A stretch of 64,000 nucleotides of DNA from Tubiluchus corallicola (Eukaryota; Priapulida; Priapulimorpha; Priapulimorphida; Tubiluchidae). The notes beneath the pieces were generated by a model. The model was given only the letters and a program-made list of their open reading frames with translations. It was not told the origin of the DNA and searched no databases. Made by a program: the position numbers and the translations under genes. Of this stretch, positions 1-64,000 are shown in pieces; the stretch's first letter is position 1; the number at the start of each line of letters is the position of its first letter. The stretch spans positions 310,001 through 374,000 of the forward strand of contig JAQGDQ010000079.1 of NCBI GenBank assembly GCA_030141605.1. Direction: 5' to 3'.

Positions 1-3000
1 AGATGGCCATTCTTGCTCGTTCTTGTGAAGAAATTTCGGTCCTCTCCACCATTTTTCATCATTAATAAGTTGATTTGCAGTTTTCCTTCTAGTCACAGCA
101 TCAGCAGCATTCTCTTTTGATGTGACATGCCGCCATTGATGTGGAAATGTTTGACTCTGAATTTCGCCTATACGATTAGCGATGAACGGTTTCAGTGTGC
201 GACTTCTACTCCTTATCCACCATAAAACGTTCATACTATCACACCAAAAAATTGCATTTTTTAGTTCCATGTTTAGTGCACCAGCTATGTGGTCCGTAAG
301 CCTTAGCCCCAGTATTGCAGCCATCATTTCTAGTCGTGGAATACTAATTGCAATCAGAGGGGCTACACGAGACTTTGCTGCGATGAGTCGACACGATATA
401 GTTCCATCAGGATAGGTACAACGTAGATAGCTAACTGCTGCATAGGCTTCTTGCGATGCATCTACGAATGTGTGCAGTGTGCATGAATCTGTACCCCCCT
501 CCGTGACCAAACATCTCGGAATATGAATTTCTGGCATCTCGATCAATTCTGTAAACCACATTTTGGCTTTCCATTGCAAGTTTTCGTCAAGCTCGTCGTC
601 CCATCCTAAACCGGCTGTCCACATTTCCTGCATGATAATTTTCCCTCGAACGAGAAATGCTGCCAGAAATCCCAATGGATCAAATATTGTAGCGAACTTC
701 CTCAGTATATTACGCTTGGTAAATAAGAAATTGTCGATGTCCATGGATTTTGGTTTGAAGGTGAAAACATCTTCCTTTGCCAGCCACAGTACTCCAAGTG
801 TTTTTATACTCGGAAGAAGTCCTTCATCTAAGTTAATTTCTGATGCTCTCTCCTCTTGTGGTATCTCGGCTAACACTACAGGTGAATTTGATAACCATTT
901 ACGAGCTCGCATGCCAGCCTTTTCCCAAAGACCGGACAACTGACTGTAGAGCTCTATGCCTTGTTCATCGTCGATGGCTGAATCCATGCTATCGTCCATA
1001 TACGTCGAGTAGAGTATGGTTTCTGTAGCCATTGGATACTGCAATTGAAATTTTTCTGCATGCTTCCGCGTCACAAATTGTGCAAGAAATGGTGATGCAT
1101 TTACCCCAAAAACGACCCTTTCGAATTCATATTGGTCAGGCTGTCTGTTTTCGAAATTCCTCCAGAGAAATCTATGGTAAACCCTGTCCTCAGGAACAAT
1201 TTTAATCATCAAGTACATCTCTGCAATGTCCGATACCAATGCTACAGGATTTTTACGAAAACGAAGCAAGACATCGAATAAGTCTCTCTGCAGCTTTGGT
1301 CCGGGACTAATGACATCATTCAGCGAGACTCCATCGCATTCTTCTGACGAATCAAACACCATGCGTACTTTTGTTGTCTCTCTATCTGGTCTGATTATTG
1401 GAAAATGGGGTAAAAACCATCGTCCGCATTGCTGATCTTCTAATGATGTCACTTGACGTATGTAGCCTTTCTTCACATACTGCTGAATATTATCTTCGTA
1501 TATTTTTGCCACTTCTGGATTTTTTAGTAGACGTTTTTCGGTGCTCTGTAGTCTTTTCAGTGCCTTTTCGTAGCTCAATTTCGCACTAGGCAGCTCAACT
1601 GAATTATCTTTCCATGGTATGCAAACCTCATAATGTCCATCCGTCATTTTCATGGATTTCTCTACTTTAGCTAAAGCGTTCTCTGCACCAATATCCAGAA
1701 TGCGGCAACTTGGCATCGTGCCAGCTGAATCTATCTGCCAAAATTGTTGCAACATCTCATCAAGCCGAATTTCACTAGCTTCAGCCGAAAAATACGTGTG
1801 AACGAAATTGGTGCGAACACGATAACTGTCGCAATCATTTGGTTGTCCTATACATGTCCATCCGAGTGGAGTTAATCTAGCTATTGGCTCCCCTGGCTTT
1901 CCACGAACATCTCTGTACGAATAATGTAAATCGGTGTAATCGCTGCCAATCAACATGTCTACGATGAGGCGACGTCCTAGTTTTGGAAATTCAATAGCTT
2001 TCAAATGGTCCCACTTGTGACTGCATTCATTCCAGTTTATTACATTCAAATTTCCGGTAACTCTTTCAGCCGTTAATGCGCTGAATTTCATGTCCAGCTG
2101 GCCGTTGACACTCTGTAGATTAAATGTTACAGGTCTTGTTTCGAAAACTTTTGTTTGCCCATTTAAAACGTTGACGTTAATCTGCTGAGTCTCACCCTCA
2201 AGTCCTAACTCTGCTGCTACATCCGAGTTGATGTACGATCTTGTGCTGGCATCATCTAATAATGCGTTGATTGTCAATTTACGATTTCCATTTTTCACGA
2301 TTATTGGTATAGTTCGCAACATAATTTTTTCAACTATCTTGGGATTGCCAGATGTCATTGTCACAGCCGAATTTTGTTTGTCAGGTGGTATGGTCGATGT
2401 GCTACTGCGATGCGATGAACCATCTTCAGCTGCAGGTTTGATTGATGACGGTGTAGAACCAACAGCATTGCTGTAGTTCTTGTTGGTCGCGGCTAAATGC
2501 GAATTATTTTCTCTAACTTCTTTTGACGAATGTAGAAATCTGTTATGATTGTATTTGCAGCTGTCTATGCCACAAACTCTGCTACGTGGACAGGTTTGAC
2601 CTTGGTGATCTGACCCCAGACAGCGATAGCATAAGTTCAATCGCTTTGCAGAGTCCCATCTTTGTGGAATGCTCATCTTGCGAAACTCATCACACCTCCA
2701 AACACCGTGAGGCCCATTGCAAACTTTGCATAATCTTTGTGATTGACTACTTCTGGAAACTGCAGCTTCTTGGTTATCTCCTGTTGTCCCAAAGTACGAT
2801 CTCGGTTTTGGTTTTGTGTCCAAATTGCTGGCCCCTAAACCATAAACTGTCTCGTGTGCTATTGTGTAAAACTCTGCCTCGCGAATTATCCATTCTCTTA
2901 GCGAAATAACATTTTCTGCCCGACGTTTCTCGAATAACCAACGCTGGAATTGAGCCAGCATGCTTTCTGGCATTTTCTTCTTTAATTTTGCGTAAAGTGA

Positions 3001-4083
3001 TCCATTACCTAATTCTTCGTGTCGACCAGCCTCTTGTAAATTTACTACGGTCAAGTCCAATAAATCCGCGAATTTTTCTATTTCTTTAGCGTGCTCAGTT
3101 CGAATTGGCCTAAATCTTTCCAGTTCTTCTAATTGCAGCGCCACCTGTCGTCGACGACCGCCATATTTTCTATCTAATCTCTCTTTAGCAGCTTGGTATG
3201 CAACTGCCGAATGTCCCAAATTCTCAATGACCTTCAACGCCTCACCGGATAAATACTGTCTAAGTTGCAAAAGTTTATACTCTGCTGTCGCTGGCGCTGA
3301 ATCTATACAAGCACAAAACGCTGCTTTCCAATTTTCGTAGCTCTTTTTGTCTCCATTAAAAACCGGGATGGAAACTCTCTTTAATTGCCTCCACATATCA
3401 ACACCTATGGAAACGTCCTCATGCTGCACGGTAGCTGCTGTGTTGTACCGATCAGCTGGTTGATGGCGGGTCCATGATGTGTTGCTAAATTCTCGCTGCT
3501 CAGAATCGAAGTGAGCTTCCTCGTATAGTTCAGCTTTTACATTATAATGTTCAGTAGCAGACGTTGTAGGGATATCACTCCCGAGAGGTTTTGCAGGTGG
3601 CGTAGCCCATGGTGAATGCATGTTGTCAGATTCGATGTTTGCTGACGCCCTTGCTGTAGCAGTAGATCCGCCTCCATGTCCCAGTTTTAAGGTTTGCAGG
3701 TAGACCTGTGCTTTACTGTATACTGTCGCGTACTCGTCAGACAACTTCTCCAATTCGTCAATGACCTCGTCTATGCATTCTTCTATCTTTTGACCCCCTG
3801 TCTCATCTGTCAGGTAATTTTCCAGTAAATTCTCCACTACCGACATTGCTCTACTTTGCGCCTCGTCTATCTTATCAAATAAATCTAAAATGTTCTGACG
3901 TGTTTCCCATTCGTCCTGGTGGACTTCTTGACTGATTAATTGCAGTAGTTTATTTTTTAACTTCGTAAGTGCAGATTTGGCGCTAGCTTTTTCTGCTTTT
4001 AACTCCTGCCGACTAGTGTTGATAATTTTTGCGCTACGTACCCTATCGCTCTCCTTTCCAGCCGATTGTTGCTGCTGACTCAT
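1..4083 (-). CDS. BEL/Pao gag-pol polyprotein, partial (C-terminus beyond window)
   Basis: The frame opens at ATG 4083 (Met-Ser-Gln-rich start) and stays open to position 1. By eye: an N-terminal charged, coiled gag region (residues ~1-200); a gag core resembling the DUF1759 family of BEL/Pao elements (~220-400); a CCHC zinc knuckle of form CxxCxxxxHxxxxC near residues 480-495 (about 2600-2633); a retropepsin-like region with LLDDAST near residue 610 (about 2250); the reverse transcriptase with its YMDD box near residue 1026 (about 995-1006); and the RNase H-like/Pao-peptidase region with FVDAS near residue 1200. The family function is reverse transcription and integration of the element's own RNA. 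No frame break was found on reading every codon. Integrase is not in the window. Confidence 0.9.
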   Translation of the reverse strand, partial: MSQQQQSAGKESDRVRSAKIINTSRQELKAEKASAKSALTKLKNKLLQLISQEVHQDEWETRQNILDLFDKIDEAQSRAMSVVENLLENYLTDETGGQKIEECIDEVIDELEKLSDEYATVYSKAQVYLQTLKLGHGGGSTATARASANIESDNMHSPWATPPAKPLGSDIPTTSATEHYNVKAELYEEAHFDSEQREFSNTSWTRHQPADRYNTAATVQHEDVSIGVDMWRQLKRVSIPVFNGDKKSYENWKAAFCACIDSAPATAEYKLLQLRQYLSGEALKVIENLGHSAVAYQAAKERLDRKYGGRRRQVALQLEELERFRPIRTEHAKEIEKFADLLDLTVVNLQEAGRHEELGNGSLYAKLKKKMPESMLAQFQRWLFEKRRAENVISLREWIIREAEFYTIAHETVYGLGASNLDTKPKPRSYFGTTGDNQEAAVSRSSQSQRLCKVCNGPHGVWRCDEFRKMSIPQRWDSAKRLNLCYRCLGSDHQGQTCPRSRVCGIDSCKYNHNRFLHSSKEVRENNSHLAATNKNYSNAVGSTPSSIKPAAEDGSSHRSSTSTIPPDKQNSAVTMTSGNPKIVEKIMLRTIPIIVKNGNRKLTINALLDDASTRSYINSDVAAELGLEGETQQINVNVLNGQTKVFETRPVTFNLQSVNGQLDMKFSALTAERVTGNLNVINWNECSHKWDHLKAIEFPKLGRRLIVDMLIGSDYTDLHYSYRDVRGKPGEPIARLTPLGWTCIGQPNDCDSYRVRTNFVHTYFSAEASEIRLDEMLQQFWQIDSAGTMPSCRILDIGAENALAKVEKSMKMTDGHYEVCIPWKDNSVELPSAKLSYEKALKRLQSTEKRLLKNPEVAKIYEDNIQQYVKKGYIRQVTSLEDQQCGRWFLPHFPIIRPDRETTKVRMVFDSSEECDGVSLNDVISPGPKLQRDLFDVLLRFRKNPVALVSDIAEMYLMIKIVPEDRVYHRFLWRNFENRQPDQYEFERVVFGVNASPFLAQFVTRKHAEKFQLQYPMATETILYSTYMDDSMDSAIDDEQGIELYSQLSGLWEKAGMRARKWLSNSPVVLAEIPQEERASEINLDEGLLPSIKTLGVLWLAKEDVFTFKPKSMDIDNFLFTKRNILRKFATIFDPLGFLAAFLVRGKIIMQEMWTAGLGWDDELDENLQWKAKMWFTELIEMPEIHIPRCLVTEGGTDSCTLHTFVDASQEAYAAVSYLRCTYPDGTISCRLIAAKSRVAPLIAISIPRLEMMAAILGLRLTDHIAGALNMELKNAIFWCDSMNVLWWIRSRSRTLKPFIANRIGEIQSQTFPHQWRHVTSKENAADAVTRRKTANQLINDEKWWRGPKFLHKNEQEWPS

Positions 4084-4140
4084 GGCTATGGCGATACGAT
4101 GAAGTCAAATGAAACCCGATACATGTAGTACGACGAATAC

Positions 4141-4210
4141 GATAACGATATTTACTGCAGACGAGTTTCACAGCATAAATTACCGCTGACGAGTTTCACT
4201 GCGTAACTAC
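4141..4210. repeat. Short direct repeat in the retrotransposon leader
   Basis: The motif GACGAGTTTCAC followed by GC(A/G)TAA occurs twice, about 27 bases apart, between the primer binding site and the gag start codon. Function unknown. Confidence 0.6.
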
Positions 4211-4211
4211 T

Positions 4212-4222
4212 CTCTGCTACCA
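4212..4222 (-). other. Retrotransposon primer binding site (tRNA-Met initiator type)
   Basis: On the minus strand this reads TGGTAGCAGAG, complementary to the 3' end of animal initiator tRNA-Met (CTCTGCTA plus CCA). Eleven bases match and the following bases only partly. It lies two bases inside a CA dinucleotide that would end the LTR, and upstream of the gag ATG, as expected for minus-strand DNA priming. The tRNA match is from general knowledge of the conserved animal tRNA and was not searched. Confidence 0.6.
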
Positions 4223-4224
4223 GT

Positions 4225-4525
4225 TGTTTTGAAGTAAATCCCAAAAACTTTTATTTTAAATTCAATATTACAGAACAAATCAAATACGTGGCGATTTCTT
4301 CGCTTCCAATGAGTAGACTAAAAAACGTGCTCAATTCTGATTGGTTGACCTACTAAATGCATATAACGAAGCCAAGTTTTACAGGCAATTCTAAATAAGT
4401 ACAACTTTAGATTAAAGGGCAAGCAGAGAGAAATCTTCCGAACAGTGGTTTTTTCATGCGCAGTGTGCTCTTGCTTTTAATAATAGAGTTTCCATTGATT
4501 TACACAGTACAGAGCGTAGTTGTCA
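4225..4525 (-). repeat. Probable 5' LTR of the BEL/Pao element (outer edge uncertain)
   Basis: In element orientation the inner edge ends in AAAACA just before the primer binding site. An AATAAA-type poly(A) signal lies near 4250-4256 and a weak TATA-like GTTATATGC near 4359-4367, in LTR order. Two TG starts are possible for the outer edge: minus-strand TGACAAC (edge 4525) or TGTAACAGG (edge 4575). The 3' LTR is outside the window, so this cannot be settled here. Confidence 0.45.
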
Positions 4526-4575
4526 CCTTCTTGTTCTAAACCCTCAAGGTAGTAATTTTGCCAGTTCCTGTTACA

Positions 4576-6534
4576 ACTATGAAAGCCAGTTTCATTGCTT
4601 TGATGCCGCTTTTGTGACGGCTGACTCAGTGTAATTATCCCAGCTGCTACTGCTCTGTTGACTTTGTAATGATGGCACCGAATGATTTGTTACAGTCATT
4701 ATTAGTTACTGAAATGTTTTACTTATTTATAGTCCCGTTCTATCAAGTGCCAGTTACTAAAATGTTTAGCCTAGCCTTTTGTGCAAATATAGTCTTTTGT
4801 GCAAATACCGTAGTTTTCTACAATTGCACAATTGTTTTGTTTGGCTTCTCATTTCAACTCGATTGCGTTAAATTCTAGGGACACATATTTCTAGTACATT
4901 TCTGTAGTAACTTTAGCTTATCGTGAGAAATTTTGACCTTCTTGGTTATGTCGTAAAGTGTAAGAGTAGTATTAAAATCTGATAGTGGGAAAGTGTTAAG
5001 AGTGCTCATTAGTATAATGGAAAAGATATTAGATGTAGGCCTTTAGAGTTGTAAAGAATGCTACCAAATATTTTGACAAGATTTTACCAGATTTAATGGA
5101 CAAATCTCTTAAAGCTGTTAAAACAATCACGTGCAAACGTTAAACAAAAGAGTTCATCAGGTGTTTAGTGTTCAGAGAGAAACCAAAATTCGCTTTTTTC
5201 TATGAGCCTATCTGAATTTCATAGTTTTTTGTAGTGAATAACCCATCATGTTGTGATTCAGCATGTGCTCATGCACACATACACACACAAACTGGATGCA
5301 TAACATTAGATTCAGAGCACATTCATTGCAATATGTAAAAATGCAGTTTAGCTGCATGCTTCAAATTGAACAGCGCTACCTACAGAAAAATGCATAACAT
5401 TTTGTTATTAATGTCTTATCTTGATGTTGTAACAAGGAAAATCTATTATGAAGTCATATTAGCATCATACTAGCAGAGAGTTTGTCTTGTTGCCATTTTC
5501 ATTTGCCCAAATAAAAACTAACAATACCCTCTAAATTGGTAGCGTTGCCAGTGGCAAAAATCGTACATTGCAAACTAGATAAACCATCTTGGTCTTCCTA
5601 AAAAGGAACTGTTTTCTTTCAAGACATTTGATGAACATTCAGTCAATGCAGCAAGGACTATACATGTGATATCTTGTTCTGCCCAAAATGTCATTACTTA
5701 GCAAGAATATTTTATTGTTATATTGGCTTTTCATATTTTTGCCCCCAACCCCCTTCTTGCTTTTGCAGTTAAACGCTTGTTTCAAGTTACCTAATTCTCT
5801 TTTTGTTGTCTGCATCATGCAATGTATTTAATTAAGGCAAGTTATGTAAACATTAAAATTTTTATGAAGAATTTTTTTCGTTTAATTTCGTTTGATTTTA
5901 AATTTATAATCTTAATCATGACCATTGTAACTTTTTGCTAATGAAAAGTAGAATAAATGCAGCAAATTTATTGTGAAAATGTTTATTATCAATGTGCTGC
6001 TTTTAAGATGGACTTTTGCAAATATGCACCAAATTCTGGTCTCTGATCATGTGTTTTAATTTTCCTACTTTAAATCCTATTTCAATAAATGATTAGCAGA
6101 ATAAACTTGAGTTTTTTTTACTAATCACTACTGTTATTGATCTATAAGTGTAGTGTTATTTTTTTCAATGGAAAGCTTCATGCATCACCATTGGCACTGT
6201 TACGAAGGTAATACCAAAATGCAGTTTACCAGTTGTTCTGTAATCCCACTACAAACTACAGCAAACTGTTGAAACTATAGAACAAATCTCACTCACCAAA
6301 TAATAAATAAGTGATAGCAATTAAATGGTTTTATAATGCCAAATTTGTTGTACAATTTTTAGTCAGTAGCTGCTGTGAAAAACAAACTCGCATTTATCGA
6401 AGCCCATCCTGCTGCTAAAATCCCATGGGAGTTGATTCATAATGTACTCAATTAATTTTAATGTTATCCTTTATTGCTTTCTAATAATTAATTCATGTAC
6501 ACGAACTCTATCATTAGTATAATTTTCTTTGCAG
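4576..6534. other. Gene-poor stretch, probably ORP intron
   Basis: AT-rich DNA with no convincing coding exon. I looked for the first half of the ORP PH domain here and did not find it. One exon-like open stretch (6363-6455) follows a TTTTTAG acceptor-like site and encodes about 30 ordinary-looking residues (…EAHPAAKIPWELIHNVLN) before a stop. It matches nothing I recognise. Confidence 0.5.
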
Positions 6535-9500
6535 AGTGGGCACTGGGTTGGAACCGTCTTGCTCAACGTTTGCGAATTAATCGAGCGACCGTCGAAGAAA
6601 GATGGCTTCTGTTTCAAGTTGTTTCATCCTTTAGACCAAAGCATTTGGGCTACAAAGGTTCGTACAATTTGCAAATTAAATTTCAGTTTAGTGCAGTGTG
6701 GATTTATTTGGTAAATTAATTACTGTTTGAATTTTAATGAGACAGAATTTTTGGTGCTTTTCGAGTATGTGCTATGTAATCAAATTGCAATCAAGTAACA
6801 ATGTATGTTTAGCCAACTAAGGCCACAGGAGGTGTGAACATATCTTGTATTCATCATTTTGTTTCAAGTCTGTGAAATATATGCAGTGTGTATTTAGCTG
6901 TCTAGCTTTAACAAAATTTTAATTTTTTTTGTTTAATATTGTCATTTGTTATGTGTGGTAATGCGTTGATTATCAGACAAAGCAGTAATTGAGTGTTTGT
7001 GCACTTCTAATTTCTCCTTTGCAAATGCAGCTTTTGATTCTTCAAATAGTTCAATGTAAACTTTATGCTGTTAATCACCCAACGCTACTAGGAACCCGTC
7101 CTTGTTGCTTGCGCATCAATTGTATTGATGGAGAAACAAACATACATGTACTTTCAGGGCCTATATGCATACTGAAGCCATAAGTGTCTTTGCCTAGTAA
7201 CTAATGGGCAAAAAGCAAATGATTATCATGCTAACTGGCCATCAGACTGCAGGTTTTTTATTTTCCAGTAATTTTTTGCTTCACTGCAATAATTAGTACT
7301 ATTAGTACTATAATTCACTACAATAATCAGCAGTGTCCATAAACAAATTGTTTTTTGTCCTTGCTTTAATGTAATCAGTTTTCGTGAAATTAATGCAACA
7401 AATCATATTACTACATTGCTTTAAATCACATTACTACATTTTAGGGCCCGTCTGGTGAAACCATGGGTGCCGTGACACAGCCATTGCCTACGGCATATCT
7501 GATATTTCGTGCGCCATCAGAAGGTGCTGGAAAATGTTGGATGGATGCTCTGGAACTGGCTCTACGATGTTCTTCACTTCTCATACGCAGCATGACAAAG
7601 GTATGTTTTAGAATAATATTTGTTTAAGATAGCTTATTTGATAACTACAGCCCTTTGACAAATTATCTTTTTAAACTCATCGATATTTAAGAGGTATATT
7701 AATGATGTTTACTGTCATCAACATTTACTTTGAGACTTATATAAACTAAGTTATAAATTTAATTAATTTTGCTCTTAACATGGCTAGAGCTTAGCTGAGT
7801 GACAACTCTCGATGCTGAGATACCCAGCTTGAAGAAATCACAAACTGGCTCTTCATCATTGGCCTGTTTTGCCACCTGTAGGTTTTCTTTCAAAATATAG
7901 TGCATTATGTTCGGCAGCTAAATGTCTACAAAAGTACCAGTTGTAATTATCAAGTGCAACATAAAGTTTAGTTTCAACGTAACTTGCATGTTATGCAGAT
8001 CGCCTATTTTTATCCATGGTACTTATACATACGTCTACATATATATGTACGGCATTTTGGCATGGAGTGCAAGCTCAATATTCAAATTATTGAACAAATG
8101 AGCTCAGTTTTTGTAAAATTTTATCATCTTGCTCATTTGCCCGTTCTGATTGCAGGCTGTAATAATGCTACATAAATTACAGTACAAGAAACTAAAAGAA
8201 ACTTGTTCTATGAACAAAATATAAATCTTTTTGAATCAATACCTATGTGTAAATACCACAGGGAACTACTCGAAACTAAACTACAGGAAGTTAGGGCCCT
8301 GGATCCGAGACTTCTAAATGTTGAAGCACAAGAAAACCCTTCACTTAACATAAAGCTTAAGAATTTCCTCTTGAAATATTATACCACTTACCTACTGCCT
8401 TTTGCATGCAGGGCTTGCGTCGACAGTAACCCTGTATAAAACTTGTAAACTTAAACTTCCGCGATGACCGTTAAAAAAAGTTTAGAGAACACTGCGCGAA
8501 GTTGGAAAAAATAATCACATCATGCGTAGCACACATGTTACTAACCAAGTAAAATTTTAAATTACTGTACGTTTTTGGTTAATGAGTGGCCTGGAGGGTG
8601 AGCCAGTAACATTTTACCAATTGGCACGAACATTTTAAATTATTATTTCTAGTTATATAAGTCTTTCCATCAGGCAAGTGAAATGCGAAGTAAAATAGAT
8701 TTGTATGGAACGTTTTTGGGTCATAATTTTACGTTGCTTTTTCTTCCACGATTTACGTTTGCGTAAATGACATCATGCAATGGCAACTTCGAAACAATAA
8801 TGTGGGAGATTTAAAATGGAAACAAACAAAAATTCCCTTTAATGCGAGTACGATATATGCATAAAAATGCTGTAAAGTATTATAATTTGTTAAGGCAATT
8901 TTTTTGAAACCTACTTCAGGTACCCCTTTTCTTGTCCTTAAGTATTTTTGGCTATTGCCCTAATAGACGATCAAAAATCATGTAACCAAAAAGTATACGT
9001 CTGTCTGCTTTGAGGTCATCTTGTTTCAGCTGGATCTCTGTGCCTGTGCATGGACTTGCCTGAGCACAGAATTATCTTCCAAAGATAACGTTTTACACAA
9101 CATGTAGGTTTACTTTTGCATTTGGTGTCTTAACACTTTACTGTATATAGTAAGTAAAGGATTAACTGAAATAGTGTTTATTTTTTATGCTGCTGACATT
9201 GGTCTAATCCCATGTAACATCTTGCCTGATACAGGATGGTCAAGGTCAGGCATTACCTATGAATCAAATGGAAGATGTATCAGAAGTAGTTGATACTGGG
9301 GAAGTGTCCATGATCATGAGTCCAATGACTTTGCTAGACAGCGTCCCTCCAGGAAAGTGGAGTGAATCTGACGGTGAATTCAACTTGACTGATCAAGGTC
9401 TGTATTCTGATTTAAATTCTAATCACATATGATGTGTCTCTGCAGTTTCTTCTGTCAGAGGTCTTTTGCAAAATTCTTTCATTTCCTTAAAAATCAGTAT

Positions 9501-12500
9501 CGCTAAATTAGTCTTATAGATATTTCAAGACATTAGTCTGCATGCTTAATGTTAAAAAGAAAATTTATTAAAGTTTTAAAAGGCTGTGTATTTCATCCTT
9601 TTGTAGTACTTGTTTGAGTAGTATGTATTTTTACTACCACTCAAGTGTTTTATGTGCTATTTGTTTATGTTAATCCCAAAATATTAATTAATTTGAAAGC
9701 ACATTTATAATATTACTGACTGGTAGAACATTGATAATATAATTTAGAATTGGCCCCTGAAGTGTAATGCGAGTCCTGCCACCCGATAGGTGACACCAAT
9801 GTTGAATGACCTAGGACCTTTTCAGTGCATCCGCAGTATTACTTCAGTGTTGAGCACTTTCTTTGATTAGCACAAAAATGAACAGTGGATTGTTAGACCT
9901 GAATTTGGCTCAGAGTACTTTTAGCACATAGCGGAATTTTTTAGTTAAACATTCTCTAGCTCTCCGTTATTTCTTTGCAGATTTTGATGATCGTCACAGC
10001 ACTGATGATGCGAGAGAAGTTGATGGAGTTCATTCGGAAAAGACTGATTCTGAATCAGAGCAACAAGATGAATGCTTTGATACAAATTTACGTACTATAC
10101 CTCCCAAAGAATCCCATTATGTTCTTCAGACTCATGAAGTAGGACAGGTACAGTAAACTTTTAATATCTGTGAGTTCTGAGATTTATGTTGCTATAATGT
10201 AAATTCCATGGACAGCTTGTTTCTCTTTTGTTAAATCTGATGTGTAAGGAAAATTGAGATTTGCAGCATAGATGGGGTTACTTAACTATTATTGTAATTT
10301 AAATATTGAGGTGATATTAAACTAAAAAAATCAAAATGAAAAGGATTTTGAGGAAACTGAATCTGAAATGAAAGTTTTTAATTTTTTTGAATGTCTAGGT
10401 TTTAGATCTCCAATCTCTTTAATCAAATTTGGGCTAGGGTAAAGTGGTTTGCATCCAAAATATCCCTTGTTAAAATCCATTTTTCACTTTTTTGTTTTCC
10501 TTAAAATTGTGATCGCTCTCATCAGTTTTTTTTTTTGTAATTCATTTTTAACCTATCATAAATTGATTATTTTATAATAAAAATATCACATTTGATTAGC
10601 ATTGTGCTCTTCTCTGCTGGGAAAATTAGTTTAAAGCATTAGAAAAACATCAGCTATATATCAAATTTTAATTTGAAAACTTTGGAACATCAGTACTGTG
10701 TTCATCGTCAATCAGTAAATAGTAAAAATAAATAATTGATGTCAGAATTCTAAAAAATGGAATGTATGAAACAATTAAGCCTATAACCATTTCTAGGCAA
10801 AATGTTTCTAAGTTCCGAAAGTTCCTTGAGTAACATTATATAATTTGAACAAATTTGGTTAGCTTTCTTTAATGTGAAAACTAGGTATTTTTTCTAAGTC
10901 ACAAAAATGAAATTATCAAAATTATTCATTGGCACACCACTACAGGTAGGTTTCCGATACAGAATTGTTGTAAACATGTCATTAAATTAGCTATATTTTT
11001 TGTGTAATGATAAAAATTTTTGCATTTCAGTAAATCATATCTTGCTATGTATGTTTGTTGAAATAGTGAAATTCTTTACTGCCATCATAACATAAATTTA
11101 CCGCCTGCAAAGATAGAAAGTATTAGCATGCTTTAGTCTTATTCAGTTTTTTTTACAAATATGTATTCTTTTTTTTCAGTTTCTGGTAGCTGGTGAAAGT
11201 TGCCAAACTGAAGAAATTGCAGATGAAAATAAAAGTCTTGTTTGGTCGTTACTAAAACAGGTACCTGCAGCCAGAGCTTCATAGTTACCAAAGTGCCACA
11301 TTTATTTATGTATCCTGTTAACAATATGGCAAGGCATGATTATGGTTTAATGTAAATTAATGACTGTGAAAAGGTTATTGTCGTCATCCTTTCCTTTTTA
11401 TTACTAAAACGTGTATTTCCCCAACCCTTCATACGTATAATTGTGTGCATTTTGTACATGTTCTTATGGGTGGCTGACCTCGATAACTTATAGTTCTTTC
11501 ACCACCCTTTCACCACTAATCAATAATTACTTTTGCACTTTGTAATATTATTGTATGTTGTATAGATTTATAAATCTGTTAGTTATGTATTTTGCTATTT
11601 TAAAAATGGTGATAAACTAATAAACTTACTTACTTACTTACTTATTTTATATGCTTTATATTTTTCATCATTATTTTGATCTCTTATTCAATATAAATAT
11701 AAAGGCTAAAATTGGACAGTTTTGGTTTTTTAAATAAAATTACACGTCTGTATATTTTTTTATGCATTTTAGGTTCGACCTGGTATGGATCTCTCTAAAG
11801 TGGTGCTACCTACATTTATACTTGAACCACGTTCTTTCTTAGACAAACTTACAGATTATTACTATCATGCTGACTATTTATCTCTGTAAGTTTTTTCTTT
11901 ACATAATTCCTAAATCTAAATAAATAAAGTACACTTTTTAAAGAAATATATCAGTATCTAGAACAATTAACAATGAATATGCTTCTGCATAAGTTAAACA
12001 TTTTTTCCTTAATGTAAAATTTGTGCAAATGGGGCATTTTGCAGTGTAACTAGAAAATGTGAATTTTTTTGCAAGAAAGAGTTGCCTTTTTGTTTAGAAC
12101 TGAAATTTTGTAAGTACCTGAAATGCTGGAAATTATAATATTTACAGAGCTGTCCAAGAAGAAGATCCCTTTGTTAGGATGAAATCTGTTGTACAGTGGT
12201 ACTTATCAGGATTTTATAAAAAACCAAAGGTTAGTGTATTTGGTTCATAGTTTTCACTCACGAATGACTTGAACTTCATGAACACAAATTTATGTAGCTG
12301 TTGTCTTCGCATTTATGTTAAAAATATTAGTCTAATGTGGTACTCAAGACGTCATTAAGTGGTACCTAATCCTAATGCGAGCGACTGACTTTGATCATTC
12401 TTCATATTTTGCACTTCATTATGATTATAATCAGCAGTGTCAAAGTAGCAGAACAGCTAACATGTTGTACTTGTGTATATTGATGTTTCATGCAAACTCA

Positions 12501-15500
12501 GTTGTTTCATAATCTGAATGCAGGGTTTAAAAAAGCCGTATAATCCGATCCTTGGTGAAGTTTTTCGTTGTTACTGGCAACATCCCAATGGCACGCGGAC
12601 ATTCTATATTGCAGAACAGGTGCGAAAATTGTTTTTTCCTTTCTTTTCCATTTAGTGGAATTATTTAACACAATCTCATATCAAAAGTTGTTAAAAATTT
12701 TAAATGCTGTAACTTTGCGCTTGGTTGATGATAATTTTTGAAGATTGTGGTATAAGTAATGAATATACTTTTTAGTTTGTGCAAAGCCTTGAATAAATTT
12801 TATAAACTTGAGTGCCTTAACCTGTCTTCTTTAAATTTGTCCATGTTATATGTAGTGTATGCAGAGTATCAGCATCTTGATGGTATATAAAAATCCTTTA
12901 TTAATTAGCATTGACATGATCCTAAAATTAATTTCACAAATCTTAACTTGGGGCATAGTGATGTCATAATACGTCATTTTTTTGTTGTTGTTGAATCTTC
13001 TGTTATTCAAGAGTTAACTTCAGTTTTTGATGTAAATTAATTTGTTTATTGTTTTCAATTTTGATTTTTCCTGATTTTACCTTCAATTTCATGTCACTTA
13101 AAGGTGTTAAGTTAACTTTCAATGTTTTAAATTTTTTAATTTAAACTTTTAAATGTTAATGTTTCTGTAAATTCGTTTGTTAATAATTAGGTCAGTCATC
13201 ATCCTCCAGTCTCAGCTTTTTATGTTTCAAATCGGCAAGATGGGTTTTGTATCAGTGGTAGTGTGCTTGCCAGATCGAAGTTTTATGGTAACTATTTGTA
13301 ACAAATATTAATTGTACTTCTTCAGCTGATAGCACTTTTTACTACACTTACTTAGTGTAAGTGCTGCGGTTCGTGCACTGCTTTTATGTGTTTTTATGTT
13401 TAACTACATTTTTAATAAATGTTTGCTTTTTTAAGAATTCTTAATTTTCCAAAAAATGGAAAAATTTTGTGTACTTATATAATTACCTTCTTAATAAATT
13501 TTAGGTTTATTGTCAGTCATTATTTTTTGTAAATATCGTCATGTACAACAATTGTCAGACTGTAAAAATAAAAATTTTGACATATGTGTACGTCATTAAA
13601 TGATAACAACCATACTGGTTTTTACAATAATTAACTTTTTTAACTACCCAAATTTTGTTAGGATATTATCCATAACTTCAAAAAAATTTTATTTGTAATC
13701 TTTAGGAAACTCTCTGTCAGCCATTTTGGATGGTTACGGGCGCATGACGTTTCTGACACGTGGTGAAGACTACGTGATAACTATGCCATACGCTCACTGT
13801 AAGGGCATCCTCCTAGGAACTCTTACGATGGAACTGGGTGGAAAGGTTACAATAGACTGTGAAAAAACAGGCTACAAAGCTGAGCTGGAATTCAAATTAA
13901 AGGTAAGTTTTCTTTATGCAGTTAAATGTTTCGAAATCTGAGCCTATCTGATTGTATATGATAATCATCTAAGATAGATAAAGAGTAGGCAGAGGTGTCT
14001 TAACACTTTTGTATATGTTTACCTCCTTCTTAATGATTAAAGTAGCCAAAAGGCAGATAAAACTTGAAGGAATTTTCTCGGCAGTCACTTATCCAGTTAT
14101 TATTTAGGCTGAGTATTTTCTTTTTTTGTTTGGTTTCATGGTTTAATACTCCATCACAGTGCAACAAAACAACATAGTTCCCTTCAGGTGTGAATAAAAC
14201 TTTGTAGTGATTTTTTGTTTGCAGTTTTTTCTTCAGGTTTTTGTTTATTAAATAACAATTAAACAAATCAATTGTTATTTATTTTTAGCCATTATTTGGA
14301 GGTAATGAAACTGTAAATATGCTTGTTGGTAAAATCAAACTTGGCAAGGAGACTTTGGTCACTCTTGAAGGTCACTGGGATAACGAGGTGTACATCACTG
14401 ACAAAAGGACAGAGGTACGAAGCAGTTTCTTCTGAAAGTCTTACAGAAGTGTTTGTGTTATTATGATTTGAAATGGAACGTACTGCCTTTTTTCGAAATA
14501 CGGAACTATCTGTAAAATTAGATAAAAATGTTAATTTGGACAAAACTTGAGAGGAGCCCATTTACATCAAAGTTCTCTGTAAAGTATTATAATGTATGTA
14601 CTTGCATACATACATTTATACTTTGATACACATATTCTCACAATTCTGACACATTAAGGAAAATATATTATATATTTTATTTTTAACACTAATTTTGTCA
14701 TAAGAACATTATCAGCTCTTATTTTACAAATGCTTGATGGTCTGAATCTGATATATTTTTATAAGCAATACCAAATCAGATACAGCTCTAAATGCATCAA
14801 AAACTTTGTTTGCTAATCTTTGGTGACAGTTACAAATTCTAAACTGCATTTTTTTATTCTAGCTGTTTGGTTCTTCTTTTCTGTAGGAATCGGTTTTGTT
14901 CTGGGTCCCAACTGAAGTGGTAAAAGAAAAGCGCTTACCACGCTTCACGATCCCGATTTCTGAGCAGGATTCATTTGAGTCTGAAAGGTGTGTAACTATA
15001 TTACCTGAAAGAATCTGTCGTCTTTAATTCTAGCAATGTCATAATTGTGTTATCAGTACTATTACGTTTGTGATATCGTCAGTATTAGTCAGCGACACAT
15101 ACCAAGTTTACCAAACATGATTAACTAATCCCAGGAAAATTCTGGATGATAGAGAGTAGCAGGGACTGCTAAGCCTTTCTAATGATTTTTGTCACTTGTA
15201 TTTTATGTGTAAGAATTTTCTTGGTGCACCTGGTGTGCACCTGTAACCTGTAACACATAATATGAGAACTAATTATTTCCTTTTAAATACAAAGATGAGA
15301 CTTTTAGCCAGTGTAAGACAGCTTTTAGAATTGCTAAACCAGTAAAATTTTTCTAAGGTCAGGCAGCTGAATTACCAGAGGTATTTTCTTAGGTATACCG
15401 AGGAAGACAATATGGCAGATTAAATTGACCAGAAGCAGTTTTGGAAGCAACGCAATTATTTACTATCCAGGCCCAATGCTGATTAACTTACATTTTGGTT

Positions 15501-18500
15501 GAAAAAGAAAGCCTGTGTTATGAACTGTCAGACGAATCAGTTAAATGGCACTGGTAATGAAAACTTTTGCAGTCATAGCACGATATTTGTATATGCTCTA
15601 CGATCGAGCAGACTCAGTTACATGTCAGATGGGCATTTTCTGTCATTTCTGATAATTTTCTTATACCACTTTCACTTTGAAATTTTGCTGTGCATTGAAT
15701 TATTACTTTGTGGGCAGATCTATGTTACTTTTTCTAGGCATTTTGTTATACAGCTTTCATGTTAACAAATAAATTGTTTTTTTTTGTTATTTGGCTAAAA
15801 AATCTTGTGACTTAGTGTCAGTTACGAATATAAGGGTATACCCTGATATCAGGGTTGCCTTCCATGTAAGATTACCTTCTAGTGCCATGACAGTGCTACT
15901 ATTGCTACTTATTCAGATTGTGGTCTAAAGTGACCGAAGCTATAAAGCACGATGATCAGGTAGCGGCTACTGATGAAAAGACTGTCCTCGAGGAAGCCCA
16001 ACGCAAAGCAGCCAAAGAACGCAAACTCAAAATAGAGGAATGGATACCGAGGTTATTTGAACGAGACTCAATCACTGGCGAATGGGTGTACAGCAGTCTA
16101 GAGTGAGTTTCAGCTACTTTGTATTGTTGCTGTCATAGCAGAGATTATTTTCAGATTCAGGAGTTGTTCTTGAAAAATACATTCATTCTTTAATGTTAAA
16201 AGAAATGATACAAGTTGCTATAGTAGTTTATTCTGAGCTCATTTAGGAATTATGTCAACTATTTTGTTATGTAAACTTGTAAGGCACTTCATTCTAGATT
16301 AGAAATTAGCATCTAATCATACCTTGACGAAACCCAACAAACAACCTTTTGTTTGAAATCCTAAATAAGTTTGATGAATTAATTGAATAATTACTTTTAG
16401 ATCGAGTATATCTTTAGAGACCCAGAACTTGTTTCTGGATTTTCAGCTAGATTGTGTACTGCATTTCTGTAGCAGTATTGCAGCATAGCATGGGCTATCA
16501 TGTTATGAGTGTCAACCAGTGTTGCAAATGACAAAAATAGTAGCACTGATGACATTTTCCACAAATTTTGGAAATGCACTACTGTTTTTGCTCCCAATCT
16601 GCCAGGTCTAATAAACAGACAATCGTTAGTTCTAGGCCGTGGGATCCTCACAATGATTTAGTACAATTTGAACATAACTACATCATACAGACGAAGACAA
16701 TGCACAAAACACCAATAGTTCGAACAACTAGCATCATGAGTGTGGAGGACAAGTCTGATGCCACGGCTCGACTCGGCACTGAAAGAAGGTTCGTCTTTAA
16801 AATTAGTGAGTCTATCAAAAAATACAAAACACAGTAGAAGAACCCTGCTATCAAACATGTATTATGTTTGACGCTGATATAGTTAAGAATGTTGTACTGT
16901 TATAACTATTCACTTTATTTTTGATTTCAATAAGAAGTTCTAATCTGATTTCACAATATGCAATATATATTCTGAATTGTTGATAATTGTTTTGCATTTG
17001 TAGACTTGGTAGTCAGTTGGTATAACTAGGATCCTCAATTTTACACTACAGTACTTGTCCTTGACGTTCTTTTCATAGCTTGATAATGATAGTGCAATGT
17101 ATCTAATTTTCTTAGAATTATCTTCACCATATGTCACTGGTTAATTAATTGTCTTTATAGGTTAAAACAAAGAACGTCGTTAACTCAGCTTCGTTTGATG
17201 AAAGCTAAAGTTAGTGGCAGCTCAACACCGGAAGCAGACTTGCTGCCAGCGTCTGACTCTTCCGAATCTGAAAGTAAGTAATTTTTTGAACCAACATGTT
17301 TATTGAGCATAGATGATCATTTCAACTGTAACAGCCATTATCAATACCATAAATTCTTTTATGGTTTGATTTATAGTATTAATAATGCCTGTTACAGTTG
17401 AAACGATTGTCTACGCTCAATAAATATGTCGATTCCTAAAAGCTGACTCTTTCTTGTATTTAATTTGTTTGAGCTTTTTAAGTAAATTCAATCTTGTTAT
17501 TAAATATGTTAGCTTCCAGTATGGTAAAATTATATTTTAGAAAAAATATTCTCTGATTAAAGTCTCCCTATTTCAGATTGTCCAAAGAACTTCGTTGTTG
17601 AGCTTGGTAAGCTTTTACAATCCAATCTCATACTGTTGAGAGTTGTTTCATATTGGCACTTGAATGTTGACTGCTCATGATACAAAGTTTGAGAATTGGG
17701 TGCTATTGTTTGTTTCAGATTCAAAATTAATGATGCGTCTAAATAGCATGCCCTAAACTGATTAGATGCTGGTAGACAGATTGACATTTTTAACGTAATT
17801 GTCAAACTTAGGTTATTACGTTTTTGCTCAGAGTGACATGATTTCAGCTGAACCAAGTAACCAGCAAGTTTTTGAAATGGATGACTGTAACTAACAAATA
17901 AATTCATTGAAATTGAGCTTGTGGAGGCCAAGACAGAACACGTTAGTTGCATTTTGGAATGACTTCTCGTTTTGGAAAAAGTGATTGAGGGCTCTGATAT
18001 TGCAAAAAATGAAGTAGCCAGTTTTCTTAGGTTTAAGTTCGTTTCCCTGGCACACTATTTCTCAACTCGATACGACAAAATTATGAAATTTTTGTCAATG
18101 AAACCTCATTAATTAAAACTCGTTGCAGTTTCATTTACTCAACCTGAAGTATAAAGTTTCTTAGCGGTCTCCTGCTTTCTATTCTACATCAGAATGCTAC
18201 ATTTTTGGGGTGTTTCACAGAATTGTTGGCTTCTCTCATGCTCAAAATGTTTGTCTTTGAAAACCTGCCCTGCTAAAAATGCTAATAACCGATATCATGC
18301 ACATTTGTCCACATTTTTGTCAGTTGGCAAGATCACTTTTGGAATATAATTTATAGCTACGCTTCCACTCTGTGTGTATGGTAAATTAGCAAAAACAACT
18401 GTAGTAGTAGCCATATCCAGGCAATTAGCCTCCATACGATACTGCTTAAATGATGTAAGAAAAAGAGAATAGTAAATTCATAATAACGTGTGAATAATAA

Positions 18501-18969
18501 CTAACTAAAGATTAAATCAAGGTCTAAAACACTATAGCAGTGTGATATCTGCTTCCTTTTTTCTTAATGGAAAAACCAAGAATCCCTAGAAGGCTTTAAA
18601 CGAGTGCTCATTGAAAACCAACCGAGAACATTGAGTGTTTGCAATAACTTTGCTTTAACTGAACAGCACGTATTAGTCTATCATGTATCTACAGAATTTA
18701 TTTACTTTGCAGCTGGTATGAAGAAAAAAGATGGAAAGCGTGTGCGAATCAGCGAAGGCATAACATTGGAACAACTGGAGAAATGCTTAGAACCAATGGT
18801 ACAACTCCAAGAGAGAAATATGCAGCATATACAGACATTGGAAAGTCGTCTAACATACATCGCTCGCCAGCAAGCTGCTCAGGGTACTATCCTGTGGAAT
18901 CGTGACTGGTGGATCGTGATTGTTATATTGACATTCCAAGCCGTTCTTCATTGGTTATTTCAAGGATAG
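6535..18969 (+). CDS. OSBPL8: Oxysterol-binding protein-related protein 8/5-like, 5' incomplete
   Basis: Sixteen exons, all phase-consistent, total 746 codons plus stop: 6535-6657, 7445-7600, 9235-9397, 9981-10147, 11180-11260, 11773-11885, 12148-12229, 12524-12619, 13191-13287, 13706-13902, 14289-14414, 14887-14987, 15917-16102, 16606-16788, 17161-17273, 18713-18969. The first two encode the second half of a PH domain ([28 protein letters not shown]). An acidic linker follows, then the OSBP lipid-transfer domain with KPYNPILGE and the diagnostic EQVSHHPP split across exons 8 and 9. The last exon has a short helix and a C-terminal hydrophobic anchor ([18 protein letters not shown]). Human ORP5/ORP8 are ER-anchored and exchange phosphatidylserine for PI4P at plasma-membrane contacts; the same role is inferred. 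The N-terminus and first half of PH are not visible. ORP8 and ORP5 are vertebrate paralogues, so the symbol means the common type. Confidence 0.93.
8203..8439 (+). other. Unassigned 78-codon open frame in an ORP intron
   Basis: It lies in the 7601-9234 intron, ends in a stop, has no clear splice borders and shows no motif I recognise. Most likely non-coding; recorded because it is the longest open frame in that intron. Confidence 0.15.
11390..11646 (+). repeat. Probable LINE/SINE 3' tail ending in (CTTA)n
   Basis: Inside an ORP intron, a stretch starting near ACATGTTCTTATGGGTGG and ending in TAATAAACTTA followed by about five CTTA units. A short simple-repeat tail after an AT-rich 3' end is typical of CR1/L2/RTE-type LINEs and their SINEs. 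No coding part is visible. Family not assigned. Confidence 0.4.
17289..17436. repeat. Fold-back (palindromic) element in ORP intron
   Basis: Two arms of about 65 bases (17289-17353 and 17371-17436) are inverted copies with roughly ten differences, separated by a loop of about 15-20 bases. The shared core is TTTCAACTGTAACAG; outer parts share TTTATTGAGC. It lies in the intron between exons 15 and 16. It could be a small palindromic MITE or a long-hairpin RNA source; the length and arm divergence favour a MITE. Confidence 0.7.
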
Positions 18970-20576
18970 CAGCTTTGTGGATATACTAAAGCACTTGAGA
19001 AGTAAACAGACTGAATTTTGACTTTTGTCTTTCCTAGAATAATTAATGTCAGAACAATTCTTGTGAGATATTTAGTTTTATGCATTTTAATGGGTATAAC
19101 TGCCAGGTAAATAATGTAATTGCTAAATTGTACAAGTTGGTTTACTCTGTAGAAAATTGTTGTCATCAACTCCTCTAATTTTTGGATTTGGGGGTATATA
19201 GGTCTATATAGTGCTAAGTTTTACACATACCTAATATTGTGAGTTCAGTAATCTGGCAAACTATGAAAATTGTACTCAAGAACCAAAAATTTGAGAGTTG
19301 TGGCACACGAAGTGCAGTACAAAATTGTTTCAGCATTCATGGAAGTTCATACAAGCTAATAAGAGTAATCTATAGTTTACAGTCATTGTAGTAAAATTTG
19401 AACTTTAGTACACTAATATTATTTTATTATAACAATAGATATTGCATTCTTCAGATTAGACCATGCTCTCTAGCGTACTTATTATTTTATTAATTAATTT
19501 AGTGTAATTATTATATTAATTTAGAATGACGCATTAACCCATAATATTACAAAGACATAGCAGTATTATATGATTGGCGTAAGCATTGCTTGCAGTGTTT
19601 ACCATTTCTAAAAAAACATATACATTTAGTTTTCATAATTTCTAATATCATAAGAATTATAGTTTAAAAGCCCAGAGATTTATTTTCATTTTATTAGTTT
19701 AATATTTTGTTATTTTATCTGGTAAGTAGTTTTATAGCAAGAAATGAATGATTAAAGTTTTAAAAGCACAGCTAGAATATTGCCTTCTGCGAATTTTCTA
19801 ATAACTATGTTAACTTGTCCATAAACATGGTAATTCGTTTACTATTCTTGCTGTTTTTCAGGCATGAGGGATTGCTGTTCCTCGTCAATAGAAGTGATTC
19901 TTGTAGCTGCTGTAAATATTATACAACCTTTGTTGAAAAAACGGTGATACTCTAAGGCAAATGTTGTACATAACAGTATTGTAGATTTTTCCTGCTTGAT
20001 ATTGTATTTGTTAATCTTTTCTGTTATATGATGCATGGAAATTTTAATAACATTTATATTTGTTGCGGCTGGTTTTTATTATGATTTATAGTTGAAGAAA
20101 GTGAACAAGTGCAATAATTAAAGGGACGTCTGTAGCCAGTTCATAAGCTTGTAACTGCTAAGTAGAATTATTAGCATAGTGTGACTGTAGATGGAACAAC
20201 TTATAAATTACTGGTTCAAACGTATTGCCTAGCATGTTAACATGAGTCTCCATTTACTTAGGTAACCTGCATTTTTGTGAGTAGTCCTTACTGTGTACAT
20301 TGATTATACCAAGATGGCAGTTTGGTGGGTAAGATTGGTATAGAGTTTATACTGCAGCATTCCTGCACCCGCCATGTAAAAGATCTCATTAATGTATTGG
20401 ATGACTGGTCATCTTATTCGATTGTTATTTGTAAGTGTTAAGTATCCTTTACTGTAGTCAAATGTTTGTTATTATTATTGATTGAACAATTAAATATTTT
20501 ATGGTGAACGCTGAATAATTGTTTGCAAAAATTATCTGTTACGTGTATTTATAAGACTATAAAAACTAGTGACCTC

Positions 20577-20582
20577 AATAAA
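20577..20582 (+). terminator. Candidate poly(A) signal of the ORP gene
   Basis: AATAAA about 1.6 kb after the ORP stop, just before the convergent fucosyltransferase gene. The 18970-20576 interval has no gene I recognise and is most simply read as ORP 3' UTR, although earlier poly(A) sites are possible. Confidence 0.5.
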
Positions 20583-20632
20583 GGTGATCAAAATGTAAAA
20601 AGTGACTCTGGTACGTACCGTATGTCATCAAA

Positions 20633-20638
20633 TTTATT
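20633..20638 (-). terminator. Poly(A) signal of the fucosyltransferase gene
   Basis: AATAAA on the minus strand, 53 bases beyond the fucosyltransferase stop codon. It gives that gene a short 3' UTR and places its end about 50 bases from the ORP poly(A) signal on the other strand. Confidence 0.6.
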
Positions 20639-20690
20639 AACAAGTGTACAAAACATTACATGTTTACATGTGTATGCCTATAATTTAGCA

Positions 20691-22706
20691 TCAGTCTAAA
20701 CTCTGGGGACCAAAGCCGATCCAATGAGGTGGAAACTTGTATACAAACTCGAACCCAAGTCTCAATTGACGGGCTTCAGGTTTAAAATAGTTTGTAAAGT
20801 AAACCTTTTCACCTGGAGCGAGATACGATGCCCACCAACCAAAGCTGCCCATTGTCATAATTGAGTGATTACAGTGAGCTAAAACAGCTAGATCTTCTTC
20901 TGGGATGAAATTTCGGTCAGAATAGACAACATCATGTTTCGTATTTGGTATGTTTCTTTTGCACCAAGCGATATCGTCGCTGCAAACAACAAACACTGCA
21001 TCATCGTATTTTGAGCGATAATATGACATCGCTTTCGACAAATAACGTGCATCTGCTTCATATGCATGATTTTCTTTCACCCACTGCTGGTAATCACCTC
21101 GACGGACATGGACGCCGACATAAGTGACTGTTTTGCGACCTTGACTAGCATCTTCAAGAAACCTATGTGCTGTGTAAACATACAATTCCTTGAAGGTGAA
21201 TTCTCTGTGAATTTGGTCGCTTATGTGATTAAAATAGAACCATGAATTGAAGAAACCCCATATAACATTTATTGTATCATTTATCTGGAATAGTGACCTT
21301 TCAAATGGAACCTTTATCAGTAGTTGATGTCTCTTTTGTTTTGGGATTGAATAAGTTGGAGCAGAAATGTTAAAAGTATTTCCAACGATCATGTGAGGCT
21401 GAACGAATGGTTTACGATTGGTCACATTTGCGATTCCAAGCAATGTGGCATACTGGAACATTTGGTTGCCAATCTGACCGAGAGGAACAACCGTTAACCA
21501 GTTATTGTAGTTTTTAAGTTGTGGATATGTGGAGTCTGTTTTCTTTGGTGCTGCTGCATTATTTTCTTCAGAGTATCTAACCACTTGCAGTTTATGGAGA
21601 TTCTTTTGCACACTATCAGATTTTAAAGCCTGGTCAGCACGGCTGCTGGAATCCCTTTGCTGAATCAACCGCTCTTGAGTTTGTGACTTTTGCTCATATG
21701 GCACTGAATGGCTGCCATGGTTTTGCATTGGCCCATAATAATTTACAGCTGCATAATTCTGAAATGTGTCCGTATGTGGATTATTATTACTAGGAAGAAT
21801 GAGATTCTGGTAAGAGACAACAGAGTTTTTCAATACTGAGCTTTTCTGTGATGGCAGTGAATGACTTGTGTCTCTGCTCCGAGATCTGTCATACTTGTAG
21901 TCGTTGAGTTTGTACTGGCCATTTATTTCCGGGATTTGATTGTTGCTTAGCTGCCCAAGAACGTGCGAAACTTTTGTATCTTCAAAAAAATTGTTTGCAA
22001 ATTGTCTAGATGTTTGTTGACGTGGAAGATGTCGTTCCCATACATCTGCTGCTGCAGAACTTCTCAACTGCATTTCAAGATTATTCTCTTTCCCAACAGC
22101 TCTTCTGTAATTGGAAGTTCCCTGTGGCAAACTGCTTGACCCACGATATGCTATTTGTCCATTGTTTTGTTGTGCATAAAAGGATTTGGAATTGTGTTGC
22201 CAGTTTTGTTGTTGGCTAGAAGGTTGTTTTTGGTTATGCTGGTCCTGCAGTTTATATGGAGCAGAACGCTGTACATTTGTCTCGCCTTGTTCAGGAGGGT
22301 CCTTTTGTAGAACCATTCGAGGCAATGAGGCCGCAGCATTCTGATCTTGGAACACGTTTGACTGTTTAAATGTTCCATACTGTCTCTTAGTATTAAGATC
22401 GATGTTGTTACTTACCATACTTGGCGAGTCGTAATTCTGACGTAGTTGACTAGTTTGTTTGTTTTCCCGTAAATTTCCAGTTAGCAATTCATTTTTTCTG
22501 CTATCGATTAATGTATTTTGTTCTAATGCATAAGGAACCACTTGCTGATGATGATACCCGTAATTTATGGGGCTGTATTGCGGGTATTCTGAATGTTTTG
22601 AATTAAAATGTAAACTCGGGGCTGAGTCGACTTTAGTTTGGTTGCTCATCGTTATTTGCCCCAGGAAAGCGAACACAAAGATAGCGCGAGTTTTTTTTAA
22701 ACACAT
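20691..22706 (-). CDS. Galactoside alpha-1,2-fucosyltransferase, GT11 family, long stem
   Basis: Intronless 671-residue frame. The C-terminal ~270 residues are a GT11 (FUT1/FUT2-type) catalytic domain: GQIGNQMFQYA at 410-420, HVRRGDY at 533-539, CSDDIAWC at 575-582 and MTMGSFGWWASYL at 617-629, the motifs that bind GDP-fucose in this family. The expected reaction is transfer of fucose from GDP-fucose to terminal galactose (alpha-1,2) in the Golgi lumen. The N-terminus (MCLKK then AIFVFAFLGQITM) looks like a short signal anchor, with cytosolic N-terminus and lumenal enzyme, but the hydrophobic stretch is only about 13-15 residues. Residues ~30-395 are a Gln/Asn/Ser-rich low-complexity stem, far longer than the usual few dozen residues. 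Acceptor specificity cannot be read from sequence. Invertebrate FUT1/2-like genes are often intronless multi-copy families. Confidence 0.9.
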   Translation of the reverse strand: MCLKKTRAIFVFAFLGQITMSNQTKVDSAPSLHFNSKHSEYPQYSPINYGYHHQQVVPYALEQNTLIDSRKNELLTGNLRENKQTSQLRQNYDSPSMVSNNIDLNTKRQYGTFKQSNVFQDQNAAASLPRMVLQKDPPEQGETNVQRSAPYKLQDQHNQKQPSSQQQNWQHNSKSFYAQQNNGQIAYRGSSSLPQGTSNYRRAVGKENNLEMQLRSSAAADVWERHLPRQQTSRQFANNFFEDTKVSHVLGQLSNNQIPEINGQYKLNDYKYDRSRSRDTSHSLPSQKSSVLKNSVVSYQNLILPSNNNPHTDTFQNYAAVNYYGPMQNHGSHSVPYEQKSQTQERLIQQRDSSSRADQALKSDSVQKNLHKLQVVRYSEENNAAAPKKTDSTYPQLKNYNNWLTVVPLGQIGNQMFQYATLLGIANVTNRKPFVQPHMIVGNTFNISAPTYSIPKQKRHQLLIKVPFERSLFQINDTINVIWGFFNSWFYFNHISDQIHREFTFKELYVYTAHRFLEDASQGRKTVTYVGVHVRRGDYQQWVKENHAYEADARYLSKAMSYYRSKYDDAVFVVCSDDIAWCKRNIPNTKHDVVYSDRNFIPEEDLAVLAHCNHSIMTMGSFGWWASYLAPGEKVYFTNYFKPEARQLRLGFEFVYKFPPHWIGFGPQSLD

Positions 22707-25700
22707 CTTTTCGCTGACCGTCTAGATTAGATTAAAATCGGCGTACACTAATTACATGGCACCATAACAAATCGATGCTGGCAGAGTTAGCCTTTGTCGC
22801 ATATTGTAATGCAAACTGAAGTAGCCAAATATTGCGTTATACACGAGTCAAAAAGAAATTATTTCGTACCTACTAAGTTCCTATTTTCACTGTTACACCA
22901 GCGTAACTATACCCTGTCTACTGGAACATGGCATTTTCGTTTAGACAGGTTTGCTGATATATTTAGGTCAGTAACCTACCCTACAGTATTTCGATAAAGG
23001 CAATAGTGTTGGCTTTCATAGTTAGATGCCCGCTAAATTTAAACTGAACACAGTATTTTCGTTTTTAAGTATAAATTTCATTTTAAATTTAAGAAGCACA
23101 TATTTGCAATGAATTGTTTGTTGCTGTCATCACGTACTTATAGGAAACTATAATACAAATTAAATTGTTTGCAGTCGCCACTGCACTCTGTTCTATGTTC
23201 CCACTTATTAAGTTATGTTATGGGCTAATTTTATTTGTTTATTAATGCGTTAGATATGGGAATTTATCATACAACCAATTGTATCACGCTCGCAACGTTT
23301 AATGGTTAATTCGTTATTATGCTTCATTCACTTGTACTTTTCTTTTTCTCCTCTTTCTCGCGTCTTTTCTCTCCCACTTTCCCCAATAAATTAGTAATTT
23401 TTTGAGTTTTCCTTTCTCCCACTCTTGTTTCTTTTGTTTTCTCTCTCGATTCTTTCTCTTATTTTATTTATTTTTTGTCAGTTATTTATGGTTTTTGAGG
23501 GTCTGACTAAGGAGTCATCATTCCCAAAAAAATTGAAGACATTGTATTCACCACCTGGCCAAAAAGTAATAAGTTTGACTGTGTATTTTGAAGTAAAAGT
23601 ATCTACGTAGGTTCATCTCCCGTTCTCTTCCTCTCCCTTTAATTCTTTCTCAATATAACATTTTTTCCCTTTCTCCCTCTCACTCTGTCAATCCTCTACA
23701 GTGACCTGCCATTTACAGTCTGCATTATAACAAACATTTTCAGTCGTGCATTGCCCATCAAGGAAAAGTGCATGTGAAAACAAAAATAAAAATGAGGCTT
23801 TGCACACTCTGCATGTAAAAGGTTTTGGAGTAACCTCAGTCCTTGCGAATGAGTAAACCATTCGCTTTTTCAGTGCTGAAGTTTGCTTTTTAATACAAAA
23901 TCTGAAGTGCAAAGAATTTGCATTGTGATGCAAATGTAAACCATTTTAAATTCTAAAAAAAGTGAATGAATGAAGTAAAAAATTACATGTACTTACGTTA
24001 TCAATTTTTATTCACTATGTGATGTTTCTAAATTAAATAGATGTTATAGCATGTGATTTGCCTAGTATAATATTATGATAGTTTTTTTAATAACCAAAAT
24101 GCCAACTTGAACATTGTAAAAAATTATATTTTAAATCTGAATGTGATGAGAGTCTATTCCACTTGGCGATATCTTCTTTTTCGTGCTGTAAATAGCTCGA
24201 TATGTCAAGTTAATTTTCGACAACTGTCAAGCTGAAAGGAACTACAGCAGTACAGCTTGCCCAACATTGACTGTGAGCAACCCCTTTTTTCATTACACCA
24301 GAATTTTTTTTGCAAATACAGAATCTATTGACATCAACCAATGTAACCACTCTTCATTCACATGCCCTTGCCAATCATGCCAGCACACATCTCGTCAGTG
24401 CAGTATCGGGTTTTAAATCATTCTAAATATCTGAAAACACAGCTAAATGATAAATAGCAGCACCTAGCGACACACTACTCGAAATCTTAACTATAGTTAC
24501 AATGAAAATAACCTGTATTATGCTATGCTTTTGCCAAAGAGTTCCTAAGTGTGATAATATTAACTTAATCATAAACTAACAAAAATATCCTAAGATAACA
24601 TCTGCTACAGAGCAATTTTTTATCAAGTTGGCTTGCCTCAAGCAGGATGTCACACCAATTGCACATAAAAGTATTATAACTTATCTTTAGAAGTCACACT
24701 GATGTATAATATTATGATGTTCACAGTCACACCCCTTTGATATAATGGTTTTTGCTTTTTTCGCTTTTCAGGTATAAAAAATGTACAATTTGTTCAGTGA
24801 CATTGAAAAAAATTACTGTACGTTTCCTTTGCCAAGCAATAATCAAGTGAAACTACAAAACAATATTTTATACTTGTAGGACTGCCTTCCTATTTTTGGA
24901 AAGCAATCAAAGTTTATTGAATTCTGTCAGCTAAATGATTAAAGTATAACATAAGCATATTGTACACGCATCAAAAAAGTATTAGAAATTTTTAAGATAC
25001 TGTTAAATTACTTTACAATACTGTTAAATTAGAATTGCGTTTACAGTATTTAAGCAATAATCAACTGTGAAACATGTAACAATAAAAGTGAAAGATTTTT
25101 GACATGACTATGTGCAATGTGCTAGTTAATCTTGCACCAGAAACAGCTCTGTATATAGTTTTCAAAATGAGCAGATACATAAAAAAAGAAACCGAGGCTA
25201 AAAAAGGAAATCGATATCACGGCTAGCTCGCAATCCCAATTGTTCTAGTCAAAATTTTAGCCTCTGCCAATTTTTTAGCCATTTTTGTGTTACATTAGTC
25301 ACGGTATAATGAAAGCAGGTTAAGGTGCAGAGGTATTATTTTGCCAAGAATTTAGTTACTTGATATTTCCTTTAGCCATTCTGACTAAGCCTTAGTTTTT
25401 GGCTAAACATTATGGAAGGCCACGGTAAATAGGCCCCGAATGTGCATAGCCCTTTTATGCAAATTGAAACTAATTTAATTTTGAACAAGAAGTACAAAGG
25501 TTACTTGCCAAATTGATTAATTGATACATATAACTTATGATACGTGAAACCAGAATTCACAGAGTTCTGCACAAAAATAAAATGGACAACATGTATTCAT
25601 GAGCAGTTTAATACGTTCAGCTTTAGCAAACAAGATGATTATGGTCATATAGTTCCCAAATAGCATGTTTTTAATACATGCAACACATTTTATAACACAG

Positions 25701-25835
25701 CTATTGAATTAATACAACTTTGCAGTCTGACCCATTTCATAACTGCCACGATTCCGCAGCACACCATGACACGTGGTTCTGCTCTCTTCTAGTTATGTCT
25801 GGAAAATCATAACTAGATTTTGATTATGAGCATTC
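22707..25835. other. Intergenic spacer with pyrimidine-rich tracts
   Basis: Holds the fucosyltransferase promoter side and the PRMT1 3' UTR. Degenerate TC/CTTT-rich tracts at about 23336-23465 and 23616-23695 flank an AT-rich piece. Minus-strand AATAAA signals for PRMT1 are possible near 24912 and 24005. Around 25190-25440 several TAGCC/GGCTA motifs recur, perhaps old transposon. No coding gene recognised. Confidence 0.5.
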
Positions 25836-28956
<3,121 letters not shown>

Positions 28957-29948
28957 CTTTGTCACGGCGCTATTACACTTTCGCAAATCCTAGTTTTTTT
29001 CTGGCCTATTGTTTGTTTTCACGCCTGCAGGCCAGAAAGCAGACCAACAGGCGCAATATACACCATATTCCCATAATATTATTGGTTTTTCGGCCTTACA
29101 ATTCCAGATTAAAGTCGTACATTACTTACCGTCACCAACATGCAAGAAGCTCCACGTGAATAACTGTGTTTACACCACTCATGCGCAATCGCTCTCGCGC
29201 AGTGACGTATATGGCACTTAACCTGTATTTTTAGTTTCTTTGCATAATTTATGATTATTATGGTTGCAGCCACGGGAGTTTGTATCGTATTACAGTGTTC
29301 CCCGCTACTTCAAAAATATTAATGTGAAATATTTATCTCGGTATCCTTGCTGTTTCGATGGCATCAGAATAGTGGTGGTGATGGCGATAACGATAAAAGT
29401 AACACTGCAATAATGGTGGTGATAATGAGTACATAAAACTAAAATGCCATTATAGTCCTGTGTCAGTCATTGTCTTTTCTTCAAAAGACTTCCCAAATTT
29501 TTTGTTTCTTCTTCACTGTATAGTCAGACCCAAGCTGGCATATACGAGGAAATTATTTTAGACGACTACAGTTATTTATCATTAATTTCATTTATTACTT
29601 TAGTATTATAAAAGTAAAGGTTTTTTCTTTATGTCGTAAATGACGTTAAGATAAAAGTGTGTCACGTGCCTTTTAAGCTATGCCCTGATAATGCATAAAC
29701 TAGTACGAAATTCGTCACGTAACCACACACACAAACATGAAGGCGGTACGAACTGTATAGTGTACAACTGTGAATACAACGTAATTATTGGTAATTATAT
29801 ACTAAATATATGAGTAAATTACCACGAGATTAGCGGAAACATTCACTGATGACGTGAGAATAATAGAATAATGACCTATGAGCCTAGGAACGAGTAATAA
29901 CCTAGAAAAAACTAGGAGGTGCGAAAGTGTAATAGCGCCCTTTGTCAC
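28957..29948. mobile_element. Non-autonomous DNA transposon with 9-bp target duplications
   Basis: Direct repeats CTTTGTCAC at 28957-28965 and 29940-29948 flank a 974-bp element (28966-29939). Its ends are inverted repeats: GGCGCTATTACACTTTCGCA is identical at both ends, and the match continues through CCTAG and a T run for about 36 bp with two mismatches. There is no transposase frame inside. A 9-bp duplication with GG-starting ends fits Merlin (8-9 bp) or Mutator-like (9-10 bp) superfamilies; I cannot choose. The duplications are perfect, so the insertion is fairly recent. Confidence 0.88.
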
Positions 29949-30335
29949 CTTTTACTGTTTTACTTAGTAAATTTTCAGCCCAACAATACAACATTTTACA
30001 AACGCAGGGATACGAGCATCCGCATTATTATTATATAGTAATAATTCGGCAACTAATTAAGTTAATGTTTTGCATGTCTGATTTTATACTTCGTGCAGTT
30101 TCTTTAAATACATGTGACTCAGTGAAGACGGTATCCACGTGCTCAGTGATAATGGTAAGTAGACCCATTGTCTAATATGCTAACTTACCTACAACAGTTA
30201 AAATTCTGTATTTGTCGGAATTACCACCGCGCTGTACCCACTATGAGAGAATAACTCAGGAGACAAACAAGCTCGGCAAGAAGATAGTAACACAATTTGA
30301 AAATACAGCTCCAACAAAATTAACGCATCAACAAA

Positions 30336-30548
30336 ATGGACAAAAACGAACGTCGACAATGTTTATTTTATTCAGCTGCATGTAGATGCCGCCACCTTTC
30401 TAACACGTGCGCTGTCTTGTTTTGAGGTATGACTTAGTAATGACATGGACAAAAACGAACGTCGACAATGTTTATTTTATTCAGCTGCATGTAGATGCCG
30501 CCACCTTTCTAACACGTGCGCTGTCTTGTTTTGAGGTATGACTTAGTT
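30336..30548 (+). repeat. Exact 109-bp tandem duplication upstream of HIU hydrolase
   Basis: Unit 30336-30444 is repeated at 30445 to about 30548 with no difference seen. Each unit starts with ATGGACAAAAACG, contains GATGCCGCCACC and ends with TTTTGAGGTATGA, a donor-like sequence. Each unit also holds a 29-codon open frame from its ATG. It lies 325 bases upstream of the hydrolase start, so it could be a duplicated promoter or 5' UTR exon. Confidence 0.85.
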
Positions 30549-30872
30549 TTAGTATTATTACTTACGTACGGCACGATGGATTAACTAAAAAGTTAATTAT
30601 TGTTAAACTTAAAGGTATTTATTTCAGCTTGGTTACTTTTCTTCTTTATTATCTACAATAATCATTACGCCTAATGTTTTCCAAGTTGACAAAAGTTAAA
30701 ATTAGTTTTAGCAGATTTTTCTACCTGTCTAAATGTATGTATAAACTATCAGTATCAGAAGTAATAATATTAATAATGCTTAATAGATCTGCAATCTAGT
30801 ATTCACACTTTTAATTTTTAAAATTACATTACCAAATTAATGGCTATCTCCTTTTAAGTAGATTTTGCATCA

Positions 30873-33800
30873 ATGTCTGCCGGGCCACTTACCACACACG
30901 TCTTAGACACTGCAAGAGGAAAGCCAGCTGCACACATTGAGATAGAGTTGCATCGAATGTCTGGTCCTGGAATATGGAGCTTTCTAAATTCTGGGTACAC
31001 CAGCTATTTCTAAAATGTTTCATGGTGGCTGTAGTTTCTTGACATTTACTAAAGACTGGTGACTATGCCCTGTCCAAGGAGTGTTATACCATTTTCCTTA
31101 TGCACCTTAAGCCCCCAGGCTGGAATTTGTAAGGTAAACTTGGCATGTGTACAGGCATCAAGGATATTACCGAAACTGAAATTTATGAAAAAAAGGAAAC
31201 CGCACTGAAACCAAACCGAAATAATTTTTGCAACAGCAACTACTGGCTTTTCAACTACTTTTGCAAAACCAACTACCATCAAAACTGAAAAAATTCTGAA
31301 ATAAATAAAATACTTTATTCTGTTTGTTTGCTTTTATTTGCTCTGATACAAATTGATGAAGTAGCTAGGTGTTGTGGAGAAGGCTAGTATTCATTAGAAC
31401 TGAATGGAAAATTGTAGAATGTTCTATAGTATAGTAGAACAATCTTTTTACCTTGTAGAAGCAATCGTAGATTCTAGAACTTTCTATACGCGATGCGCGT
31501 AGTAGTTTCTAGATTGTTCTGGTGTTTCCATTTGTATTGATATATAAGGCAGAGCTGGCCACTCAAGTTTATTCTCAGATACGCACACTCTCACTTACAT
31601 GTTTCCAGATTATCACTTGACTGTACATATTTTGAGTTCCTTCATACTTTGTGTTATGGAATTCTCACACAATAAACCTATTTAATTTGACAACGTGTTT
31701 TCTGGTTTTCTCTACGAGCCGTCTGAGAGAAAGAAACACAACATTAGGTAAAAAATCTTAACCAGAAACCAAATAAGTAGAAATATGTTTATGGTTAAAA
31801 ATCATGATGCTTTAAAAAAATTGACAAATTTTATTTTGTTTCCTATATTTCATAAATTATAAAATTAAACTTGGTTTTATTCAAATTGTGCTTTGATATT
31901 TCGGTTTATTGTGCCTGGAGGCCTTAAAGCTTCACAGCTGTGATGAGCGGACCATGATCCTGTGGACCGGATCAGACCAAGATCGGCAAGGTTTTTTGCT
32001 GATCAGATCGGATCGGATCAGATTGCAAATGTACTATTGAACATAATGATTTATGCGGACCAGATGTGGATCAAATATTTGGTGGATCAGATCTTTGCAG
32101 ATTTTAATTTTCATTAATGTTTCTCCGCACTATTTGGCAGTGTTTGCATTGCGGGGAAAAAATGACAGACGGACACTCATCGCAAGCTACCAGGTTGAAT
32201 AACAGTTAAATGAAAATAATAATTAGCTTCATTAATCATTAAATGAACATACTACTGTACTAGCAGTAGTAGCAGCAGCAGCAATAGTAAAATCTGTTAA
32301 AAATACTAATGCTAAAATATTAAAATAACATCAGATAGAGAATATTCTTATATTCCTTCCTGCAGTTGCAATTAGTCAATGAAAATCAAACTACCCAGTT
32401 GATACACTGCAACTGGGTGCAATTGCCACTGATTTATAATATTTTTGTTTATTTAAACCAAGGGCAGCAAAAAATGCAAATTATTGTGCGGATCAGAAAC
32501 CTTGCAGATCAGGACAGATCGCGGATTAGAATTAATTTATATTAGCGGTTGCAGATCGCTGTTAATAGCAAAATGCAGATTTTTAGTAGCCAGTAGATTT
32601 CATCTTGGTAGACCAATTTGTTGCAGATCAGGAAATTAGTCGATCTGCTCAACCCTGCTTCACAATGATCAGCACTGAAGATATGCCACATTGCCATGAA
32701 AAGCATGCTATAAATAATACAAAAGGTTAAATAAACAATACTTTAGTTTTATTTGAAGTTTTAACATCTATGGGAAACGAAAGGTAAGCTGGTTAAATAC
32801 TACTAAACCTCGGAGAATTGTTACCGAAAATTATGGAAAGTTTCGGCTATGGAACAATAAATTTCGACTAAAACGAAACTGAACCGAAAGTGCAATTATT
32901 GACAAAGCAAAATGACATTTTCGTTTCAGTAACATACATGACGGGCATGAAAATTTTTGCTGGTATGTGCTTGGTATCAGAAAATTGATGTATAATTAAG
33001 CCACTAAAGACATTGAATATGAAAATAAATTACTTGAATCCCTTCAAAGAGAAAATTTAATAAGTTCTTCAAACCACACACAGATAGCCATACTAGTTTC
33101 GCCACAATGTGATTTATAGAATATAGGGAGTGCTGCATTTGTAGGCCGAGGTGTTCGCGCATGGTGCAGCATGTTTTGCAGCTTGGATAAGACCAATATA
33201 ATTATTATTGTTCACAAGTCCCGTGCAGTGTCCTCACCTACACATATTCCTTTTGCCCTCCATCAGTCACAATTTGGAACACACTTCCAGCCAAAGCAAT
33301 AAACACTAACTCCTCATACATTCCTGACACTAAAGCCACCTTCCCACATGGGAAGATTTCAAATTACACAAGGTGCACATATATATCCACACTCGGCAGG
33401 CCTCTATTCTTTTATAATATTGGTTATAATATGCGGGTCATGCACAATTCCAATTTAGCTTTTAGAATTAACGATTAAAGAGCAGCTTTTGTTACAATGT
33501 TACATTTTTCATTACATTATATTTTATATGCTTTCTGTTTAGCTTCTTTACAACTGCTAGCCTTGTCATATTTACAAAGTATCAATTGCTACTATTGTAA
33601 TTTTGCAATTGACTCCGAATTTTCTGTTTTTTACAGGAAAACTAATGCTGATGGAAGGTTACCTGGCTTGCTAGCAGATGGAGCCTTAATTCCTGGTATC
33701 TATAAACTCAAATTTGACACGGCTGGCTATTTCAAGTCAATTGGAACACAAGGATTTTATCCTTATGTTGAAGTAATTGAACGTATTCTATCTAGTATCT

Positions 33801-35399
33801 TAAAATTTAAAAAAATGATTAACACTGTATGAAATTGACCATTAAGTGATCGTGTTAATCCTTATAAGCATAGTAGATTTGATGAATTTATTCATTGGTG
33901 AAATTTGGTTTTCAGTACAAAATGCAGCGTAGATGCAATGAAAGTTCCAAGTCTGGGGAATGGGAACCTTAACGCTGTCAAGCAGCGCCTATTGTCCGTT
34001 ATTGTGTGAATCTGTTATCTGTTCACAATTTACATTTTAAAACATTTGATCTCTTGGGGTATAGACTTGAGATTTTTGGTGTGGGATAACTTTTGAACAA
34101 AATAATGGCCATTATCATAGTTCATCCAGAAAGGGGTAAACGGGCATAAGCCTCAAGAGATGCACAGTGGGAAGATCTGAGTCAGCTCAATGCAAAGATT
34201 TAGAGTGGCCTGTCACCTATTGACAATTCACCATTGATAGAAAATATATTATCACCCCCCACCCCCAAAGCAGTTCCTGGATTTGAACATTTGCATTTAC
34301 AATGTCATAAAGGCAGTTTTTGTCCTACATAATGTAAAGTGTTATTTATAAATTATCTATAAGTATGACAGCATTTAGATACTGCTCTTGCTATGTCTTA
34401 TCATCCCTTCTAGTCCCCCGGTGATGGGAATAGTGGGAGAATTTGAGTCACGCAGTAGCTCAATATTAGGAATTAGAGTGCATTGACAATTCAACACTGA
34501 CAAAAATATATTAATCTCCTACCACAGGAAGGGTGGATCCAGAATTCTAACAATTGTAACAATAGTGTTATAAAGATAGGTTTAAAATTTGAAGGTTTTG
34601 CAAAATTTCAAGTGTAAATGTTAGGTTCTGGGCAATTGCCCAGGTCAATGATCCACCTCAAAGGAAGCAGGAGGAATGATGCAAGATGGTAGATATAGTG
34701 TGAGAATCTGAATCAGCTCAATGATCTGTCACCTGTATAATCCTGTTACAACAAAAATGCTTTATCTCCTCACTATCCAGGGATGGGGAGGGAAGATCCA
34801 GGAGTCGAATAATTATAACTGTAGTTTTATGAAGGTAGGTTTTGTGTGCAAAATGTCAAGTGTAAACGCTAGACAGTTTGTTAGAACTTTTGCAAGGGCC
34901 TAGGATAAAGGTAAAAATTGCCAAAAGTGCCAGCTGTACAAAACTTGCTGTATGAATTTTAGACGTCAAAAATGTTTGAACCCTGTTTATCCAGGAGGCA
35001 CCACTGGGAAATTAGTTCTGTTTGTATACCTTAATTGCCTTTGGGAATTTGTGAACCAAATTTAGCTAAAATGATCTTATGTTAAAAGACAATATCCTCA
35101 AGTCAAAAGTGAGTGTCAGGGAACCTACAGCATTATTGATGCTCTGATTAAGTAAACATTAACATCGCTATTATTATACTTAGTTTTGCAACATTTAAAA
35201 TGTCTTGAAAGTTTAGAAACATTGTAAATATTGTGCCTATGCAGTTATTATATGTAATTGCAATAGCTAAAAGGTTCATAGCATTTTAATACATTTTTGG
35301 TTTTTCTAGGTGGTGTTTGAGATTGAGGAATCCAGTCAACATTACCATGTTCCATTACTTCTAAACCCTTATGGTTACAGTACTTACAGAGGAAGTTAG
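30873..35399 (+). CDS. 5-hydroxyisourate hydrolase (transthyretin-like), complete
   Basis: Three exons, 30873-30994, 33637-33772 and 35310-35399, give 115 residues with matching phases and GT-AG borders. The product begins MSAGPLTTHVLD and ends with YRGS, the C-terminal tetrapeptide that separates HIU hydrolases from thyroid-hormone-binding transthyretin. Catalytic residues are in place: His9, Arg48 and His99 (in HYHVPLLL), plus the YRGS terminus. The enzyme hydrolyses 5-hydroxyisourate from urate oxidase to OHCU in purine breakdown, as a homotetramer. No N-terminal peroxisomal PTS2 or C-terminal PTS1 is evident, so cytosolic location is inferred. The start follows an acceptor-like CTTTTAAG, so an untranslated first exon may exist. 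Intron 1 (2.6 kb) and intron 2 (1.5 kb) are full of repeats. Confidence 0.93.
31370..31743 (+). mobile_element. Solo LTR in intron 1 of the HIU hydrolase gene
   Basis: A 374-bp block begins TGTTGTG and ends CACAACA, a 7-base inverted terminus of LTR type. Inside, in order: TATATAAG at 31541-31548 and AATAAA at 31671-31676. Flanks are CTAGG on the left and TTAGG on the right, a 5-bp target duplication with one change. No coding sequence or second LTR is adjacent, as after LTR-LTR recombination. It reads in the same direction as the host gene. Confidence 0.72.
31929..32664. mobile_element. hAT-like non-autonomous element, GATC-rich
   Basis: Perfect 8-bp direct repeats GCTTCACA at 31929-31936 and 32657-32664 flank a 720-bp element. 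An 8-bp duplication is the hAT (or P) hallmark. The ends are imperfect inverted repeats sharing TGAGC(G/A)GA, and both flanking regions are rich in GATCAGATC-type motifs. No transposase frame. It lies in intron 1 of the hydrolase gene, about 190 bp after the solo LTR. Confidence 0.68.
34130..34905 (+). repeat. Three degenerate ~265-bp tandem repeats in HIU hydrolase intron 2
   Basis: Recognisable anchors recur at 34169, 34435 and 34700: AATCTGAGTCAGCTCAATG-like, then CTGTCACCT, AATATATTA/ATCTCC, GGGGAGGAAGATCCAGGA and TTATAAAGGTAGGTTTT, then TCAAGTGTAAA. The spacing is 265-266 bases. The copies are strongly diverged, so the array is old. Confidence 0.7.
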
Positions 35400-35983
35400 C
35401 TTGACAGAACCGACACTTACTAAGTTTCTAGTTACTGTCACACTACAGTTGAAGCAATAGTGTGCATAATGTCCAGTGGATTTATGAAGATCAGAGAGTG
35501 GGATATGTGTAATGAACATGACTATATACTTTATTAATGCTGACTTTTTAGTACATGTTCTGGGTGCTACAATTATGTTAATATCGAATAACAACGTAAT
35601 CGTAGTTTTTAAGTCTTCTCTATTTTATGTAATACAATTTTAAAATGCAACAAAAAGATTTACATTTAGTAAATTTAGTATGATTGTTAGACAATAATTA
35701 CCCCGACTCCCGAGTTCAGTGCCAAATATTTAATAAGATATTTAGCTGCAGCACTAATGCTGCACAGTATTGTTTCATGCTTTTTCTATGGAATACAATG
35801 AGTATGATTCTTGAGGCATTGATGGATTGGTTAATTATGAAACAGTAACTGGTGCTGTGGAGCAGTATAATTCCGTAAATCAATTGTTTTGTGTTCACCT
35901 CAAACATTATTTTAGTGATTTGTAAATAATATATATATCTAATTATTTTCGTTAGAAAAATTTTGTACATGTTCAGTTTCTTA

Positions 35984-35989
35984 AATAAA
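35984..35989 (+). terminator. Candidate poly(A) signal of HIU hydrolase
   Basis: AATAAA about 585 bases after the stop codon and just before the CT-rich repeat begins. No competing coding signal lies between. Confidence 0.5.
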
Positions 35990-36019
35990 AGTGGCATTTC
36001 GTTGTTTCAGATCTGCTTC

Positions 36020-36528
<509 letters not shown>

Positions 36529-36764
36529 AATTGTTTGCTACATATTAACAGCAGGAAATTAAAATCTGTAACTCATACTTGGACAGTTGTGTTCATTGCA
36601 TGATTTTGTCTGCAGGTCATTTCATCATTCTTACCTTTGAGATCCTTCTTGCTGCTTATGCTCACAGGGGGCATAATAAATTCTGTCAGCTCTATTTTTT
36701 ACGCTGTACCTGGTATTCCAACTAAAGACAGCATCAAAGCATTAGGGCCTATGTCTGCTCTATC

Positions 36765-37790
36765 TTGGTTCTGGTCTGTCTGAGAGATGAACTGTCTGTG
36801 GTCTGGTGTTTGACTGATCTGTCTTGGGGGCTGACCTGCCTGAGAAGTGATTTGTCAGTGGTCTGTTCTGTGTCAGATAAATATGGGATCTGGTTCATGG
36901 AGGTCTAATTTTCAGAAATCTTGCCTGTAGCTGGTCTCCATGGGGTCTGGTCTTCAAAAGTCTGATCTGTTGTCTGTTGAGATGCCTGGTCTATGGCTGA
37001 TCTGTCTGTGATCTAGTCTTTACAGGTCTGATCAAGTGATCACACCTGACAACCGTAGGACATTATATGGCCCCAAAAAATGGCATGCTGTATTGTTTTA
37101 TCTGCCCAATCTGACAATAAGACAGAAAAGGTGATTTCCTGGCCACCCTAACTTAGATGGGAAACATGCGACTAAACCCTGGTGGTCAGTGTCATCCGTG
37201 AAAAAGAATAAACAAGCAGTTTGATTGACGATTATTCACTTTGTGCATATGTAGTATCAAAGTCGTATCTATCAGACTATCTACTGTCAGACCACTGGTA
37301 GACCACATCTCAGGCAGACCAGATCAGATCACCCAAAGAGCAGAACCACTAAATAAATCAGACTTCTGAAGACTAGAACCCAGGTAACCCAGATGCAGGA
37401 CAGACCTCAGACAGACAAACACTGGGCCTCTGAAGACTAGATTAATGAATAATTCTGACTTCTGTAGACAAACTGCAAGTAGACTCCAACAGGCCAGGCT
37501 TCGCACAGACCATCCAAAGACCAGAACTTTGAAAACCTAATACAGACCAGACCACTGATACATCATATCTCAGACAGTACAAAACTCCAAACAGACCAGT
37601 CAAGGGCCAGACCTCTGAATAGGCCATACATCTGAAGCCCAAACGCCATACAGACGAGGCACAGACCAGGCCACTGATAGATAATATCTCAGGCAGCCGA
37701 AGACCCAAGCAGACATTCACAAACCAGACTGCTGGCAGATCAGACTTCAGACTGACCACTCAAGAACAAACCAAACAGACCGACATTTGG
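36765..37790. repeat. Degenerate minisatellite in two opposite orientations
   Basis: The right half (about 37262-37790) repeats a unit like CAGACCACTGATAGA followed by ATCTCAGGCAGACC and GACCAGA variants. The left half (about 36765-37030) repeats its reverse complement, such as TCAGTGGTCTG and GACCTGCCTGAG. About 230 bp of ordinary DNA separates the halves. Open frames here are by-products of the repeat. Confidence 0.75.
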
Positions 37791-37858
37791 AACAGAAAAA
37801 ACTAACCCAGTCCATTAATTAAAGCAAGCTCAGACACAGCCAACACTGCATTAGTTTG

Positions 37859-37982
37859 TTACGTAATGCATCATTTTTATTACATAATGATTGTTACGTA
37901 ATGACATAAAATAACGACAAATTTTGTGATTTGTTACATAATGCAGCTTTTTTGTTACATGATGCTGAACTGTTATATAATG
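37859..37982 (+). promoter_or_regulatory. Cluster of six TTACGTAATG-like motifs
   Basis: TTACGTAATG at 37859 and 37894, TTACATAATG at 37880 and 37934, TTACATGATG at 37955 and TTATATAATG at 37973. The palindrome TTACGTAA is the binding site of PAR-bZIP/E4BP4 (NFIL3) factors. It may be a regulatory cluster or just a decayed short tandem repeat; no promoter is clearly attached. Confidence 0.4.
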
Positions 37983-37989
37983 AGCCTTA

Positions 37990-40200
37990 ACGGAAGTAAT
38001 CGGGGAAAGCATGTCACTCAAGAATTATATAGGCGAATTTCTTTCGTATTAAACAAATCTGTCGTTCACTCGTGTTTAGACTTCAGCGAAAGCGTGTGAA
38101 TCACTTTCACAACGAATCATCGGCAACCCTTGATAGTCTAAATTTGTAATAATCATTCAGTGTGAGGCACTGAACTGGCAGAAGTGTCTGGACAAAATAT
38201 GTGTACATCATCACTTAATGAGAGAAATAACCAGAGCAGCATGGTAGCTGAAACCGCCTAAAAGGTGCTTTAACTTTGATAGCTAAGCAAAGCAAGCCAT
38301 GTTATCGCTCAGCTATTCTTGTCTATAGACGTCCAAAAAAGGCTCCAAATGTAAAAGTTTCGCATGAAATGCAAATCATATTTAGTGCTGAAGTTGCTGA
38401 ACACAAAAAAGACAAAAATATAATTCAAGCTAGCTATTAATCAATATTAGGACTACCGATAGCTACACATAATATGATAATTCTGCTTACTTGTTATATG
38501 TGACCCAAAGGACAAACTTTGCTGAGTTAAGTAATGCAACAAGCGATTATATTTCTAAATTCGGTTGGGGCTAAATGAAAAGCCTTGATTTTGAAAACAT
38601 TAAATTCGAATAGAACCCGTAGTTTTTAATTATTTATAAAATTAAGTTTTTAACCCTTAGGGCTAACTAACGTAACTGTTTTTTTGCAACTAAGCAAAGT
38701 TTGCGTTTTGAGTGTAGAGCTATGTAATTTTTACTATTTGTGCTTAAGTTCAATTTGGCGGTACAAGTACAAGCCTGCCTAACTTCATGAAAGGTTCCCT
38801 AAAATACGCTTTGCAAGTAAAGCATATTTTTGAGCTTCTGCTCAGATACCCGCAGGCGTAGCTTATTGTGTTTCCAACTAAGTATCCAAATAAAAAAAAT
38901 TAATAAAGATTAAAAACACAAAGTACGTACACGAATGGTGACTTGGTCGCAAAAAAGTTTGGAACCATTTTTGGAAACGTAGGTGCGTGTACACTAATCA
39001 TTCACACATCACTAAGTACGCTCAGTGATTATAGTGTTTTACTGACAAAGCCATCCTGAAGTTCTGCTTATTACAGTCGACCGCCTTCTACACGTATTTC
39101 TCTGTTATAAAACCTTTGCGCCCTACAGTTAATTAATTTTAGGAAAAGGTTTTAGAAAGTGAATAACAATCATTCACGAAACGAAGCTAAGGCGGACAAA
39201 ATTAACCAACAAAATTTGTTTCCGTCAAAAAAAACATAAGACCTGCTAAGAAAAAATATCCATTCAATCAGCTTTACTTAGTGACACAATGCGTGCTCAC
39301 ATTATAAGTATGGCAGGTAATCAGCGGGTTGCGAAGTTGTATGGGATTTAAGAACAGATTTATTTGGCTTTAAGAGATGATGATGTGTTGAGCAGGTAAT
39401 TTAATCAGGATTGGTAAAGATGCAGTGATCTCTATGGGGAGCAGCTCATAATGATGTAGTCTGCATGGGTATGTCATTTTGATTTTCATTTTAATTTACT
39501 GGAAATTTTTCCTGTTGTTTATACCAACTTAGCAACACATATAAGCTTTAAATTTTAAAGTTTAAATGAATGTTCACATTATATCGTTTTCTTGCAGCGC
39601 GTCAATAGACTGTACTAGGGGTAAGTTATAGTAATGTATCTACATCATGCATTTTGGTTCAGTGCGGGGAGCGTTATAGCAAACGCCGTTGGCCGTTGCC
39701 ACAACTGCATTACCAGGTTTAATATGTGCACGTCTTAAGTTATTGGCGAAAGTTAATTGATCTTATGAATGTTCTCTGTATAAAATTGGATATATAGTGT
39801 GTCTTTATATGCGAATTTTAAAACTTGCTATGAACATTGGGCAATTATAATGCTCGTGGTTAATTTGAAACACAAAAGCACCGGTTTATAATTCTTTAGT
39901 ATTATGTTAAAAATTAATGTTAATCAATCCTGAGAAAAAATTAAACAAAATATATTTTAAAAATGAAATAAAAACATGAAAGTTTGGCTGTGCATTTGGA
40001 ATGGGAAACTTCGATGATTCAAGTAACCCAATTGTAATTGATTTTTTCACGTGCCCATGTTTCGACTAAATTAGGTACCAACAATGTTATTTACAACATT
40101 CACCATTCGGTTCCATAGGTTAGCTTTGCTTTTGCGAGCTTTGCGTGCTTAGCGATAATTGCAGCAGCTTCCCACTATTTTTAATTAAAAGAAAGCCAAC
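37990..40200. other. Intergenic spacer; one candidate microexon
   Basis: No coding gene recognised. At 39598-39620 a 23-base segment lies between a good acceptor (TTTTCTTGCAG) and a good donor (GTAAGT), which could be an untranslated microexon of the neuropeptide gene or chance. Confidence 0.3.
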
Positions 40201-40201
40201 C

Positions 40202-40390
40202 TATATAAGTTTGAGTGCGCTCTGGGATTATTGAAGGCAGTCACGGCTTACCCCACTCAGCAGAGTGACGTCACTCGCTACTGAGCCAATCAGCTTCTGT
40301 ACTGAAACAAAGTCTGGAGATATTGAGTTATAATTACAAAGTCGGGGTGCATTACAGCCAGAAGTAGAGTGTGCTTGAGGCTGCGGAAAG
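40202..40390 (+). promoter_or_regulatory. Promoter-like region and possible first exon of the neuropeptide gene
   Basis: TATATAAG at 40202-40209, a palindromic cAMP-response element TGACGTCA at 40266-40273 and CCAAT at 40286-40290, then a strong splice donor (AAAG then GTGAGC) at 40391. The next good acceptor is at about 42862, 13 bases before the precursor ATG (ATTTTAG). A non-coding exon ending at 40390 spliced to the coding exon would explain both. CRE elements are common in neuropeptide promoters. Whether the TATA box or a start further right is used is unclear. The link to the precursor is inference. Confidence 0.45.
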
Positions 40391-42874
40391 GTGAGCTAAA
40401 TTCTATTTATTTTATTAATTTATCATTTTTATAATAAAGGTTTCATTATAGTCAGCGGGCCCAACAAATACTTTTCAGAATGACTACCAAGCCGAGGTAG
40501 ACTTCAGCCAGTAGAAGAATTACTTTTGACTGATTTGTGTAAATAATAACAAATATTGACTATTGCGAATTGACTTGTTATTTTTTCGAATCGGCACCGC
40601 ATAAGTATGATTTAAAATAATTTTTTCAAAACTTTGAATTATCAAAATTGCGGGTGAATTTCGTAATTTGTGAGTGTGCCTAAGGCATTAGATCGGGAGC
40701 TAAATTGTATGTCTTTTTGTTCACGGCGTTAATTGTAACAACCTCTAGGATAGCTTTTGTTTGTAGCTTCTTTTCTTTTTTGTCTTAATGAAATGGTTGT
40801 CGATGTAAAAGTCAAGTAAGTCAAAGTTACATATGGAAAAAAATAAAAAAATGTATGTATTCCCGTGGGACAATTCTCTTGTGTTTTGCATGCGGTGCAC
40901 ATTTTGTTTTTCTCCTTTCAACCTTGTTAGTGTAACACCAGAATATTAATTTCCGTAGGTTTCGTTTAGTAGCAACTTTAAAGTGTAACTTTTTGAGTTA
41001 AAACGTGTTAAAAGTTGACAAATTATAGGTAAGTACAGTATAGGCAAAATTATTTGATTTTTTAGTTCCCGTGGAGGTTCGTGTCCGGGATCGGCTCTAT
41101 AAGTAGTATGACGCCTTAGGCAAAAGGCTGCTTTCTCAAATGTCAACCCATTCTACACGGTCCCCATTTGAAATTGAATTTTTGCTGTATACAGTAAATT
41201 ATAATGGTGCCCGTGTGGTCTTATGCATGTGCTATACATGTGTTATACATATACGTGTGCTAATTAACTGTAGTCAATTTCCTATCAACGGCTTGTGTTG
41301 ATTCCATTTGAAATTTGAGGAGCAACAAAAATTTCTTCAGTTTCTGTTGCACAGTCTTAAGTACATGCTGTTGGCTAGATTGTCACTCGCCTTTTCATCA
41401 AAAATTTTTTGAACCAGTAACTCCTGTCTTAATATACATTCATTTCACTAGTTTCATTATCTTCATAACCACCACTCTGGTGAAGGTTGCAAATATTTTT
41501 CATAGTGAACATTTTTGCTACTTAATAATGAATTTCAAGCTCTCTAGACTATATATACAATATATATCCTGGATAAGCATATGTCGTTTATTTTAGAATG
41601 TGAAGCAGATTTTCATACTGATTTTCTAGCATATTTACAGTAGTGATGCTATTTTATTTTTAAAGTATCATGCATAATTAGACCCTTTCCAAGAATTGCC
41701 GGACAACTCGCCGTGGTACTCATTTCATACTATAAAATTCTCACATAAAATCTTTGCCTACGTCTTTGCTGGCGAAGGAAGTGCCGGTTTAACCAACGCA
41801 ATTATTTTGGTTAATTTTTATTTTTCAATCCAAAGCGTAAAATTTCGAACAAGTATAGGGTTATCCCAAGAAAATTGGTTTTGTTTATAGTTAAATGCCA
41901 CTCTCAGTAGCATTTCCGATTTGTGAGATTTTCAGCATTCATCAATTTCTAAAATAACACGTCACTTGCTGCAAAAACGCTTTGCGCCATTTACATAAAA
42001 TCAGTTTTCTTACATGAAGGAAAAATCTTAACTGTTATGTTAATAATGCTACTTTCAAAACGAAGTTTCATTTAAAGTTAGCATTGAAATTTCACTAACC
42101 TGGTTTAAGACCTAGTATATATAAATAGGCCTATAGTTAATGAGTTATAGCATCTCACAGTGCTTTTTGAGAGATTCAGTGCACTTCAACCTATGAAACT
42201 GTTAAAAGTTTGATTTCATCATGCTACAAAACTTTCTCGCCATTCTTGAAGAGACAAAACGATCGAAAAGTTAATTGAAATTTACCTCCTTATTCGTTCA
42301 GACAGGATACCGAAATACTTATTATTACATTATTACTCAATTATTACAATTAAAAAGCTTGTCTTTGATTAGTCTCTTTATAATAAGTAACAACTGTGCA
42401 GCGTAAGTAACTAAGGATAAGTTTGTTCAAATTTTATCATTTGTCAATTAGCTTCGTAGAAATTGAGCATTACCTGCTTATCTAAAATAACAACAGCTTG
42501 ATAGAATCTGTTTATTTGTTCGTTTAGTTTTGGCTATGGCCAGCTTCGTAAAACATACATTCACATTTGGTTTTACATTTCTGAATGATAAAAAAACGTA
42601 CGTGTAAAATTCGGTTGCAGTCGTGTAGTCTCAGTCTCACGTTGTCAGGTGAATAACAATGCTAGCTACTGATTGTCTTGCAAACCTTTTGGTTAATTCT
42701 AAATTATGTGAGATAAAGGCTCATAACTAATGACCTATGTTAGTTAATATAATTTGTTTCATGAGATGAAATTTCATGAGATGAATATTTTCCTGATGCA
42801 ATTTTTTATATTGTCACACTAGCAGAAATTTTGTTTTCTGACACCGATTTTTTACATTTTAGAAAGAACTGAAG

Positions 42875-43384
42875 ATGACCGATTCCCAGGTGCTGTTGTC
42901 TCTTCTGTCCTTGACTCTTCTTTGCGTAGTAGCAACTGCGTTGAGTGATAGCGACCACGATGAATTCCCGTTAATTTACAAGGCAATGATTTCTAAAGAA
43001 ACTGACAATGCGGAACAAGCAGATGATTTTAGAGTAGAGGACAATGATTTAATCAAAGACAGTTTCTTAAACGAAGACAATATCGAAAAAGAGAAGTTGA
43101 AGCGTGGTTTTGGCAACAAGAGAGGTTATTTTAATAAGCGTGGTTTTGGAAACAAACGTGGTTATTTCAACAAACGAGGCTTCGGTAACAAGAGGGGTTT
43201 CTTCAATAAAAGGTTAACGCCTAGTGAAGAAGAAATACTCGATACCGCTGCATTAATGAGCAATTTTGATGATCAATATTTGAACGACTTGGAAAACCTA
43301 CCTGTTGAAGCAAGAGGCTTCTTCAACAAAAGGGGCTTTGGAAATAAGCGAGGGTTTGGAAACAAGCGAGGATTTGGAAATTAA
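42875..43384 (+). CDS. Achatin-like neuropeptide precursor (GFGN/GYFN/GFFN tetrapeptides)
   Basis: A 169-residue prepropeptide. Residues 1-22 form a signal peptide (VLLSLLSLTLLCVVATA). An acidic spacer (23-75) precedes the first Lys-Arg. Ten tetrapeptides follow: GFGN at 78, 90, 102, 154, 160 and 166; GYFN at 84 and 96; GFFN at 108 and 148. Copies are separated by Lys-Arg, except the second block, which starts after a single Arg (147), and the last copy, which ends at the stop. An acidic 34-residue spacer (114-147) splits the blocks. No Gly lies before the cleavage sites, so the peptides should have free C-termini. Molluscan achatin is GFAD, with a D-Phe second residue in the active form; Gly-aromatic-x-Asp/Asn fits that family, but here every copy ends in Asn. 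Secreted after prohormone convertase cleavage. An acceptor-like TTTTAG 13 bases before the ATG suggests a 5' UTR intron. Confidence 0.88.
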   Translation: MTDSQVLLSLLSLTLLCVVATALSDSDHDEFPLIYKAMISKETDNAEQADDFRVEDNDLIKDSFLNEDNIEKEKLKRGFGNKRGYFNKRGFGNKRGYFNKRGFGNKRGFFNKRLTPSEEEILDTAALMSNFDDQYLNDLENLPVEARGFFNKRGFGNKRGFGNKRGFGN

Positions 43385-43654
43385 ATTCTTGTTGTGTTCG
43401 ATATTCGAAAGAAAAACAAAATGGCTTTTTACGCTTTATTTCTGCTCCTGTTGCAATTTAATGTGATAAATATTTTAACGGAATTTAACTTTCACATTGT
43501 AAATGTCAGTTTATGTTTCTTGGTCTTGTTTCGAAATAGTTGTGGGTCTATATTAGACCACACCCAGCAACGTTCGTGAAAATTCGCTATTTGCTTAGAA
43601 ATTGGAAAGCAGCTTTGTGGGAAGCACTTAATTGATTTTACATTGCCCTATATC

Positions 43655-43660
43655 AATAAA
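43655..43660 (+). terminator. Poly(A) signal of the neuropeptide gene
   Basis: AATAAA 271 bases after the precursor stop codon, giving a short 3' UTR. Confidence 0.6.
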
Positions 43661-46600
43661 GCTTAATTTATTTCTCAATGGCATCAAGCTATGCATTTTC
43701 CACGTGCTTCCACGAATAAACAGGTGGCCTGTTTGTTCAAGAAACACACTCCATTTTTGTAAAAATTGCTCACTGGTTTCGCATTAAAAGTTAGCTGCTC
43801 AGTTTATTACTTTGTATATTTGCGGAACAAAACAGACTGTACAACTAACAATTATAAGTTCCGAGTCCGCAAATTATCAAGTAGACATTTTTTGTCTCAG
43901 AATTTTAACTCTCGAAATAAAATAATGTTAAATAGTGTTTCTAAAGCATATATCGTTATTTTATAGGTGCTACTTAATTTTGTTTAATACACAGTACGTA
44001 TTGTTGCTGGGCTTCACTGGTTTCAGGATTAATTAATACCAAATACTTATTTATTACGATACAAAAGAATGAATCAACTGTGCATGGTAGTGAACGAGTA
44101 GTTGATTTAGGACGCGCAGCATCTAAATGAAATTGGAAATTTCTTGGCGATGTGGTTGACGATTTGAAACTTACAGTTTATGATGTTATAATTGAGCGTC
44201 TTGCCTTTTATTCTTCATTTGAAACGCGCCTTACGCTATCATAGTCATGCGGAATGTAATTATTTCAAATTGATTTGGGATTTTCTCATAAAAAGTTGTT
44301 TATTGGTCCTTAAAACAGCCAAGGTATGCATTTTGTATATATGCCTAAATAAAAGGATGAAATGCGGCAAACAAAAAGTTGCAAGCATTACTATATATCT
44401 CTACAGAGTAATATGTTAAGTAGGAACCATTGGACGTATTTTGTTCATAAATTGTCGCTTATTATAGAAAAAATAACAAATTTGTTGAGAACTTTCTAAA
44501 CCGTTTTTGCTTGTTGTTTCATACAATTGTTGTAATTATTTATATTCCTTGTCTTCTGATGATCGGGCCTCATTTATTTATTATTTATCACCTACTCAAA
44601 TGGTACAATACACGGTCAATATGTATAATTTGCACCTAGAAAAGCAAAATATAATACTGTGCAGAAGCAAGCAAGTGAATTATGATAATTATAAAGTTAC
44701 AAACATATAATACAATTATACAAGAATAAGAAAATAATGAATTATACTTACAAAACACGCATAATTCAACAAACAAATACTACGAAAATTTGAGATCTCA
44801 GCATTTTTACGGTAAAAATGCGTTACAAAATACATGTAAAAATACACTTAAAGGCAATGTAGATGTAAGACGGTTGTGCACAGTAAAGCCAAGTAAAAGT
44901 AGCTGAAAAACATGAGTTTTAAGATTGACAAAAGAAGCAATAAACTCTATTAGCTAACGCTTTATGATGTAGTGCCACTTTAATTTTTGCAGGCTTTTTA
45001 TTGGTACATTACATTTAAATAAGTTAGGGATGTCACGTATGTACTATTTTTAACAGCCCAAAACTCCTTTTTGAAATACACAGCAGTATAGCGTGTAGCC
45101 ACAGCAGTATATGGTCAAAATGTCAGTTTTTGAATGTTATATTGCAACGCCTTACCGCGGCCTACAGTTCGAAAGGGAGACTTTAAAAGTTACCAACAAA
45201 AAGATTTAATAAGCATCAATTAAATATGAGCACGTTAACATAGGTTATAAAGCATATAAAGTAAAGGCCTTAATTTCTCACACTGAAACGATAGAATGCT
45301 TAATCGAGCAGCAAATTACAAAAGAGTGAACATTGAAAATGTTGCTATTTATAGAAACGACGGCGACGAAGAAGGCGACGAGATAAGGATAGTCACATAC
45401 GTAAAGAATTAAGTTACTAATCTTCTTTGATGAAGACGATATGACCGATGTTGTTCTATAAGATTAAGTTTTAATGAATGGATAAGGTGACATTTGCGAT
45501 TGTGTAGTAACGAAATTGGTCTCTGCGAGAGCAGGTGAAATCACCGAGGGGATAGTTGAAGCTTGATAACGAATTCACATATCAGGCGACAAAAGGTTTT
45601 GTAGATCACCAATGGTGACCTTTAAAGCTGGCTTCTTTAACGTACATTCTTTGTCTGGCGAGTAGTTAGTTATGCTCAAGTGTGGTAAGCGTACACGCGA
45701 AGGCATGCTCTAAATTATAAGGGCTCCAGAACCGGGTTTATAATATGCACTCCACTTTTAATAGTTCTGATTTTCTTTAAGTGCAAGATTCTTGTGATGT
45801 TGTCCCTGCAGTTTTTGCAGAATTATTTTTGCATTCTCGAACCTATCTATTAAGTAAATATTACCATTATAAATGCAGCACACACAACATGCTTTTTCTG
45901 TATAAGAATATTTTTATTCGTTACAAATGTTTTAGTACACCAACAGCAATTATGACACATAAAAGCTATTCTGTGTGCGTACTAGGCTAAGAGGCACAAA
46001 TGTAGTGAATATACCACTGTATGAAAAAACAAAACAACACGATGTTCTATGAAGGTCTCAAGTTCTATAGATCAGGTAATGAAATATTTTTATACTAAAA
46101 TTCTTGCTTTTACAATAAAACTGTGTAATTTATTTTGACGTACTACCCTCAGTTATGGCTGCATCTAACGTAATAACGCTCTAACTTTATGAATCAGAAA
46201 AGCAAAAGATTATCTAACATTTAAGGTAGATAAAAAATCGGGACTCAGACTTTCGTCTCCCATGTCTATAACTTACTTTTTGAAAAGCATCCAGAAATAA
46301 GTTTAACTTCAAGCGACTGCTTAATGTTTGTCCAGGCAAGATCATCCAAAGCTCGTTCACATTTCCAGCAAAATTTAAGTTAGTAAGCGTAAATAACTCT
46401 AAAAGGTCAAAAACATTGCTAATAGACAAAGGCACAGGAAAATAGTTCGGAATGAGGAAGCTTTGGTTTAATTTTTTCTCGTAATGAAAATAAGAGAAAC
46501 ATGACAATAAAAGATATACTACCTAATAATTAATCGTGGCGTATTTTACCCTTGTACTAAACTTCAGCTTCGGACCTGCTTTACAAGCCGAGCTACGGCC

Positions 46601-47694
46601 CTTTTTCGAAACAACAGAACCAAAAGAGAAAAAACATATTAAAAAGACAAATTCGCAGTCCAAAAACATGTTACAAGAACGAGAACAACAACAACCTTAC
46701 ATCGAAACAGACTTCTTGTAGGAAACTTCGCTGACAAGTAATCAAAATGCTATACATGGCCATATGTTTTACTAAGCTTTGTTCTTACTAAAATCCTTAT
46801 AGTCCTTACTAAAACTACAACTTTGCTCAGCTTCACAAAATCAAAATACGCCATACCTGCTGGCAAACGTTGGAAACATTAACAAAATTACTATTGCGTA
46901 AGCAAGGCCTTAGCGGACCACTGCGTCAAGAAGGCTTAGCGGACCACTGCTTAGTAGTTTAGCTCTTTACATTTCGGGCACGGAAAAATTCGCAATACAC
47001 AAAAAATCGGACAATAGAAATAATAATGTTATAGATGATGATAACAATAATAATAAAGAGAACATACTTATGAACAAAAAAATTATATATACATGGATAG
47101 TAAAATGTTATCGTGGATATTTTGAGAGGACACTCCAAATAGTTGCGAAAGAATTTTTGTAGAACGTGATATCAAATGTTTACCAAATCATTACAAAATA
47201 CTGTTAACCAGCTATTTATATAATGTACAAAATCAGAAAAAAGCACACCTACATAATAAAAGCATATCACGGAAGGACTGCACGGTACACATGACCTATA
47301 GAAACAAGGTATTTTTTCTACTAGTGTAATGTTGCTTTTTGAATTGCCGTTATACATTTTCCAACTTTTGCAGTACGTTTGCACAAAAATTCAAAGCACT
47401 TCAACCCAAATTTCTGAACTTTTTTAATATTTATTTAAGAAAAGTGAATTAAACATACATTAACTCAATACTCCACAGCCAAAAAGTGACAATATATCAC
47501 TTAATCGAAACAGAAGTGCTGAACCACTTGGACTGCTGAGAAACGGTTTGTACTTTTTTCTTCTGGTGGCTGGGAATCGTAAAGTCCAGTCGGGAAAGCA
47601 AAGCAAGAAAATTGTCAAACTATACAATTATAATATCGAATATCCCGACTCTAACTAAAGAACCATTTCATGAGATTACAGGTATTCCACTGGT
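43661..47694. other. Intergenic spacer, no gene recognised
   Basis: AT-rich DNA. A less AT-rich piece at about 45350-45700 has no convincing frame. A 23-base direct repeat with the core TTAGCGGACCACTGC occurs at about 46906 and 46929. Short open frames at 46214-46507 (minus) and 46536-46721 (plus) match nothing I know. Confidence 0.4.
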
Positions 47695-50600
47695 TCACAT
47701 GTCATTTGGATCGATGACATCCTTGTACCAGTTTGGTGCTCTGTCGGCTCTGTCTACAGACATGGTTTGCATCACTGAAATAAAAACAAAATTCCGTATA
47801 TCTGTGACAGCCGGCCAATATATTTACATAGAAAAACTATTCTATTTTTAGCAAACTGCCAAATGAAACGAGCTCGTTGATTATTAGCTCCAACGAGTTA
47901 AAGCTGCATTGTACTTGCTAATAATTAATTAATAATAATTGTTGCCAAAGTTGCTAGCAATGTGTTTTCCTCCTACATGTAATACAAATCATAGGTTTGC
48001 TTTTAATGCTTCCTTCCCAATCATATTGAATGAACCAATGGATTTCAATAGACAATGGCAATATATACTTGATAAATATTTAAAAAATAACCCAGATATG
48101 CGATATATCAATCATGAGATGCATTAATTAGTAACAAAACTAAAACTTACACACGCCTCTGTTTGGGTGTGGCATTCCTTCCAAAAATGGATTTGGTGGT
48201 AGTGCTTGCCGTGGGTCTTGATGTCTGTAGTAACCATCATCAAATGACTGTCGATGTCTGATGTCCAACTGATCAATAGGATTGTACTGATATCCATCAT
48301 CTACAGCTATACGTTGCTCTCTTGGCAGTGCTCTGGGATTCACAACTCCCATTCCCATTGGATCTCGTGGTGGTCTGAAACTTCTGTCATCATACTGAGC
48401 GTACTGATCATCCATATATTCACGTGGTATCCTTTGCCCACGTGGTGGAAGGTTGACTCGATCTAAGCTACCATAATTGTCTTTTTGTCGAGGAGGACGT
48501 CGCCCACCTCGGCTACTTTGGTAGTCATCAGTGGAGTCAGTACTACCATGTCGCACATCTCCGAGCAATTCCCGTCTTAGCATTTCTGTAGTTCTATCAG
48601 CTGCAGTGGTATCCAACTTGTCAATGTTGTCTAAAATTTCTTTAGCTTTAAATTCTGCAAGTGGTGGTCCTTGAGGAAGTTTTGCATTATCCAGGTTGAG
48701 GTCTGGTTTTGACAGTGGAAACTTAATGTTATCCAGTCTACCTAAGCTGGAGACACTGGATGCTCGCTCCCGTCTATTATTGATGAACGATCGATGTCTG
48801 GAGAGGAAGTTGTCCACATCATTATTGGCATCATTACCTTCACCATCACTTTGGGAAATCGAAAGACAGTATTCAGAATAACGTCAAAATAAAGTCAGAA
48901 TAACCTTTTTATTTAACAGAACTGAATCTAATAGCCCAAGATATCCACATCTACTCTATAACAGTTAGTCAACCACTAAATGTAATATACTCGCCTAAAT
49001 TAATAATGATGATTGACCGCAAAATAACCTATGAAGATTTATGATTTCACTTGACAAAGAACCGAGTATTGTGCACATTGTGCCCCATAAAATCCAATGT
49101 TATGAATAAGTTTATTTGCAAGACTTTTAAGATAATCAACTATTCCGGTTGCTGGAAAAAACAGTGAAGAATTCCAGTCTTGATAATGTGTAGAATATGC
49201 AGTTAGAATATACCATTTAAAAAAACAAAAAATAGACAAAATGCTTACAAATCAACGGCACAAAACTTAAGAAACAGTACCTAAGTAAGTCATCTTCTAA
49301 TTCTTCATCAGGCAATGCTTCATCCTGTAAGGCTTTGTGAAGATCCTCTATTCGTCGCTGTGCGAGTTTCAGTTCATTTGACAGTTGCTCTTGTTTTTCA
49401 TTGGCAGCTTCTAATGCAGTTTCTGCATCACGTTGCTTTTGTTGGGCTTCCGTTTCTTTGCGAACAACAGCACTGTGTTGGTCTCTGGCAATAGAACACG
49501 TATAACATGATGAAAAATAGGTGGTGCTCTGCAAGCTGTTTTAAAGCTATCTAATTTAAATATTGCACAAGTTTATTGAAAACTTCTATTGTGCAAGGCG
49601 ATCATTATGCAAATTGCACATGCAGTAACACAAGCAATTTTTGACATGAGTATTTAAACCTTTATACATATATATAAAAGTCTGCACTTCATATTAAAAG
49701 CGTTTCATAGTCTTGATTTAGCTAGACGGGAGTAAAACGAATTACTTTAGTTCTTGAAGCTGCGACTGAAGTTCGTCTATTTCCGTCTGAAGTTTTGTTT
49801 TTGCTGACTTCAATTCTGCGGCGTGTTCTTCTTGTTGTTTTTCTATATTTTCGTTTAATCTGCTAATTGTTTGCTGTAAAATAGTTACTTAGCGATTAAT
49901 AAAAGCAATCGAAAACAACTACTAACCACAAAAAGGCGACACACTTGTGCCAATTATTTTGGTGATGGTGGCGACCAGCATTAATGACGAGAATACCAAG
50001 AATTACGAGTTTGTCATCGACAAAAATTTAGGCCTATGATATCGCGCAACCATAGTGACATAGAATAACAGCAATTATGATAATATTTGTGATTTAACAA
50101 AAAGGTGATATGATACTAAAGAGAACAATGCTGATTACAATGATGATCACAAGTACAAATAGGACAACTGTGACAAACCGATGACATCAATTAGAATGGG
50201 CAAAATTAATGGCAACAATGCAAAAACTGTCAGATATTAATAAAAATCATTGATAATAGTCTATACCTCCATCTTGGCCTTAGTACTCATAGCATTTTCT
50301 AGCTGCCCTTCTGCCATAGCTATCTGGTCTTCCAGCTGCCTTACAACCATCTTGTTAACCATGACTGCTTCCATATCAGCCATTTTGTTTTTCATTTCTA
50401 TGACTGCTTGCTTCAATTCTGAATTATGCTGATGTAGATCATTCATTCGGGCCATTTGAGTTCTGGAAGCTTCTTTCTCCTGTGCTAGTTGTGTTGTAAG
50501 AATTTTAAGCTTTTTTGTAAAATCATCAATGTCCTCATTTGCTTCTTCAAGCCTGGATTCTGCTGACTTGTTTTCCCTAGTTAGAGCAGACACTTTATCT

Positions 50601-52883
50601 TCAGCCTATAATAATAGATGAGAAACTACATGTGTATGTTACAACTGAAGCAAAAATACAAACAAATCCAACAGCTAATTTAGAAGAATAGGCAGCATGC
50701 TGCAAGAATCCTAACGATGCAGGTATTGCATTCGCATTTTAAGGTCACTTGTGGACTGCACAATCCAAAACTAAAAAAAACATTCAAGTAGAAGAGAAGA
50801 GCTCAAACCTGCCGCTTTTCTCGCGTGAGTTCCTCCAGTTGATGCTGTAGTTCTTCCATTTCGTGCTCTAAAGTGGAATTTGTTTTCTGTAGAAGGGTTT
50901 TGGCAAATTCGGCTTCATCCAACTGCAAACGAAATTGTCACAACTCACAATAAAAAATTAATAGTTATTATAGCGTGAAGGTTTGCCTTCTATAAACTAT
51001 ATGCACAAGTACGTAGTAGTATATATGCAAGTGGAAGTAAGTCTCGAAATTGTTACATAACTGAAAACTTGATCCACAGTAGGCCATAAAAGCGAAGTCC
51101 AGCGCACCATGTCATACAATATATACTATTAAAATAATTAGAAGGACCAGTTTTTTTAAGGTCTGAAGTAGCAATTAATGTAATACAGATGGCAACGTCT
51201 TTTGTCACTCATTATTACAATTTAACATCTAGCAGTTGTGTTAAACTAAGGATAGCGCATGTGGGTTAAAAGTTTAGAAATGACAGACTAGCTACTTACG
51301 TAGATGATATTAAAAATATAAAATCAAATGACACTTCCTGCGAAGAACCAACCTACCAAAAGTGCACCCTACTCTTGTAGCAGTATGCTAATCAAACAGA
51401 ACAATACTATGTCTCAGATACTTAAGTTGTTATCCACACATTTGTAGTGCATGTAAAATAATTTCTTGCCTGTTTCTTTAGTAGCTTAACTTGATCGCGT
51501 TTCGGCTCTTTTTCTTGAGTGTGGGAAACCACAGCTTGAGAATCTTTCAGCAAGGCGCGAACTCGACGCAACTCACGTCTCAGTTTCTTCTCTTTTGCAA
51601 CGTCCACTTTTGGGACCTGTATGAAATGCACCAAATACAAAAAATATAATTGAAACTGTAAAAGGCTAACAACAATTAAAACAATGTTAACTGATAAAAC
51701 TTAATCAATTCAGATAAAAAACAATAATCTTTTCTTTTCCTGTCTTGTAGGTTTACGAACGATCGTACGACTCAGTATCCCATTCAAAAGTAGCAAAACA
51801 TCACTTCTTCAGTTATTGTAACTTAAAGTAGTTTAAAACAGTTATTTGTGGCTTAACTATCTTGCTACCTTTATGCAACTTTACCATTTAGTTTAAGCAC
51901 GCTTAGCTTATTTATCTGTCTTACTTACCTTGCTAAGTTTAGTGCTTAGCTCTTCTACTGTAGCGACTAATTGTTGCTGTTCTTTGGCCATCTTTTGCTT
52001 TTCTTCTTGTTTCTCTTCCAGTTGATTCTCAAGATCCCTGATCTGAAAATTTTCAAGAGAAAAACCGAATTTACTCACACTTTTTATCCGCTGCATAGGG
52101 GAGAAGTCATATGTGATTTTTTTCGCCATCATTTCATTGTTAGGCATCCATTTTCCACTTTTAAATTCTTGTTAACTCGTTAACGAAGAGGGCTAGTGTC
52201 AGAGGTACCTGGGGTAGTAGGGGCCGCAAAAGTAGTGTGGTAAACGGTGACCTCAGTTAATGGGTCAAACGCACTAGGCATTGTGAAGTATTCTTACTGC
52301 CTTTCAACTCCTGCTAAGGCTTTGTGTTAAATTCAAAATTTTTTCTTAGGTATTTTGGAAATGTGTACTTAAACTTTTAAAAAGCTGGGATTATTTAAGG
52401 GCACAAGACAGGAGCCAAAATGTGAAAATAATGCATCCAACTTTATTGAGCTATTGTGGGGGTAGATGTGTACCAGGACTTTAAAAAGCTGGGCTTTTTA
52501 AGGGCCCAAATAGGAGTTGCAGGACACTCCCCTGGGATAGGTGCTCAGACTATAGCGCAGAATGTAGAGTGAAAACTAGGATTGTTTAAAGGTCCGAGAG
52601 AGGAGCCAAAATGTAAAAATTGGAGCAAATGGCATTGTCCCTCAAATCGTAGCATTCAATAACTCAAAAAAACTATGGTAGGCAGAATCGCGCCATTCAA
52701 AATTGCAGGATAGACAGGCATTTAGATACAGTGGGTAGATGTGCACCTGTGGACGTAAAAAAAGTTTTAGTGTGATTATACACAGAAATTTTATATATGT
52801 TTTTACGAGGTCGTCGATTTTCGCACACATTCTGTGGATTTTGTGAAATCCTGCACGCACACGCACGCACACACACACGCACA

Positions 52884-52939
<56 letters not shown>

Positions 52940-55900
52940 AATTTAAGAGCAGCGCGAACTCCAAGGAAACTTAATGTTAGGCATCAAGCACAGAGTATGT
53001 ATCAAATATTGGAGGTTTGTTGTAATTAAGCATCTAATTGTATCTAAGCCGCATTAGGCCAAACATACTTAAGTGATAAGCACATTGTCATCTTCGAATT
53101 GGAATTGTTTAAGGGCCCGAGGTAGGAGTCGAAACAGAGATAGCAACCAAAATTACGGCATTGTTGTTCAATCACACATGAGTAAACCGCATAGGATTAG
53201 GAACACTCACGTGATAATTAGTTGTGAGTACAGTGCACGCAGGCTAGTCGCATTTAAGCTTAATAATTTACAAGTACTGACAAGAGTTAACCGCACTCGA
53301 CCAGGTATAGTCGGATATAAATATGATCACAGCGTTGCGTTCGTGAATTTGGATCTGAATTCATTCAGCCTTGTTAACACTGTGGCTTAATAAGCAATAC
53401 ACATGTAAATTTTGAAAAAAAGTGAATGATTACAATATGTGTAACACATTTAACAAGTGCAATTCTGTGTTCGTAATGTCATAGCAAGGTTTGTTGTCAG
53501 CAAGACATTTAAGAATTCTACGTAAATGTTTTAGAGGTCTATAGGTATTTACCTGATTTACGAATTTGCTTTTAATGGAATCAATTTCCTGTTCCCTGGT
53601 ATCTAACTCGCGCCTGAGTTCTTGCCTGAGTGCTTCATTTGTATCTTCAAGTTTCATTTTATTCTGTAAGATCACCGGACAATATTTGTTAGACAAAAAA
53701 AATGTATAGACAACAAATTAATAGCGTAAAATAAAGTTATTGGCATTGGCAGTTTCTTAAAATCAATAGCAGAACATTAATATTTTATTAGTCAACGTTC
53801 TTACAACAGTTTATTAGGAAACTTTTCACCTGTTGGAGCTGATCAATCATGTGCATTTTGTCGTGTAGATCTTCCAACTGTTCTTCCAGTGTTGCTTGTA
53901 TGTGTTGCTTTTCTCTCCTGGCTTTCATTAACTGCAATTATTTATCAGTTCATTCTGTGATAACTTAATTGAATTTTCATTTCTTATGATTTACTTTAGG
54001 TGAACCGGGTTTTGGAGTGGAAAGGTAAAGCAAGAATAATTTAACTGTGGTAATAACTAATCACTGGCAGATTCCATGCTGCCTCTACAGTCAAGAATTC
54101 CGTAGGAAAAAGCTCTGAGGAAATATATAAATATGGAACTGTTTTAGGTGTACAAACTTTATTCAAGTCAGTAATCTACAATCTAAGTTCATGTACGTTT
54201 ATTACGCTTATTAGTTCTTCACTCACAATTAGCAAGACATTTTTTGTATTTCGGTTTTGGTTGACGAATTAACGGTAAGGCTTACTTAACGGTTATGATA
54301 GGACTGAAACACTAGGATGATAACACTTTCAAGGATGATGCTCTAAGATGAGACGCAGAAGTTTCCTAGCAAACCTTGAAATCTTCGGAGCTTATACATC
54401 CTCCTTCTACAAGGCAAAATAAACCAGGGCAAAGTAGTAGGTGAAATCACCTAGAGTTATTATTTTTCTGGCAGTCACTCATTTATTTACGCAGTACACG
54501 GCAATTAACACATAGAACATAATTGCAACATAAGAGCTGCGCCCACATCGCAGATATTTTAAAGTAATCTGCATGGCTTCAGGAAGAAACTTATGTTACC
54601 TCCATCTCATCTGATTTATCATAACTGGCTTCCTCTAGTTCAGTTATTTGTGATTTGAGTCGGCGGATGTTATCTCCTAGGCTCGCGTTCTCTGTGGATA
54701 AATCCTGTAAATTCAGTGTACAGAGTTAAATTGCTTAAACCCAAACAACCACATGAAAAAAAAATGAACAAGAAACTGTGTGCAACCTGCTAAACAGCGG
54801 GTGAAAGAAAATAAGCCGGCAGCTGGTTATAAATAACTGCGTGAACAGGAACAGAGTGCACCCGGGAAAGTTGCACAAGTTTAAAATAGTAGAAACTGAC
54901 GCGAAAAACTGGAAAACCAGAAACACAGATCAGGTTTTCATGTCTTTTAAATTCTCGATGTGCGCATTATTGTCGGGTCTCTTTAACACTGAGAAGAAAT
55001 TGTAGTCGAAAAAAGCTGTCATATTCAGCAGTAATTCAGCATTCACAGACATATAGGCTCCATTTTGCGGATTTCTGCCAAACTAGCTTGCAAAAGCATG
55101 CCCGACACGGTGAACAAATTAATGCTTATTAATTATTTAGAAACAAACAAAAGTATTACTTAAAAAATGATAAAAACAAATTAAGCATTTTATTTAATTT
55201 AATTGATTTTATGGTTTAACCTAGTCTAGTAGTTCACTACGTATTGCATTATTAAAACTGCACTTTCCACTTAATTCATTTTACAACATTGAAAACTATA
55301 TTTTTATTAACGCTTAAACTATAAAACAAAAACTGAACAGCACGTAAACGCACAAAATTATATACATCGTGTGGTACATAAAAATGTGCCGTAGTTCAGA
55401 CTACAAGAATATTAGAAGCAAGTTACAGTTTTTAAGTTATAGCTAAAAAACTGGTACTTGTTAAAAAATAAATGCTGGAACATTGTCAGCTAATCATCGA
55501 TTGAAAAATAGCCGCGTTTGCGTATCAATGCATGACAGTAAAACAATAAAGAAATCAACACCATGGTTCTCACCATATAGACAAAGCACTGATAAAGATT
55601 TGTAATAAAAAAATAGGATTTAATCCTCTGCCATAGGGTATCTGGAATTCGTTAAAGAGAGTGTACAATGGCTATACAGAGCTGTTTGATGCTGAAGAAC
55701 TAGAAGCAAAAATTGATGAGTGCTGGGACCAAATACCCGTTAAAGAAATGAGCAACTGTGCCTGTTGTTGGAAGAAACGTTTTCCCACAGTGAAAGGTTT
55801 CTAGTTTACAGTGAAAATGGTGACACACAGAGCACTCGCCGTCAATTTTAACAATAGTGACACACAAAATTTTTCCGATATTTTTTCACATGTTGATTTA

Positions 55901-58165
55901 AACTTTTGTATCTTTGGAAGAATTTAAAGAAATGAACTAAGATTTGTGAAATTTATACATAAGCGTCTGTGTCGTCAACGTGGTAACTTTCAAGCGATTC
56001 CGTTATTTGCTTCTTGTGTCTGAACTCAGTTTACAAACAAAAAGCTAAGTTGTCAGTGTATAAAGTCAATAACAGAAAAGTATAGACGTAACATAATAGC
56101 AAAGACCGAAATGACGCATGTAAGAGTTAAGAAAATGTGAAAATAGAGCAATCTTGAGTGTGTCTTGACCTACTTACACTGATTTCCTTTTTTAAACGAA
56201 TTTTTTCATTCTCCAACATGTTTTTCTCTGACATGTATTTTTCCTTTTCCCATTGCTCAACTTTTACGAGTTCAGTTGATTTTGTTGCTTCCACCTCGAA
56301 TCTGAAAGCCAACAAAAATTCAGCAGTTTAAATTCATTCTGATATTAGTTTATTATCATAGCATCCTCAATAATAAGCAATGATATAATCACTATCTGGT
56401 ACACTTAAATGGATACAAAAAATAATTTGACTAGTTATTTTAGAAAAAAGTGAGTTTTGTTCTAAAGTTCAACTATATTTTTGCTAATCAGAAGGAATTC
56501 TAATTAAGTTTACGCTAACAACATAATAAATAGTTGTTACATAAGACTTGTTGATATTTAATTTAATTGTACACATATTTTCAAGTAACCAGGCTAGAAT
56601 AAATAAATGAGTTCAGAGCTAATGAAGTAATGAGAAATAAATGGGGTAAACTGTCAGAGTAAAAGTAACCATTACATTTTATACTGCAATTATATATTTT
56701 ATACGCAGTGGTCAGTCAATTTTCAGTGATGTCATTATTGATGATGTGGCTGTCTCTATTTTCATCCAATGCCAGTCGAAGAACTCACATTCGAAGACCA
56801 GTAAATACCAGAAATCCTTGTGATACACAAGGGTCAGTGATTTAAAATGTCAAAATGAGACAGAATAGTCAACAAGTGAGATTTACAGAGCACGTACTCA
56901 TATTAGTGTCAAAAAATCTTGCTCTGGGGGTGAAAATAAACTGACCGATAGCAAAAACATTCAAATGTTCATACGTAAAAAATAAATTATATTCTCTTCG
57001 CAGTTCACTGAAGTTGAACAAAATCTTACTTTTTGAGCTTGCGCTCCAGTTGATTATTCTGCTGAAGTTGTTTGTCTAATGATTCACGGAGTTCCGCCAC
57101 TTCTTCTTTCAGTTTTTGATTTTGTTCCCGAATCTTTTCAACTTTACCCTTCTGCAACCTAGCATCAGCTTCTTCATCAGCCAACTGTAAACAACATAAG
57201 CTGTCTAATGTATCACTGTAAAATATATGCCTAATTAGTATGCATGATATAAAATTATAAATTTACAGCAGCAAAAATGTAGAATTATTACTATAAATGT
57301 ATAAATGTAGAGGTCCATGCATAGAATTAATCATTTTTCTATTAGCGAGCAAATGAAATACAAGCGTTGGGTCACTTGTATCACGTCAGATTTATAAGCC
57401 TGTGATTACAAGTTACAACTGACACTGTAAGATGTTCAGTCGCTCTCTTGGATAACTTTCAGTTTTATAAAGGTACCCTGCGTCACTCCAACTGATAAAT
57501 GAAAGCTTGTGACTGTATTGTAGGACTTACGCGTCTTTCAACCTGCTTCTTGGCAGCAGTAAGAGCTTCAATTTCTTCTTCAAATCGTTTCATTTCCTGC
57601 TTCTTCCTGTTCTGTTCGGCTTCTTTCATTGTTCTCTCGTAGCGGTACTTGGCGAGATCTGAAAAGAATCCCACCGTTGATTATGACACAGCTGGTGTTA
57701 ATGTTAGGGTGGCATCCTGAAAAGCAAACGACGCCATCCATTGTCGAGAAAGACCAAGTTTTGGATTTTTGGAAACTGTTTCTTGTGCCATTATCGAAGG
57801 CTTCAATGGAAATGTATAGGGCAAAGCTTAATACGTGAGAGGAAAGATAGACGCATACCGAAAAAGTTCAGCAATGTTTCTAATATTCATGCCCTGGCAT
57901 ACTGCCTATTGGTTACCCGTTTTGTAAAGTAACCAGAGCGCATCTGCTGGGGTCACTAAGACCACCAGTAGCGCGGTCTGTCTGCAGTCTGAGGTAAAAA
58001 GACACGAAAATTCCCTAAGTCTAGGATTATAGGCCATCAACCATAGACGAAAATTCCTCGTAGTGTATGTGTTTCGCTCGTGAGTTGCTAAAGATAGAAG
58101 AACCTTACTAAAGATGATTCCATTACACATTAAACATGACATATCATATGTCATTATTTGTCGTC

Positions 58166-58225
<60 letters not shown>

Positions 58226-60904
58226 GACGGGAGAGAGAGAAGGGAAGGGAAGGGAAGTAAAGAAAGAGAAAGAGAGAAACCAAGAGAAGGAAGAAAGAGA
58301 AAAACTAGACAGGGACAGCCACAAAGCGGGTAAAAATATTCGAAAAGTTGTACGCGAGTAATGACGGCTACCCGAAAACTTTAGAATGTTTTGTCTTCCC
58401 TCTTGCATTAATACGCATTATGATTTCGAGGGTCAAGAGTTATGCAGCAAGGTTGGTTGCAACGCTTAATTAAGTTGGTATCCTCCGTAATGAATCAATT
58501 AATTAAGAATCGGCGTCTGCATCTCATTTCGGCATCAAGGTGTTTTCTGAGAAAGCAAGACCTCTAGACACCTGTGATGCAGATGGGCTTCATGTTATAG
58601 AAAGTCTAAGAAACCACTCGCGCTTTTTTCCCTATGAAAGATTCGATAGTGCTGGCAAGCATCTGGAGGCAATGTGAAACCTAATCTGGGGCAATAATCC
58701 TGCAATGCTACGGGAAGCCATGTAGAACAGAGTAATCCGTTACAGCAAGACGTTTGCCGTTGCGTAGATTCTGTTTAATATAAACCTCCAGAGAAAAACC
58801 TTTAAAAGAGGGAACTCAGGGCATTCTTTCACAGTAATGTCTATAAAACTGACTTATAATCGACCAAGAAAAAGAACTGGCAATGTTTGAAATTAAAATA
58901 ATCATAGCCACAAGTGTTAGCCTTTTATTGCTCTTTACGAATATGTGTAGGGGTTGCCTGCTGTTTAGCTTTATTAACATTAATTTATCACTTTTATACA
59001 CACGTGCAGTTTGCGTAAATAATGATTTTTGTTGTCGGCGACGCCAGCATTATAAACAGTGTTAGTATACAACAGTGTATTACGCATAAACCGGACGGCA
59101 TCTAGCGAGAAGAAAGGAGAAGCAATGTAATCTAGTTCCCTTTAAGCTCAAGCGTATGTTTTTATCATTTATAAGTTTCAGCATTAGGAATGAAGTCCAA
59201 TGAATAAGCATAAAAAGATAAACAGGTTGACTCTCGTTAAATGCGGAAATTAAAAGTAATTAAAATCACTATTCAAGTACATTGGCAATTGATCTTGCTA
59301 ACTGTTTTGAGTGTTCGAGATTATAGACCGATGGGGAACAAAGAAAACTTAGGTAAAATCTCTAGGATACAAAATTTGAATTTAAATCCCACCGTGGTAC
59401 GTATTTATATAGCATACATAATATAATAACGTCACGATAATTAACGATTAACCAATACAATGTCATCTCGCTGTTGCGACTTATTTTATTTTATCCTGTC
59501 AGGTTGTTTTAAGCAAGCTTATAAAAAACTACGTTAAAAATAATTTAAGCTCTTAAAATTTTACACAACTTCGTTCTTACCGTTGTCGTGCTCTTCATCC
59601 ATGCTTGACTCTCGCTCTACACTACGCAATTTCCGGACAGTGGGCTTAGTGTCAGTATCCGGGGTTTTTTTCTGCGGTCCAGTCATCTTTCTGGGGATTC
59701 TACGCTTTGATGACGTTTCAGTAGTGGCCTAAATGATAAAAAACTGTGATGAAAATTTATTAGAAGAATGGTTATGACTAACTAAATGATCGTCTCCGAT
59801 TGTCTGCCAGAAACAATGGTTTTAAATAAGTGTCCAGAGGCACAAACAAAAGGCCCAAAAATGGTGTGTAAAGTCCACTTGACAGATTAAAACCACAAAA
59901 TATATACCTAAGCATTTAATATGCACAAAATATAAACAAAATGTAGGAGAGGAAGAGGAAGAGGCGGATGGTGTACATCTAATAGTAGTAATAGTGGCAC
60001 TAGCAGTGGTATTAAGTGTGAATTAATTATGGTACCCATGTCCTACTATCTATTCTGTTTTTGATCAATAGTGCTTAACAAAACTTTAATCACACTGCTA
60101 ACAGGAAAAAAGTGAAATTTGATCCTGTGTAACAAGAATTGAACTCGAGGTATTAATACACCCGACTAAACGTTCGAATCATTAATATTGATTGGCTACA
60201 TTGACTGACATTAGTATCGAAAGTTAGGAGCTTTCGTTGAACTCAGAGCGCCAGATCGAACATGTAATAATAATAGCATTTTTCAACACGTCTGCACGTC
60301 ACATGAGCCAAAGCCTCTAACCAGCTTTAATCCTCTGGCCAGTAACAAATATCCTTAAGAAGAGACACAAAGCGCGTTTTTAATTCAATATCATGTTAAA
60401 TCGTTTCTTTTGCTAAATTCCTGTTCAATTTTGAACGTTGGACCTTCTCTTGTCGAAGAGTAGCAAAATTGCGCATTTGTCTTACCGACATTACAACTTC
60501 ATAGTCATTTCGGACCGTAGCAACAAAAAAGTAAATTGTGAAACTGGTCAGTGGACTATAAGCGTTTAATTGAGAGTGTGGATCCATGTGGTTCTCGCTA
60601 AGTATACAGTATTGATATTTTATTCAATTCCCTGCATTCAGCCTGAACCTCTAAATGTGGGTTTGATTTTCTTTATCATTCAAGCAATGTTGACATTAAA
60701 ATACATTAATTGAAACGAAGCTGGATCAAAAATATCATTTGGACTAGAAACAGCAATGTGTAAAGTGCTCACATTGTATACTTTGACATCTTCTTTCTTG
60801 CTGCCAGATTTTCCTTCGGGCTTTGTAGAACTTGCTTCGCTTGTGTCGCTATCAACCACTCCATTCACCTGTTTCTCATTCTCCGTCGACATTGTACCTG
60901 ATGC
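47695..60904 (-). CDS. MYO18A: Myosin-XVIII-like coiled-coil tail protein, 5' end unresolved
   Basis: Sixteen phase-consistent exons, 942 codons: 60904-60773, 59728-59581, 57658-57531, 57184-57030, 56301-56178, 54704-54600, 53931-53830, 53663-53553, 52042-51929, 51616-51470, 50922-50809, 50605-50267, 49873-49746, 49484-49281, 48848-48151, 47774-47695. Residues ~95-700 are nearly continuous heptad coiled coil matching the myosin-18A tail in order: KYRYERTMKEA, KKLRRELRRVRALL, LDEAEF, an MVxKxxVRQ segment and LKLAQRRIEDLHKALQDE. The ~240-residue C-terminus is Arg/Asp/Pro/Tyr-rich and disordered. Myosin-18 proteins are poor ATPases that co-assemble with nonmuscle myosin II and link it to membranes. 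No motor exon is present. The first exon follows a good acceptor (TTTTTTGCAG), so it joins something upstream; ATG 60892 could start a headless form or be internal. The symbol marks family only. Confidence 0.82.
48140..48150 (-). other. Splice donor versus read-through stop at the last-but-one myosin exon
   Basis: After …HPNRG the frame reads on into Val-Cys-Lys-Phe and a stop at 48140-48142, but the strong donor GTAAGT at 48150-48145 overlaps it. Splicing to 47774 keeps frame and gives 26 more codons ending …NWYKDVIDPNDM. Retention would shorten the C-terminus. Confidence 0.6.
52370..53125. repeat. Dispersed degenerate repeat in a myosin intron
   Basis: A motif like AAGCTGGGATTNTTTAAGGG then CxCAAgAxAGGAGcCaAAA occurs near 52380, 52483, 52570 and 53095, twice preceded by GGGTAGATGTG(T/C)ACC. 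It looks like an old tandem satellite or transposon fragment in the intron between 51929-52042 and 53553-53663. Confidence 0.55.
52853..52937 (-). repeat. (CA)n/(GCAC)n microsatellite
   Basis: Mixed CACG and CA units, the last 34 bases being pure CA. It lies in a myosin intron. Minus-strand Cys-Val reading frames over it are artefacts. Confidence 0.95.
58167..58303 (+). repeat. (GA)n microsatellite with purine-rich tail
   Basis: About 28 GA units followed by GGGAAGGGAAGGGAAG and AGAAAGA runs, in the myosin intron between 57658 and 59581. Arg-Glu open frames here are artefacts. Confidence 0.95.
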
Positions 60905-62597
60905 CTGCAAAAAATCAATTTTTAAACAGATCTTCTGTAAATGTTAACACTGAAGATTGTTCTTTAGTAGAGCACATACCGTGAGCACTACCGTGAGTCA
61001 GGCTCTCGCCCCTAAAATAGCCTATTCTTTGGTTACCTGCCTCGAGACAGAAAGATAAACAGACATTAATCTGACACGACGTAAAAAATTGTCATTTTTT
61101 AATTTATAATGACATAATTCAAAAATCACACAATTTTACTCTAACTTGCTTAATTTTGATGCACCTCTCTTGCACCATGTCTGGGCACTATGCGCGTACA
61201 TTAAAATGAAGCTGCACTGAACACATGGTTCACCAGATGTGAGGTAACTTTATTTTTCTACTAAGCTTTAGTTTCATATTCTCAGTTCAGCATCCGCATT
61301 ATTTACGTTTCTTTGGTCTTTTGCACTAGACTGGCTTATTTTGCTTACTCAGCACAAACTGTCAGGTTTCAAAATGTAATGTTTACAAACAAAACTTGCA
61401 GGCGTTTCACAATTATTATATTTTATATATAGAAGAGGTGAACTCGAATACTCAACCAAAAAGAGAAATCAGATAGCAAGAGAGAGAGAGGGGGGAAGAC
61501 AGGATGTAAAGGGAAAAGGGAAAGAAGAGAGAGGTAAAGAATGAGAAAGGAGTGGGAGAGAAAAGAAAACAAATAACGAATTTATTGTTAAAACCTTAGC
61601 AAAGAATTCAGACATGCAGGATGAGAAAAGTTAAAATTTGTTTAATATTCATAAGCGACTAAGTTAAGTTTCAATTGTCGTTTGAAGTCCAAATAACTAT
61701 TTAGCTATCAGTTATCTATACATACCATCCGTTTATCCTTAGTCCTATATCTGTATCATAGATGCAGTGTTTTAATTCGTCTTACCTATCTGATAAAATT
61801 GCGGTTTAATCTTTTAAGTCTGCAGTTATAACAGTTTCTACGGTAGAAAATTGATAATGAACACGACTCAAGTTAAGAACCTAAACATTTGGTTTCAATA
61901 ACGAATCTGAAGCTTCATCAATGTTGCTAATAAAAATGGCTGTGATTGTAAAATGTGTCTGATTAAAAATTTGTTTCTCGGCCCTAACTCTTGCATACGT
62001 GTCAGAGCCTCCACCAATAGCAGCCCTAATTCTATATCCTCATGAGAAACTGCTTTCTCAATGCTTTAATTCAACCGTAAGTCTTCTTCTAACTAACCAA
62101 ATATAACAGATTAAAGAGTGTGCAAAAACTTTCCTTATAATCTAAAATATTTTTTAACTGTTACTCAGTTACCACATTTAGGTGGTGAGCATAAGCTTTG
62201 ACATGTAAAAGGAAAGTGAAGACACAAAACTCTACATTTTTGCGTTATTAATCAGATGTTTAAATACAGAAAGAAGTTGTCTAATTAGGCAGCGTAACGT
62301 AATTGTGAGTCACCGGTGGCACAGATTCAGTTTCAGAACATGTCTCAAGTCACACTTCCACTTAGCGCATCTGGAATTGCGTGGCTTCGCTTTTGCCCGA
62401 AAAGAAGAGCGACGTTCGCAGTATGAGAGTTAGAAGAGGAAGCAGAATCATGCAACGACAGAGTCATGCAGATCTTCATCGTAGGTTAATCGTTTTGATT
62501 TTTGTGTCCTCTGTATTGTTGTGCCCTCTCCATGCGCATTGCGCAATACCATAGTTTATTGTGACCAAGAAGTAGATATGCAGGATATTGTAATAAA
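60905..62597. other. Upstream of the myosin exons; possible promoter signals, no gene
   Basis: No myosin motor or further coiled-coil exon found on the minus strand. A purine-rich tract lies at 61471-61572. A less AT-rich stretch at about 62300-62560 contains an NRF1-like palindrome TGCGCATTGCGCA (62533-62545) and could be a promoter for either strand. Confidence 0.35.
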
Positions 62598-62665
62598 ATG
62601 CGATGTGCTGCAAGGAGCCTTTTTGCTTTACTTTTTCTTATCTATATTAATGACTTATCTGTTAA
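62598..62665 (+). pseudogene. Relic of a LINE reverse transcriptase
   Basis: One frame reads ALLFLIYINDLS, matching the PLLFLIYINDLP block of non-LTR (jockey/CR1-like) reverse transcriptases. Just before it, another frame reads VLQGA, where VPQGS is expected, so a frameshift separates them. Nothing else of the enzyme is recognisable nearby. Confidence 0.45.
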
Positions 62666-62895
62666 AGACGCTAGGCCTGGAATCATAACAATTGTTATGT
62701 ACGAAAAGAGCACCTCACGTCTCAAACTGTGCAATGTTTCCTACATACAATATGCTTGGTTTGCAAGAGAGAAATTATGTAGAACAAAACTCTTCGTAGC
62801 TAGCGCGAAGGAATTGTATTTATCTTAAGTTCAAGGTTGCTTAAATCTGGCTACTTAAATAATGAGAGAATTGAGAAATGAATTAAGCCGATGTA

Positions 62896-63111
62896 AAAAA
62901 TAAAAAGAAGTCCGATTAAGCCTGTTTCTCATATTCAAGTCCAGGCTTATTCCCAAAGTTTTCACGTTTTATTAGAATTTCACACAATTATTTATTATTA
63001 CTGAAAAATAAAAAGAAGTCCGATTAAGCCTGTTTCTCATATTCAAGTCCAGGCTTATTCCCAAAGTTTTCACGTTTTATTAGAATTTCACACAATTATT
63101 TATTATTACTG
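62896..63111 (+). repeat. Exact 108-bp tandem duplication
   Basis: 62896-63003 is repeated at 63004-63111 with no difference seen. The unit begins AAAAATAAAAAGAAGTCCG and ends ATTATTATTACTG. AT-rich, no coding signal. The identity implies a recent event. Confidence 0.92.
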
Positions 63112-64000
63112 ATGTCACTATGAAGTTCTGCAAACTTCATACAGCAAATAATCACCTTTAGATTATTCTAGATTTACAGTGTTAAAAAAGTAAACAGAGC
63201 AAGTTAGTCAACGTGAGCAATGTACTGCCTAGATATGCCGAATGGATGGAGCAACTACTTGAATTGAATTGGCCCACCTTGACCATAAAAGACTGTGAAA
63301 TTTAGTGTGAGGATCTGGGTTTCAGTTTTAAAACTAAAGTCTTCCTCATTTCCCTTGTTTGGTATTTGTTTCAAAAGTTTAAGAAGAATTGTGTTACTCC
63401 CTGATTTAAACAGGCATGTTACTTCAGGTAATTTAAAAGAAATTAATAAAACAATATCTTTAGCAGAAAAATTTAATGCTTATGCCACATGTGAATTGCT
63501 TGCCCCACTGAAAGAGATGGATGTCAAAGTTGACGTCACAAGCAAGCCAAAATTCCAACTCTATAATTGCGGCTTGTAGTCGTGTTTCATTTTGGTTTGT
63601 TTGTTCTGCTGCTCGGTAAAAAGTTAAAACTATTTGGCATAAACTCATAAAGTGGCAAGCGAGTCAGTGTCGTTATACCATGCTAAATAAACTTACAGAC
63701 GCTGTTTTTTGGCTTACTATTGACAGACAACAACGGGGTGTCTTCTGTTTCTCTTGTGAAAGTTTAATATACAGTATAATAATTTTAAAAATGGATGTAT
63801 TTTTCCGTACAGTAAAAGCAGCTGGAGTTCGCAAAGATTGAATCTGGATAACTTAGTTTTTTACCATTCTCCGTGGGTAACGTTGTAACAGATGATATTA
63901 ATGATTGCTAGTAGTTTAAGCAAACGATATAGATCATGCAAGATATATATTTATAAAAAGTTTCCTGACGATTCAAGGGATATTGAAGCAGCTATGATCT
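63112..64000. other. No gene recognised
   Basis: AT-rich DNA. A 94-codon plus-strand frame at 63295-63579 has no motif I recognise and no clear splice sites; more likely chance. Confidence 0.35.

Follow-up and report, generated by a model that had tools for sequence, protein, structure and literature searches.

An intact gene on the forward strand of the 64,000-nucleotide stretch of DNA analysed here (the window; GC content 35.5%) very probably encodes an achatin-type neuropeptide precursor. Considered jointly, the evidence is best explained by a precursor of ten free-acid tetrapeptides, which would carry a D residue at position 2 and act through an achatin-type G-protein-coupled receptor. 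Reading of the open reading frame (ORF) bore out the coordinates and the ten peptides listed in an earlier note on this DNA. The leader, the acidic spacers, the tetrapeptides bounded by basic sites, and the identity of GFGN with a published achatin (PMC6188537) make an achatin-type precursor, as that note had proposed, the best reading of the locus.

Organization of the precursor gene

The following features were assigned in and around the gene:

42649 (+), position of the GT in a donor-like CAG/GTGAAT, a candidate from a donor scan
42838..42862 (+), pyrimidine-rich tract with TTTTAG at its end, probably the 3' splice site of a 5' UTR intron
42875..43384 (+), ORF of the achatin-type precursor, 169 amino acids plus stop, one exon, from ORF reading
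42875..42943 (+), probable signal peptide spanning roughly residues 1-23 (cleavage plus or minus one or two residues), from hydropathy
42944..43105 (+), acidic N-terminal propeptide with Lys-Arg at its end, from net charge
43106..43207 (+), first peptide block: GFGN, GYFN, GFGN, GYFN, GFGN, GFFN, with Lys-Arg between them
43214..43315 (+), acidic spacer of 34 residues with Ala-Arg at its end, a single basic residue ahead of the next peptide
43316..43381 (+), second peptide block: GFFN, GFGN, GFGN, GFGN, with Lys-Arg between them, the last ended by the stop codon
43655..43660 (+), first AATAAA past the stop codon, about 270 bases downstream, tentatively assigned

From the ATG at 42875, the frame runs intact through 169 codons to the TAA at 43382-43384. 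A hydropathy scan of the leader gave a best 15-residue mean of 2.75, beginning at residue 6, and the net charge is -10 across precursor residues 24-76 and -8 for the 34-residue spacer between the two peptide blocks. By hydropathy and charge, the product thus has the signal-peptide-like leader and the secreted-precursor layout with acidic spacers that are a feature of achatin-type family members. The TTTTAG-ending tract lies 12 bases upstream of the ATG, and the splice-like signals would fit a 5' untranslated region interrupted by an intron, with the coding exon downstream of it. Further AATAAA motifs are found at 43715 and 43916, and a TATA-like stretch, TATATATAAATAGG, was noticed at 42116-42129 (+), about 750 bases upstream of the start codon.

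The codon score of the precursor ORF, 0.10 per codon, exceeds those of all seven presumed non-coding ORFs and lies below those of four of the five presumed coding ones, the score having been trained on two other ORFs of the window and the sorting into coding and non-coding being our own. The gene is single-copy: in a search of its own genome (343,548,820 bases in 2344 contigs; seven candidates scored), the only match at E<=0.001 was the precursor itself.

Ten tetrapeptides, probably under selection

The precursor contains six copies of GFGN and two each of GYFN and GFFN. The earlier note had all ten released by Lys-Arg sites, which is right for most of the copies: Lys-Arg precedes nine of the ten and follows nine of the ten, while one copy is preceded by Ala-Arg and the last one ends at the stop codon. 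All ten fit G-[FY]-[GF]-N and so belong to the multi-copy, free-acid Gly-aromatic-X-(Asp/Asn) peptides with basic bounds that characterize the family; six of the ten, the GFGN copies, are identical to a published achatin. Asp at position 4, the mark of an Asp-ending achatin subgroup of molluscs and an annelid, is absent, with Asn in ten of ten copies; the achatin family as a whole is not defined by it. We also considered a gene for amidated peptides and rejected it, there being no Gly ahead of the basic sites. The calculated [M+H]+ values are 394.172 for GFGN, 484.219 for GFFN, and 500.214 for GYFN.

A chance repeat was likewise rejected. The motif [KR]R-G-x-x-[N/D]-[KR]R has eight matches when the window is read in all six frames, every one at the precursor locus, versus none in 100 simulated first-order Markov windows; mononucleotide shuffles of the window gave one match summed over 50. 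At the DNA level, a pattern spanning two adjacent units matched six times in the window, all at the precursor, and not once in 100 dinucleotide-preserving shuffles.

Adjacent 18-base units of the array have 10 to 16 of 18 bases in common. Pairwise comparison of the ten units (45 pairs) gave an uncorrected, saturated pS of 0.96 and a pN of 0.155, for a ratio of 0.16, which is descriptive since the pairs are not independent. Gly1 is spelled by four codons and Asn4 by two, and neither changes its amino acid across the ten copies; inside the tetrapeptide, amino-acid variation is limited to position 2 (F/Y) and position 3 (G/F). Non-silent steps also fall in the pair of codons that precedes each peptide, owing to the Ala-Arg unit and to paths between alternative Arg codons. 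Because the units have diverged in DNA, with much of the divergence silent and Gly1 and Asn4 invariant, the array suggests a tetrapeptide, Asn included, long held by selection and not a fresh duplication.

Relationship to published achatins

The Asn form of achatin is published and widespread. GFGN has been reported as the achatin of the acorn worm Saccoglossus kowalevskii and the lancelet Branchiostoma floridae, of the priapulids Priapulus caudatus and Halicryptus spinulosus, and of xenacoelomorphs, namely two Xenoturbella species and two nemertodermatids; the same source suggests a possible ancestral status for GFGN and gives the tetrapeptide as the usual length of bilaterian achatins (PMC6188537). 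For Saccoglossus, the record XM_002732101.2 is named in PMC10508912. The peptide found here in six of ten copies is identical to those of all these animals (PMC6188537). The surprise that a whole precursor should end its peptides in Asn, voiced in the earlier note, is therefore misplaced, because GFGN was already in print as achatin for several phyla (PMC6188537). Nor does the molluscan and spiralian frame of that note hold up: the achatins of molluscs and an annelid that we compared (GFAD, GFFD, GYFD, GFWD, GFGD, and GYGD) all end in Asp. Achatins are also known from nemerteans (PMC8557429).

GYFN and GFFN are what sets this precursor apart. The predicted xenacoelomorph ligands share GFGN with it, while GYFN and GFFN are absent from the main text of PMC6188537. 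The closest parallels that we compared come from Aplysia, as GFFD and GYFD. Both are presumably products of the Aplysia achatin-like precursor. The same origin is implied by PMC11277431 and PMC4721866; relative to the peptides described there, GFFN and GYFN match at three of four positions, with an aromatic residue at position 2, but the Aplysia peptides have Asp at position 4, and a GFGx form is not mentioned in the parts of these papers drawn on here. Platynereis achatin, GFGD, shows Gly-Phe-Gly-X as in GFGN, but again with Asp at position 4 (PMC5747525). The mollusc achatins GFAD, GFWD, GFGD, and GYGD share Gly-aromatic-X with the present peptides and differ in their Asp at position 4, and GYGD has Tyr at position 2, as in GYFN (PMC6523705, PMC4200219, PMC5996578).

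Since Gly-Tyr peptides are thus known from the mollusc and annelid set, a Gly-Tyr form is not new as such, and the idea that Gly-Tyr-Phe-Asn is unusual keeps only a small novelty: in open-licence main texts, GYFN and GFFN were not found alongside achatin or GFGN. The mix of GFGN, GYFN, and GFFN may be unreported, which we put forward weakly because supplements, the usual place of precursor sequences, and texts that name GYFN or GFFN without achatin-related terms lie outside this search.

Alternative readings of the locus

Four-residue motifs are short, and family membership here rests on motif and precursor layout. The gene might accordingly be a lineage-specific one for multi-copy short peptides, which had become achatin-like by convergence, stayed in the L form throughout, and acted on a different receptor. 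Acoel MxGFG peptides give some substance to this idea, as they share GFG with achatins yet are not counted among them (PMC6188537). On the other hand, six of the ten peptides are exactly the GFGN that recurs across several phyla, none of the ten tetrapeptides carries an amidation Gly, their length is the usual one for bilaterian achatins (PMC6188537), and the GYF and GFF cores have parallels in Aplysia (PMC11277431). We consider convergence improbable.

We give still less credence to a secreted structural or glandular protein made of glycine/phenylalanine repeats, or to a decayed copy, in place of a peptide precursor, and regard this as very improbable indeed. Such a mistake has a precedent in the brachiopod "achatin", later judged to be a glycine-rich non-neuropeptide that had been clustered with achatins mistakenly (PMC8557429), and the codon score of the ORF is modest. 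However, basic sites bound the units and acidic spacers accompany them, neither Gly1 nor Asn4 varies among the ten copies despite saturated silent sites, and the intact ORF speaks against decay. An achatin-type neuropeptide precursor thus remains the reading that we prefer.

Proposed maturation and receptors

For such a precursor, the leader would take the product into the secretory pathway, and the sites themselves point to prohormone convertases, which would cleave after the Lys-Arg pairs and after a lone Arg, and to a carboxypeptidase, which would trim the basic residues. The predicted products are the ten tetrapeptides as free acids, in the three versions GFGN, GYFN, and GFFN. By analogy with relatives, a peptide isomerase probably turns the Phe or Tyr at position 2 to the D form, and the D-peptides would act as a neuromodulator through an achatin-type G-protein-coupled receptor.

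A D-amino acid is described as conserved in achatin-type peptides of protostomes and deuterostomes (review PMC5818035), and in two Aplysia circuits GdFFD alone was active (PMC4721866). In Aplysia extracts, GFFD analogues are isomerised at position 2 when that residue is Phe, Tyr, Trp, or Leu, but not when it is Ala, Ser, Asp, or Lys (PMC11277431). Because Phe and Tyr are among the residues converted (PMC11277431), the Phe and Tyr forms of the present precursor are plausible isomerase substrates, although the Aplysia analogues tested end in Asp, not Asn.

On the receptor side, the achatin receptor of Platynereis is activated by the D form and not by the L form (PMC5747525). Achatin receptors have also been identified in Saccoglossus (review PMC5818035), whose ligand is GFGN (PMC6188537), so an achatin receptor that accepts Asn should exist. 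The achatin receptors of Platynereis and Saccoglossus are placed close to those for vasopressin, CCAP, GnRH, and corazonin (PMC5818035, PMC6188537). The two questions raised in the earlier note, whether position 2 is converted and whether the receptor tolerates Asn, are largely answered at the level of the family. For Xenoturbella, achatin precursors and no achatin receptor are reported in PMC6188537, and several achatin receptor paralogues in the X. bocki genome paper (PMC11521371); finding the ligand in an animal is not always accompanied by finding its receptor.

A search of the precursor's own genome for rhodopsin-type receptors, with 147 of 1297 candidates scored, yielded at least 164 matches at E<=1e-10. 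A receptor motif filter was passed by 25 of the 30 retrieved loci; many of the 30 look aminergic, and this first sort assigned none of them as an achatin receptor. A receptor set of this size is only compatible with the proposed mechanism. Many of the rhodopsin-type receptors were seen in single open frames, some of them clustered (seven of the listed matches share contig C1518), so that receptor genes without introns seem to be numerous in this genome.

We also envisaged that one gene yields three non-redundant Asn achatins, that isomerase or receptor paralogues would discriminate between them, and that the ratio of 6:2:2 would form a graded signal mixture. This extension of the achatin reading is speculative and, in our estimate, unlikely.

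Database searches and genomic surroundings

The precursor matched no Pfam family and no PDB chain. Plasmid and bacterial/archaeal genome collections, which are not meant for animals, gave no match, and neither did viral contigs, either by DNA pattern or by protein (0 of 12 candidate stretches). The DNA pattern used in the viral and bacterial/archaeal searches recovers the window itself six times. The empty viral, bacterial/archaeal, and plasmid searches argue solely against a microbial origin. No Rfam family was found in the window, and mitochondrial COX1 had no match in the precursor's own genome. A made-up FMRFamide tandem query, chosen as a trochozoan marker, gave eight weak matches there (36-48% identity); an FMRFamide array was lacking at the matched loci examined (2 of 8) under our own filter, which could miss spacer-bearing precursors. 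This hints weakly that the animal is neither a mollusc nor an annelid.

The neighbours of the precursor (PRMT1, a family 11 glycosyltransferase, a member of the transthyretin family, and a BEL/Pao element) point to an animal source and to no narrower group. Judged by where the Asn form occurs in the few papers compared, a hemichordate, cephalochordate, priapulid, or xenacoelomorph is a likelier source than a mollusc. X. bocki itself was rejected, its published genome having 43% GC and a span of 111 Mb (PMC11521371), against 35.5% GC in the window and a genome of 343.5 Mb here. At 1-4104 (-), an ORF of 1368 residues that reaches the window edge matches Pao-type peptidase A17, DUF1759, and DUF1758 (Pfam), with a reverse-transcriptase match below the cut-off; judged by these domains, it is a BEL/Pao-type retroelement. 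A 676-residue ORF at 20694-22721 (-) has a family 11 glycosyltransferase domain in its C-terminal part and a Gln/Asn-rich N-terminal stretch. The PRMT1-like arginine methyltransferase lies in a single open frame of 386 residues, stop to stop, at 25839-26996 (-); compared with the PDB, it is of the animal PRMT1 type, and it may be either a gene without introns or a retrocopy of some age whose frame has stayed open. An exon-like match to the HIUase/transthyretin family (Pfam) was seen at 33479-33829 (+).

A long low-complexity tract at 36063-36600, which translates into Leu/Ser repeats on one strand and Arg/Glu repeats on the other, is to all appearances a simple-sequence region and not a gene. 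Several coiled-coil-like exon ORFs occupy 48143-53717 (-). We take them to resemble a myosin tail, with class XVIII suspected. They matched no Pfam family at the cut-off, and one piece compared with the PDB matched no chain. A second Pfam batch of ten ORFs of the window also returned no family.

Implications for the achatin family

With this precursor, the Asn branch of the achatins gains a further gene. The precursor supplies natural variants at position 2, where the conversion from L to D takes place, and at position 3 beside it. Here the GFF and GYF cores, otherwise met with Asp in Aplysia, stand with Asn, which bears on the suggestion that GFGN may be the ancestral achatin (PMC6188537).
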